From positions 1-49,260 of the forward strand of contig JAKSVG010000006.1 of the NCBI GenBank assembly GCA_024408105.1: DNA of 49,260 nt. The letters are read 5' to 3'. The position numbers were made by a program, and so were the translations under genes. A model generated the notes under the pieces. The model was given only the letters and a program-made list of their open reading frames with translations. It did not search any database and was not told where the DNA came from. Below are positions 1 to 49,260 of this stretch, in pieces (positions within the stretch are counted from its first letter, which is position 1; every line of letters begins with the position of its first letter). This DNA comes from Bacilli bacterium (lineage in GTDB: Bacteria; Bacillota_I; Bacilli_A; RFN20; CAG-826).

Positions 1-29
1 TTTCATAGTGTAGCCCAACAGAAGTAATT

Positions 30-881
30 CTATAAATAATTTTCCATAATCCATTTTTTAATAAAGCGCAATTGACCCGGCTTATGAAAATAATGATCTC
101 CGTTTTTCATTATTGATAAAGTTGCGTTATGATTTGACAAAAAATCAAATATGCTGTTTTTATCAACTACTTTATCTTTTTCTCCATATAAAATATAAGT
201 TTTTGTTTTCCAAGCATCTTTATTTAGAATAGATTGATAAAAATCATAAGAAAGGGTTTGCTTATTAGATAACACAATAATTTTTGATTCTTCAAATTGC
301 TTCATATTAATTTTGTTTTTACATAATTGTGATTCTATGAAAGGTTTCATGCTAACAAATGGAGAAACAAAAAAAGCAGTTTTTATATTAAAAGAACTCA
401 AATATTTATATGCATAAAAAGCTCCAATTGAATTTGCAATTAAATAAATATTTTTGTATCCACAAGTTAGTTTTTTAAAATCACCAATGATAATATCTTT
501 AACTTCCCATGGATTTCCATCATCATAATCTAGGCTGATTATATCGTATTTATTAGATAAAAATGAATAAAATTCTGCTTCTTTTGAGTTTCCATTTAAA
601 CCATGAATATAGATAATACAAGAATCTTTTTTGTGTGAATTTTTATCAATTAACTGGTTTAATTTATTCACTTCTTCATCTATATTTTCAAAAATATCCT
701 TCGAATTTAACATGTATTCTTTTAAGAGAATAAGAATCTTTTGATAAGACATATCTTCTTGTCCAGACTCTATTTTATTAATTGTTGATTTATGAGCATA
801 TCCTAAAGAATCTGCAAATTGTTGTTGAGTTAATCCTCTATCTTTTCTTATCTTTTTAATTTTTTTACCAAACTCATTCAT
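30..881 (-). CDS. XRE-type HTH domain fused to an alpha/beta hydrolase
   Basis: 283 aa from the ATG at 881. Residues 1-60 form a helix-turn-helix of the XRE/Cro family (GLTQQQFADSLG, then STINKIESG). Residues 87-283 look like a small alpha/beta hydrolase: oxyanion-type HG at 93-94, nucleophile Ser151 in ANSIG (a variant of GxSxG), Asp236 in YGEKD and His263 in GDH. An upstream in-frame start at 911 was rejected because it lies inside the preceding gene and displaces the HTH from the N-terminus; a GAGG lies 12 nt before 881. The start overlaps the stop of the RhuM/PLD gene by 8 nt, so the pair is probably co-translated. The partner, the HTH and the hydrolase suggest a regulated two-gene accessory module; the substrate is unknown. 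Confidence 0.8.
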   Translation of the reverse strand: MNEFGKKIKKIRKDRGLTQQQFADSLGYAHKSTINKIESGQEDMSYQKILILLKEYMLNSKDIFENIDEEVNKLNQLIDKNSHKKDSCIIYIHGLNGNSKEAEFYSFLSNKYDIISLDYDDGNPWEVKDIIIGDFKKLTCGYKNIYLIANSIGAFYAYKYLSSFNIKTAFFVSPFVSMKPFIESQLCKNKINMKQFEESKIIVLSNKQTLSYDFYQSILNKDAWKTKTYILYGEKDKVVDKNSIFDFLSNHNATLSIMKNGDHYFHKPGQLRFIKKWIMENYL

Positions 882-1722
882 CTTTAATAATATCCTCAAT
901 TTTAAATTCACTACATTTAATTACACATGAAGTTTTCCTTCCTATCGAGTTTAATGAAGCGCCCATAACATATATATCGTCATCAATAATTAAAAATCTA
1001 TCATGATAACCAATATTCTCTTTGATAGAAATTTCACCATATTCTTTTTCAAATCTAGTAATTACATCTTCAAACATTCTATTTGCTTTATGACAAATTA
1101 TTGTCTTTTTAATCCCATGCTTTGATCCTATAAAAAAATCAAAAACAGAATTATCCGCATAACCATCAACAATAATAACGGACTCATTAGCTTCTTTGAT
1201 TAAACCATTGATAAAGGAAAAACCATCATAGCAATTTCCTTCATAAATAATAATTGAATTAGATATCTTTTTATCTACAATTTCTTTCAGATCGCCAACA
1301 TCTCTTTTCAAATTATTAACATCATTCAATAGATTAATGTAATTTTCATTAGTAATTAATGCTCTATCTGGAGATAATGAATAACCTTTAATTAAATGCT
1401 CTTTTAAAATCGATGAAGCCCATCTCCTAAAAATAATACCTCTTTTAGATTTAACACGATAACCTACCGCAAGTATTACATCTAAATTATATAATTTGGG
1501 AGGCCTATGTGTAGTTCCGTCGGAATTTCCGACAGAAGTCATTTTTGAAAGCTCACCTTCCGAGAAAATATTATTAATGTGTTCAGTAATTGTCGAACGA
1601 GATTTTTCAAAAAGCAAAGCAATTTGCTCCTGAGTCAACCAGACAGTATCTTCAAAGGGAGATATGGTAACATCAAGTTCAAAATCATTATCAATAAACT
1701 TTAATACTTCATATTTTTCCAT
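874..1722 (-). CDS. RhuM-family N-terminal domain with PLD-like C-terminal domain
   Basis: 282 aa. Residues 15-120 match the conserved core of RhuM 'virulence' proteins (VWLTQEQIALLFEKSRSTI, then LYNLDVILAVGYRVKSKRG and FRRWASSILKEHLIKGY), a putative DNA-binding head. Residues 120-150 look coiled-coil-like. Residues 155-270 resemble a single-motif phospholipase D-like fold: H240-x-R242-x4-D247, then GASLN at 254-258, close to the HxKx4D(x6)GSxN signature with Lys replaced by Arg. The product could be a DNA-targeted nuclease or a non-catalytic sensor; this is inference. There is no clear ribosome binding site, but a TATAAT lies 6 nt before the ATG. It is the first gene of an overlapping pair with the XRE/hydrolase gene. 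Confidence 0.78.
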   Translation of the reverse strand: MEKYEVLKFIDNDFELDVTISPFEDTVWLTQEQIALLFEKSRSTITEHINNIFSEGELSKMTSVGNSDGTTHRPPKLYNLDVILAVGYRVKSKRGIIFRRWASSILKEHLIKGYSLSPDRALITNENYINLLNDVNNLKRDVGDLKEIVDKKISNSIIIYEGNCYDGFSFINGLIKEANESVIIVDGYADNSVFDFFIGSKHGIKKTIICHKANRMFEDVITRFEKEYGEISIKENIGYHDRFLIIDDDIYVMGASLNSIGRKTSCVIKCSEFKIEDIIKDE

Positions 1723-1964
1723 ATTTAAATTATATTTTATAATAAATCAAAATAGTAGTTTTTTAAGAAACTTTTTTATAAAGATAACCTTTCTCAAAAT
1801 TTTACTTTTTTTAATGTTCTTTTTAAATTGAAAAATAATTAATATTTTATTTGCACACCCACTCACAAGTCTGTTATGCATGTTCAGTATTCAAACCTTT
1901 ATTTATTATAAAATAACGCGTTGAGCAAAAAAGCAATCTTCAAAATATAAAAACATTAAATTTT
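1723..1964. other. AT-rich intergenic stretch, no gene seen
   Basis: No convincing reading frame or RNA gene was found. Its left edge holds the probable promoter of the RhuM/PLD gene on the minus strand (TATAAT about 1729-1734). The remainder is A/T-rich with short homopolymer runs. The right edge merges with the repeat/terminator element that starts at about 1965. Confidence 0.4.
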
Positions 1965-1972
1965 AAAGAAAA

Positions 1973-1999
1973 AGAACCAATATCGTATGCATTGGTTCT
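1973..1999 (-). terminator. Rho-independent terminator of element 1
   Basis: Minus strand: AGAACCAAT pairs with ATTGGTTCT across a 9-nt loop, followed by TTTTCTTT. The left arm and loop contain another copy of the ACCAATGCAT core found in the adjacent repeats. Confidence 0.7.
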
Positions 2000-2006
2000 A
2001 TATCAC

Positions 2007-2070
2007 TTGAATGTCTTTTAAGTATGATACCAATGCATAGTTTTTTCAATTAGGTATGATACCGATGCAT
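2007..2070 (-). repeat. Two direct 32-nt repeat units (set 1)
   Basis: Read on the minus strand, units begin at 2070 and 2038, exactly 32 nt apart. Both share ATGCAT(C/T)GGTATCATAC at their 5' ends, and the second unit ends with GACATTC (2009-2015). They are related to the pair at 4166-4229, which shares ATGCATTGGT and GACATTC at identical spacing. Confidence 0.8.
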
Positions 2071-2084
2071 GGTTCTTCTTTTAT

Positions 2085-2113
2085 AGTATAATATGCATTT
2101 TTTCATATTTAAA
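2085..2113 (-). promoter_or_regulatory. Putative sigma-A promoter of RNA element 1
   Basis: Minus strand -35 TTTAAA (2113-2108), 17-nt spacer, -10 TATACT (2090-2085). The predicted start is near 2078, just before the first 32-nt unit. An imperfect hairpin, ATTCAC...GTGAAT, lies between this promoter and the stop codon of the upstream lipoprotein gene. Confidence 0.4.
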
Positions 2114-2152
2114 TTCACCACTAATATTCTAGTGAATCCTTACTTAAAAAAT

Positions 2153-2863
2153 CTATTTATATTCTTTTATTTGAATCTCAGATTCAGATACATCTATGTA
2201 CTTAATAATTAATTCAGATGTAAAAGGAAGATTACCATAGTTTAATGTTTTGATTCCTGCTTCATCTACATAAACATGGTAGTCTACTGATTTTCCTATT
2301 AAAGAATCTACTGTAGATTCATCAAGACCCGGAATAACATGATCAAAATCAACTACTTTTATCTTTTGTTTGCTTTCAGAATAATACAATTCTCTATAAG
2401 TAAAACATTGATGTATTCCTTCTATTGAAATTTCTGCCGCACTTCCTGATTTATTGCTATTTTTAAGAATGCTAAAACCATTTGGAATCATTTTATGTTG
2501 GTCTTCACTTATTTCTGCATAGTAAAAACCATCTTCATCGCATGGGATTTTATGGGCTTCGAATGAAACAGAGCTGCTATTACAGGATAGTTTATATAGA
2601 TATGTTATTTCTTCTTCAGCATCATCAATAAAAGACTCAAGATTAATGAGAACACTAGAGATTCTAATATAACCATCTTCAACTTCAGGATGCATTTTAT
2701 CAGCCGTAACATTTTTATAGTTTCTGGTTTGAATATTTTCGCCAGCCTCGATATCTCCACCTGTGTTGATTTTTGTGTCTCCATCTTTATTAGAAGGACC
2801 ACAACTAGTGATAAATGGCAATAATACTAAAGTAAATAATAATGTGTGTTTCATATTTCTCAT
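2153..2863 (-). CDS. Lipoprotein of unknown function
   Basis: 236 aa with a short lipoprotein signal peptide: hydrophobic residues 7-18 and lipobox ITSC with Cys21. The mature part is hydrophilic and beta-rich with many acidic residues, and no domain was recognised. The second ATG at 2854 (residue 4) is an alternative start: TAGAAT lies 7 nt before it, and GAGAAAT directly precedes it. The terminator at 2908-2933 separates it from genes upstream, so it is probably its own transcript, ending at or before 1973. It sits among probable phage remnants and RhuM genes, so it may be accessory cargo. Confidence 0.75.
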   Translation of the reverse strand: MRNMKHTLLFTLVLLPFITSCGPSNKDGDTKINTGGDIEAGENIQTRNYKNVTADKMHPEVEDGYIRISSVLINLESFIDDAEEEITYLYKLSCNSSSVSFEAHKIPCDEDGFYYAEISEDQHKMIPNGFSILKNSNKSGSAAEISIEGIHQCFTYRELYYSESKQKIKVVDFDHVIPGLDESTVDSLIGKSVDYHVYVDEAGIKTLNYGNLPFTSELIIKYIDVSESEIQIKEYK

Positions 2864-2907
2864 TCTACATAATTTTTTAAATAATTTAAAATTAATTTTC
2901 TAAAAAA

Positions 2908-2933
2908 AAGAATCATTTAAATTATTGATTCTT
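2908..2933 (-). terminator. Rho-independent terminator
   Basis: Minus strand: AAGAATCA and TGATTCTT arms with a 10-nt loop, followed by a run of T (plus-strand A run 2902-2909). It lies downstream of the DUF4352 lipoprotein and the short remnant at 3179, and would end that transcript. Confidence 0.75.
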
Positions 2934-3298
2934 GCTTTCAGTAATGTCCTTATTATACGCCTTAAATGCCTTGACAAATTAATTTTTTGTGAACTAAAGA
3001 CTAAAAAAACACCAAAATTGGATCGATCTACAACATGGATGCTACAAGATTCTTATTTGCTGTTCAAGAAAGGCAGGCTTCCGACATCATCCATTTTCTT
3101 AAAAGATGGCTTCTTATTCTCTTCTTTGCTTCTTTAATAACTCATACCTTTCAAAAAGATATCAAAGTCATCAGTGGGTTAAGCGTGGTCTGTCACCTCG
3201 AAGCTTTGTTCATTAAGAAAAATTAGTTCCATGTGAACCTCCTAAAGATAAAGAAAACACCGCCTTAGCGATGCTCTTTATTGAAATCAATTTTACTT
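2934..3298. other. Degenerate region between two lipoprotein genes
   Basis: No intact gene was accepted. The two short plus-strand frames here (to about 3137 and 3226) lack ribosome binding sites and recognisable sequence. The minus strand holds a strong AGGAGG site and a 17-codon stub (3179-3232) followed by stops in all useful frames. This suggests decayed coding DNA, possibly phage-derived. Confidence 0.45.
3179..3232 (-). pseudogene. 17-codon stub with strong ribosome binding site, possible phage gene remnant
   Basis: TAGGAGG lies 5 nt before the ATG at 3232, an ideal ribosome binding site, yet the frame stops after 17 codons (MELIFLNEQSFEVTDHA). The start recalls small proteins from phage tail modules that begin with MEL-x-x-LN-x-QxFEV; this is a recollection, not a search result. 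Downstream sequence shows stops in every frame, so a longer ancestral gene was probably disrupted. Confidence 0.35.
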
Positions 3299-3799
3299 TT
3301 ATTTCATGTAGATGTTTGCCGATTTGCTCGAATATGACGATGCCTTGACTTGCAAATAATCGCTAGCAGTATACTGAGATGGTGTTTCATATAAAACATT
3401 GACGGTTTTAATAAGGCCTGCGCCTATTGATTGAAGTACATAAAATCCATTATCTAATTTGATGCCAGATGAATGTGGTTCATATTCAATATTGCCAACA
3501 TGATAAATCATCATTTTGGCTAACAAATTATTTTCGGAACTTCCAACATTTTTTACAGTAATATTCACAATAACGAAATTATTTTCTGTATCATCTCCTA
3601 AATAAGCTGATCCAACATGAGTTGTATTAGAAGCACTGTTGACAGTGTATTCGAAATCACCAACTTTGACTGTATCACCGAATCCATAAGTTTTTAAAAA
3701 ACCTCCACCATTACCCGAACCAGAAGCATTTGTTAATGGGGTGCATCCTACTAACATAAAAGCAGCGAGCGGAAACAATAAAAGTTTATTTAATCTCAT
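3299..3799 (-). CDS. DUF4352-type lipoprotein
   Basis: 166 aa from the ATG at 3799. The signal peptide carries lipobox LVGC (Cys19). The mature domain has the DUF4352 immunoglobulin-like pattern: GDTVKVGDFEYTVNSA, then NNFVIVNITVKNVGSSENN (a 'V-x-V-T-V-x-N' strand), a Tyr-rich middle and a closing 'L-x-V-x-VLYE-x-P' strand. Such proteins are extracellular lipid-anchored modules of uncertain function. Starts at 3886 and 3805 were rejected: the first reads through a dinucleotide tract and the promoter, and AAGAGA is 6 nt from 3799. Transcription probably starts from the repeat-containing promoter at 3834-3862. Confidence 0.8.
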   Translation of the reverse strand: MRLNKLLLFPLAAFMLVGCTPLTNASGSGNGGGFLKTYGFGDTVKVGDFEYTVNSASNTTHVGSAYLGDDTENNFVIVNITVKNVGSSENNLLAKMMIYHVGNIEYEPHSSGIKLDNGFYVLQSIGAGLIKTVNVLYETPSQYTASDYLQVKASSYSSKSANIYMK

Positions 3800-3825
3800 A
3801 ATCATTCTCTTTTCTATACTTTTAT

Positions 3826-3862
<37 letters not shown>

Positions 3863-3900
3863 GCAGTCAACGCATAAGAGTGCCAATTACTAGGAGTAAA

Positions 3901-4116
3901 TTAATGTGCAATGTACTCTTCTTTAAAGTCGATTTCACATGACGCTTCTTCCCTTACTCCTGGATCAAAAAAGATCTCGCTTTCTCCTGCAGGAAGGAAT
4001 AAGAAGTTTTCATAAGAGAAATCCTGTTTATCGTAATAACCATCTTCACCATCAGCTGTATAACGTCTGATGTATTGGTTTGTCGGTTTAGAGCAAATCA
4101 TGATTTGAATTTGGGC
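3901..4116 (-). pseudogene. Remnant resembling the C-terminus of a siphophage distal tail protein
   Basis: About 70 codons, open at the 5' side only because the frame runs into a terminator hairpin (4130-4154); no promoter or ribosome binding site precedes it. The sequence follows the strand pattern at the end of Dit/Sipho_tail proteins: a hydrophobic strand (IQIMIC), a basic stretch, a polar linker, 'FLFLPAGESEIFF', and a closing acidic strand 'CEIDFKEEY'. The match is by pattern memory. It is most likely a fragment left by a decayed prophage; it could also be a small unrelated protein. Confidence 0.4.
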
Positions 4117-4129
4117 TATAAATAAACAA

Positions 4130-4154
4130 AAATGCCCATTTTTCACGGGCATTT
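4130..4154 (-). terminator. Rho-independent terminator downstream of RhuM / element 2
   Basis: Minus strand AAATGCCC pairs with GGGCATTT over a 9-nt loop, followed by TTTGTTTATTT. It would end transcription from the RhuM gene or from element 2, and it rules out readthrough translation of the tail-protein remnant as a normal gene. Confidence 0.85.
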
Positions 4155-4165
4155 ATGCTGTACAT

Positions 4166-4229
4166 TAGAATGTCCTTGTGCGATAAGACCAATGCATCAA
4201 AATTTCGATTTGCGATAGCACCAATGCAT
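4166..4229 (-). repeat. Two direct 32-nt repeat units (set 2)
   Basis: Minus strand units start at 4229 and 4197, 32 nt apart. Both begin ATGCATTGGT, then NNTATCGCA. The second ends in GACATTC (4168-4174) 30 nt from its start, exactly as in set 1 at 2007-2070. Confidence 0.8.
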
Positions 4230-4293
4230 TGAATTAGAATTGTAATTAATCTTTAATTATAAAAAATTATTTCTTGTATTTTGACATCAGACC

Positions 4294-5346
4294 TTAAGAG
4301 TTCTTTTTGTTTTTCCCATCATCAATGATTTTAGGAATTTCTACAATCTGGGCGTTTTCAATAAATAAATCGTAATCTGAAACCAGTTTCTTTTCTTGAA
4401 TGATTCTGAACTTTTCAAATTCAGTTAATGCAAACTTTTCAGCTACTTCGCGTGATACCTTGCCTGGATTATCCAAAATTTCTCTTCCATTAAATTGTAA
4501 AAGTAAATCGAGTCTTTTAACATAATCAATCATAGTTAGAGGTATATTTCTAGACGCCATTTCTTCGCCAAAATCTAAATACATTTCGACTAATCTAGAA
4601 AGCGAAGTTATTTCATCCTTTTCTAAATAATTTTTTGCTATTATGACATCACTTTTATGAATTCTTCCTGCTGGAGCATTATTCCAAGTTTTTAAACCCA
4701 TATTTTCTTTTTTTGAATCTGCACGAGACATAATAATTTCTGGTGCAGTATTTCCAGACACAGCATAATGTAATTTGTTTTGAACAGTTTTGAAGAATTC
4801 TAATGTTAGATTGTCTTTTGAATCATAATCTATTGCTGTAGAAAAAAGATCGGTAACCTTTTGATATAATCTTCTTTCACTTAAGCGAATTAAACGAATT
4901 TCTTCAAGTAATTCATCATAATAATCTTTTGTTAGATAAGCACCATTTGCTAAACGTTTATTGTCAAGAACATACCCTTTGATTGTATAGTTCTTTAAAA
5001 CATTTATAGCCCAATTTCTAAATTCAGTAGCCTTTTGAGAATTTACTCTGAATCCAACTGCTATTATCATCTCTAACGAGTAAAACTTTACTTTTCTTTC
5101 AACTTCTCTACTTCCTTCTTTTTGAACTATTCGAAAAATTCGAAAGGTTGCTTTTTCATCTAATTCATTAGATGAGTAAATTTCATTTATATGATAATTA
5201 ATAGTATTTACGCCATTTTCAAATAATTCTGCTAGTGATTTTTGAGTAAGCCAAAGATTATTTTCGGTAATGATAGAACTTACAGTATTTTCTTTAGATT
5301 GATAAGTAAAAATCAAGGATTCAACAATAGCAATTTTATTTTTCAT
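4294..5346 (-). CDS. RhuM-family protein (full length)
   Basis: 350 aa, the usual length of RhuM/'virulence protein' homologues. The N-terminal head (NLWLTQKSLAELFENGVNTI, YSLEMIIAVGFRVNSQKATE, FRNWAINVLKNYTIKGYVLD) is shared with the RhuM/PLD gene at 874. The C-terminal half is the standard RhuM body: LTLEFFKTVQNKLHYAVSG, ADSKKENMGLKTW, LSRLVEMYLDFGEEMASRN and the DLLLQFNGREIL segment. The family's biochemical role is unsettled; members lie in pathogenicity islands and beside restriction-modification loci. AGAGGTGG lies 4 nt before the ATG. It is the nearest gene downstream of the tRNA-His 3' end, as expected for island cargo. Confidence 0.92.
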   Translation of the reverse strand: MKNKIAIVESLIFTYQSKENTVSSIITENNLWLTQKSLAELFENGVNTINYHINEIYSSNELDEKATFRIFRIVQKEGSREVERKVKFYSLEMIIAVGFRVNSQKATEFRNWAINVLKNYTIKGYVLDNKRLANGAYLTKDYYDELLEEIRLIRLSERRLYQKVTDLFSTAIDYDSKDNLTLEFFKTVQNKLHYAVSGNTAPEIIMSRADSKKENMGLKTWNNAPAGRIHKSDVIIAKNYLEKDEITSLSRLVEMYLDFGEEMASRNIPLTMIDYVKRLDLLLQFNGREILDNPGKVSREVAEKFALTEFEKFRIIQEKKLVSDYDLFIENAQIVEIPKIIDDGKNKKNS

Positions 5347-5429
5347 GGTGCCACCTCTATTTCTAATAATATTATATTATAGATATAACCAACTTTCAAT
5401 ATATTTGATAGTTAATTTTAATTAAATAA

Positions 5430-5453
5430 AAACAGGGCTTTTTGGCTCTGTTT
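5430..5453 (-). terminator. Probable terminator downstream of tRNA-His
   Basis: Stem AAACAG(A)GC / GC(C)CTGTTT with one mismatch on the minus strand (G-T on the plus strand) and a five-base loop, followed on the minus strand by TTTTATTT. Placed 12 nt after the tRNA CCA end. Confidence 0.5.
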
Positions 5454-5464
5454 AATTCTGAAAT

Positions 5465-5542
5465 TGGGGCGAATGATGAGATTCGAACTCACGAATGACC
5501 GGTTCACAGCCGGTTGTGTTAGGCCTCTTCACCACATTCGCC
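5465..5542 (-). tRNA. tRNA-His (GTG)
   Basis: Cloverleaf on the minus strand: acceptor stem GCGAATG/CATTCGC, anticodon stem CCGGC/ACCGG-type around loop CTGTGAA with anticodon GTG, T loop TTCGAAT. The histidine-specific extra G(-1) is encoded and pairs with C73, and the CCA end is encoded. It lies 21 nt after the NUDIX gene stop. The accessory block begins just beyond its 3' end, a typical integration position. Confidence 0.95.
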
Positions 5543-5553
5543 AAGCGAAAATA

Positions 5554-5582
5554 ATAATAAACTTTATCTCTTACTTTGTAAA
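5554..5582 (-). promoter_or_regulatory. Putative tRNA-His promoter
   Basis: Minus strand -35 TTTACA (5582-5577), 17-nt spacer, -10 TATTAT (5559-5554), 11 nt before the encoded G(-1). The -35 lies in the last codons of the NUDIX gene. Confidence 0.5.
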
Positions 5583-6082
5583 GCAATTTTTGCGAGTTTT
5601 AGCACAGGAAGTTCTCTTTGCTTGACTATTCTACCAACTAAACAGTTCTGCATATTTTCGTATAAGCTAATTGCACCATCTATATTAACCCAAATAATTT
5701 TATTGATGCGACGTTTCTCATCGTCCTCTAGTCTTTGCTTGCAAGGAGTTGTTCTTCTACATAAGTAGAAGTAATTATGATTACGACGCTTAATCAAGTT
5801 GTAATAATCTTTTACTTCACCTATTTCCTCAATAACTTCAATATGATAGCCAACTTCTTCTTCCATTTCTCTTTTTAATGCATCAACATGGGTTTCACCA
5901 TCTTTTATTCCACCACCAGGTGTTTCATAATAATCCCTAGGTCCGAAACCATCATCATCAAGAATGTATTCAAGACAAACGTTGTTATTTTCATCAAGTA
6001 AAATCGCGCGAACAATTTCTCGAACATGACTTACTCCACGAAATGGATATTGATCGTCTTTTAAGGATGCAATTAGTTTCAT
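5564..6082 (-). CDS. NUDIX hydrolase
   Basis: 172 aa with a perfect Nudix box at residues 57-79 (G-x5-E-x7-REMEEEVGY), the Mg2+-binding motif for hydrolysis of nucleoside diphosphates linked to X. The fold begins at VREIVRAILLDENNNVCLEY, typical of the first Nudix strands. The substrate cannot be told from sequence. The start lies 1 nt after the stop of the ABC transporter gene, so translation is probably coupled and the two are co-transcribed; tRNA-His follows 21 nt downstream. Confidence 0.93.
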   Translation of the reverse strand: MKLIASLKDDQYPFRGVSHVREIVRAILLDENNNVCLEYILDDDGFGPRDYYETPGGGIKDGETHVDALKREMEEEVGYHIEVIEEIGEVKDYYNLIKRRNHNYFYLCRRTTPCKQRLEDDEKRRINKIIWVNIDGAISLYENMQNCLVGRIVKQRELPVLKLAKIALQSKR

Positions 6083-6083
6083 A

Positions 6084-8813
6084 TTAATCGCTTGTTCTTA
6101 ATGCAACAACAGGGTCTTTATGTGCAGCAGCACTTGCTGGAATCAATCCACTTATAAGTGTGAGTAAAATTGAAACACCAACAACTATTAATGCGAAATA
6201 CCAAGGTAAAATCATTAGTGTTCCAACTTTTGCAAATCCATTAATGATTATATTAATAATCAAACATAAAATATATGTTACACCGATTCCAAAGAGTCCA
6301 CTAGATGCGCCAATAATGAATGTTTCAACATTAAATAAGTTCGAAACATCAAGTTTACGTCCGCCAAGAGAACGAATAATGCCGATTTCTTTGACTCTCT
6401 CCATCACCGAAACGTAAGTAATAATTCCAATCATAACAGTTGAGACAACAAGGGATAATGAGGTAAAGCAGACCAAAGCGATTGTAACAATTTCTATCAT
6501 TGTATTAATTAAATTAATAATCACTTCAAGATTGTCTTGATATTTAATGTCTTTTCTAGCTTCAGGAATAAGTTCGTGATCACTAAGTTTAATAGTCAGC
6601 TCCTTATTGTTCCATTGATCAAGATATTTTGTAACTAAATGTTTATCATTGAATGAAAGAGGATATATTGAAATATCATTTGGTATTTCATTGCCGCCAA
6701 CTTTTCTAAGCGAAGACTTAAATTGAGACTCGATTGAATATTGATCGCCAAACATCTCTTTTATGACGTCAGAGAAAGCACCACCTGTTCCACCAACATT
6801 TACAATTGAAATACATGATGTTGTATTAGTTTCAGGAACATCAGGTGATTCTGGAGTGGGTTTATAAATGTATTTGTATGAATACGGAGTCATGAATTTA
6901 TAATTTTCTTTCTCAGTATCAGTTAATGTTTCATAGAATGCCTGTTGTTCAATGAGTTTCTCTTTTATAAGAGAATTTTTTGCATCATTAATCATTTGTT
7001 TTTCAAATTTTGGTGACAATATAAAACCAGTTTTTAAACATCCGTATGACACATTTTCTTTAGCTCTAAGAATGGCAGTAATCTTTATTTCCTTACCATT
7101 AGGTAAAGATTCTCCATTATTAACTTGACCAGTATATTTACATGGAGCGTATATACCCATCATTCCGTGTGGATCAGCTGGATTTAATGCATATATTGAA
7201 TCATTTGGATAATAAATGAATTTTTTGTTCGCTAGTTCTTCATAAGTAAATTTGGAAGGTTCTAAAATATCTTCGCCATGAGTTTCAGGCTGAGTATATT
7301 TATGAATAATTTGGCAAAATTCATCTTCGGATAAATAACCAACTTGGCCTAGGAAGATATCTGTTAATGCTGTATCTTTAGATACAACAATCATCATTTC
7401 ATTTTCACCATTAGCAACATAACCACCTTTGTTAAGAATATCGTATTGATCCAATATATATGAGCTGCTATCAGGCATAGATGCAAAAACTGACGTAAAC
7501 ATCGAAATCATTGATGAGAATTTTGCAAATTCAGTTTTAGAAATGATTTTTGTATACATTGATTCAACTTCTTCTAGGGAAACTTGATCAATTTGCCCAA
7601 TAGGATCAGTAAACTTAACACCTGTATAAATGTTTAGCTTAGGTCTAAGTGCATATTCTTTTTTAATGCCAGAATAATAATCATTTGGCATCTCATCGAT
7701 AAATTGGACATAATCTTTTGTTATTTCGTTTTTAATAGTAAAACCAGAGAGATTATTTTGTTGCTTTGCAAGGTATTCAATCATATATTGAACATTAATT
7801 TTTCCGTCTTCAACTGCAGCTTTAATAGATGATGATTTAGCTTCATCACTAGATGCTTTCAAAAGAGAGTTCAAATCAAGCCCATTTTCGGTAATTTCAA
7901 CCGGATTTCCTGAAAGCATATCGTCTTGCATTCCACCAATATAAGATTTAACTCCATAAGAAACTGCCAAAACTGCTGAAACACCGATAATACCAATGGA
8001 ACCGGCAACTACAACTAAGGCTGTTCGTTTAAATTTAGAAAGAAGGTTTCTACCAGAAAGTGTAAATGCAGTTTTTAAAGACATCTTAGATTTCTTTTGT
8101 GATTCGCTCTTATATTCGATATTTTCTTCATTGCCATCAAAAGGATTTGTGTCATTAATTAATAAACCATCCTTCATTGATATGATACGGTTAGAATATT
8201 TTTTGGCTAAATCAGGGTTATGTGTAACCATGATAACAAGTCTATTTTTGGCAACTTCTTTGAGAAGGTCCATAATTTGAATAGAAGTATCGCTATCTAA
8301 CGCACCTGTTGGTTCGTCTGCCAAAAGAATTTCTGGATCATTAACCAAAGCACGTGCTATAGCAACACGTTGCATTTGACCACCGGATAATTGGTTTGGT
8401 TTCTTTTTAGCAACATCACTTAATCCGACAGCTTTTAAAGCTGAAAGCGCCTTTGCGCTCCTGCCCTTTTTGCTTATTCCACCGATAGTTAATGCCAACT
8501 CAACATTCTTCAATATCGAAAGATGCGAGATAAGATTATAAGATTGAAAAACAAACCCAATAGAATGGTTACGATAAGTATCCCAATCTCTATCGCCGTA
8601 ATCTTTTGTCGACTTGCCTTTAATAATTAAATCGCCTTCAGAGTAACGATCTAAGCCACCAATAATATTAAGCAACGTGGTTTTACCACAACCTGAAGGA
8701 CCAAGTATAGAAACGAATTCATTACGCCTAAAAGTTACAGATAATCCCTTTAATGCGTGTGTAACAGTTGAACCAGTTACATAGTCTTTTTTAATATTTT
8801 TTAAAGCTAACAT
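6084..8813 (-). CDS. ABC transporter, ATP-binding and FtsX/MacB-type permease fusion
   Basis: 909 aa. The N-terminal LolD/MacB-like ATPase has Walker A GPSGCGKTT (38-46), Q-loop FVFQSYN, signature LSGGQ (142-146), Walker B ILLADEPTGALD (162-173) and the H-loop MVTH. A transmembrane helix at about 262-290 follows, then a long extracytoplasmic domain (about 300-770), then three C-terminal helices of the FtsX type ending in the usual LIPASAAAHKDPVVALR signature. Such mechanotransmission exporters move lipoproteins, peptides or antibiotics, or signal across the membrane. The large external domain (about 470 aa) is the distinctive part and was not recognised. TTGAGG precedes the ATG at good spacing. 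The NUDIX gene follows by 1 nt. Confidence 0.93.
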   Translation of the reverse strand: MLALKNIKKDYVTGSTVTHALKGLSVTFRRNEFVSILGPSGCGKTTLLNIIGGLDRYSEGDLIIKGKSTKDYGDRDWDTYRNHSIGFVFQSYNLISHLSILKNVELALTIGGISKKGRSAKALSALKAVGLSDVAKKKPNQLSGGQMQRVAIARALVNDPEILLADEPTGALDSDTSIQIMDLLKEVAKNRLVIMVTHNPDLAKKYSNRIISMKDGLLINDTNPFDGNEENIEYKSESQKKSKMSLKTAFTLSGRNLLSKFKRTALVVVAGSIGIIGVSAVLAVSYGVKSYIGGMQDDMLSGNPVEITENGLDLNSLLKASSDEAKSSSIKAAVEDGKINVQYMIEYLAKQQNNLSGFTIKNEITKDYVQFIDEMPNDYYSGIKKEYALRPKLNIYTGVKFTDPIGQIDQVSLEEVESMYTKIISKTEFAKFSSMISMFTSVFASMPDSSSYILDQYDILNKGGYVANGENEMMIVVSKDTALTDIFLGQVGYLSEDEFCQIIHKYTQPETHGEDILEPSKFTYEELANKKFIYYPNDSIYALNPADPHGMMGIYAPCKYTGQVNNGESLPNGKEIKITAILRAKENVSYGCLKTGFILSPKFEKQMINDAKNSLIKEKLIEQQAFYETLTDTEKENYKFMTPYSYKYIYKPTPESPDVPETNTTSCISIVNVGGTGGAFSDVIKEMFGDQYSIESQFKSSLRKVGGNEIPNDISIYPLSFNDKHLVTKYLDQWNNKELTIKLSDHELIPEARKDIKYQDNLEVIINLINTMIEIVTIALVCFTSLSLVVSTVMIGIITYVSVMERVKEIGIIRSLGGRKLDVSNLFNVETFIIGASSGLFGIGVTYILCLIINIIINGFAKVGTLMILPWYFALIVVGVSILLTLISGLIPASAAAHKDPVVALRTSD

Positions 8814-8836
8814 ACATATAACCTCAATGTAGCATA

Positions 8837-8864
8837 ATTATAATAATAATTTTGAGTAATTCAA
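8837..8864 (-). promoter_or_regulatory. Promoter of the ABC transporter/NUDIX transcript
   Basis: Minus strand -35 TTGAAT (8864-8859), 16-nt spacer, -10 TATAAT (8842-8837), about 23 nt before the ATG at 8813. Confidence 0.55.
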
Positions 8865-8891
8865 TAATTATTTGAAATACTCACAAAAATA

Positions 8892-9641
8892 TTAGAGAAG
8901 ATTATTTTCTATAAAATGTGCACAGCCATCTTCATCATTACTTAAAGTGACATTTGGTGCAATTTCCAATACTTCTTTTTGAGAGTTTTTCATAGCAACA
9001 CCAACGCCACACTTCGAAATCATTTCCATATCGCCAAAATCATCGCCAAATGCCGCAAATTCTTCTAAAGAAGATGATGTAATACTGATTAGTTTTAAAA
9101 TTCCGTTAAATTTATTAGCACCTTTGACCGATAATCTGTGCCATCCACCATTTAAATAATTTTGATATTCCAAATCGTATTTATTTGCAGATTCTTCGAT
9201 TAAAGTATGATTCATAGAAAAGCATATAATTTTATATGCATTAACCTCTAAACCATTTGCAAAATCAGCCCAAACAGCATTTTGTCCTTTATATTCTTTG
9301 TCAGAAGCATAGAAGGTGTCCTCGCTTTGAACTGAAATCTTTTTGCAAATAGAATTGAAATATTTGGTCAATTTCTTAACTCTATCAGCTGGAATTGTTT
9401 TTGAATATAAGACACGATTTTCCTTATCAACAATTAAGCATCCACCATTATAGATTCCAAAGTCAGGCTTAATTAAATCAGCATACTTTTTGGAATTTTG
9501 TAAACTCCTTGATGTATTAAAAACAATATGCATTCCTTTTTCTTTAGCTTTATTTAAAACATCAATTGTGTACGATGAAATAGTGTTATCACTACGCAAT
9601 AAAGTGTCATCTAAATCGAAAACTAAATATTTTATGCTCAT
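8892..9641 (-). CDS. HAD-superfamily phosphatase, Cof type
   Basis: 249 aa from the ATG at 9641. Motif I FDLDDTLL (Asp9 and Asp11), motif II in VFNTSRS, motif III Lys in the VKGANKFNGI segment and motif IV GDDFGDMEM define a Cof/YidA-type HAD phosphatase acting on small phosphorylated metabolites. A start at 9701 was rejected because it lies inside tRNA-Arg. The ATG is only 11 nt from the tRNA CCA end and has no ribosome binding site, so the mRNA is probably released by tRNA 3' processing with a very short leader. Confidence 0.9.
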   Translation of the reverse strand: MSIKYLVFDLDDTLLRSDNTISSYTIDVLNKAKEKGMHIVFNTSRSLQNSKKYADLIKPDFGIYNGGCLIVDKENRVLYSKTIPADRVKKLTKYFNSICKKISVQSEDTFYASDKEYKGQNAVWADFANGLEVNAYKIICFSMNHTLIEESANKYDLEYQNYLNGGWHRLSVKGANKFNGILKLISITSSSLEEFAAFGDDFGDMEMISKCGVGVAMKNSQKEVLEIAPNVTLSNDEDGCAHFIENNLL

Positions 9642-9652
9642 AAATACAAAAA

Positions 9653-9729
9653 TGGCGCCCCAAGCAGGACTCGAACCTGTAACCACTTGATTCGAAGTCA
9701 AGTACTCTATCCAGTTGCGCTATTGGGGC
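9653..9729 (-). tRNA. tRNA-Arg (TCG)
   Basis: Minus strand: acceptor stem GCCCCAA/TTGGGGC, D arm, anticodon stem CTTGA/TCAAG with loop CTTCGAA and anticodon TCG, T loop TTCGAGT, discriminator G and encoded CCA. The outer T-stem pair is an A-C mismatch. It reads CGA-type arginine codons. Confidence 0.93.
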
Positions 9730-9735
9730 ACCACT

Positions 9736-9764
9736 ATTATATTAAATAAATTTAGAAACTTAAA
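9736..9764 (-). promoter_or_regulatory. Putative tRNA-Arg promoter
   Basis: Minus strand -10 TATAAT (9741-9736), 6 nt before the tRNA 5' end, with a weak -35 TTTAAG (9764-9759) at 17-nt spacing inside the last codons of the surface-protein gene. Confidence 0.5.
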
Positions 9765-12700
9765 GGAAGATCACTTTGATGTGATGCAATGTATGATTTA
9801 AACGAAGCGAAACCATCTTTTGTTAATGAATTTGTCAAGAAATCTTTATATGTTAAATAAGGATTGATATCAACCAAATCTAATGAAGCAGATATATTTA
9901 AAGAGAAAACGCCTCCCGCCTCAATGCCTAAATTAGCATCTAAATGCGATAAATATCTCTTAATTTCCTTTTCGCTTGTATCAGGATTAGTGAAAGTCAT
10001 ATCTCTACCAAATATGGTAGCATTGCATGATTTCATATCAGTATTATTTGCAAGCTCTGCGATATTTAGTCCAATATCCCAACGATAATTGCCATATGTA
10101 GAATTAGATGAAGGAGTATATGCATAATTGGTTAATAAACTAGCATAATCCATTGCTTTAGTACGTTCTGCATGTTCACTAATGGCGTTGTTAATTGCGT
10201 TCCAGACTAGTGAGCTTCTATTTAAGCCCATGCCCCAACCAAGCAAATAATCTAAAATGTGAGCTGTAAAATCTTCAGTTGTAGTTTTTATAGAATCAGT
10301 TACTTCATAATAGTTACCAATTCTAACAATAAAGTAATCAGCTGTGTAATCATGACGTGTTAAATACATAAATCCATTGTCATAGTAGAAATCCAACGAT
10401 TTAAAGTGGTCATCGCGAGCATCAATACCATTAATAATTCCGACAGTTGGAATATCGGAAATGGTTCCTTTAATGCAAACGTTACCGTTATTTTCATAAA
10501 TATTTATTTCAACAGGCATATCTTTTAAATTAGCAAGTCCATCTAAAGAAATACCAATGACATTCATATTTAAATTAGCAGTTCCTGTTATATGGAAATA
10601 ATCAAGATTTGCAACATTTAAGCCTAGTTCTGCAAGTGTTTTAATGTCACTGAAATCATAATAAGAAACTTGATCTACTGTAGGAAGTTTAGAATAATTT
10701 TCATTCCAAGAAGTCACGTTCACATTCAAATTTATCGTGTAGTCCAAAACCTTGAAGTCAACAATTGAAACACCTGTAATTTGTTGATTATTAAATCCAA
10801 CATTTATTGTGAGGTCTGAATCTATGCCGACAATATCACCACTAATTGTTACATCTAATGAATTAGAATTTACATCAAGCTTTTTAATGATGTTATGGAA
10901 AAGCAAGGTATATTCCCCGTTGATAACTCTCATTAATACAGTTGAGCTCATGTTTTCAATCATTTCTCCAAACCATTGATAAATACGTGAGTCTTCGCTT
11001 TTTACTAAATCGACAACTATATCAAAAATATCTAAAATTGTTTGAATAGAGAATCTTCCATTTAATTTATCGTTATAGTTGAAACGTACATCTTGGTTAC
11101 CAACACCAATTTTGATTTTATGTTTTGGTTTAGTAGAATATGTACTTTCGTTCTCGGTAATTGTAACTTCTCCATCACCAGTTTTCTCATCCAAGTCGAA
11201 TTGGGTTGATCCTTCAAAAGTCAAACCCTTAACTTTGTTATTTTTTCGTAATGAACCATTTAAAGACAAAGCAAATTGTTTTTGTTCAACTAAAGATTTA
11301 ATGCCTTTTACCAATGGAACAAGATTTGCATAATCACCGTAGGTATTTATCTCATTACGATTGATTCCAACATCAAATGATTCGTTGTATTCGCCTAACT
11401 CCACTTTGATATTAATCGTTCTGTTTAAAACACAGATGTTGTTAATTGTAACGCCTAAAAGTCTACTTTCATTAAAATTGATTTCAACATTAAGATCACC
11501 ACTTAATCCAAGAAGAGATTTATCAATGGTTAAAGAGACATAACCATTAGATATCACAATGTCTTTAACAATATTGTTAAGAAGTAGTTCGTATTTCCCG
11601 TCTAATACAGCTTTAAGGACGGTACCTTCAAGCAAAGAAACAATTCCTTCGATAGATGTCGGAATTTCAACATCAAAATCGCCAAGTAAAGACTGAATAC
11701 ATTCAATAATATTATTCAATGATGCAAATGCTAATCTACCTTTGATTCCGTTGTTGTAGTTAAAAACTACATCATCTTTAGACACATCTATTGCAACATT
11801 GTGTTTATAAAGTTTTTCGTATTCATGTTCGACAATATCAATCAAACCTTTGCCGGTTTTAGTATCTATGTCAAATTGTGTTTCTCCAGCAAATGTCACT
11901 CCCATTGTCTCATTAGCAGCTTTTATATCACCAGATATATTTAAAGCAAATTGCTTTTGTTGAATTAAATCGCCAATATGTTTTGCAAGAGGTAATAAAT
12001 CAGAAAAATTAGCAAATTTTCTATTTAAAGTTTCAGGAATCTCGACAGGTCTATCTAATTCATATTTAGTTTCAACATTAGCATCAAGATCAAGTTCAAT
12101 ACCAGCAACATTGAAGTTATCAGCTCTTAATGCTGTAAAGTTATAATTATCGTCACTGCTAAAAACGATTGGGCAACCATCAATTAGTTCAAAGACATAT
12201 TCATAACCATTTTCTGTCTTGGTATAAGGCATATTTCCTAACTTATCTTGAAGTGAGTCTAATGATATGGAAGATAATTCTTCAGGTAGTTCAATTTCAG
12301 GTAAACCAAACGAAGAAATCATTTCAAAAACTTTAGAAAAATCTGAAGTTTCAAGTTTTATATCCGTACCTAATAATGTTAGATATATGGTTCCTCCAGC
12401 ATATGTGACATCGATTTCAGTAGTTTGACCATTAAAATCTAAAGTAGCAGAAACACTTGCTTCAATATCGTTTAACGTTTCAAGTGTTAAATAGATATTT
12501 TTAATATCTAAATTAATATTATATTTGTCTATTGAAAGTGAGACATTTCCTTCGCCAGATAATGTTTTCATCTTGGATAAATTATCAATAAGATAATCTC
12601 TTGGAGTTAATGTAACAGGAACAAAGCCAGTGTCAGATGATTCGTCTTCGCTTGACACTGAAGTAACATGAGTTGTTTCACTAGAAGAATCTTGAGAATC

Positions 12701-12802
12701 AATGGCAGAAACAGTTCTAGAAGGCGCAATCAAATAGGCGCCAGTAGCAGCAAGTCCGCCAGCAACCGTAAATACAATTCCGTAAATAGCTAAGTTATGC
12801 AT
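9752..12802 (-). CDS. Large membrane-anchored repeat protein of unknown function
   Basis: 1016 aa. One N-terminal hydrophobic helix (about 4-26) has no lipobox, then a Ser/Thr/Glu-rich linker (33-58), then a long beta-rich extracytoplasmic body. Two tandem modules of about 225 aa (around 266-490 and 491-715) share landmarks: 'QKQFAL-x-x-x-G', 'G-x-TF-x-G-x-TQFD-D-x-KTG-G', 'NYN' and 'VL-x-x-x-GEY-LL-x-N-I'. A partial, diverged copy may precede them (72-265). The C-terminal 300 aa contain 'YLTRHDYTADYFIVRIGNYY', unlike the repeats. AAGGAG stands 6 nt before the ATG. It overlaps the stop of its upstream partner by 8 nt, so both are made together. Long beta-strand arrays could form a lipid-binding or scaffold fold; the function is unknown. 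Confidence 0.75.
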   Translation of the reverse strand: MHNLAIYGIVFTVAGGLAATGAYLIAPSRTVSAIDSQDSSSETTHVTSVSSEDESSDTGFVPVTLTPRDYLIDNLSKMKTLSGEGNVSLSIDKYNINLDIKNIYLTLETLNDIEASVSATLDFNGQTTEIDVTYAGGTIYLTLLGTDIKLETSDFSKVFEMISSFGLPEIELPEELSSISLDSLQDKLGNMPYTKTENGYEYVFELIDGCPIVFSSDDNYNFTALRADNFNVAGIELDLDANVETKYELDRPVEIPETLNRKFANFSDLLPLAKHIGDLIQQKQFALNISGDIKAANETMGVTFAGETQFDIDTKTGKGLIDIVEHEYEKLYKHNVAIDVSKDDVVFNYNNGIKGRLAFASLNNIIECIQSLLGDFDVEIPTSIEGIVSLLEGTVLKAVLDGKYELLLNNIVKDIVISNGYVSLTIDKSLLGLSGDLNVEINFNESRLLGVTINNICVLNRTINIKVELGEYNESFDVGINRNEINTYGDYANLVPLVKGIKSLVEQKQFALSLNGSLRKNNKVKGLTFEGSTQFDLDEKTGDGEVTITENESTYSTKPKHKIKIGVGNQDVRFNYNDKLNGRFSIQTILDIFDIVVDLVKSEDSRIYQWFGEMIENMSSTVLMRVINGEYTLLFHNIIKKLDVNSNSLDVTISGDIVGIDSDLTINVGFNNQQITGVSIVDFKVLDYTINLNVNVTSWNENYSKLPTVDQVSYYDFSDIKTLAELGLNVANLDYFHITGTANLNMNVIGISLDGLANLKDMPVEINIYENNGNVCIKGTISDIPTVGIINGIDARDDHFKSLDFYYDNGFMYLTRHDYTADYFIVRIGNYYEVTDSIKTTTEDFTAHILDYLLGWGMGLNRSSLVWNAINNAISEHAERTKAMDYASLLTNYAYTPSSNSTYGNYRWDIGLNIAELANNTDMKSCNATIFGRDMTFTNPDTSEKEIKRYLSHLDANLGIEAGGVFSLNISASLDLVDINPYLTYKDFLTNSLTKDGFASFKSYIASHQSDLPLSF

Positions 12803-13817
12803 GTGATTCTCCTTTCTTTGGGTAATTAATGTTTTGATTTATATCAGGTATTTCGAATTTTTCAAATGGAAAGAAGTATGTGTCAAGTTTTCCATCAACA
12901 CTTGCTTTGATGTTGCCCATACCAGCAACATAGGATTCTTCGACATGTGTTGAGATAAAATTCAAATCGTTATCGAGTTTATAAGTGAGGTGAATGTAAT
13001 TAAACAAAGAAACATTGGATCCTGACAAATTTATCATTCGCTTGTAATATCTAGCAACAGAATAGGTCGTGTGTAAATCCAAGTATAATTCATAGCCATA
13101 ATCTGTTTTTGTTATCTTTGATAAGCCACTTTTAACGGCTCCGGTTTGAGGATCAGTTTGCGTTACTGTGTCCGTTAGAACAGTTTTTGAAGAGACAACA
13201 TACGAACTTGGCATGCTAACAGGCTTACCAAATACGCTTTCATATTCACTAACCGTATAATCTTTTTCTTTAGCATTCTCGTATGTTGGGCTATAGATAG
13301 AATCTTTTATATCTCCTACGTAACTTTTAACAGGGGAGTCAGATGTGGTACCTGTTTGATAATCTCTTTGGCAAACAACTACATTCATTATTGCGCCTGG
13401 TTGAGATTTAGATAAAGATTCTTCAATATATTTATCTCCATTTTTTGCACTACAATTCAAAATATCTAAATTTACGGCGGTGAGAACTTGACCATAACCC
13501 CAAGCAACATAGTTTTCTTGTATTGATAGCTTTGAAGATGCAATATTAGCAATTTCATGTAATTGAAATACTTGCATCGGATCCTTTCCCTCGCTTTTGC
13601 ACTCTTGATAACGTTCTAATATTGATTTTTCTCCTTCGACAGGTTTGTCATCAATATCATCAATATCAATATCGCCAAGTTCGACAGTAGGTGGTTTTCC
13701 AAAATGGCCAATTAAAAACCCGGCGCCACCACCAATTAAGATGCCACCGACTGCACAGCAACTAATTACAATAATTTGTGCCTTTTTTGATAAACGTTTT
13801 TTCTCTATCTCAGCCAT
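12795..13817 (-). CDS. Membrane-anchored extracytoplasmic protein, partner of the repeat protein
   Basis: 340 aa from the ATG at 13817. A basic N-terminus (EKKRLSKK) precedes one Gly-rich transmembrane helix (about 14-38, GGILIGGGAGFLIGHFG), then an acidic linker (DIDIDDIDD) and a soluble domain with no recognised family. An upstream start at 13862 was rejected because it lies in the -35 box. No ribosome binding site is visible; the leader would be about 10 nt. The stop overlaps the start of the 1016-aa protein by 8 nt, so the two probably form a complex on the outer face of the membrane. Confidence 0.72.
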   Translation of the reverse strand: MAEIEKKRLSKKAQIIVISCCAVGGILIGGGAGFLIGHFGKPPTVELGDIDIDDIDDKPVEGEKSILERYQECKSEGKDPMQVFQLHEIANIASSKLSIQENYVAWGYGQVLTAVNLDILNCSAKNGDKYIEESLSKSQPGAIMNVVVCQRDYQTGTTSDSPVKSYVGDIKDSIYSPTYENAKEKDYTVSEYESVFGKPVSMPSSYVVSSKTVLTDTVTQTDPQTGAVKSGLSKITKTDYGYELYLDLHTTYSVARYYKRMINLSGSNVSLFNYIHLTYKLDNDLNFISTHVEESYVAGMGNIKASVDGKLDTYFFPFEKFEIPDINQNINYPKKGESHA

Positions 13818-13834
13818 AATTTTGACCGGGAGTA

Positions 13835-13862
13835 ATTGTATATATGCACGCGAAGCTGTCAA
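13835..13862 (-). promoter_or_regulatory. Promoter of the two-gene surface operon
   Basis: Minus strand -35 TTGACA (13862-13857, consensus), 16-nt spacer, -10 TACAAT (13840-13835). The predicted start is about 10 nt before the ATG at 13817. Confidence 0.6.
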
Positions 13863-13967
13863 AAAATAGTAATAAAGTGTAGATAACTCTCTATTAATGA
13901 GAATGGAATTTCAAGTTCTACAAACAAGAGAACAATCGATTGCATCGAACGAATTTACTCTATTTTC

Positions 13968-13995
13968 TTGTATTTTATTAATAAACTGATAAAAT
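13968..13995 (+). promoter_or_regulatory. Promoter giving a probable leaderless mRNA
   Basis: -35 TTGTAT (13968-13973), 16-nt spacer, -10 TAAAAT (13990-13995). The ATG at 14003 is 7 nt after the -10, so transcription should start at or next to the start codon. There is no Shine-Dalgarno sequence. Confidence 0.55.
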
Positions 13996-14002
13996 TTGAC
14001 TT

Positions 14003-14602
14003 ATGAGAGATTTAAATGAAATTGTTGCAGAAAATTTGATTGAATTGCGCAAGAAAAGTGGATTGACACAGCAACAACTTGCCAAGCAATTTAATTACTC
14101 TGATAAAACTGTTTCTAAATGGGAACTTGGACATGCGATTCCTAGCGTAGAAGTTCTAAAAGATTTAGCTGATTTTTATGGTGTAACAGTTGATTATATG
14201 TTAAACGAAAACGAATCAGTAGCAAATATAGATAAGAAAAAAACACGCATACCTGTTAATAATAGGCTTTTGATTTTGTTATTAACAAACACTGTGCTTA
14301 TGCTTATCGCTACCGTAATATTTGTTTGGACAGCTATAGCCACAACAAGTCGTGCTCAAGGTGTACAACCTTATTGGCAAGCTTTCATTTGGGGTGCATC
14401 AGCATGCTTTCTTATATCGGCTTTTGTTATAAGAAAATGGTGGCGAACTAATAAAACAGCATGGTTAATATTATCATCACTATTCGTATGGACATTTATA
14501 ACAGGTTTTTTCGTTTCATTTTTGGCAGAAAATGTTTGGTACATTTATTTTGTAGGCGTTCCAGTCGAACTATGCTTGGTAATTATTTCTCGAATGAAAT
14601 AA
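14003..14602 (+). CDS. XRE-family regulator with membrane domain
   Basis: 199 aa. Residues 5-68 are a classic XRE helix-turn-helix (LIELRKKSGLTQQQLAKQF, DKTVSKWELG, LADFYGVTVDYML). Residues 88-198 carry about four transmembrane helices. Such proteins tether an operator-binding head to the membrane and may sense envelope state. It is divergent from the two-gene surface operon, sharing a 185-nt intergenic region, so it may control that operon. A flavoprotein gene follows after 12 nt. Confidence 0.88.
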   Translation: MRDLNEIVAENLIELRKKSGLTQQQLAKQFNYSDKTVSKWELGHAIPSVEVLKDLADFYGVTVDYMLNENESVANIDKKKTRIPVNNRLLILLLTNTVLMLIATVIFVWTAIATTSRAQGVQPYWQAFIWGASACFLISAFVIRKWWRTNKTAWLILSSLFVWTFITGFFVSFLAENVWYIYFVGVPVELCLVIISRMK

Positions 14603-14614
14603 AATATTAATAAT

Positions 14615-15727
14615 ATGAGCAAATACATCATTGTGGGAGCAGGCTTTTCTGGAGTCTTAGCGGCAATATCAATAAAAAGAAGCAACCCAAAAAGCGATGT
14701 TGTTATTTTAGAGCACACAGATAAACCATTAAAGAAACTTCTATCAACCGGTAATGGTAAATGCAATTTAGGCAACGCAAAATTAAATTTAAATAATTTT
14801 ACTAATTCTCAATTTGTTAAAAAGATTTGCAAATTACCACAAATTTCAAAACAAAAACAATTCTTTAAAGAATTGGGCATTGAAACTAAATTGATTGATA
14901 ATTTGCTCTATCCAGTGAGTGAATCTGCAATTACGGTTAGAAATGCCTTATTAAGAAAATGTGAAAAACTTGGCATCAATATAAAATTAAATGAAACTAT
15001 TTTAGATTATAAAATTGATAACAAAATTGATATTAAAACTAATCTAGATAGTTATAAAGCTGATAAATTAATTTTCGCGTGCGGAGGAAAATCATTACCT
15101 ATATCAGGAAGCGATGGATCAATATTACCTTTATTAATAAAACACGGATATAATGTTGTGCCTTTATCATCAGCTCTTTGCCCTATAATCACTTATGAAA
15201 ATACTAGAATTCTAAATGGAACAAGGGTTAAGGCTAATGTGAATTTGTATAGAAACCATAGATTAGTATTTTCGGAGAATGGCGAGGTATTATTCAAAAA
15301 TCATGGTCTAAGCGGCATTGTTATATTTAACGCATCAAGAGAAATCGCTCGTAAAAATGGAAATTATACAATTGAATTAGATTTATTAGAAAACTATAAA
15401 GATAGTGAAATTGAAGAATATATAGATAAATTCGGAGAAGAAGCATTTTTAAATGCATTCCTGCATCCAAATATAATCAAGTATTTTGCACAAAATAAAA
15501 TAAAAAGTATTTTTGCAAAACGTCTATCTTTTAAATATAAAAATTTATCTGATTTTGAATTTTCTCAAGTAACAACTGGAGGAATATCGATAGACGACAT
15601 CAATATTAATTTAGAAAGCAAGATTGAAAAAAACGTCTTCTTTATTGGAGAAATGTTAGATATAGATGGACCATGTGGAGGTTATAATCTCACTTGGGGT
15701 TACATTTCTTCTCAACTGATGGAATAA
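14615..15727 (+). CDS. BaiN/HI0933-family NAD(P)/FAD-dependent oxidoreductase
   Basis: 370 aa. It starts with the FAD-binding GAGFSG loop (8-13), followed by the family's LLSTGNGKCNLGN motif at about 43-55, a central substrate domain, and the C-terminal GG-VS-like and 'GEMLDIDGPCGGYNLTWGY' segment that defines HI0933/BaiN proteins. The family includes flavoproteins of unsettled substrate, some linked to bile-acid reduction. Somewhat shorter than the usual 400-420 aa. It is 12 nt downstream of the XRE gene without its own ribosome binding site, so it is probably translated from the same mRNA. It ends at a bidirectional terminator. Confidence 0.9.
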   Translation: MSKYIIVGAGFSGVLAAISIKRSNPKSDVVILEHTDKPLKKLLSTGNGKCNLGNAKLNLNNFTNSQFVKKICKLPQISKQKQFFKELGIETKLIDNLLYPVSESAITVRNALLRKCEKLGINIKLNETILDYKIDNKIDIKTNLDSYKADKLIFACGGKSLPISGSDGSILPLLIKHGYNVVPLSSALCPIITYENTRILNGTRVKANVNLYRNHRLVFSENGEVLFKNHGLSGIVIFNASREIARKNGNYTIELDLLENYKDSEIEEYIDKFGEEAFLNAFLHPNIIKYFAQNKIKSIFAKRLSFKYKNLSDFEFSQVTTGGISIDDININLESKIEKNVFFIGEMLDIDGPCGGYNLTWGYISSQLME

Positions 15728-15730
15728 AAA

Positions 15731-15759
15731 AACGGTTCTCAGCAAATTCGAGAACCGTT
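15731..15759. terminator. Bidirectional terminator between convergent genes
   Basis: Perfect 10-bp stem AACGGTTCTC/GAGAACCGTT with 9-nt loop. A-rich on the left and T-rich on the right, so it can serve the flavoprotein gene and the reductase gene converging from 15772. Confidence 0.88.
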
Positions 15760-15771
15760 ATTTAAATTATT

Positions 15772-17814
15772 TTATAATTTCATTGCTACATCCCAAGCGC
15801 CCCAGATAACTGTTCTTAGATTGCCAACTTCGTTGCAATCACCGACAAGTTTTCCTTTAGCTAAAGGTGATGGAACATAACCAATTGATGAGATAACTGA
15901 ATCTGCTTCAATTTCAAATTCTTTGCCTTCTTTGTCTTTGACAACAACTCCTTTATCAGTAACCTTTACCAATGCTGTTTCAAGATGTGTTTCCACTTTA
16001 TTTAAAGCAAAGAAATCTCTTAAATATGATGAATTAGCTAAGCATACTCCTTTAACAGCAATTAAATCACTCTTCATCTCGACAATAATTGGTGTTTTTC
16101 CTTTTAGGAACAAATCGTATGCTATTTCGCACCCTGTAAGTCCGCCACCAACAATAACAACCTTGTTGCCAACTTCTTTTTTACCAAGAAGGTATTCACA
16201 AGCTTCAATTGTCTTTTCGGCTCCAGGGACATGTAAGACACGTGGTTTAGCGCCAGTAGCAATAACGACTTTATCTGCGTTAAGTGATTTGATATCCTTA
16301 ATTTCTGTATTTAGTTTCACTTCTATTGGCAATGAGTTAATTTCTCGCTTATACCATTCGATAAGCTCACGATCTTTTTCTTTAAATGAAGGGGCTGCGG
16401 CAGCAATAAAGACACCACCAAGTTCACTACTCTTTTCATAAATAGTTACCTTGTGTCCTCTCATTGCGGCAACACGAGCAACTTCCATACCGCCAATACC
16501 ACCGCCAATAACGGCGATGTTTTTCATTTTCTTGGCAGGCTTTAAATAGTATTTCTTTGATTGCATTGTCTCTGGGTTCAAAGCACATCTTGCCATATGA
16601 ATGGCATCACCTAGATCTTGATCATTAGAGACACCATTATAATGACATAAATTGAAGCAACCATTATGGCAGCAAATACATGGTCTAATTTCTTCTTCTT
16701 TGTCAGCCATTAGTTTCTTGACCCAAGATGAATCTGTTAAGAATTGACGAGCGACACCCATACCATCTAGTTTTCCTTCTGCAATAGCTTTAGCAGCAAC
16801 TTCAGGAGTCATACGTCCTGCACATACCACAGGTATATCAACAAATTTTTTGATATGCTCAACCTCTTCAAGGTTGCAGTTTTGAGGCATATATCCAGGT
16901 GGATGAGCCCAATACCACGCATCGTAAGTTCCGTTATCACAGTTCAACATATCATAACCAGCATCTTGTAGATATTTTGCTGCTCTTTCAGATTCTTCCA
17001 TATCACGACCAACTTCCACATATTTCTCACCAGGAAGAGCGCCCATACGGAAACCTTTGGTTTTACTAACAACAGAATATCTAAGTGTTACTGGATAATC
17101 ATCACCACATAACTTTTTAATTGCTTTAACAATTTCAACAGGGAAACGGTATCTATTTTCAAAACTTCCACCATATTCATCTGTTCTTTGGTTAGTATAT
17201 TTCATTGTAAATTGATCAAGTAAGTAACCTTCGTGAACAGCATGGATTTCAACTCCATCAACACCGGCATCTTTGCAAAGTTTAGCGGTTTTTGCAAAAG
17301 CCATGATCATTTTATTTATTTGTTTTTTTGTCATTTCCTTTGAAGGAACTTTATCTGACCATCTATTAGGATTTGGCGAAGCACTTCTAGTTAAAAAATC
17401 AACATCAAGTATTGGCTTAAGTAGTAAACCAAATAATTTATTGCTTCCAGCCTTCTCCATCAAATCGTTTATTGCAAAAGAACGTCCAAAACCTGCTGTT
17501 AATTGAACAAACATTTTGCTATCTGTCTTATGGAATTCGACCATGAACTTTTTTAGTTTCTTAAACATACCTTTGTTGGTATATAGCCATCTTCCACACA
17601 TTGGGTCTCGTATTGGCGCAATACCAGGCAAAACTAAACCAACATTATTTTTTGCTTTATCAAGCAAAAACTTAGCTGCTTCTTTGTCAAAATGGCAAGG
17701 TTCCATCCAGCCAAAAATTGATGTACCACCCATTGAAGTCATGACAATGCGGTTGCTAATTTCTACATTGCCAATTTTCCAAGGGGTGAAAAGGGGTTTA
17801 TAAATTTCTTTCAT
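15772..17814 (-). CDS. Old-yellow-enzyme-type FMN/4Fe-4S/FAD reductase (2-enoate/2,4-dienoyl-CoA reductase family)
   Basis: 680 aa. Residues 1-370 are an OYE TIM barrel binding FMN (PLFTPWKIGNVEISNRI; HAVHEGYLLDQF at 191-202; TDEYGGS). The iron-sulfur motif has Cys379, Cys382, Cys386 and probably Cys410, with a longer loop than in FadH. The C-terminal half has FAD-binding GGGIGG (437-442) and NAD(P)-binding GGGLTG (556-561). It should pass electrons from NAD(P)H through FAD and 4Fe-4S to FMN to reduce an enoate or enone; the substrate could be an unsaturated acid or steroid-like compound and is not readable here. AGGAG lies 8 nt before the ATG. Confidence 0.92.
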   Translation of the reverse strand: MKEIYKPLFTPWKIGNVEISNRIVMTSMGGTSIFGWMEPCHFDKEAAKFLLDKAKNNVGLVLPGIAPIRDPMCGRWLYTNKGMFKKLKKFMVEFHKTDSKMFVQLTAGFGRSFAINDLMEKAGSNKLFGLLLKPILDVDFLTRSASPNPNRWSDKVPSKEMTKKQINKMIMAFAKTAKLCKDAGVDGVEIHAVHEGYLLDQFTMKYTNQRTDEYGGSFENRYRFPVEIVKAIKKLCGDDYPVTLRYSVVSKTKGFRMGALPGEKYVEVGRDMEESERAAKYLQDAGYDMLNCDNGTYDAWYWAHPPGYMPQNCNLEEVEHIKKFVDIPVVCAGRMTPEVAAKAIAEGKLDGMGVARQFLTDSSWVKKLMADKEEEIRPCICCHNGCFNLCHYNGVSNDQDLGDAIHMARCALNPETMQSKKYYLKPAKKMKNIAVIGGGIGGMEVARVAAMRGHKVTIYEKSSELGGVFIAAAAPSFKEKDRELIEWYKREINSLPIEVKLNTEIKDIKSLNADKVVIATGAKPRVLHVPGAEKTIEACEYLLGKKEVGNKVVIVGGGLTGCEIAYDLFLKGKTPIIVEMKSDLIAVKGVCLANSSYLRDFFALNKVETHLETALVKVTDKGVVVKDKEGKEFEIEADSVISSIGYVPSPLAKGKLVGDCNEVGNLRTVIWGAWDVAMKL

Positions 17815-17859
17815 ATATGACTCCTACACTTACATATATTTTACAAATATATTACTTAT

Positions 17860-17902
17860 TTGTATACAAAAACTTATAGAACATATAAGCGCTTACTTAT
17901 AT
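17860..17902. promoter_or_regulatory. Palindromes in a divergent intergenic region, possible operators
   Basis: TTGTATACAA (17860-17869) is a perfect palindrome, and ATATAAG...CTTATAT (17883-17902) is a near-palindrome centred on AAGCGCTT. They lie between the reductase gene and the divergent membrane-protein gene and could bind a regulator of either. Confidence 0.35.
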
Positions 17903-17919
17903 ATTTGCATCATTTGTAA

Positions 17920-17948
17920 TTGCAAATGAACATATAAATTAATATAAT
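17920..17948 (+). promoter_or_regulatory. Promoter giving a probable leaderless mRNA
   Basis: -35 TTGCAA (17920-17925), 17-nt spacer, consensus -10 TATAAT (17943-17948). The ATG at 17957 is 8 nt after the -10 and no Shine-Dalgarno sequence is present. Confidence 0.65.
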
Positions 17949-17956
17949 CTCAAATT

Positions 17957-18475
17957 ATGAAATCGAAATGGCATTTTAAATGGAGTGTAGTAATATATTG
18001 CGCAATCTGTAACATACCAGTTTGCTTCTTTTTGTGCTTAACAAGTTCAATTATTGCTGCGTCAACCATCGGTGATAGAAAGCTTGTCATCGATTTTGCA
18101 TCAATAAATTGGTTATCTATGTGGATTAACTATGGAATAGCGTTCGTATTAGCAATGTGTATAGGAGTATTTGTGCCATTAACAGATATTGGAAGATGGT
18201 TTACCGGATTATTTCATATTAAAAATGACACATATACTGGTAATGTTCCATATAGACTTCTTTCTACATTAATAATCTCATGTATTTATTATATTGTGAT
18301 CACTCCGACATTAACTTTACTAAGCGTATTAGTGTTCAAATCATCATCATGGGATAGAGCATTAATATCTATGGCAATTAACTGTCCGATAATGATCTTG
18401 GTTGGTTTTACCTCATCATTAATAAGCGATATATTTGCGTTTAAAGTAGCACATCACATCGACCCTACATTATAA
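17957..18475 (+). CDS. Four-helix integral membrane protein, unknown
   Basis: 172 aa with about four hydrophobic helices (approximately 8-36, 48-75, 98-125 and 130-162) and a short cytoplasmic-type basic N-terminus (MKSKWHFKW). The helix pattern weakly recalls DUF2798 proteins, but no motif is decisive. Monocistronic, from a leaderless-type promoter to a bidirectional hairpin. Divergent from the OYE-type reductase, so the two may share a regulator. Confidence 0.7.
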   Translation: MKSKWHFKWSVVIYCAICNIPVCFFLCLTSSIIAASTIGDRKLVIDFASINWLSMWINYGIAFVLAMCIGVFVPLTDIGRWFTGLFHIKNDTYTGNVPYRLLSTLIISCIYYIVITPTLTLLSVLVFKSSSWDRALISMAINCPIMILVGFTSSLISDIFAFKVAHHIDPTL

Positions 18476-18481
18476 AAAAGA

Positions 18482-18501
18482 AAGGTTCCATAAGGAACCT
18501 T
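18482..18501. terminator. Bidirectional terminator
   Basis: Perfect stem AAGGTTCC/GGAACCTT with ATAA loop; A-rich on the left, T-rich on the right. It lies between the convergent genes ending at 18475 and 18507. Confidence 0.85.
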
Positions 18502-18506
18502 ATTTA

Positions 18507-19349
18507 TTATCTCTTGACCGAGTATCCAAGGATGCCGTGAATTGATTCACCATCAATTTGAACATCAGTAGGTCTAGAACATTTTAGTTCAATATTTTTG
18601 CCAGTAAGAACAGTGATTTTCTTTGTCTTCAACACATGCTCACCTGTAAATATTTTTGGAAAATTCATAAGAGCAGTAAGTGACCACAAATTGTGCCAAA
18701 TAACAACACTAACAACATCATTTCTGCGATCTTGATCAGGCGCTTCTTTCATTCCACCACCATAATATTTGCCAAGCATTGCAGATGCAATAAAACAATG
18801 TTTGAATTTATATTCTTTACCGTCAACAACAACATCCGCATTGAATCTTTTGAACTTGGTAAGTAATAAACGAATTGATAAGGATGTATAGTTTATATTT
18901 TTCTTACCTTTAGCCTTCATCTTGTCGCTTTCAACGCAAACCATGCCATCTACGCCTAATCCAACTCCATTGATGAACTTTGATGTATATTCACCTATTT
19001 TAACTGTAGGAAGATTTTTAACATATTCGGTAATTTCAATAAAATCTTCTTTTAATTCATTAATATCTCTAAGAAAATCATTACCATTTCCAGCTTTGTG
19101 CAAATAAATTTTGTTTGGATATTTGGAAAAATCCACAAAATTAATAGATTTATTTAATGTTCCATCACCACCAGAAATAACAAGATCATCATCTTTTTTT
19201 AAGCCTTTCATAAATTGCTCATAATCTTCAATTTTAGTAGCGTCAACAAATTGCATGTCTTCCTCAGGGCTTACATTCCTTAATTCCTTAGCAAGATCAC
19301 TAAGTGGTAGACAATGTGTTGATAATGGATTATAAAGTACGTATCTCAT
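18507..19349 (-). CDS. Diacylglycerol kinase-family lipid kinase
   Basis: 280 aa. The GGDGT nucleotide-binding motif (about 60-64) and the downstream GNGNDF-type motif (HKAGNGNDFLRD) define the DAGK catalytic domain; 'DGVQIDGE'-type C-terminal strands appear as TDVQIDGES. It probably phosphorylates diacylglycerol or a related lipid to feed phosphatidate synthesis. The ATG at 19349 was chosen over a TTG one codon earlier: AAGGAG sits 8 nt before it. The start overlaps the stop of plsC as TGATG, so the two are translationally coupled. Confidence 0.9.
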   Translation of the reverse strand: MRYVLYNPLSTHCLPLSDLAKELRNVSPEEDMQFVDATKIEDYEQFMKGLKKDDDLVISGGDGTLNKSINFVDFSKYPNKIYLHKAGNGNDFLRDINELKEDFIEITEYVKNLPTVKIGEYTSKFINGVGLGVDGMVCVESDKMKAKGKKNINYTSLSIRLLLTKFKRFNADVVVDGKEYKFKHCFIASAMLGKYYGGGMKEAPDQDRRNDVVSVVIWHNLWSLTALMNFPKIFTGEHVLKTKKITVLTGKNIELKCSRPTDVQIDGESIHGILGYSVKR

Positions 19350-20188
19350 CAATTTTTCTCCTTTAAATATTGACTTATTTTATTTTGACAATATGAACTT
19401 ATTTCGTTCACACTTAAATCCTTATATTGATCAAATTCAATAACTTCAAGTATATCTAAAAAGATATTATGCCTTTTAAATAGTAATTTGTCATTAACTT
19501 CTTTTGTTCCTTTTAAAGCCATAATAACAATTGGCTTTTTAGACTTAAACGCCATTCTAAATGTTCCTGCTTTAAATTCAAGTAGTTCAGAAACGTCGTT
19601 ATTTTTGTTTCTGGTTCCTTCAGGAAATACGCCAATTGATAAGGGCTTATCACTTCTTGTAAGCATTTCATTAGCACGAGAAAACATATCAAATTCGCTT
19701 TTAATATTATCTCGATAAATCTTTAAATAAGCACAACCGTGAATAATTTGGCCAACAAAAGGAACATTAAATAATGAATCTTTTGTAATAAAAACTAAAG
19801 GGAAGTTTTTAAGATAGTAATCAATTACTAAACTATCAACATTTGAACGATGATTGCAAACTATAATATATTGTTCGTTTCTAGATAATAGTTCCCTACC
19901 ACTAAAATGTATTTTCATAGAAAATAATGCAAACAATAATTTATCCATTAAAAAGAGTATTTTTCTAAAATAAACTGATTGATAATTTCTTTCTTTGTTC
20001 TTATTTTCAAAAAAAGTAAAAATAAATAGTAAAACAAAGAAAAGAATTATAAGTGAAAGCAAAGTGGCAATTGTCATTCCAAAACCAATTAGTACAAGTA
20101 AAGGAATATTTTTGACACTATTCGAAAACAAAAACGAGAATCCAACGCCTGATGCGGCAGATAATAAAACTAACAATATTTTAAACAT
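19349..20188 (-). CDS. plsC: 1-acylglycerol-3-phosphate acyltransferase (PlsC family)
   Basis: 279 aa. Two N-terminal hydrophobic helices (about 2-25 and 30-60) precede the acyltransferase domain, which has the catalytic NHRSNVD (NHx4D) box at about 110 and the glycerol-phosphate-binding FPEGTR box at about 194. It should acylate lysophosphatidate at the inner leaflet to give phosphatidate. It is coupled to the lipid kinase gene downstream and lies 3 nt after tcdA. Specificity is inferred from the family. Confidence 0.9.
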   Translation of the reverse strand: MFKILLVLLSAASGVGFSFLFSNSVKNIPLLVLIGFGMTIATLLSLIILFFVLLFIFTFFENKNKERNYQSVYFRKILFLMDKLLFALFSMKIHFSGRELLSRNEQYIIVCNHRSNVDSLVIDYYLKNFPLVFITKDSLFNVPFVGQIIHGCAYLKIYRDNIKSEFDMFSRANEMLTRSDKPLSIGVFPEGTRNKNNDVSELLEFKAGTFRMAFKSKKPIVIMALKGTKEVNDKLLFKRHNIFLDILEVIEFDQYKDLSVNEISSYCQNKISQYLKEKN

Positions 20189-20191
20189 ATT

Positions 20192-20869
20192 TTAATTTAT
20201 CAAATCCTTTATAACTTCAGAGGCAATTAGCAATCCAGCTGAGGATGGAACAAACGAATTGCTCCCAAGTGCATTTCTATTACATTCAAGTGGTTTTTCT
20301 TTTGAATAAACAACCTTGACGTGATTTATTCCTTGTTTTCTTAATTTTAATCGCAAATTTCTTGCAAGAGGATCCATTTCAGTTTTTGAAATATCACATA
20401 CAATAAAATCATTAGGGTTCATTTTCCTTGCTGTACCCATCGATGAAATAATTGGTATGTCATTCTCCTTAGCTAGTTTAATAAGAGCAATCTTAGAATC
20501 AATTGAATCAATTGCATCGACAATATAATCAATATTAGATAAATCAATATTGGCTGTAGTTTCACTTGAGAAAAACAGATCGTATTTATGGACTTTAACA
20601 TCGTTATTAATTGACATGATTCTTTCCGTCATTGCGTCAACCTTTTTCTTACCAAGATTCTCATTAGTAGCAATAATTTGACGATTGAAATTAGTTATAT
20701 CGACAACATCATTATCAATTAATGAAAATTCGCCAATATTTGACCTAACAAGGGCTTCACAAACAAATCCCCCGACTCCACCTAGACCGAAAATTGCAAC
20801 GTGTTTATTTTTTAAAGCAGTTACTTTTTCAGTGCCTATTAACGATGAGAGTCGGGAGAATTTATCCAT
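20192..20869 (-). CDS. tcdA: tRNA threonylcarbamoyladenosine dehydratase (TcdA/CsdL)
   Basis: 225 aa, E1/ThiF-like. ATP-binding GLGGVGG (about 29-35), then SLIDNDVVDITNFNRQ and KVDAMTERI, the pattern of TcdA proteins, and a C-terminal SFVPSSAGLLIASEVI. TcdA uses ATP to cyclise t6A37 to ct6A37 in tRNAs that read ANN codons. The N-terminal 'RLSSLIG-x-E' is typical. It lies 8 nt after the ABC exporter stop and heads the phospholipid pair. Confidence 0.92.
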   Translation of the reverse strand: MDKFSRLSSLIGTEKVTALKNKHVAIFGLGGVGGFVCEALVRSNIGEFSLIDNDVVDITNFNRQIIATNENLGKKKVDAMTERIMSINNDVKVHKYDLFFSSETTANIDLSNIDYIVDAIDSIDSKIALIKLAKENDIPIISSMGTARKMNPNDFIVCDISKTEMDPLARNLRLKLRKQGINHVKVVYSKEKPLECNRNALGSNSFVPSSAGLLIASEVIKDLIN

Positions 20870-20877
20870 TTTAGTTA

Positions 20878-22695
20878 TTAACTAAATTGTGGGCCTTTTC
20901 CTGTAAATTGAGAATTGTATAATGCAGCGTAGAAACCATCCTGCTTCATGAGTTCATCATGATTTCCGGTTTCAATAACGTCTCCATCTTTCATAACAAT
21001 AATCAAATCAGAGTTTTTAATCGTAGATAGTCTATGCGCGATAACAAATGAAGTTCTGCCTTTCATAAGTTTATCCATAGCATCTTGAATTTGTAATTCT
21101 GTACGAGTGTCAACGTTTGATGTAGCTTCGTCAAGAATTAACATTGGAGCATTTTGAATCATAGCTCTTGCAATTGTTAACAATTGCTTTTGTCCAGCAG
21201 ATAAGCCACAGTCTTCACTCATAATGTGGTCATAACCGCCAGATTGTTGAAGAATGAAGTTTTCACAGTGTGTAGCTCTGCAAGCTTCATAGACTTCTTC
21301 ATCAGTAGCTTCTGGACGTGAATATTTAAGGTTTTCCATAATGGTGCCTTCAAATAACCATGTATCTTGTAAAACCATGCCAAATAAACTTCTAGCATAG
21401 CTACGGTTCATTGATTTTGTGTCCACTCCATCAATTGTAATTTTTCCAGAGTTTAATTCGTAGAATCTCATTAACAAGTTAACCATTGTTGTTTTACCAG
21501 CACCTGTTGGACCAACAATAGCAATTTTTTGTCCATGTTTTCCAACTTGACTAAAGTCTTTAACAATAATTCTTCCTGGAACATAACCGAATTTAACATG
21601 ATCAAATTCGATATTTCCTTCAACTTTATCAAGTTTAATAGTTTTATGAGACTCATCAGGTTCGTCTTCTTGACCTAAGAAGGTAAAGACTCTTTCTGCA
21701 GAGGCAACTGTTTGTTGAAGTGAAGCAAACATTGTCGCAGTTTGTGTTAATGGTGTGAGTAATTGTTCTCCATAGCTAACAGCAGCAACAATCATAGCAA
21801 TTGTTTCAGGTGGAACCTTGCCTCCTGCACTTTCTGCAAGGCTAGAAGCAACGACGCCACCAACCAATGCCATAACGCAGAATAATAAGTTGCCAGAAAT
21901 TGTTGTTAATGGGATTGGAAGTGATGCGTAGAAATCAGCTTTTGACATAGCTTTTTCAAGTTCATAGTTATCAGCACCAAATTTGCGATTGTTTCTTTCT
22001 TGAGCGTTGAAAACGCGAAGAATATTATTTCCAGTAAATGATTCCTCTGCATTTGAAGAAACTTTACTAGTGAGTTCGCCTCTTTTAAGGAAGTATTTTT
22101 GAGAAGCACTACCGACTTTGATTAAAACAAACATAATTAATGGCAACACTAACAAAGCAGCAAGTGCAATTCTCCATTCAAGAACGAATAGAACAACAAC
22201 TACTGCAATAATTGTTACCACTGAACTAATTGCATTAGCAATAGATTCATTAAGAGTTATTCCGATAATATCAATGTCATTTGTTGCATAACTTAATACA
22301 TCGCCAATATTTCTTGTATCGAAATAATTAAGTGGTAAGTGATTAATTTTATTAATCATTCTTAATCTAAGTTTGTAGTTACCAACTGAAACGCAGCCTG
22401 CGATGATATATGTTTGGATGTATTGGAAAACGCCACCAAGCACATAGCAGCCTAAAGCAATAAGTGCATAGACTAATAATGATGTTTGATCTAATACTCC
22501 ACCATTGGTGCTATTTAAAATAATAACAGAGATTTCCTTTAAGACCATTGGCCCAGCAACAATAAGTAGACAGCCAATAATAGAGCAAATAACACCAGTT
22601 ATGACTCTACCTTTAAACGGACCAAAATATACTCCAAGGAGTTTAGCGAACGCTGATTCTTTGCGCTCGGATTTTTCATACCTATTTCGCGCCAT
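20878..22695 (-). CDS. ABC exporter subunit (catalytically canonical half)
   Basis: 605 aa from the ATG at 22695, where AGGAGG is 9 nt upstream (a TTG at 22701 is too close). Six transmembrane helices precede a nucleotide-binding domain with Walker A GPTGAGKTT, signature LSAGQ and Walker B LILDEATSNVD with the catalytic Glu intact. It overlaps the upstream partner gene by 14 nt. Together they look like a BmrC/BmrD or LmrC/LmrD heterodimeric multidrug or lipid exporter, in which this is the active-site-complete subunit. Confidence 0.93.
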   Translation of the reverse strand: MARNRYEKSERKESAFAKLLGVYFGPFKGRVITGVICSIIGCLLIVAGPMVLKEISVIILNSTNGGVLDQTSLLVYALIALGCYVLGGVFQYIQTYIIAGCVSVGNYKLRLRMINKINHLPLNYFDTRNIGDVLSYATNDIDIIGITLNESIANAISSVVTIIAVVVVLFVLEWRIALAALLVLPLIMFVLIKVGSASQKYFLKRGELTSKVSSNAEESFTGNNILRVFNAQERNNRKFGADNYELEKAMSKADFYASLPIPLTTISGNLLFCVMALVGGVVASSLAESAGGKVPPETIAMIVAAVSYGEQLLTPLTQTATMFASLQQTVASAERVFTFLGQEDEPDESHKTIKLDKVEGNIEFDHVKFGYVPGRIIVKDFSQVGKHGQKIAIVGPTGAGKTTMVNLLMRFYELNSGKITIDGVDTKSMNRSYARSLFGMVLQDTWLFEGTIMENLKYSRPEATDEEVYEACRATHCENFILQQSGGYDHIMSEDCGLSAGQKQLLTIARAMIQNAPMLILDEATSNVDTRTELQIQDAMDKLMKGRTSFVIAHRLSTIKNSDLIIVMKDGDVIETGNHDELMKQDGFYAALYNSQFTGKGPQFS

Positions 22696-24448
22696 TTTCA
22701 AGTTCCTCCTTGCTTAACTGAGATAATGCAATTTCTTTATAGACACTGCAACTATTTAATAATTCTTTATGTGTACCAATTCCAGCAACTTTGCCGCTAT
22801 CAAGTACAACGATTTGATCAGCACCCATAATAGTGCCAACACGTTGCCCAACAATAACATTTGTTACTCCAGGGCATTGTTTTTTAATTTCACCTCTTAA
22901 AATTTTATCTGTGCGATAGTCAAGAGCAGAGAATGAATCATCAAAAATGAAGAATTCTGGTTCCATAATAATTGCACGAGCAATGCAAAGACGTTGTCTT
23001 TGACCACCAGAAACGTTCTTTCCACCTTGAGAAATCTCATATTCAAGACCGCCAGGTAATTTTGAAACGAATTCTTTTGATTGAGATATTTCTAATGCAC
23101 GGTCGATTTGAGTTGCGCTAGCATCAGGTTTACCAATACAAACGTTATTTTTAAGAGAATCGTGGAATAAATATCCCTTTTGTGGAACATAACCAAATTT
23201 AGAGTTAAGGTCTTTTGTGTTGTATTCCTTTACATTAACACCATCGATAAGGACTTCACCTTCGGTGCAATCAAATAATCTAGGCATTAAATTAATAAGT
23301 GAGGTTTTACCAGCACCAGTAGCACCAATAAATGCAATTGTTTCACCTTGTTTAACTTTAAATGAGACATTTTCAACAACTGGACGATCTGCACCAGGAT
23401 ATTTAAATGATACATTTTTAAATTCAATAGTACCGTGTTCTTTAAGTTCTGGCGTTTTATCTTTTCCAATAATACTAAGAGGTGTATCAATAACTTCATT
23501 AACACGTCTTGCACAAACAAAAGTACGTGGAAGTTGAATAATAACAACAGTTAACATGATAAATCCAGTCAACATTAATGCAGCATATTGAACTACAACG
23601 GCAAGATCAGAGTAGTGCATTGCTTCTTTAACACTAGTATCCTTGATAAGAAAAGCTGAAGCATAATATAATCCAACATTAAGTGCACCAACAATAAGTT
23701 GAACACCCGGATTAAGCATACCAAGTAATCTATTAGATTGACGTTCAGTTTTCATTAACTTGGAATCAACATTTTCGAATTTTTTGATTTGGTAATCTTC
23801 AGCATTGTATGCACGAACAACACGAAGACCTTCAAGATTTTCTCTTGTAACAAGAGAAACCTTGTCAAGATGTCCTTGTATTGATTGATATTTTGGAATA
23901 GCAATCTTAACCATGACTAAGATGAATGCAAATAAGACAGCAACAACACCTAAAACAATAAATGTTAAAGGCCAAGTATGTTTCTTACATGCTTGAACAA
24001 TCAGCATTATTAACGCCAAAATAGATACGAGAGGTCCGTAAATAATGTAGCGTAAGGCTAAGTTAAATGTGTTAGCGGTTAATGTTATATCACTAGTAGC
24101 TCTAGTAACTAGAGATGAAACGCTGAATTTGTTAATTTCAGCATTTGAAAATTGGCTAACTTTTTTAAATAGTTCGTATCGAGACTTGTTACAAATATAG
24201 GCTGTAACTTTCGAAGCAAGCTTTCCAACAATGATTACACAAGTTCCACTACAAGCAGCAAATAGAAGCATCCAAATTGCTTCAACAAGAATATCAACAA
24301 CGCCAGGATTTGGCTGTTGAAGGATATTAATTATTGCGCCCAATTGTTGTGGCAAAAGAAAATCAAAGTAAACATTTGCAGCAGTAAGCACAAACATTAC
24401 AAGGAAAATCCACCAGTAATTGCCGATACGTTTAATAAATTTAAACAT
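22682..24448 (-). CDS. ABC exporter subunit (degenerate-Walker B half)
   Basis: 588 aa from the ATG at 24448; an in-frame start at 24505 was rejected because the promoter covers it. Six transmembrane helices, Walker A GATGAGKTS, signature VSGGQRQRL and Walker B FFIFDDSFSALD, where Asp replaces the catalytic Glu. This substitution marks one half of heterodimeric ABC exporters. AAAGGAG precedes the ATG. The promoter is embedded in a 10-bp inverted repeat, so expression is probably controlled by a repressor. Confidence 0.93.
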   Translation of the reverse strand: MFKFIKRIGNYWWIFLVMFVLTAANVYFDFLLPQQLGAIINILQQPNPGVVDILVEAIWMLLFAACSGTCVIIVGKLASKVTAYICNKSRYELFKKVSQFSNAEINKFSVSSLVTRATSDITLTANTFNLALRYIIYGPLVSILALIMLIVQACKKHTWPLTFIVLGVVAVLFAFILVMVKIAIPKYQSIQGHLDKVSLVTRENLEGLRVVRAYNAEDYQIKKFENVDSKLMKTERQSNRLLGMLNPGVQLIVGALNVGLYYASAFLIKDTSVKEAMHYSDLAVVVQYAALMLTGFIMLTVVIIQLPRTFVCARRVNEVIDTPLSIIGKDKTPELKEHGTIEFKNVSFKYPGADRPVVENVSFKVKQGETIAFIGATGAGKTSLINLMPRLFDCTEGEVLIDGVNVKEYNTKDLNSKFGYVPQKGYLFHDSLKNNVCIGKPDASATQIDRALEISQSKEFVSKLPGGLEYEISQGGKNVSGGQRQRLCIARAIIMEPEFFIFDDSFSALDYRTDKILRGEIKKQCPGVTNVIVGQRVGTIMGADQIVVLDSGKVAGIGTHKELLNSCSVYKEIALSQLSKEELENGAK

Positions 24449-24455
24449 ACAAAAA

Positions 24456-24499
24456 ATCTCCTTTGCGCTTATTATACACATAAAGGAGATTACTCGCAA
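24456..24499 (-). promoter_or_regulatory. Promoter with flanking inverted repeat, likely operator
   Basis: Minus strand -35 TTGCGA (24499-24494), 17-nt spacer, -10 TATAAT (24476-24471). A 10-bp inverted repeat, AATCTCCTTT (24455-24464) and AAAGGAGATT (24482-24491), has one arm in the spacer and the other over the ribosome binding site. A dimeric regulator could block both promoter and mRNA start. Confidence 0.55.
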
Positions 24500-24556
24500 A
24501 CTCAAAAGTCCAAATTAAACTATAAATAGTTTTTTATCTCAAAACAAATTTTGAAA

Positions 24557-25036
24557 TTATTTTTTAGATGATTCGCTGTTTTCTTTTAAAAATACAATTG
24601 GAAATAAAGCAAAAAATAGCGATACAAAACCTACAGAATAAAATACGTTCATGAATGCAAATTTTAATGCTTTAGAAAACACATTACTTAAAGGAATTTC
24701 TAACCCTATCGATAATAATGTGGAATAAATTCCACAAACTAAACAAATTGAAGACAAAACAATAGCAACAAATTTGCTTTTTAAAATTGGATGTTTATAT
24801 TCATCAATCATAAAAACGCTCATTAAAGATGACTTGTACAAAAAGGCTTTGATAACAAAATAAAAAGCGATGCCAATGATAATTAAATGGATGAATAGAT
24901 ATACTGTTGCAAGAATGTTATCAGAACTAGAATTAAAATCATAAACAAAATTAACAATAATAGAAAAACATGCAAGAAAAAACAATGCACCCACTACAAT
25001 CGACATAATTAGAAATAACTTTTTAGTTGGCTTCAT
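24557..25036 (-). CDS. Small integral membrane protein, unknown
   Basis: 159 aa with about four hydrophobic helices (approximately 8-30, 43-68, 88-110 and 130-152) and a basic N-terminus (MKPTKK). No motif recognised. It follows the terminator of the starch operon and has a TATATT 7 nt before the ATG with no ribosome binding site, so it may also be leaderless, though a -35 is not clear. About 108 nt separate it from the exporter genes. Confidence 0.65.
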   Translation of the reverse strand: MKPTKKLFLIMSIVVGALFFLACFSIIVNFVYDFNSSSDNILATVYLFIHLIIIGIAFYFVIKAFLYKSSLMSVFMIDEYKHPILKSKFVAIVLSSICLVCGIYSTLLSIGLEIPLSNVFSKALKFAFMNVFYSVGFVSLFFALFPIVFLKENSESSKK

Positions 25037-25063
25037 AAAAATTAATATATCACAAAAAAGAAA

Positions 25064-25078
25064 AATGGCTAAGCCATT
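25064..25078 (-). terminator. Terminator of the starch/maltodextrin operon
   Basis: Minus strand stem AATGGC/GCCATT (inside AATGGCT-T-AGCCATT) followed by TTTTTCTTTTTT. It lies 7 nt after the stop codon at 25085. Confidence 0.85.
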
Positions 25079-25084
25079 CTTCTA

Positions 25085-25480
25085 TTATTTATCCTCTTTC
25101 TCTTTTTGCTTGTCAGCATCTTTAAGAACGAGACCGAAACTAACTAAAGTTAGAATCGACAATGTATAAGCAAACACTGCAGTAGTAATATAAGTAGCAG
25201 AATTTTTAGAACTTTCCGCTTTGAAATGAGTGTAAATATCATTATACCAAATTGCTTTGTCATGATAGATGCTTGTTTCATCATCAATCGCTTCCCAACC
25301 TATCGTATTTAAAATATTCGTGCTTGCAAGAACCTGAGAATCACTAGCTTTTAGTTTTGCTTTGTTATACTGAGCAACGCCAAATAATGATAAAGTTAGG
25401 ATTGCTAAACCGCCAACAATACCAACATAGGCTAATTTCCTTTTATTTTTGCCAAGTTTTTTTATAAATTTGAATTCCAT
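25085..25480 (-). CDS. Small two-helix membrane protein, last gene of the maltodextrin operon
   Basis: 131 aa: basic N-terminus (KKLGKNKRKL), a transmembrane helix at about 17-36, an external segment of about 60 aa with Trp/Tyr/His-rich 'YHDKAIWYNDIY', a second helix at about 95-118 and a charged tail (KDADKQKEKEDK). No family recognised. It is 2 nt after malK and ends at the operon terminator, so a role in transporter assembly or regulation is possible. Confidence 0.7.
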   Translation of the reverse strand: MEFKFIKKLGKNKRKLAYVGIVGGLAILTLSLFGVAQYNKAKLKASDSQVLASTNILNTIGWEAIDDETSIYHDKAIWYNDIYTHFKAESSKNSATYITTAVFAYTLSILTLVSFGLVLKDADKQKEKEDK

Positions 25481-25482
25481 AT

Positions 25483-26781
25483 TTATTTACCACTAGCAAC
25501 TGGTTCTCCATCAGCCAATAAGTTGATTTCACTTATTGGATCAAAGAAATGCATAGCCTTTGACTCAAATGTTAAGTTAACTTTATTACCATTAACCATG
25601 GATTCTCTTTCTTCTTGAGTAAGATTGATTGTTGGAATACGAACAATAATTTTTGTCTCGTCTTCAGTTCTAACATGAAGATGATATTCACTGCCCATCA
25701 TTTCATTAACTTCTATAGTAACTGGAATTGAAGATGCACCACCATCTTTGGAAAGATTGATATGTTCTGGACGAACACCAAGTAAAATTTCTCTAGAAGG
25801 AATGCCTTTCTTTTTCAATGCTTCGCCTTTTTCGCCGTCAACAGGAATTTTGGCTCCGAAAAATTCAACATGATATTTTCCACCCTCATTTACCAAATTT
25901 GTTTTGAATGTGTTCATCATAGGCGCGCCAATAAATTGGGCAACAAATAAGTTGTCAGGCATATCAAATACTTGGGTAGGTGTACCAACTTGCATAATAA
26001 ATCCATCTCTCATAACAACGATTCTATCGCCTAATGTCATAGCCTCAGTTTGATCGTGAGTAACATAAACGAATGTTGTATTAATTTTCTTTCTTAAAAG
26101 AATAATTTCTGAACGCATTTGGTTACGTAATTTAGCATCAAGATTTGATAAAGGTTCATCCATTAAGAAAACTTTACAATCTTTAACCATCGCACGTCCG
26201 ATAGCGACACGTTGTCTTTGACCGCCAGACAATGCTTTAGGTTTGCGCGTTAAATATTGAGTAATACCAAGAACTTTTGCAGCTTCAGTAACCTTTTGGA
26301 AGATTTCATCTTGAGAATATCCTTTAACAGCTCTTCCATCAACTTTTGATTGTTCTAATTGAGCAATTTTCTTTTTGTTCTTAGGAGTTTCGTTTTGTTT
26401 TAACAAAGCAATTTTATTATCAATATTTCGTAGTTCTTCTTCAGTCCATGGATAATAGTGAATTTTCTTATCAAGACGAAGTGGAAATGCCATATTTTCG
26501 AAAACAGTTAAATGAGGATACAAAGCATAGTTTTGGAAAACCATTGAAATGTGACGGTCTTTTGATTGCAAGTCGTTTACGACTTCTCCATCAATTTTAC
26601 ATGTACCTTCACTAATATCTTCTAGTCCAGCAATCATACGTAAGGTTGTTGATTTTCCGCATCCAGAAGGACCAACGAAAACAACGAATTCCTTATCTTG
26701 AATATCAAGATTAAAATCGTGAACTGCCGTAACATTTCCTTGATAAATCTTTTTTACATTTTCTAATTGAACTCTAGCCAT
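25483..26781 (-). CDS. malK: Maltodextrin/sugar ABC transporter ATP-binding subunit (MalK/MsmX type)
   Basis: 432 aa. Walker A GPSGCGKST (37-45), Q-loop Gln83, signature LSGGQ (184-188), Walker B VFLMDEP (204-210), then a C-terminal TOBE/OB regulatory region (about 290-420) with the family's LGVRPEHI motif. It powers uptake through MalF and MalG. About 50 extra residues (roughly 105-156, Lys/Glu-rich, helical) are inserted in the helical subdomain between Q-loop and signature, so the protein is longer than the usual 365-375 aa. In this subfamily one ATPase often serves several sugar importers. Confidence 0.94.
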   Translation of the reverse strand: MARVQLENVKKIYQGNVTAVHDFNLDIQDKEFVVFVGPSGCGKSTTLRMIAGLEDISEGTCKIDGEVVNDLQSKDRHISMVFQNYALYPHLTVFENMAFPLRLDKKIHYYPWTEEELRNIDNKIALLKQNETPKNKKKIAQLEQSKVDGRAVKGYSQDEIFQKVTEAAKVLGITQYLTRKPKALSGGQRQRVAIGRAMVKDCKVFLMDEPLSNLDAKLRNQMRSEIILLRKKINTTFVYVTHDQTEAMTLGDRIVVMRDGFIMQVGTPTQVFDMPDNLFVAQFIGAPMMNTFKTNLVNEGGKYHVEFFGAKIPVDGEKGEALKKKGIPSREILLGVRPEHINLSKDGGASSIPVTIEVNEMMGSEYHLHVRTEDETKIIVRIPTINLTQEERESMVNGNKVNLTFESKAMHFFDPISEINLLADGEPVASGK

Positions 26782-26796
26782 ATGCTAACCTCCAAA

Positions 26797-27687
26797 TTAA
26801 CCTTTAACTGCGCCACCAGTAACGCCTTCAACATAGTATTTTTGTAAGAATAAGAATAAGACGATAACTGGAATTGCAACAATAACACCACCTGCGCAGA
26901 AATAGGTGAAGTGTGTCGAAATATTTGCAGCACTTAACCACGAATATAAACCTGTTGCAACGTTCATACCTGTTTGTGAACCCAAGGCAATTGTTCTTGC
27001 AAAGATAAAATCACCCCATGGTCCCATAAATGCTGTCAATACTGTGTAAATAATAATTGGCTTACAAAGTGGCAAAATAACCTTGTAGAAAACTTGGAAT
27101 CTTGTCGCACCATCAACCATCGCAGCTTCATCAAGTGATTTAGGCATTGTGTCAAGGAAACCCTTAACAACATAATAGCCCATACCACTACTTGCGATAG
27201 AAACAATGATTAAGCCAGGAACTGCGTTATCGCCAGTAAGTCCAAGTGTATGTAAGACTTGATACAAAACAATCATAGTCAAGAAACCTGGGAACATACC
27301 AAGAATAAGCATTAAGTTCATGAGTGGTTTTCTTAATCTAAATCTAAATCTAGATAAAGCATAAGCCATCATAATTTGCATAATTGTTTGGCCAACAGCA
27401 ACACAAACAGCAATGATAAATGTATTTAAATACCATTGAAGGAAGTTACAATTGGATGCGCAATTATTGACCATATCCCATCCAAAGAGATATGCATAGT
27501 TATTAATACCCCATTGTTGAGGCATAACATAGCCTGTTAAACCTTGTGATTCACAACGGAAGCTTTGTAGTACTAAGAATACGAAAGGAATAATCCAAAT
27601 AATAGAAATTAGAATTAATACTACATAAGAGGCAATATTGCCTGCTCTTCTTTTAGCAGAAAGAGACATTGATCTTTTTTCTTGCAT
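26797..27687 (-). CDS. malG: Maltodextrin ABC transporter permease (MalG type)
   Basis: 296 aa with six transmembrane helices and the EAA loop DEAAMVDGATRFQVFYKVILPL, which docks on the ATPase. It pairs with MalF in the membrane. The ATG overlaps the malF stop as TAATG, and GAGGAGG precedes it. Order malE-malF-malG-malK is standard for MUT1/MalEFG importers. Confidence 0.94.
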   Translation of the reverse strand: MQEKRSMSLSAKRRAGNIASYVVLILISIIWIIPFVFLVLQSFRCESQGLTGYVMPQQWGINNYAYLFGWDMVNNCASNCNFLQWYLNTFIIAVCVAVGQTIMQIMMAYALSRFRFRLRKPLMNLMLILGMFPGFLTMIVLYQVLHTLGLTGDNAVPGLIIVSIASSGMGYYVVKGFLDTMPKSLDEAAMVDGATRFQVFYKVILPLCKPIIIYTVLTAFMGPWGDFIFARTIALGSQTGMNVATGLYSWLSAANISTHFTYFCAGGVIVAIPVIVLFLFLQKYYVEGVTGGAVKG

Positions 27688-29192
27688 TATTGAAATTCCT
27701 CCTCGTTTCTAGTTGATGGAATGAGGTTATAGACAATAAGTGAAAGTATTGCGACAACAATAAACACCATAATGCCAATAACCGCCGCCAATTTATAGTC
27801 ACTATTACTGACTGCAAGGTTAAATAACCATGTAATCAATAAGTCGGTTGAACCATTTGCACTTGAAGCCATATTAATATCTTTAGGTCCGCCACCAGTT
27901 AATAAATAAATAACATTAAAGTTATTCATATTGCCTGTAAATGATGTTAATAAATAAGGACCCGTAACAAATAACATATAAGGTAATGTAATCTTGCTAT
28001 ATTGTTGCCATGGTGAAGCACCATCAATATTTGCAGATTCATATAAGTCAGCTGGTATATTCATTAAAATTCCTGTTGTAACAAGCATTAAATAAGGAAT
28101 ACCAATCCAAATATTAATAACAATAACTGTAATTCTTGCGAGCCATGGATCACCCCAGAAATCAATTGGTTTTCCACCAAGGCTTGCAATAAAGTTGTTA
28201 ATGATTCCGTCAGTTTGGAACATTTCACGAATATAAAGTAATGAAATGAACTGAGGTATAGCAATAGAAAGAACTAAAATAGTTCTCCAAAGTTTTTTAA
28301 ATTTAATTCCCTTCTTATTAATAAGCATTGCAACCATCATGCCAAGGAAATAGTTCGTAAAGGTTGCAAAAAATGCCCACACAATTGTCCAAAGAAGGAT
28401 TTGGCCAAATGTCATAGCAAAGTTATTTCCACCGGCAGACCAAGTGAATAGTTGTGAGAAGTTATCAAATCCAACCCATCCAAATAAATTCATTGGAGGC
28501 ATATGGTTTTTGTCGTAGCTTGTAAATGCGACAAGAATCATAAAGAAGATAGGCAAAAGTGTAAATATAAATATTCCAATAGAAGGGAGAGCAAGTAATG
28601 TTTTATGGAAATCTTTATCAACAACTGCTCTTAAGTCATCTTTTGCAGTTGCTAATCGTTTTTCATCAGCAATAATTTGCTCATTGATTCTATTTTGCTT
28701 AATATTCAAATTCCAGGTGTAAATCAATGCGATGATAAAGAATATCGTTAATACACCATATAAAAGAACATTAAATGAATTAACACCATAAACAACACTT
28801 CCATCAGGATTTGTGATCGTGGCTTCATAATACATGCCAAGGCTTCCTAATTTGCCAAGGTGATATCCTCCCCACATGATCATGTAAACAATAAAGAGAA
28901 TCTCGAATCCTAAAAACAAGATACCTCTTAATATTTGTCCACGAGCAATGGAGCCAAAGCCCATAATAATGTATGAAACTTTAGTTTTCCAATCACCATG
29001 AATAAATGTTAATACAAGATCTTTAAACCAATGATAAATGCCTAAACCCAAATTCTTGAAGAACAATCCAATCTTAATGCCTAAATTCTTAAAGAATGTA
29101 GGAATCAAGGAAAAGAAGCGTTTGAATTTGTAAGCGAATCTTTGGCCTTTTTTAAGCTTAAGATAATCTAAACCAGTAATTTCAGCTATCAT
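27687..29192 (-). CDS. malF: Maltodextrin ABC transporter permease (MalF type)
   Basis: 501 aa from the ATG at 29192; AAGGAGG is 6 nt upstream, and a GTG two codons earlier is too close. The N-terminal 200 aa form an extension with an amphipathic part (FFKNLGIKIG then FFKNLGLGIYHWF, an internal near-repeat) and about two extra helices. The core permease follows (about 200-495) with EAA loop ESANIDGASPWQQYSKITLP. The external GGGPKDINMASS segment is typical of maltodextrin permeases. Confidence 0.93.
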   Translation of the reverse strand: MIAEITGLDYLKLKKGQRFAYKFKRFFSLIPTFFKNLGIKIGLFFKNLGLGIYHWFKDLVLTFIHGDWKTKVSYIIMGFGSIARGQILRGILFLGFEILFIVYMIMWGGYHLGKLGSLGMYYEATITNPDGSVVYGVNSFNVLLYGVLTIFFIIALIYTWNLNIKQNRINEQIIADEKRLATAKDDLRAVVDKDFHKTLLALPSIGIFIFTLLPIFFMILVAFTSYDKNHMPPMNLFGWVGFDNFSQLFTWSAGGNNFAMTFGQILLWTIVWAFFATFTNYFLGMMVAMLINKKGIKFKKLWRTILVLSIAIPQFISLLYIREMFQTDGIINNFIASLGGKPIDFWGDPWLARITVIVINIWIGIPYLMLVTTGILMNIPADLYESANIDGASPWQQYSKITLPYMLFVTGPYLLTSFTGNMNNFNVIYLLTGGGPKDINMASSANGSTDLLITWLFNLAVSNSDYKLAAVIGIMVFIVVAILSLIVYNLIPSTRNEEEFQ

Positions 29193-29203
29193 ATTCACCC
29201 TCC

Positions 29204-30481
29204 TTAATCATCCTTCAAACCTTCGAGGTTACTATCATATATTTCTAAGAAATTCTTGAAGTCAGCCTCTGTAGAATCAGCCTTAACTGAACTAGAAAGT
29301 GTAGCAACATTACTCCACCATGAACCAGGGCACATATTTTGTTCATTAGCGAATTCAGCTTGAGCAGCAAGTGCAGCTAATCCCGGTTGATCTAATACAG
29401 CTTGTTCTTTACTAGCTGCAATATTACTTGGGCCCCAACCAGCTTCATTAAATCTTTCAGTTTGGCATTGTTGATTTGTTAAATAACGAGCAATTTTCCT
29501 GCAAACAGAGGCTTTTTTACTATCTGTTTGTGGTTTTACACCAATCAACTTAAAGCCACTATAACTTGAAATATGATATGATTGTCCATCAACAATAAAA
29601 CTTGGCATTGGAGCGCAACCTAAGTTTTCTCCAAGCGCTTGCTTAGCAGCAGCATAGTTCCAAATACCAGAGATAGCAACAGCAGCTGTATCACCTAATT
29701 TATTTGTTTGATCATTAGGAGATACTAAGTCACTTGCTTTAAGTTTTTGAAGTGCCTTCATTGCAGGCATACCGTTAGCCTTATAAGTATCTTCATAGCC
29801 TGTAAAGTTACCGGTAGCAGGATCAATGGACCATTTAGAATAACAACCAGTTGCCATAAAGTAGCTTGCAGCGTAGAATCCATCAGCAAATACTTTGTAA
29901 TTGATACGCTTTCCAGCTGCTTTACATTTAGCAATGATTGTGTCCATGTTCAAAATGTCTGATTCATTTAGAACACTCTTATCATAATACATGAAGTAGC
30001 CATTATCGCTTGTCATTGGGAATGCACATAAATTGCCTCCATATGTTGCAGCGTTAACAGCACCTTTCATATTGTCTGACTTAACGCTATCAGCCATAGT
30101 AGATGTAATATCCATTAATGCACCAGCAATTTTAAGTCTTGATAATTGGTCTTGAGCAAAGCAGAAGATATCTGCGCCAGATTGAACGTCTTGGAGCATA
30201 TCACTTGCTGCATCGCCTTCAGATTCAGGCTCAACATTAACAGTGAGTTTGTATTTGCCACCATTAAGAGATTCAAATGCGGCAATTTGAGTTTGCGTTA
30301 AAGTAAGGATAGATTTATCGCACCAAACTTTAATATTGTATTCACCTTCATCATCATCTTCATCTGGGAGTGTATCATCAAATGGATAAGGATCGACATT
30401 GTAGTCAAACTTAAACGTACATCCACTCAAAGTTAAAGAAGAGAGAGTGAGTAAGACAAATAATAATTTTTTATGTTTCAT
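29204..30481 (-). CDS. malE: Maltodextrin-binding lipoprotein (MalE type)
   Basis: 425 aa from the second ATG (30481), 6 nt after GGAGG; the ATG at 30484 is 3 nt from it. The lipobox is LSGC (Cys21), then an acidic linker and a type I solute-binding fold beginning INVW-like (NIKVWCDKS) with 'FNEAGWGPSN' near the C-terminus, as in extracellular sugar-binding proteins. It delivers maltodextrins to MalFG. It lies 12 nt before malF. Confidence 0.93.
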   Translation of the reverse strand: MKHKKLLFVLLTLSSLTLSGCTFKFDYNVDPYPFDDTLPDEDDDEGEYNIKVWCDKSILTLTQTQIAAFESLNGGKYKLTVNVEPESEGDAASDMLQDVQSGADIFCFAQDQLSRLKIAGALMDITSTMADSVKSDNMKGAVNAATYGGNLCAFPMTSDNGYFMYYDKSVLNESDILNMDTIIAKCKAAGKRINYKVFADGFYAASYFMATGCYSKWSIDPATGNFTGYEDTYKANGMPAMKALQKLKASDLVSPNDQTNKLGDTAAVAISGIWNYAAAKQALGENLGCAPMPSFIVDGQSYHISSYSGFKLIGVKPQTDSKKASVCRKIARYLTNQQCQTERFNEAGWGPSNIAASKEQAVLDQPGLAALAAQAEFANEQNMCPGSWWSNVATLSSSVKADSTEADFKNFLEIYDSNLEGLKDD

Positions 30482-30493
30482 CATAGCCCTCCT

Positions 30494-31057
30494 TTAATCT
30501 ACCCAGATACCATAGAGATTTGTGACAGCTTGCTGCCTATAATCTTTTGTAAAGTCCCACATATGTCCCTTATCACCTAAACAAGATGAATATGCCGAGA
30601 ATCCAAGGAAGTTTGTGAAGTCATATTTTGTTGTAAAACCAAGAGTTTCACCAATGGCAAGGACTTTCTCTTTGGAATCAATTTCCTCAGGACATGCCCC
30701 TAATGGTTTCAACATAAACCATTTAATTGTGAATATTGGACAATCAAGTCCATTAGCATCTGTTGTTTGCGTGGAATCGAAATAGAAATTAATGGTTGTA
30801 TCGTATTCACTTATGCAAACATATTCAGTGCCATTCCACTTAAATTTAAGTCCATCATCATCAGTGTAATAAGTTTTAGTAGGATCTTTGGCATGCTCGA
30901 ATTCACTCTTAACTAATGTTTCATAATCTGCGACATGAACTTCGTTGTGAAGTGTATCGACAACTCCACCATGAGATGGATGGTATGCTTCAGAATTACA
31001 ACCGCCAATTAATAATGGAATTAATAGTAAAGGAACAATTTTAAATATCTTTTTCAT
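30494..31057 (-). CDS. Lipoprotein of unknown function in the starch operon
   Basis: 187 aa, lipobox LIGGC (Cys20), with two further Cys pairs (for example Cys147 and Cys150-type positions in PLGACPEE and YSSCLGD). No domain recognised. AGAGGAG precedes the ATG. It sits 1 nt after pulA and 12 nt before malE, so it is expressed with the starch genes and may bind carbohydrate or assist the importer. Confidence 0.75.
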   Translation of the reverse strand: MKKIFKIVPLLLIPLLIGGCNSEAYHPSHGGVVDTLHNEVHVADYETLVKSEFEHAKDPTKTYYTDDDGLKFKWNGTEYVCISEYDTTINFYFDSTQTTDANGLDCPIFTIKWFMLKPLGACPEEIDSKEKVLAIGETLGFTTKYDFTNFLGFSAYSSCLGDKGHMWDFTKDYRQQAVTNLYGIWVD

Positions 31058-31058
31058 A

Positions 31059-34000
31059 TTATAAAGCTCCTCTCTTACAAACTCTTATGGCATAGCCATA
31101 GTATTCATTACCTAAGTCAACGCCGCTACCAGTATAGCTTTGTGGACCATAATCAAATAAGCAATTATTATAAATTGACATATCATCTAATGGAACAACG
31201 CCACGTTGTTTACCTGCAACAAAGATGAAATATTCATCATATTGAATTCCAAGTGCCCAAGGTTGTCCTTCACCTGTCCAGAATAAGTTAACATATTGCT
31301 TGCCTGCACTTGTTGTGCCGCTAGGCCATGTTTCAAATTTATTTGCTGGCGCACTCTTAGGAATGCGATTATGAAGTCTAACAACGCTCTTCCAAGCATC
31401 ATTGTATTGATATTCAGCATTTGTGACTGTCACACCATCTAATTCAACTTGAAGTTTATTGCCCCATTTAAATGAGTTAACTTTTAAAGGTGAATTGTAT
31501 GAGTTATGTGAAATATAGTGACTATGAAGTTGTGTATATGTATTTTCTAAACATTCTTCTTTTACATCTTCAGTTACTTCTTTAGTTCTAAACAATTCTT
31601 CACCGCCAAGCATAAATGCTGCTGCGTTTGATGCAAATACAATTGTGTGAGAGGCGATTGATGCTTTAACAATGTCAATAATGTTGGCAGGTTGACCATC
31701 AACTATTGTGTTATAAAGTTGATCTCTGCATGTCCAGTTATCGTGACAAGAAACATAATTAACAGTTTGCTTAACAAAATTTGATTTTCCACGATGAATG
31801 CCCCAAACCATATCTGCAATAGCATTAGGTTCATCATACATGTCAGTTGTTTTTTGCATGAATCCTTTTTGAGGATAGACTTGTTCTTGACCCCATGCAC
31901 TGTTAGCGCCTTTAACAGCATTTCTGCCTGTATCATTAAAGCAGCCAAGGTAGCATGAATCGACATCATCATTACCAGTCATTGGATCAAAATTATTGCA
32001 ATATTTGTAAACTTCATAAGTAGAAGCAGAACCATTGTTGTAATTTGAACCATGATATCCACCACTAGTCCAACCTTCACCATAAATATAGATATCTTTA
32101 TCTAATGTTGATAATTTTTCTTTTAATTGATTAAGGGTTACATAGTCAAGTAAACCCATAAGGTCAAATCTAAAGCCCTTAATCTTATATTCTTTTGCCC
32201 ACATATACACGCTATCAATAATGAATTTTCTCATCATTGGAGCGTCACTTTTAACTTCGTTATGGCAACCAGAACCATCATATAATTCTCCGTTTTCATC
32301 ATATCTAAAATAATATCTAGGCATGAGTTTATTGAAGCAAGATGCACTTGGTGATGAGACGTGGTTATAAACGACGTCCATAATAACACGTGTATGTGCA
32401 TCCGTTTTGCTCATTTGAAGAATTAAGTTCTTAAATTCTCTAATACGAGTTAAACCATTTGAAGGATCACTAGAATAAGAACCTTCAACACAGTTATAGT
32501 TAAGTGGGTTGTATCCCCAGTTATATTTATTAATACCTTTTTCTGTTTCGTCATTATCGTGATCAAAAACAGGTAATAATTGAACAGCTTTTACACCAAG
32601 TTCATTTAGATGGTCATAGCCAGTTGAAATTTCAGGATGATCTTTTAAATGGGTGCCTTTTTCAACAAAAGCATTATATGTACCATTTTTATTACCTTGG
32701 TTTGAAACCCATGATTCATCTCCAGTAAAGTCTTTAACATGGACTTCATAAATGGATAAATCTTGAGGTGTTGCTATATCATAGCCAGGTTCTCCATCCC
32801 AAACAAGAGGTAATTCATCCCAACCATCAGGATTTGTTTCGCTCTTATCATAAATCATTCCACGAACACCACTTGTTCCACAAGCAGTTGCATATGGGTC
32901 CATTGTGATTGATGTTCCGTTTAAATTATCGACTTGGAATGCATAATATTTATTTTTAAGTGAGTTTGTTGGAGTATCAAATAATGTAATTGACCACACA
33001 CCACCTTCAAGATAATTCATGTGCCAACCGACATATTTGTCATCGCCACCAAAAGCGGCACTTGTATTGCTTTCATAAATAAGTAGGGACATATTTGCAG
33101 CAATAGGAGCCCAAACTTTAAATGTTGTGAATCCTTTGTGATATGTCATTCCTAAATCAGAGCCACTATAGTTATAATATTTTTCAAATTTAGCAGTTTC
33201 ATAAAGGTTTTCAAAAGATGCATAAACTGTTTTACTTAGCGCACTTGTTGAAGAAATTTCTTTAGAAACTAAGCAATAAACCATGTTAATTTTAGCAGTA
33301 TAAGGGAATGTGATATCAAATTCCTTAACTTCACCGCTAACATCATTTAAACCGGTCATAACTAAGAAGTTTTTCTTGATAGCTTCACGCTTTTTTAGTT
33401 TAATTCTGTAATAATTCTCATCGAAAGCATAAAGTTCCCAAGAAACATTCTTTGTCTCACTTGTAGTGACACAATGAATTGTCTTCCAGTCTGTAAATTT
33501 AGCTAATTTGATGCCATCAACTTTAGTTTCGGCTTCGGTTGCAAATTGAGCCATACCGCCACCAGCAGCTGGTGTACACCAAACATTGACTTCTTCATTA
33601 ACAGGTGGGAATTGAGCGTAATGAAGCTCAACGTCATCTGACTGACCACCCCAGTTAAGATTACTTGGAGAAATCATTTTATATTTAATAATATACATTA
33701 AACCTGTTCCACCAACGAATTCAGTAAATCTTGAATCAGGTGAACCTTGTTTAATGTTAATAGTAATTGTCATCTGCGTTCCATCTGCGGAATAGGAGAC
33801 AATATCTGCGCCATTTTGCTCATCAGAATACTCGACACCATCAACACCATTTGTCCAAATGTAGAATGCGCGGTTTTTACAAAGACCATCTTCATTCACA
33901 TAGTGAATCTTTACTGTACTAACTGGTCCAATTTCCTCTTCTTCTTCATCATCGCTAGCAAAATGAGGATGATTAATATCAAAAGGAACATCATGAGAAT

Positions 34001-34109
34001 ATTCAATAGGATCTTCTCCTGCAGCATCTTTAGTAAATATGCTAGGTACAACTAAAGATAAACCAAGGATTGGCGTGAGCAATGCGACTATAATTTTTTG
34101 CTTCTTCAT
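31059..34109 (-). CDS. pulA: Type I pullulanase (GH13), secreted
   Basis: 1016 aa from the second ATG (34109), 5 nt after GGAG; residue numbers below count from 34112. A signal peptide (about 1-30, no lipobox) is followed by an acidic linker, a CBM41-like domain (about 65-180), a CBM48-like domain (about 325-415), then the GH13 barrel with pullulanase signature YNWGYNP (530-536), nucleophile Asp650 in GFRFD, acid/base Glu679 in IYGEGW and His790-Asp791. It cleaves alpha-1,6 branches of pullulan and starch. There is no LPxTG or membrane anchor, so it is probably released or held by binding modules. Fourth-to-last step of the operon before malE. Confidence 0.94.
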   Translation of the reverse strand: MKKQKIIVALLTPILGLSLVVPSIFTKDAAGEDPIEYSHDVPFDINHPHFASDDEEEEEIGPVSTVKIHYVNEDGLCKNRAFYIWTNGVDGVEYSDEQNGADIVSYSADGTQMTITINIKQGSPDSRFTEFVGGTGLMYIIKYKMISPSNLNWGGQSDDVELHYAQFPPVNEEVNVWCTPAAGGGMAQFATEAETKVDGIKLAKFTDWKTIHCVTTSETKNVSWELYAFDENYYRIKLKKREAIKKNFLVMTGLNDVSGEVKEFDITFPYTAKINMVYCLVSKEISSTSALSKTVYASFENLYETAKFEKYYNYSGSDLGMTYHKGFTTFKVWAPIAANMSLLIYESNTSAAFGGDDKYVGWHMNYLEGGVWSITLFDTPTNSLKNKYYAFQVDNLNGTSITMDPYATACGTSGVRGMIYDKSETNPDGWDELPLVWDGEPGYDIATPQDLSIYEVHVKDFTGDESWVSNQGNKNGTYNAFVEKGTHLKDHPEISTGYDHLNELGVKAVQLLPVFDHDNDETEKGINKYNWGYNPLNYNCVEGSYSSDPSNGLTRIREFKNLILQMSKTDAHTRVIMDVVYNHVSSPSASCFNKLMPRYYFRYDENGELYDGSGCHNEVKSDAPMMRKFIIDSVYMWAKEYKIKGFRFDLMGLLDYVTLNQLKEKLSTLDKDIYIYGEGWTSGGYHGSNYNNGSASTYEVYKYCNNFDPMTGNDDVDSCYLGCFNDTGRNAVKGANSAWGQEQVYPQKGFMQKTTDMYDEPNAIADMVWGIHRGKSNFVKQTVNYVSCHDNWTCRDQLYNTIVDGQPANIIDIVKASIASHTIVFASNAAAFMLGGEELFRTKEVTEDVKEECLENTYTQLHSHYISHNSYNSPLKVNSFKWGNKLQVELDGVTVTNAEYQYNDAWKSVVRLHNRIPKSAPANKFETWPSGTTSAGKQYVNLFWTGEGQPWALGIQYDEYFIFVAGKQRGVVPLDDMSIYNNCLFDYGPQSYTGSGVDLGNEYYGYAIRVCKRGAL

Positions 34110-34122
34110 CATTTCTCCTTTC

Positions 34123-35130
34123 CTAATTTAGTTGTAATTCTATCCAATATTTATACATTCCATCACCTTGAGGATTTAAATCGAAATATAAGATGAATCT
34201 TCCGTCTTTAACAATCTTCATATTTAAATCTCCACCACTTTGGAATTCAACATATGTTAATGCGTTTTCGCCTGCACCAGAATTAGATGCACTGACGCTA
34301 TACCAATTTGTTAACGAAGAATCTTCTCCGTTATATTGAGCAACTTTAAATTCCTCATTAGCTTTAGCCTCAAATTTAATCATATATTCCTTATCGGTAT
34401 ATGGACTTTCATTCTTAGTTAATTCATAAGAAGCATTCGCCTTCCACTCGTTAGGTGTGCCATACAAGTAATAATTACCAATAACTAAATCTTTCTTAGG
34501 AGACACATTGACTGTGCAAGAAGCAGTCTTACCACCATCAACTGTTGTAACTTTTATAACGGCGGTTCCTTCTTTTAATGCACAAGCATTTCCATTATCA
34601 TCAACTGAAACCACACTTGGTTCTGATGATTCATAACGAACTAATTGATTCGTCGCGTTATTTGGATAAACTGCAGCAATGAATATATATGAATCACCAA
34701 CAGTTAAATCTAATGTTTCAACATCTAAAGATACGGATTCAACTACCACAACAATACCTTGTTCATTGACAACAACATGTAAGTCGGCAGCTTTTGATTC
34801 ATCACCTAGAGGTGTAACAGTGATATCTGTTTCACCAATTTTAACTGGTGTTACCGCAAATTTTTCGCCACTTTTGCCATCTTTTTTAGATAAGGTAGCA
34901 ATAGTTTCATCTTTAACAGAAACTTTTAATGAATCATTGAATTCACCTTCTCCATTAATGGTTGGGATAAATTCTTTAGGTTCATTGCCAACCTTCAAAA
35001 CAAGACTTTGAACATCAAATGATACACCTGAAATAGTAAAGTCCTCTTTTTTTGGAACCCCATTATTAAGCACGCATGAGCTGAGCACAGGCGCAAATAA
35101 TAAAGGAAGAATAGTAATAATTTTCTTCAT
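34123..35130 (-). CDS. Ig-like/starch-binding-type lipoprotein
   Basis: 335 aa, lipobox LSSC (Cys19). Two Ig-like modules follow: about 30-125 and a clear BIG2 domain at 130-210 (VSLDVETLDLTVGDSY, YPNNATNQLVRYESS, TVDGGKTASCTVNV). The C-terminal domain (about 215-335) begins NYYLYGTPNEWKANASYEL, the strand pattern of SusE/SusF-like or CBM26-like starch-binding modules. It probably holds starch at the cell surface. It lies between amylase and pullulanase with 6- and 10-nt gaps. Confidence 0.8.
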   Translation of the reverse strand: MKKIITILPLLFAPVLSSCVLNNGVPKKEDFTISGVSFDVQSLVLKVGNEPKEFIPTINGEGEFNDSLKVSVKDETIATLSKKDGKSGEKFAVTPVKIGETDITVTPLGDESKAADLHVVVNEQGIVVVVESVSLDVETLDLTVGDSYIFIAAVYPNNATNQLVRYESSEPSVVSVDDNGNACALKEGTAVIKVTTVDGGKTASCTVNVSPKKDLVIGNYYLYGTPNEWKANASYELTKNESPYTDKEYMIKFEAKANEEFKVAQYNGEDSSLTNWYSVSASNSGAGENALTYVEFQSGGDLNMKIVKDGRFILYFDLNPQGDGMYKYWIELQLN

Positions 35131-35136
35131 AAGCTA

Positions 35137-37767
35137 CTATCCTTTCATAAATATAGTTAAACCAAATCTAACCGCGCCAATATTGCCGCCGTTAACTGTA
35201 GGTGCTCCACCTAATGCTAAAACATTATTGAAGCCTGGTTCTACATTGATTTTATATTCAGAATCGTCTCTACCATTATTTAAATAAATAACAATCTTTT
35301 CATTATTTGATTCATCTCTAATAGACATTCTAAGAACATTATAGGATGAATATTGGTATTCAACTTTCGCACCCTTTGGATAATAAGTTTTCTTAAAGTT
35401 ATTAATTGCTTTATACCAACTATAGAATGTAGATTCTGTTTGAACGTTACCTGTAGCTGGATCATATTTAATTCCTTCATTATTATTTAATAAATGCTTA
35501 TTATGATCATCTAATTCAAAAGCATATTGACCACTAGAATAATTTGGACGTGACGCCTTATCATTCCAAAGGAATGGTTGGCGATACCAAATATCCATAT
35601 TATTTTCATTACCATATTTCTCGATATGCTTATTTGTGTTTGAGGACATACCAAGTTCATCACCATAATAAAGCCATGATAAACCAGGATTAAGCATTGT
35701 TACAGCACCTTGGAATTTAGCACGTCCATTAATCCAAGGATCATTATATGCAACATTATCATTTGCGATAGTCGAGTCTTTATTTCCTCTACCATCCGCT
35801 TGATTAATAAGTCTCATAACGTCGTGGTTTGAAGTGAATGCTCCATTGATAAAATCGCCACGGCAACCGCCTTGTGCTTTTCTATTTGCTCCAATTTCAA
35901 ATTCTTCACTAGAAGCAAATGGAATAAATGTTTCTGTTGCTTGCATAGCATCATAATTAGCTGCACCTTTTTCATCTTGAAGAATCCATGCAGGAACATG
36001 ATAGTAATTTGAGAAATCAAATTGAGAATCAAGTGCTTGATAATATTGAGCAGTTCTTGTGCCCCATCCATCAAAGTTCTCACCAACAAGGAAGCAATTT
36101 GGATATGAAGCTTTTAAACTTGATGAGAATTCTCTCCACCAATTAACATTCTTAGTTAAATCTGATGAATAGTCGTATTTTTTAGCAACATATTTACCTT
36201 TTTCATCGTCAAATGATTCTTTTTCACCAACGTCAGTAACGATGATGTCATCACCAGTGTCATTAACTTCGTCTTTCATATAAATATGTTTGACTGCGTC
36301 AAGTCTAAATCCATCAAGTCCAAATTGAAGCCATTGTTTGGCTGTATCAATAACAAGTTTTCTTGTATCTTTGTTTTCGTAATTAATTTCAGGCATACCA
36401 CTACCGAATTTTCCATAATAGTAGTAATTTGATTCACCATCTTTATACCAAGATGGGTTATCACTTTCTGCGTCTTCTTTTACTGTAACTTCGCTATAGC
36501 CATCGCAAACCCATTTGCCTAAAGCTGAGTCATAATGAGTTTTTGCTTTTTTGATCTTATCAGTAGCGTATTTCCAAGTATAAACATTTCTCCATTTAAT
36601 ACCTGTATCATCTGTTTCAGTTCCAGGTTGTCCACTATTAACTGCCCATTTTGATTTAGAGAACCAAGTATTTGTTTTTGATGTATGGTTCAAGACAAGG
36701 TCCATTAAAACCTTGATTCCTTTAGAATGAGCTTTTTGAATAAGTTCACTATAATCTTCTAGAGTGCCATATCTACGATCGACATCCATATAATCTGAAA
36801 TATCATATCCATGATATGAATCTGATTTTTGAACTGGAGTTAACCACAAACAATCAACACCTAAATCAGTAAAATAATCTAATGAGTCGATAACGCCACG
36901 AATATCGCCAATTCCATCGCCGTTGCTATCTCTGAACGAGGCAACAAATACTTGATAACCAACTTTAGTATTTTTAAATGCATCAGAAGTTGGAGTTGGA
37001 GCAGTACATTGAGGAATTGCCTCAGTAACACTATCAAATTTACCAGTTGTATCTGAATCGACAGGATTGACCTTTGGCTGAGGTGTTCCACTACCAGCAA
37101 AGTATGTGTAATTTGATAAATCACCAGTAGAAGTAAATATATGAATTGTTTTTCCACCTTCAACTGAGCGCCAATTTGTTTCATTTGCAAAATCATCAAT
37201 ATATGTTTCGGCGCCACCATCAGATGTCCAGTTCTTCTTGCCATCCATCGAAGATTGTAACGGAAGAAGGAAACCTAATTCTTCTGCGCCATCAAATGAA
37301 ACACTTGTGCCAGTCTTTCCACCAACTAAATCACTACGCGTTAAATCGACATCAAAAATAATGCCGTATTTATCAATATATGTTCCACCACCTGCAAGTC
37401 CGACATCTGGAAATGTCATAAATGCAGTTGACATAGGTCTTAATGTTAACTTATCAGAAACTTGAGTAGGACCATCATATCCCCATAATGTTCCTTCGAG
37501 GTTCTTTGGGAAAAATTGCCAAAGCCATAAACAATAGTTGTTATAATCTTGAGCACCTTCACCGCGGTTATAGTGAAAATATAAATGTCCTGGTTTAGAC
37601 CAAGAATTTAGCCACACATCATAATCATCTGGATCAAGACTTGTAACTGTACCGCTAGAAGTGATTGACGAAGAAGTAGTCGTATCACCTGTTGAAGAGG
37701 AATTACCTCCACAACTAGTCAAAACAATACTTGTTAAGACAAATAAAATTAAATGTGTTCGTTTCAT
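35137..37767 (-). CDS. Alpha-amylase family lipoprotein (GH13) with CBM41-like N-terminus
   Basis: 876 aa, lipobox LTSC (Cys19) and a Ser/Thr linker. Residues 50-235 contain a CBM41-like module (GHLYFHYNRGEG and NNYCLWLWQFFPKNL). The catalytic barrel starts at about 270 (VFVASFRDSNGDGIGDIRG) with nucleophile Asp490 in GFRLDAVKH, acid/base Glu563 in LVGEN and His648-Asp649 in TSNHD, and a C-terminal beta domain. It would hydrolyse alpha-1,4 bonds at the cell surface. It is the first gene of the long starch operon. There is no strong ribosome binding site. A cre site overlaps the promoter. Confidence 0.94.
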   Translation of the reverse strand: MKRTHLILFVLTSIVLTSCGGNSSSTGDTTTSSSITSSGTVTSLDPDDYDVWLNSWSKPGHLYFHYNRGEGAQDYNNYCLWLWQFFPKNLEGTLWGYDGPTQVSDKLTLRPMSTAFMTFPDVGLAGGGTYIDKYGIIFDVDLTRSDLVGGKTGTSVSFDGAEELGFLLPLQSSMDGKKNWTSDGGAETYIDDFANETNWRSVEGGKTIHIFTSTGDLSNYTYFAGSGTPQPKVNPVDSDTTGKFDSVTEAIPQCTAPTPTSDAFKNTKVGYQVFVASFRDSNGDGIGDIRGVIDSLDYFTDLGVDCLWLTPVQKSDSYHGYDISDYMDVDRRYGTLEDYSELIQKAHSKGIKVLMDLVLNHTSKTNTWFSKSKWAVNSGQPGTETDDTGIKWRNVYTWKYATDKIKKAKTHYDSALGKWVCDGYSEVTVKEDAESDNPSWYKDGESNYYYYGKFGSGMPEINYENKDTRKLVIDTAKQWLQFGLDGFRLDAVKHIYMKDEVNDTGDDIIVTDVGEKESFDDEKGKYVAKKYDYSSDLTKNVNWWREFSSSLKASYPNCFLVGENFDGWGTRTAQYYQALDSQFDFSNYYHVPAWILQDEKGAANYDAMQATETFIPFASSEEFEIGANRKAQGGCRGDFINGAFTSNHDVMRLINQADGRGNKDSTIANDNVAYNDPWINGRAKFQGAVTMLNPGLSWLYYGDELGMSSNTNKHIEKYGNENNMDIWYRQPFLWNDKASRPNYSSGQYAFELDDHNKHLLNNNEGIKYDPATGNVQTESTFYSWYKAINNFKKTYYPKGAKVEYQYSSYNVLRMSIRDESNNEKIVIYLNNGRDDSEYKINVEPGFNNVLALGGAPTVNGGNIGAVRFGLTIFMKG

Positions 37768-37788
37768 ATGTATATTTTATATATATAC

Positions 37789-37817
37789 ATTAAAGCACAC
37801 TAAGAAAACGCTTACAA
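37789..37817 (-). promoter_or_regulatory. Starch operon promoter with overlapping CcpA cre site
   Basis: Minus strand -35 TTGTAA (37817-37812), 17-nt spacer, -10 TTTAAT (37794-37789). The sequence TTGTAAGCGTTTTCTT (37817-37802) matches the cre consensus WTGNNARCGNWWWCAW at 15 of 16 positions and covers the -35 and spacer, so glucose repression through CcpA is expected. The start would be about 15 nt before the ATG. Confidence 0.65.
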
Positions 37818-37830
37818 TAATTTTATAAAA

Positions 37831-37851
37831 ATTAACAAAAAATTAGTTAAT
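37831..37851 (-). terminator. Weak terminator after malQ
   Basis: Minus strand ATTAAC/GTTAAT stem overlapping the malQ stop, then TTTTTATAAAATT. It is AT-rich and only 6 bp, so termination may be partial. Confidence 0.35.
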
Positions 37852-39253
37852 TACCAAACTTAATTTGTCGTATAAACGACATATCTTTTAATTTCCATTC
37901 CCAGTTTGGAGATCCAACTGTACCTGGATAATTCATTCTAGCTCTATCATCAAGTCCTAATAAATCTTGGAGAGGGAAAATAGTAATATATGAAGGTAAA
38001 TTCCATGTGTATTCAAACATAGCTTTAAGAAGATTTTTTGGATAGTTAAAACGATCCTTTAAAAATTCAATGTTTGCTTCTGGCAATGATTTTAACCAAC
38101 CTTTTAAAGTTTGATTATCATGTGTTCCCGGATAAATAATTTGTGTTTCTTTACTATTTTGATTAATATCAAAAACTGTAAATTCAGTAATATACATACC
38201 AGGTAGTTTATAGTAATCTCTTAAATCATGAACGCCTTGGAATAAGTCTCCTAAATCTTCAGCGATTAAAGATATATTTGGATATTGTCTATAAAGTTCA
38301 TTAAAGAAATCATAACGAGGCCCAATTTTCCATTCGCCACGACGAGCATTTTCATCTTTTCCAGGTATAACACAATAAGTGTCCCATGCTCTAAAGTGAT
38401 CTAGTCTTAATAAATCGCATGTTGTAGCTAGATACCCAATTCTATGAACTAAAAGTTCATAGTTATTTGATTTCATCTTCTCAAAATCATATATTGGTGT
38501 ACCCCATAATTGGCCATCATCACTGAATGCATCAGGTGGACAACCACTAACAATACTTGGCTCATAATTTTCATCAAAATGAAATTGTTCTTTGTTTGTC
38601 CAACAGTCAGTTGAATCAATGCCAACATAGAACGGACAATCAGCGATGATCTTGATTCCTTTTCTTTTCGCGTACGCCCATAATTTGTTCCATTGTTCAT
38701 ATGCAATCATTTGACACCACGCATAGAATAAACAATCTTCTTCGCTTCCTTTAGGAAGACCTTGCTTAACATTATAAAGCATCTCGTCTTTTGGCCATTT
38801 ATTCCAAGAAACAAGATTATTTTTCTTTCTAAAATATATAAATATAGAATATGGTTCAACCCATGTATTATCTTTGATAAATTTATGAAACTTATTAGTG
38901 TTTCCTTTTAAATAATTTTTAAAGGCTTTACGTAAATATTTTTCTTTAAATGTATCCACTTTTTGATAATCGACTCTAGTAGATTTTGCCCTGAAGTTTG
39001 GAACGTTATTTAAAAGACCTTTTTTTATAAGCATATCAAATGATATATATCTAGGTTCAATAGCTTCACTACAAGTGGACATGTATGGTGAGTTTCCAGG
39101 ACCAACAGGATTTAAGGGAAGAACCTGCCAATATTTATAATTATGTTTAACTAAAAAGTTAATAAATTTATATGCATTTTCACCAAAATCGCCAATCCCA
39201 TGGTTAGAAGGCAATGATGAAATAGCTAATAACACTCCATATTTTGATTCCAT
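37847..39253 (-). CDS. malQ: 4-alpha-glucanotransferase (amylomaltase, GH77)
   Basis: 468 aa, near the usual 490-500. Starts with LLAISSLPSNHGIGDFG, and carries the GH77 catalytic motifs LRLDHFRAWD (nucleophile Asp), SLIAEDLGD (acid/base Glu) and YPGTHDNQTLKGW. It rearranges imported maltodextrins in the cytoplasm to release glucose and longer chains. It lies 1 nt after a HAD phosphatase gene on the same strand, separate from the importer operon. Confidence 0.95.
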   Translation of the reverse strand: MESKYGVLLAISSLPSNHGIGDFGENAYKFINFLVKHNYKYWQVLPLNPVGPGNSPYMSTCSEAIEPRYISFDMLIKKGLLNNVPNFRAKSTRVDYQKVDTFKEKYLRKAFKNYLKGNTNKFHKFIKDNTWVEPYSIFIYFRKKNNLVSWNKWPKDEMLYNVKQGLPKGSEEDCLFYAWCQMIAYEQWNKLWAYAKRKGIKIIADCPFYVGIDSTDCWTNKEQFHFDENYEPSIVSGCPPDAFSDDGQLWGTPIYDFEKMKSNNYELLVHRIGYLATTCDLLRLDHFRAWDTYCVIPGKDENARRGEWKIGPRYDFFNELYRQYPNISLIAEDLGDLFQGVHDLRDYYKLPGMYITEFTVFDINQNSKETQIIYPGTHDNQTLKGWLKSLPEANIEFLKDRFNYPKNLLKAMFEYTWNLPSYITIFPLQDLLGLDDRARMNYPGTVGSPNWEWKLKDMSFIRQIKFGN

Positions 39254-39254
39254 A

Positions 39255-40046
39255 TTAAATAACCTTAAAATGCTTTAACGCATCTTTGACTCCGTGCTTA
39301 GAAACACTTTTAGCAATATATTTAGCGAATGATTTAACTTCATCGTTAGAAGTTCCCATCGCAGCACTATAACTACAAACCTTAAACATGCCAATATCTC
39401 CACCATCATCGCCAATAGCTAATGCATTAGATGGTTCAATATTTAAATATTGTAGGACTCTATTTAGGCCATCAATTTTGTTAATTTCGTGATGGCGAAT
39501 ATCATAACCATATTCAAAAAATTTAAAGTAATGGAATTTTGAAAAATATGATTCAAAGATCCATTTAAATTCATCAGAAGCAAATATGATGATGCCATTA
39601 ACACTTTCGTTGTTGTACAAACGAACTTCTGGTTTGGTTTCAAAAAACCAATCAAAATATGACTTAACGTACTTATCAGGATTTAATGATAACCATCTAT
39701 CTTTTTCAGAACAAAATTGTAAACATATGTTATGTTGATTACACACTTCAATAATACGTTTAACATCTTCTTTATCGAATGAATCGTTATGTATTAAAAC
39801 ATCATTATGAAAGGCAACAGCTCCATTGGAGCAAACCATTCCATCAGGTTTAAACATATCAAGTAAACCTGTACACTTAACAGAATGATAAGGTCTTGCC
39901 GTAGCTAAATACACGAGTACACCATTTTTTTGAGCTTTTTTTAATGCTTGAATGGATTTCTTATCAAATACATGTTTGCCATCGCTATGGTCTAAAATAG
40001 TCCAATCAATATCTACAAATAAAATTTTTATATCTTTGTTTTTCAT
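39255..40046 (-). CDS. HAD-superfamily phosphatase, Cof type
   Basis: 263 aa. Motif I is VDIDWTIL (DxDxT), motif II has ATARPY, and motif IV has GDDGGDIGMF. Typical Cof/YidA size and cap arrangement, probably a sugar-phosphate or cofactor phosphatase. Its position 1 nt before malQ suggests a link to glucose or maltodextrin metabolism. A weak AAGAG precedes the ATG. Confidence 0.88.
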   Translation of the reverse strand: MKNKDIKILFVDIDWTILDHSDGKHVFDKKSIQALKKAQKNGVLVYLATARPYHSVKCTGLLDMFKPDGMVCSNGAVAFHNDVLIHNDSFDKEDVKRIIEVCNQHNICLQFCSEKDRWLSLNPDKYVKSYFDWFFETKPEVRLYNNESVNGIIIFASDEFKWIFESYFSKFHYFKFFEYGYDIRHHEINKIDGLNRVLQYLNIEPSNALAIGDDGGDIGMFKVCSYSAAMGTSNDEVKSFAKYIAKSVSKHGVKDALKHFKVI

Positions 40047-40064
40047 ACTCTTAAGATAAATAAA

Positions 40065-40089
40065 AAAAGGAGTTTTTTCAACTCCTTTT
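40065..40089 (-). terminator. Rho-independent terminator after the 601-aa surface protein
   Basis: Minus strand AAAAGGAGTT/AACTCCTTTT, 10-bp stem, 5-nt loop, running into a T tail. It ends the transcript of the gene at 40099, 10 nt after its stop. Confidence 0.88.
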
Positions 40090-40098
40090 AATGTTTAA

Positions 40099-41904
40099 TT
40101 AATTTTCTTTACGTCTTTTAATAACGAAGAATGCAGCGATTGATGTAACAGCAACAACTGAAACTATTACTACAATTGCAATTGATGATTCGTTTGAAAC
40201 ATTAAAGACTTGATGATTATTAATAGCAACAGAAACTGGTGTTCTTGAAACAAAGTTTCCACCATGTGCTGCTAATTCAGCACTATAGTGAGCAATAATA
40301 TAGTCATATTGATGTGCAAATGCAGCAATTGCAGGATTTGGATGTGATTCAGTAGCTCCTTGAAGAATTAACTTGCCACTTGCAAGAACATCATCATAAA
40401 TTACAGCCATTGCTGACCAACCAGCTTGTAAATCACCAACAACTGTTTCACCATAACCAACGCAAACATCATCTGTCATGTCATTAAATTGTTCTGCATA
40501 ATCAATAGCAGCAGCTAAGTCTTCTGAAACAGTTCCAAAATAAACTTCATCAGCTCCTGATTTGAATTTAACATAAAGATTGGTCATTGTTCCAATAAGT
40601 GAGGAACAAACGAGTTCATTATTAATAACAGAGAATCCATCTTCACTATATTCATTGATATTTAAAACTTTAAATACAACGGCATTTGAATTTGTGTCTT
40701 TTGTATCAACAAATCTAATAACATCGTCAAATTCAAACGTAAAACCTTCAACATAATATTCGATAAATGAAGGATCTGCAGGATTTTCATTGTGTGTTAG
40801 AGCGTGTGGAACATCATTAACAGACATATAGAATTTATTAACATCAAGTCCACTGCAGAAAATTGTTTTATTGACAATGTCAACATAAACATTTGCTGTA
40901 ATATCTAAACAGACTTTCAATGTGCCATTATCATTCCATAAGTTATTGTTGCCAATGCTTTTTGCGGTTTGACCACTAACAGCAGCCCCGTCGCATTCAT
41001 ATGAAACTACATCACCACTTTCTAATGAAATTGGTTCAGATGTCATATATTCATTAGGATTTCCTGGATTTTGAACTAAAGCAACATCATCACCACCGAC
41101 AACTAATGTGTAAACATGTGAAATCTCAATCGCACTAATCCAAATTGTTGATGAACTTGTTTTAAAGTAAGGTGTATATGAACCAGCAGCATCAACCTTC
41201 ATATTTGGTTTTGCATCTAAATTAGCTGCAACGATTTGACCAGCATCTTTAGCAGATCCATCTCCTGATTCAAGAACTTCATAACCATAGTACGTGCCAG
41301 TAAATCTTGAATAGCTAACAACCTTAAATTCATCGTCTTTTTCTAATTCTACTTCTGATGAATATTCGCCCTTAACAGAATCATATGACATTTTGGAAGT
41401 AGAATCGGCTGTCCAACTATTATGTGAGCCTACAAGATAGCAACCATCGTCGACAGGTGTCAATTTTGTAAGATGAGATGGTGATTTTTCAGAGCCCCAA
41501 CCTTCAATAACACAACAGTTATAATCTCCGAGAGAAATGTCTTCGGTTTGATTCCATTTATTATCCCACGTTGGAGTTGTAGCCGATGAATTATGTCTAA
41601 CAAAAATGACATTATTAATCGCAGAATCAATCTCGAATTCATACATGTGTTCAAAACCAGAAACAGGTGTCATAAAGGAAGATGGAAAATATGCAGTTCC
41701 CCCTTGAGGCATTAAATAAACAGAAAACTTTGCGTGATCTCCATCCCAACTTTGAAAGTCGTTTAATTCCAAATAGACCGTCTTTGTTTCACCAGCAGCT
41801 TTAGCTTCGACAGGTGCTTTTGCGCTAACAAACGAGACGCATGCAGCAGTTCCAGCGGCTAATGCTAATGATAAACAAAATAAAATAGTTTTTTTAATTT
41901 TCAT
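40099..41904 (-). CDS. Secreted, C-terminally anchored protein with starch-binding-like modules
   Basis: 601 aa from the ATG at 41904 (GGAG about 10 nt upstream; a start at 41973 lies beyond the promoter). Signal peptide about 1-35. The first module (about 40-140) has VYLELNDFQSWD, VIFVRHNS and WDNKWNQTEDI, resembling CBM25/26-type starch binding. The second (about 150-260) begins CYLVGSHNSWTADS, a SusE/SusF-like strand pattern. Two or three further beta modules follow, then a helical part (about 480-560, AIAAFAHQYDYIIAHYSAEL) and a C-terminal transmembrane helix (about 573-594) ending KRRKEN. Probably displays starch-binding modules on the cell surface. Confidence 0.78.
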   Translation of the reverse strand: MKIKKTILFCLSLALAAGTAACVSFVSAKAPVEAKAAGETKTVYLELNDFQSWDGDHAKFSVYLMPQGGTAYFPSSFMTPVSGFEHMYEFEIDSAINNVIFVRHNSSATTPTWDNKWNQTEDISLGDYNCCVIEGWGSEKSPSHLTKLTPVDDGCYLVGSHNSWTADSTSKMSYDSVKGEYSSEVELEKDDEFKVVSYSRFTGTYYGYEVLESGDGSAKDAGQIVAANLDAKPNMKVDAAGSYTPYFKTSSSTIWISAIEISHVYTLVVGGDDVALVQNPGNPNEYMTSEPISLESGDVVSYECDGAAVSGQTAKSIGNNNLWNDNGTLKVCLDITANVYVDIVNKTIFCSGLDVNKFYMSVNDVPHALTHNENPADPSFIEYYVEGFTFEFDDVIRFVDTKDTNSNAVVFKVLNINEYSEDGFSVINNELVCSSLIGTMTNLYVKFKSGADEVYFGTVSEDLAAAIDYAEQFNDMTDDVCVGYGETVVGDLQAGWSAMAVIYDDVLASGKLILQGATESHPNPAIAAFAHQYDYIIAHYSAELAAHGGNFVSRTPVSVAINNHQVFNVSNESSIAIVVIVSVVAVTSIAAFFVIKRRKEN

Positions 41905-41941
41905 TAATATTTTTCTCCTTTTTTCAAAGAACTTCACGTAT

Positions 41942-41970
41942 ATTTTAATCCATACACATATGCAATGCAA
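41942..41970 (-). promoter_or_regulatory. Promoter of the 601-aa surface protein
   Basis: Minus strand -35 TTGCAT (41970-41965), 17-nt spacer, -10 TAAAAT (41947-41942). About 30 nt of leader with GGAG before the ATG at 41904. Confidence 0.6.
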
Positions 41971-42010
41971 CAATTTTTATTTCATATAAATTTAACAATA
42001 AATTAAAAAA

Positions 42011-42030
42011 GCATTCGCATGGGCGAATGC
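42011..42030 (-). terminator. Rho-independent terminator after the 900-aa lipoprotein
   Basis: Minus strand GCATTCGC/GCGAATGC, 8-bp stem, 4-nt loop, followed by TTTTTT. It lies 19 nt after the stop at 42049. Confidence 0.92.
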
Positions 42031-42048
42031 ATAATTTCAAAATTAGTA

Positions 42049-44751
42049 TTATAGCCAATTAAGTTCGTATGTTGTTATACCTGAAATTATATCAACATTA
42101 TCTGTTTTGTTATAAATTTTACCTGGACCATCATCAATTTTGTTCCAATCAGGTTGGGTTGTGCCGTTTGCACACCTAACTAACAAGAAGTGAGTGAATT
42201 TTCCTGGAAGTTCAAAAGATGTTGAAGTAGAGCCAACAGTGTAAGAAATTTTAACCCAAGTACCATCCTCAGCTGTGCTCCAAGCCCAAGCAAATACAGG
42301 AATTCCAGCCGTTCCAAATGCCCATGATTGGTCACTCTTTAATGTAACTGTGTAGGTGACAACAGCAGGTGTTGGACCAGCAGATTCAGAAATATAAACA
42401 ACATCTGCTCCCATTGCAAGTTTAACATAGAAGTTAAAAGTTCCTTCTTTACTTGATAATAACACACCGTTATCAATAGCAAATCCGTGATTATCTCCAC
42501 CAATAGTTAATGAAGTTAGAACTTCAGGTGTTGAAGGGGCGATATTTTCGAAATAAATAGTGTCATTTGTATTCATTTCAATATTTAATGCTTCGAGTTG
42601 TGGATTACCACTTGGATCTGTTCCAGGTGTTAAAGTTACAGGATCGTCGTCATTTAAGACATAAGCATAAACAGGTTCTGGTGGAGTTGGCTCTCCAATA
42701 TAAACACCCTTTATGCCAGCTTCAGAGGAGGTTTCGACATAAAGATCATAAACACCTGTAACATCGCACTTAATCCATTTATATGAACCTTCTGAGAATT
42801 TATTTGATGAACCTTCTTTAATATCTCTATAGTCAAATAGAGTGGTATCGATAATGAAACGAATTAAATCACCACTTTCAAGATGTTGATCAAGAGCGCA
42901 GTATTCACTTGTGCTTGGTGAATTTAAACTCATTGCAACTTCACTAATCGCACCTAAATGATTTACTTCCATGACATATTTAGATGTCATAACAAAACCA
43001 CTAACCCAAACTTCAAGTGGGCTCAAAAGTTTTAAGAATATACCTTTGTCGCTAGAGGCAGCAAGAGGCATCTTAACTTTCAAGACTGAATCGACTAATG
43101 CAACGTTATTGTAATTCACACCAATATCTAGACTTGGTTGAACATTCATAACAGCATCATTACGTTTGAACGACAATGTATCATTTGCATTTAATGCAAT
43201 ATTAGTAATATAAGCCTCAGTTTCTAATTCATTAACAGTGAGGGCTTGATATGCTCCACCATTAATTGAAACGGAATATGTGTTTTCATGTTCTTGATAA
43301 CCGCATAACCAACATTGATCATTTCCGTAACAAAGTTTTAAATAAACTTTAACATTAGTTGCAGTAGTTAAAACTGTAAGTGCATAATCAACGTTATTTC
43401 CTTCGGCTGGATCACCAGTAACACTATCAAGATGTATCTCATTAGAATAGAATGATAAAACATCTCCCTCGGTTACACTTATTGTTTGTTCATATTGTGC
43501 GCTGAATCCTGATGGAACTGGTTCAGTCGAAACATTCATTTTTATTGGATCGCCACTGCCAACTTTAACGTAATAATCTAAATGATATCCAGATAACCAA
43601 ACTTGCCAACCTGTATCATATTCTTTTAAATAAATCATTACGTTATCTGCACTAGATAAAACCCTGCATGGTGAACCACCAGCATTGTTTCCTTCTCCTG
43701 GCGAGGTAAATTCGCCAATTGGTGTTCCGTTATGTGTAAAGTCAATACTTTGACCGACTGTAACAGAGGCTATATTTGCATAGTATTGATGTATCCAAGT
43801 ATCTTCACCTTTTTCACCATCATAAATCGCTAATGGTATTTCGTTTCCGCCAATAATGGCACTATATTCAGATGCAGGAGGATTTGTAACTTCTAATGCG
43901 CATGTCGCAGTAAATCCTCCATCTGTTGTTGTGGCAGAAATAGTTGCGTTACCAACACCAACACCTAGAACAAGTCCTTTATCACTAACGCTTGCAATTA
44001 ATTCATTGCTACTTTCCCAAGTAACAGTTTTATCCGTTGCATTGGATGGTGAAATGACTTTTGTCAATTGAATTGTTTTTCCAATAACGACACTAGCTTC
44101 ATTAGGGTTTATCGTTACTCCACTAACATGAATAATTTCAGGCCCACCATCAACAACGACTGCGCAGGAAGCAAATTTGCTGACTCCGTCGATAACTTCG
44201 TTTGAGGTAGCTCGAATAACAGCTGTTCCAGCTTTCAAGGCTGTGACAGCACCACCATCAATAGAGGCAACCTCCGGATCAGTCGTTGACCAGGTTATAT
44301 CTTTATTTGTTGCATTAGTAGGCAAAACTGTAGAAATAAGGGTCTCAGAATCGCCAATGCCTAAATTTAATTCGGTTTTATTTAATACAACACTATTAAC
44401 GTGAACTGGTTCAGGTTCTTTCTCTTTTACAGTAACCGAACAGGAAGCAGTTTTATCACCGTCAACTGTCGTAACTGTAATTGTTGCAGATCCAACTGTA
44501 TAAGCATGAATCTTTCCTCCAAGAACAGTGGCAACATCTTTATTCGATGTTGTCCATTTTACTGATTTATTAGTTGCAGTGTCAGGACTTATGGTTGCAG
44601 TTAATGTTTCTTCCGCATCAACAGGAAGTGTGATTTCGGTTTTATCAAGAGAAACGCTTTCAACAGGAACAGCATTTCCGCCGTTATTGCCACAACCACT
44701 TAATAAAATGCCAAATAAAGGCAATAGTAATAATATCTTTTTCTTTTTCAT
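42049..44751 (-). CDS. Lipoprotein with three BIG2 domains and repeated starch-binding-like modules
   Basis: 900 aa, lipobox LSGC (Cys20). Three BIG2 Ig-like domains (about 28-110, 115-200 and 208-290) share 'ATNK-x-(V/I)-x-W-x-(S/T)' and 'TVDGDKTASC'-type strands. About five beta modules of 90-100 aa follow, each with 'N-x-x-x-Y-L-K-L/E' and 'VW-LSGY' or 'CWLCGY' ends. The last domain (about 805-900) has IPVFAWAWST and 'TTQPDWNK...YNKTDN', close to the W/QT pattern in the neighbouring 601-aa protein. Likely a long surface arm presenting carbohydrate-binding domains. A GTAGGG precedes the ATG. Confidence 0.8.
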   Translation of the reverse strand: MKKKKILLLLPLFGILLSGCGNNGGNAVPVESVSLDKTEITLPVDAEETLTATISPDTATNKSVKWTTSNKDVATVLGGKIHAYTVGSATITVTTVDGDKTASCSVTVKEKEPEPVHVNSVVLNKTELNLGIGDSETLISTVLPTNATNKDITWSTTDPEVASIDGGAVTALKAGTAVIRATSNEVIDGVSKFASCAVVVDGGPEIIHVSGVTINPNEASVVIGKTIQLTKVISPSNATDKTVTWESSNELIASVSDKGLVLGVGVGNATISATTTDGGFTATCALEVTNPPASEYSAIIGGNEIPLAIYDGEKGEDTWIHQYYANIASVTVGQSIDFTHNGTPIGEFTSPGEGNNAGGSPCRVLSSADNVMIYLKEYDTGWQVWLSGYHLDYYVKVGSGDPIKMNVSTEPVPSGFSAQYEQTISVTEGDVLSFYSNEIHLDSVTGDPAEGNNVDYALTVLTTATNVKVYLKLCYGNDQCWLCGYQEHENTYSVSINGGAYQALTVNELETEAYITNIALNANDTLSFKRNDAVMNVQPSLDIGVNYNNVALVDSVLKVKMPLAASSDKGIFLKLLSPLEVWVSGFVMTSKYVMEVNHLGAISEVAMSLNSPSTSEYCALDQHLESGDLIRFIIDTTLFDYRDIKEGSSNKFSEGSYKWIKCDVTGVYDLYVETSSEAGIKGVYIGEPTPPEPVYAYVLNDDDPVTLTPGTDPSGNPQLEALNIEMNTNDTIYFENIAPSTPEVLTSLTIGGDNHGFAIDNGVLLSSKEGTFNFYVKLAMGADVVYISESAGPTPAVVTYTVTLKSDQSWAFGTAGIPVFAWAWSTAEDGTWVKISYTVGSTSTSFELPGKFTHFLLVRCANGTTQPDWNKIDDGPGKIYNKTDNVDIISGITTYELNWL

Positions 44752-44771
44752 AAAGAACCCTACTTTTCTTA

Positions 44772-44800
44772 ATTATATAACCTTAATAAATTATAGTGAA
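44772..44800 (-). promoter_or_regulatory. Promoter of the 900-aa lipoprotein
   Basis: Minus strand -35 TTCACT (44800-44795), 17-nt spacer, -10 TATAAT (44777-44772), about 20 nt before the ATG at 44751. Confidence 0.55.
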
Positions 44801-44821
44801 TATCCAAAATAAAAATAAAAG

Positions 44822-47278
44822 TTAATATTTTTTCAACATTTCTATTAGCCATGCAGCAGAAATCTTACTTGCATCAGCTGAAAATTTTTCGAAGTCAGTA
44901 CCGCTAGAACCATCTGCTGTATCGGACATACTTCTTATTATGCAAAAAGGAATATCATTTTGTAAGCAAACATGTCCAATCGCAGCACCTTCCATCTCTA
45001 CGCAAAGAGCCATAGGAAAGTTTTCAATTATGTGTTTTCTTTGTTCTTCTTTAGATACAAATTGATCACCTGAAGCTATCACACCTTGTTTTACAACAAC
45101 ATTTTTAGGTTTTGTGTTCATTATCTTGTCGATTAAAAACTTAGATGCCTTCATTTCAACGCATCCCAAAGCATCAATATAACCCAATGGAAGTCCTATT
45201 TGTCTTAAGTCTAAATCCCATTCAACAACGCTTCTAGAAACAACAACATCTCCAACTTTTAAATCAGGGTTTAGGGCACCCGCACAACCTGTGTTTATAA
45301 TGTAATCAGGATGATAATTATCAATCATGGCTTGAGCACAAATACCAGCGGAAACCTTTCCCATGCCGCATTGCATAATGATAATTTCATTATCACCTAA
45401 AAATCCAGTATAGGCGGGTTTATTTAATAATGTAATTTTAGTCACGTTTGAAAGATGGGCTCTAAACAAATCTTCTTCATATTTCAAAGCAGCAATAATT
45501 CCATAACGTGTTTTTGCGTTTTTGTTCTTGCTTGAATCATTACAAACATTCGGAAGAAGTAACTTACCACAAGTTAAATCATCTTCATCTTCACCATAAT
45601 TATCATCGCAAATAATAACATTCCAACCAAGACTTACAAATTCTGATTCCAAATGATTTATTAATGATTGCTCATTGCAATTCATTGTGTCAAAACCTCT
45701 ATCAATTGCATTATATGTCGAATGAATTGGTGTTAACTTAATAAGGAATTTATCTTTGCTAAACAATTTATCAATAGTTTTTGCGTCAATAGTAGATTCT
45801 TTGCCAACAGCAAAAGACAAACAATATTTATAACCGATAGGAAGCGGCATCTTCTTCCCAATCTCAGCAATGTCTTCAAGGGGTAAACTTCTTTTATCTA
45901 ATAAAATATCCCGAGATTTATTATCAGTTGAATGAATGCTAAATTGAAGCAATGCATCCCCGTTATAAACATCATTTTTAATTCTGCAATAATCCAAAAT
46001 AAAACGTTCCACTAAAATTTTGTTTCTTGGAAGCATTGTTGAAATGCTAGGAACAATTCTCTCAGCATCAATATTTTTGTTTATTAACTTACGTAAATCA
46101 TATTCAATAAATTCTAAAATTTCATTATTAAATGAAGGCTCCCCCATTCTAGTGAAATCAATTTCAAAATATTTTGTTTGAGTAACATAATGGGTATCAA
46201 TGATAGTCTTAAGTTGATATTCTAAATCTTCTTTACTCACATTTCCGTGGAATCCAAATGATGGGCAATCGCAAAACGCACAATTCATCAAGCATCCGCG
46301 TTGAGTAGATAAAGATGTATACCACCCTTTTTCATATGAAATTTCCGAATTAGTTTTCTTAGTAATAAATTTTGCCTTGACTCTGTTTTCAAAAACATCT
46401 CCAGGAAAAGATACAAATTCAATTTTCTTCTTCGTATCCAAATAAATTGTTCCATGCTTTTTTGTAATAATTTGTAGTCCTGCTTGTTTTTTTACTAAAG
46501 TGTGGCGAATTTGCATCACAATTATGGAAATTGCTAAAACAGAGCTAGTCGTAATAATAGTAACAAGGTAAATATCTTTCCAAATAGCAAGATTTGTATC
46601 ACCATGTTTTACCAAATATACAATAAGTATATTGATTCCAAAAATGACTAGTTGCAGTAATGATGAAAATAAAATAATTTTTTCGTTATCGGAAAGCTTT
46701 CTTCTACCTTTGTGTAAAAACCTTGAATAAATATGATCAAGCAGAACCATTAATGGAAGTCCAAATGCAAGGCAAACACCAAAATCGTTTAAAGCGGCAA
46801 ATCCTGCAACTTCAATGAAATTAATTGTTGAATCGCTATATAACTGAATGAGTCCAACAGCGGCGCCTATAGGTATAGCATTGACCGCCATTAAGGCTAC
46901 ATACACCACTACTTTTAAAGGAGAATCTAATCTAGTCCTCATTGAGATGCTTTTTGCAAATAGTTTCCAAATGTAATAAGGCAAAATTCCATATATTAAT
47001 TGAGGTAATAAACCCATTAAAGCAACATTTATTCCATAGCCTGAAACAAGGTCAGAAACAAAATTACCTAATGTGCACCCAATAGTTGCAGGCCATCCAT
47101 AGGCTAAACCCAAAACAGGATTTAATGTTCCGGAAGGACGCACAGTAGAAACTTCATATACCGGAATTGCTTTATTAAATAAAATAGTGATTCCAAAAAA
47201 TAAAAGGAATGAGATAGCGAAAACAACTATGTTTTTTCTATTTATAATTCGTCTCAGAAGTCTTTTCTTATATTCCAT
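44822..47278 (-). CDS. Triple fusion: ECF-S-like membrane domain, RlmN/Cfr-like radical SAM domain, MTA/SAH nucleosidase
   Basis: 818 aa in one uninterrupted frame. Residues 15-260 carry six or seven transmembrane helices with PSGTLNPVLGLAYGWPATIG, a pattern of ECF-transporter S components such as QueT. Residues 280-580 are a radical SAM domain: Cys329, Cys333, Cys336 (CxxxCxxC), GEP (379-381), QFSIHST, IKLTPIH and GEDEDDLTCGKL with Cys570, as in RlmN/Cfr. Ser322 replaces the second RlmN cysteine. Residues 591-818 are MTA/SAH nucleosidase with catalytic Glu601, Glu763 (VEMEG) and Asp786 (SMSDTADG) kept. The family hydrolyses 5'-deoxyadenosine, the radical SAM by-product. No ribosome binding site; a strong promoter with a palindrome lies upstream. 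The substrate is unknown. Confidence 0.9.
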   Translation of the reverse strand: MEYKKRLLRRIINRKNIVVFAISFLLFFGITILFNKAIPVYEVSTVRPSGTLNPVLGLAYGWPATIGCTLGNFVSDLVSGYGINVALMGLLPQLIYGILPYYIWKLFAKSISMRTRLDSPLKVVVYVALMAVNAIPIGAAVGLIQLYSDSTINFIEVAGFAALNDFGVCLAFGLPLMVLLDHIYSRFLHKGRRKLSDNEKIILFSSLLQLVIFGINILIVYLVKHGDTNLAIWKDIYLVTIITTSSVLAISIIVMQIRHTLVKKQAGLQIITKKHGTIYLDTKKKIEFVSFPGDVFENRVKAKFITKKTNSEISYEKGWYTSLSTQRGCLMNCAFCDCPSFGFHGNVSKEDLEYQLKTIIDTHYVTQTKYFEIDFTRMGEPSFNNEILEFIEYDLRKLINKNIDAERIVPSISTMLPRNKILVERFILDYCRIKNDVYNGDALLQFSIHSTDNKSRDILLDKRSLPLEDIAEIGKKMPLPIGYKYCLSFAVGKESTIDAKTIDKLFSKDKFLIKLTPIHSTYNAIDRGFDTMNCNEQSLINHLESEFVSLGWNVIICDDNYGEDEDDLTCGKLLLPNVCNDSSKNKNAKTRYGIIAALKYEEDLFRAHLSNVTKITLLNKPAYTGFLGDNEIIIMQCGMGKVSAGICAQAMIDNYHPDYIINTGCAGALNPDLKVGDVVVSRSVVEWDLDLRQIGLPLGYIDALGCVEMKASKFLIDKIMNTKPKNVVVKQGVIASGDQFVSKEEQRKHIIENFPMALCVEMEGAAIGHVCLQNDIPFCIIRSMSDTADGSSGTDFEKFSADASKISAAWLIEMLKKY

Positions 47279-47329
47279 TTTTCGTTCGATTTTAACAACA
47301 AAATATTTTTTAACATTTTATCTTAAAAT

Positions 47330-47359
47330 TTTATATATGTTAAGCGCGCTTATTGTCAA
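47330..47359 (-). promoter_or_regulatory. Promoter of the triple-fusion gene with palindromic operator in the spacer
   Basis: Minus strand -35 TTGACA (47359-47354, consensus), 18-nt spacer, -10 TATAAA (47335-47330). The spacer contains the perfect palindrome TAAGCGCGCTTA (47341-47352), a likely repressor site. The leader would be about 45 nt, too short for a typical riboswitch. Confidence 0.6.
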
Positions 47360-47407
47360 AATGTTAGCTTTCAATTGATGCGAGACTTTTTAGTCCTTGC
47401 TTTTCCC

Positions 47408-48379
47408 TTATATCACTTTCCAATACCCATAGCGTTTCCCATTTATTCTCTTAATCTTTCCACTACTTTTCAAGACTTTTAATAGTGATTTTATTGTCCG
47501 AACAGAAACATTAATTTGTTTAGAAAGTTGTTCTGAAGTTATATGAGGATCATTTCTAATAATTTCTAAAACTCTAGATTCTCTCGATGTATTATTGCTT
47601 TTAGTTTGAATTGAAGAAATGTGAAGATTTCTGTTTTGCAAATCATTATGCTCTCCTAAAAGAAGATTTTTCAAAAATTTAATCAAATAGGTGCGATCTT
47701 CAAATACACCCTTGATAATATTATTATAGTTAGCTCTCACTAATGAATTTCTAAAATACCAAGAATTTTTAGCAAATGTATCATTAGTAACATCAAATCC
47801 TAAACTTCTCAAATATTTGATGAAAAATACTGCTGTCGTTCTAGTATTCCCTTCTTCAAAAACGTGAATTTGCCAAAGATTAGCGATAAAAATAGCAAGG
47901 TGCTCAATAATTTCATTAATAGATAAGTTTTTATAATTAAATTTCTTTTCTCGTTCAAAATCATATTGAAGCGTCATTTCTAGTTCTCTATAATCGCCAT
48001 ATGTTACCGTATCACCATCAAGAACCCATTCCTCTTTAGAAAAATTATATTTTCGCAATTCTCCTGGATTTTCAAGAATACCATCAAAAAGAGTCCTATG
48101 AATAGCCAATAATTGCCCTACTGTAAATGTAAATGAATCTTCTGAAATAATCTTCGCTATTCGGATAGATATTTTATCCGCTTCTTCTACTCTATCTCCA
48201 TAACAAGGCTTACTCTCATAGTAAGAAGAAATAATTGTATCTAATTCTTCTAAAGATATTTCACCTTTAATATATCTATTTGTTTCATTTAAAAAGTAGG
48301 TTGAGTTTTTAAGTCTATCGACATCTTGTAAGCCAATACCAGTCTCGATAATATATTTTTTATTAAAACTATTTTTCAT
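47408..48379 (-). CDS. Fic-family protein with C-terminal winged helix
   Basis: 323 aa from the ATG at 48379; a start at 48436 was rejected because it lies beyond the promoter and reads through operator repeats. The Fic core has 'ELRKYNFSKEEWVL', then the active-site loop HVFEEGNTR with catalytic His kept (canonical HxFx[DE]GNxR; the usual second Gly is Thr). The C-terminal 70 aa form a winged helix (VLEIIRNDPHITSEQLSKQ, NVSVRTIKSLLKVLKSSGKI). Fic domains transfer AMP or other groups from nucleotides to target hydroxyls. The fused DNA-binding domain and the GTGCA repeats upstream suggest autoregulation. Confidence 0.88.
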   Translation of the reverse strand: MKNSFNKKYIIETGIGLQDVDRLKNSTYFLNETNRYIKGEISLEELDTIISSYYESKPCYGDRVEEADKISIRIAKIISEDSFTFTVGQLLAIHRTLFDGILENPGELRKYNFSKEEWVLDGDTVTYGDYRELEMTLQYDFEREKKFNYKNLSINEIIEHLAIFIANLWQIHVFEEGNTRTTAVFFIKYLRSLGFDVTNDTFAKNSWYFRNSLVRANYNNIIKGVFEDRTYLIKFLKNLLLGEHNDLQNRNLHISSIQTKSNNTSRESRVLEIIRNDPHITSEQLSKQINVSVRTIKSLLKVLKSSGKIKRINGKRYGYWKVI

Positions 48380-48386
48380 ACTTGTG

Positions 48387-48531
48387 ATTATATAACACAT
48401 AATTTCCAAAGTGCAATCCCAAAGTGCAACGTGCACTTAGACGTGCAAATTCATATTAATAAATTCTTGTGTGCAAAGCGACATTAATATACAAAGTATA
48501 TTATATGGCTCAATACATTAAAGGGTTGCAC
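48387..48531 (-). promoter_or_regulatory. Fic gene promoter within a cluster of GTGCA motifs
   Basis: Minus strand -10 TATAAT (48392-48387) is 7 nt before the ATG; -35 TTGCAC (48416-48411), 18-nt spacer. GTGCAA or GTGCAC occurs at 48411, 48424, 48431, 48443 and 48471, and in reverse as TTGCAC at 48526. AAGTGCA-ACG-TGCACTT (48422-48438) is a perfect inverted repeat. Probably bound by the Fic protein's own winged helix. Confidence 0.6.
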
Positions 48532-48534
48532 TAA

Positions 48535-49260
48535 TTACCTTAGCGATATAAAACACTCTGTTACAAAGAACTCTATTAAATCTTCTGATCTATCTTCATA
48601 GTAATCTAAAAGCAAAGTTTTATATTTTTCTATTTTTTCTACTGGAACAACCATCAAACCAACACCATGACTAATCAAATAATGATTTCCAAAAATTACA
48701 GCCGTTCTTTTATTTCCGTCAATAAAAGTTTGCGTTTTCATTGAGTAAGCAATTAATTTAGCAGCTTTTGTGACATGATCAAGGTCAATATCATTTATAA
48801 TGGATTCGATATCTTCTTTAACTTTAAACTCAAAAGGGATTGGAGGAATATACGAAGAGCCTCCAATTGTAACTGGTGTAGACCTAATCTTGCCTGCACT
48901 ATAAGATATTCCTTCTTCAACCAAGCCATTAATTTGGCATAACAAGGCATAGTTGGTAGGATAGCATTCAACATCGTAGTCCATTATGAATTCCCAAGCG
49001 TGTTTCAAATTAAGTATTTTTTGAACATCTAAAGTTGACATATCGTGGACTTTTCCTTCATTAACAATAGTCTCAGTATCAGAATAAGTTGTAGCAACGC
49101 CTTCAAGAATGGATTGTTTGTAAATTGAATCAACAAGATTTCTGCGTGCTAAATCGATATTTAGAAGAATATCATCTTCCATCTCTTTATTTGCATCAGG
49201 AAAACTCTTTAATTCCTTTTCTAACTCTTTCAATCTCTTCTTTAATTCTTTTACTTTAAT
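48535..49260 (-). CDS. Fic-family protein with Gln in place of the catalytic His (5' end outside the window)
   Basis: The frame stays open to the window edge, with Lys/Glu-rich coiled-coil-like codons before a TTG at 49233, so the gene is probably truncated by the window; 241 codons are visible. The core has 'SILEG' (like the inhibitory-helix Glu region), 'GKIRSTPVTIGGSSYIPP' and the active-site loop QTFIDGNKRT, in which Gln stands where HxFx[DE]GNxR has His. This Q-variant occurs in part of the Fic family and may not AMPylate. The downstream neighbour is a His-containing Fic gene with winged helix, so the two may act as a pair. Confidence 0.85.
   Translation of the reverse strand: MKVKELKKRLKELEKELKSFPDANKEMEDDILLNIDLARRNLVDSIYKQSILEGVATTYSDTETIVNEGKVHDMSTLDVQKILNLKHAWEFIMDYDVECYPTNYALLCQINGLVEEGISYSAGKIRSTPVTIGGSSYIPPIPFEFKVKEDIESIINDIDLDHVTKAAKLIAYSMKTQTFIDGNKRTAVIFGNHYLISHGVGLMVVPVEKIEKYKTLLLDYYEDRSEDLIEFFVTECFISLR

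Follow-up and report, generated by a model that had tools for sequence, protein, structure and literature searches.

The window (the whole 49,260-nucleotide stretch of DNA analysed here) carries on its minus strand a gene whose product joins an S-component-like membrane domain, a radical SAM domain of RlmN-like fold and an MTA/SAH nucleosidase (MTAN). The features of the gene are collected in Table 1.

Table 1. Predicted features within and upstream of the fusion gene; positions are those of the window
Feature	Residues	Position	Strand	Basis or remark
Fusion gene (S-component-like membrane domain, RlmN-fold radical SAM, MTA/SAH nucleosidase)		44822..47278	-	818 aa
Putative sigma-70-type promoter TTAACA-17-TAAAAT, upstream of the ATG		47315..47343	-	consensus match
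Six-helix S-component-like fold	~14-188	46715..47239	-	nearest Pfam profile QueT, PF06177
Two extra helices between S-fold and soluble part	~197-257	46508..46690	-	AF2 secondary structure
Radical SAM domain of PHROG 24834, RlmN-like fold	~269-576	45551..46474	-	PHROG, AF2
CxxxCxxC, [4Fe-4S] cluster ligands	329-336	46271..46294	-	Cys invariant 69/69
Cys570, counterpart of RlmN methyl-carrier Cys355	570	45569..45571	-	invariant 69/69
Variable linker	577-589	45512..45550	-	15% identity between fusions
MTA/SAH nucleosidase domain; E601, E763, D786	591-815	44834..45508	-	NCBIfam, Pfam

Organization and distribution of the fusion gene

The translated frame starts with ATG and contains zero internal stops over its 818 aa, which bears out the unbroken frame of the preliminary description and adds the strand that was not given there; the plus strand across the same interval holds many stops. 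When the product was searched against Pfam, the profiles QueT, Radical_SAM and PNP_UDP_1 were found in this order along the protein. A three-domain ORF without stops was also found in three MAGs of a different genus (open frames of 832, 836 and 817 aa, 68-69% identical to the fusion of the window), and the public records matching these relatives are Bacilli MAGs from horse faeces. Because the same architecture is carried unbroken in a second genus, the fusion is not a matter of chance, and an assembly or frame artefact was ruled out; nor are the three parts always separate genes, as four genomes carry them fused.

The window and the three MAGs are the only four examples known, which gives a thin sampling of the constraint on the whole fusion, the MAGs being incomplete. 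Pairwise comparison of two of the three relative MAGs gave dN/dS values of 0.043 for the membrane domain and 0.024 for the MTAN domain, which are rough since synonymous sites are close to saturation; both domains are under strong purifying selection. Identity between the fusions was 65-79% in the domains and 15% in the linker, the MTAN being the best conserved (78-79% vs 65-68% for the others). Among 395 genomes of the class, the sole match to the membrane-domain profile was that of the window itself, and the three known fusion genomes, absent among the matches, are evidently not in this sample. In the openly accessible literature we found neither a radical SAM-MTAN fusion nor an S-component-radical SAM fusion described, nor any description of the three-domain architecture, which the preliminary description had likewise not known as a described system.

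The gene appears to stand alone and its neighbours differ between the genera, the window having genes for Fic and Ig-like proteins and the relatives an ffh-like gene among others. The putative promoter upstream of the ATG is a match to the consensus only, the region showing 20 against 14.9 expected, and no Rfam match, including preQ1 or other riboswitches, was obtained near the fusion gene.

The membrane domain resembles an S-component without the docking motif

QueT was the nearest Pfam profile to the membrane domain in all four fusions. With the whole protein of the window it matched residues 20-181 (E 1.5e-7) at 32.2 bits against a gathering cut-off of 33.7, and on the genomic stretch it scored 37.2 bits in the window and 37.2-45.3 bits in the four fusions, above the cut-off in each case. 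An hhalign comparison with the local QueTs gave 76%, and an HMM built from these QueTs had zero match to the fused domain. With the AF2 model (pLDDT 79), a Foldseek TM above 0.5 was obtained only for TmRibU 5kbw (TMt 0.64) and the transporter 4m5b (0.54); as the Foldseek E-values were weak (about 2) and the AF2 alignment included QueT sequences, the assignment of the S-fold rests on the TM-score together with the profile match. Both agree with the ECF-S-like membrane domain proposed earlier. The flanks of the domain are rich in K/R, placing its N- and C-ends in the cytoplasm as for an N-in topology, and from this distribution the soluble domains are predicted to face the cytoplasm.

In the alignment to the true QueTs of the neighbours, the AxxxA motif of helix 1 was absent from the fused domain in either plausible register. 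Comparison with the local QueTs also revealed the loss of most invariant residues (Gln, Glu, Asp, the glutamate of R-x-x-E and the GE pair), so that the fused domain shares with the QueT / QrtT S-components of ECF transporters a six-helix S-component-like fold and Arg47, Gly89 and Asn133, and differs from them in these losses, in its two extra helices and in the soluble part of ~560 aa that follows. The AxxxA motif mediates docking to EcfT (Partipilo and Slotboom 2024, PMC11109136), and receptor-type S-folds lack it and have large hydrophobics in its place (PMC11109136). Since the motif is lost in the fused domain and large hydrophobics occupy its site as in the receptor-type folds, the sequence favours a role as anchor or sensor more than as importer, although the absence of AxxxA is no strict proof of non-docking, as dedicated S-components can differ. 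The 5TMR-type receptors (PMC11109136) similarly join an S-fold without AxxxA to cytoplasmic effector domains; their effectors are kinase, GGDEF, phosphatase or MCP domains, whereas that of the fusion is a radical enzyme with a nucleosidase, and the fusion has neither the extra N-terminal helix H0 nor a Pfam 5TMR match. The fusion adds a new type of effector to the S-component fold common to transporters and receptors.

The radical SAM domain has the fold of RlmN and belongs to a phage family

The cluster motif reads CLMNCAFC, and its three cysteines were invariant in 69/69 family members; it lies, like Glu601, Glu763 and Asp786 of the nucleosidase, exactly where the preliminary description had placed it. 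The Pfam profile Radical_SAM covered residues 324-414 (E 1.3e-5) and, for the whole protein, reached 25.9 bits against a gathering cut-off of 29.5. Despite this sub-cut-off score, the assignment is secure because the PHROG 24834 profile matched residues 313-583 with an E-value of 2.1e-54 and because of the fold: the top ten PDB matches of the AF2 model (pLDDT 86) were all RlmN-type, with E-values down to 2.5e-10. A profile search of solved structures returned RlmN/Cfr as the sole clearly significant relatives, and hhalign aligned the domain to RlmN with a probability of 99%.

With these class A radical SAM methylases the fusion has in common the fold, the CxxxCxxC, a GEP-type motif and a carrier-type cysteine near the C-terminus. 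The latter, equivalent to Cys570, was invariant in 69/69 family members and stands in TCG as against ACG in RlmN; its correspondence to RlmN Cys355 was made by inspection and lies outside the hhalign-aligned stretch. At position 322, which corresponds to the resolving Cys118 of RlmN, Thr was found in 65/69 members, Ser in the window and Leu in the three other fusions, so that the resolving cysteine was absent from all 69 rows of the alignment. RlmN cannot dispense with Cys118; when the residue is lost, the RNA adduct becomes trapped (PMC9692996). The family proteins are moreover too short ahead of the cluster motif for the N-terminal helical domain of RlmN. Scores with the curated models were far below the family cut-offs (RlmN, 34.8 vs 290 bits; CfrAB, 37.1 vs 530 bits), and an ordinary RlmN scoring 420 bits is encoded elsewhere in the genome. 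The score, the missing Cys118 and the separate genomic RlmN together ruled out that the fusion is an ordinary RlmN. As Cys118 and the N-terminal helical domain are both missing, the domain possesses the RlmN fold without being a member of the RlmN family, and it is set apart further by the added membrane domain and MTAN.

PHROG 24834 is annotated as 'unknown function'. Its free-standing members of ~320 aa, to which the fused domain is 31-45% identical, abound on viral contigs, where 132 stretches matched and the best 80 were kept; others are present in Bacteroides phage Versailles and on a small number of contigs assigned to gut bacteria by binning. Among plasmids there were zero matches to the family. 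In the tree the radical SAM domain of the fusions was nested inside the phage family at 90/80, but the AU test did not reject the fusions as its sister (p 0.45), and an origin inside the phage family was therefore not retained. Of the positions conserved in the free-standing family, 27 were changed in all four fusions and 53 were kept. Many of the 27 changes alternate along barrel strands (370/372/374/376, 409/411), and this switching of conserved barrel-strand residues suggests that the substrate of the fused enzyme differs from that of the phage enzymes.

The neighbourhoods of the free-standing gene vary. An NADPH-dependent FMN reductase was present within five genes in 12/87 loci, and SAM synthetase, NAD-salvage and RNA-repair genes recurred, RlaP being identified by profile and RtcB, Thg1 and CCA-adding enzyme by reading the sequence. 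Loci L092-L171 hold PHROG 24834 genes in large phages, often by FMN reductase, MetK-like, NAD-salvage and RNA-repair genes. A profile search of the loci detected no recognisable QueT or MTAN near the free-standing radical SAM genes; in these loci, therefore, the trio does not exist as a split operon and comes together only in the fusion. The fusion offers a handle on this abundant phage radical SAM family.

The C-terminal domain retains the catalytic residues of MTA/SAH nucleosidases

The Pfam profile PNP_UDP_1 spanned the whole domain (E 1.6e-45), and the cut-off of the curated equivalog NF004079 was passed (224.9 vs 169 bits), as was that of TIGR01704 (153.1 vs 73.8 bits). The domain aligned over its full length to solved MTANs, including E. 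coli MTAN 1jys, and by this alignment we take E601, E763 and D786, which are invariant in 4/4 fusions, to be E12, E174 and D197 of the E. coli enzyme. Its sequence is that of a canonical MTA/SAH nucleosidase with complete catalytic residues, differing from Pfs/MTAN in being covalently joined to a membrane radical SAM protein. PADLOC matches to the region were weak and partial, and an anti-phage effector was set aside.

A further MTAN-like gene of the genome encodes a product with a lipoprotein-like signal sequence, and a third, short match lies within a 239-residue frame on contig C46. Apart from the fusion, no cytoplasmic MTAN was thus seen in the assembly, which is 73% complete, so that a separate MTAN could be missing from it. 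In many genomes of the family the PNP-type matches were all weaker, and these genomes apparently do without an MTAN of this kind. MTAN-like proteins with lipoprotein-like signals were observed at L002:1480-2280, L218:1110-1874, L219:1213-1977 and L220:1147-1941; in the three relatives their genes adjoin a SAM synthetase gene, and the protein is possibly a cell-surface nucleosidase.

Queuosine and ECF genes outside the window

A true QueT (129 bits) is encoded on contig C34 of the genome (locus L222:5634-9441), where queT, a flavin-reductase-like gene, tgt, queA and a queH-like gene, the last identified by reading the sequence, follow in a row; this is an operon for preQ1-type salvage and queuosine completion. 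The same contig holds a complete EcfT-EcfA-EcfA module, which the preliminary description had proposed to look for. At L221:2588-4603, just upstream of a tgt gene, a 671-aa protein combines a QueT domain (9-147) with a long C-terminal extension that no Pfam profile matched, and is predicted to be another QueT fusion.

Proposed mechanism and alternatives

On balance we favour, by a modest preponderance of probability, a radical SAM enzyme of RlmN fold that is anchored in the membrane, faces the cytoplasm and carries a nucleosidase for its own by-product, the S-fold acting as anchor or sensor. The intact motif predicts that the radical SAM domain would convert SAM into the 5'-deoxyadenosyl radical. 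As it keeps the RlmN/Cfr fold and the carrier-like cysteine but has neither the resolving cysteine nor the N-terminal helical domain, its reaction would most likely be a carbon chemistry related to that of RlmN, on another substrate that is probably small. The tethered MTAN would hydrolyse the 5'-deoxyadenosine, plus SAH if a methyl group is loaded on Cys570, and product inhibition would be prevented. Such clean-up in cis, proposed earlier and still the best reading, follows from the intact catalytic residues and from established enzymology, 5'-deoxyadenosine being an inhibitor of radical SAM enzymes (PMC8102628). The S-component-like domain, devoid of the EcfT-docking motif, would be an anchor and a ligand-binding sensor or substrate presenter, not an ECF-driven importer. 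More tentatively, and with clearly less than an even chance, the receptor-type S-fold might sense or present a small molecule at the membrane and directly control the tethered, self-clearing RlmN-fold domain, as a ligand-gated radical enzyme with a new reaction.

It may also be that MTAN and radical SAM domain are merely co-tethered. That the nucleosidase is a general housekeeping enzyme which happens to share a chain with an unrelated radical SAM protein of the membrane would accord with two observations, as no second canonical cytoplasmic MTAN was found in the genome and the MTAN is the best conserved domain of the fusion, but we consider it improbable: the partner belongs to precisely the enzyme class whose by-product MTAN removes, the fusion has been kept in two genera, and many genomes of the family apparently dispense with such an MTAN. 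The earlier idea of an 'import and modify' enzyme, in which the S-domain docks a shared ECF module and imports a nucleobase-like compound for the radical SAM domain while the MTAN clears 5'-deoxyadenosine, retains its ECF-S-like fold, with a QueT-like profile match in 4/4 fusions, and the ECF module of the genome. It is nevertheless unlikely, as AxxxA and most QueT invariants are gone and C-terminal soluble domains are expected to restrict the toppling required by ECF transport (PMC11109136).

Two further readings fare worse. An RlmN-type RNA methyltransferase tethered at the membrane, its MTAN clearing both SAH and 5'-deoxyadenosine, would explain why fold and profile are both closest to those of RlmN, why the carrier cysteine is invariant and why tRNA/RNA-repair genes (RlaP, RtcB, Thg1, CCA-adding enzyme) are at times found close to the phage relatives; lacking the resolving cysteine that RlmN cannot do without (PMC9692996) and the N-terminal helical domain, and scoring far below the ordinary RlmN of the same genome, the fusion is a very doubtful candidate. 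The least probable is queuine/queuosine salvage in one protein, with a second QueT-like uptake domain and a radical SAM domain cutting queuine to preQ1 like QueL and feeding Tgt-QueA-QueH. The queuine-to-preQ1 step would be useful beside queT-tgt-queA-queH, the membrane domain comes closest to QueT among the Pfam profiles, and the known pathway includes QrtT-type transporters and a queuine lyase (PMC11130926). However, QueL (6p78) came only 17th in the Foldseek ranking (E 6e-4, TMq 0.40), with RlmN well ahead, and was not found by sequence-profile search, so that the resemblance does not go further than that of radical SAM enzymes in general, which disfavours a queuine lyase; most QueT invariants are lost, the vicinity of the gene holds no preQ1 or other riboswitch, and the free-standing relatives belong to phages, with neither QueT nor MTAN detected among their neighbours.

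If the MTAN serves the radical SAM domain in cis, as in the reading that we favour, the fusion would be a natural radical SAM enzyme with a built-in escape from product inhibition, which causes practical difficulty when such enzymes are used in vitro.

Other genes of the window

Two Fic-domain proteins are encoded upstream of the fusion gene on the minus strand (47408-48436 and 48535-49233), the first matching the PADLOC candidate defence family PDC-S72 (E 3e-122). Directly downstream (42049-44751, minus strand), the translation reads as a secreted, lipoprotein-like protein of 900 aa that contains repeated Ig-like stretches. Positions 25483-39253, again from reading the translations, hold genes of a maltose/starch-type ABC transporter and glycoside hydrolase-like genes, and are apparently a starch-use locus.
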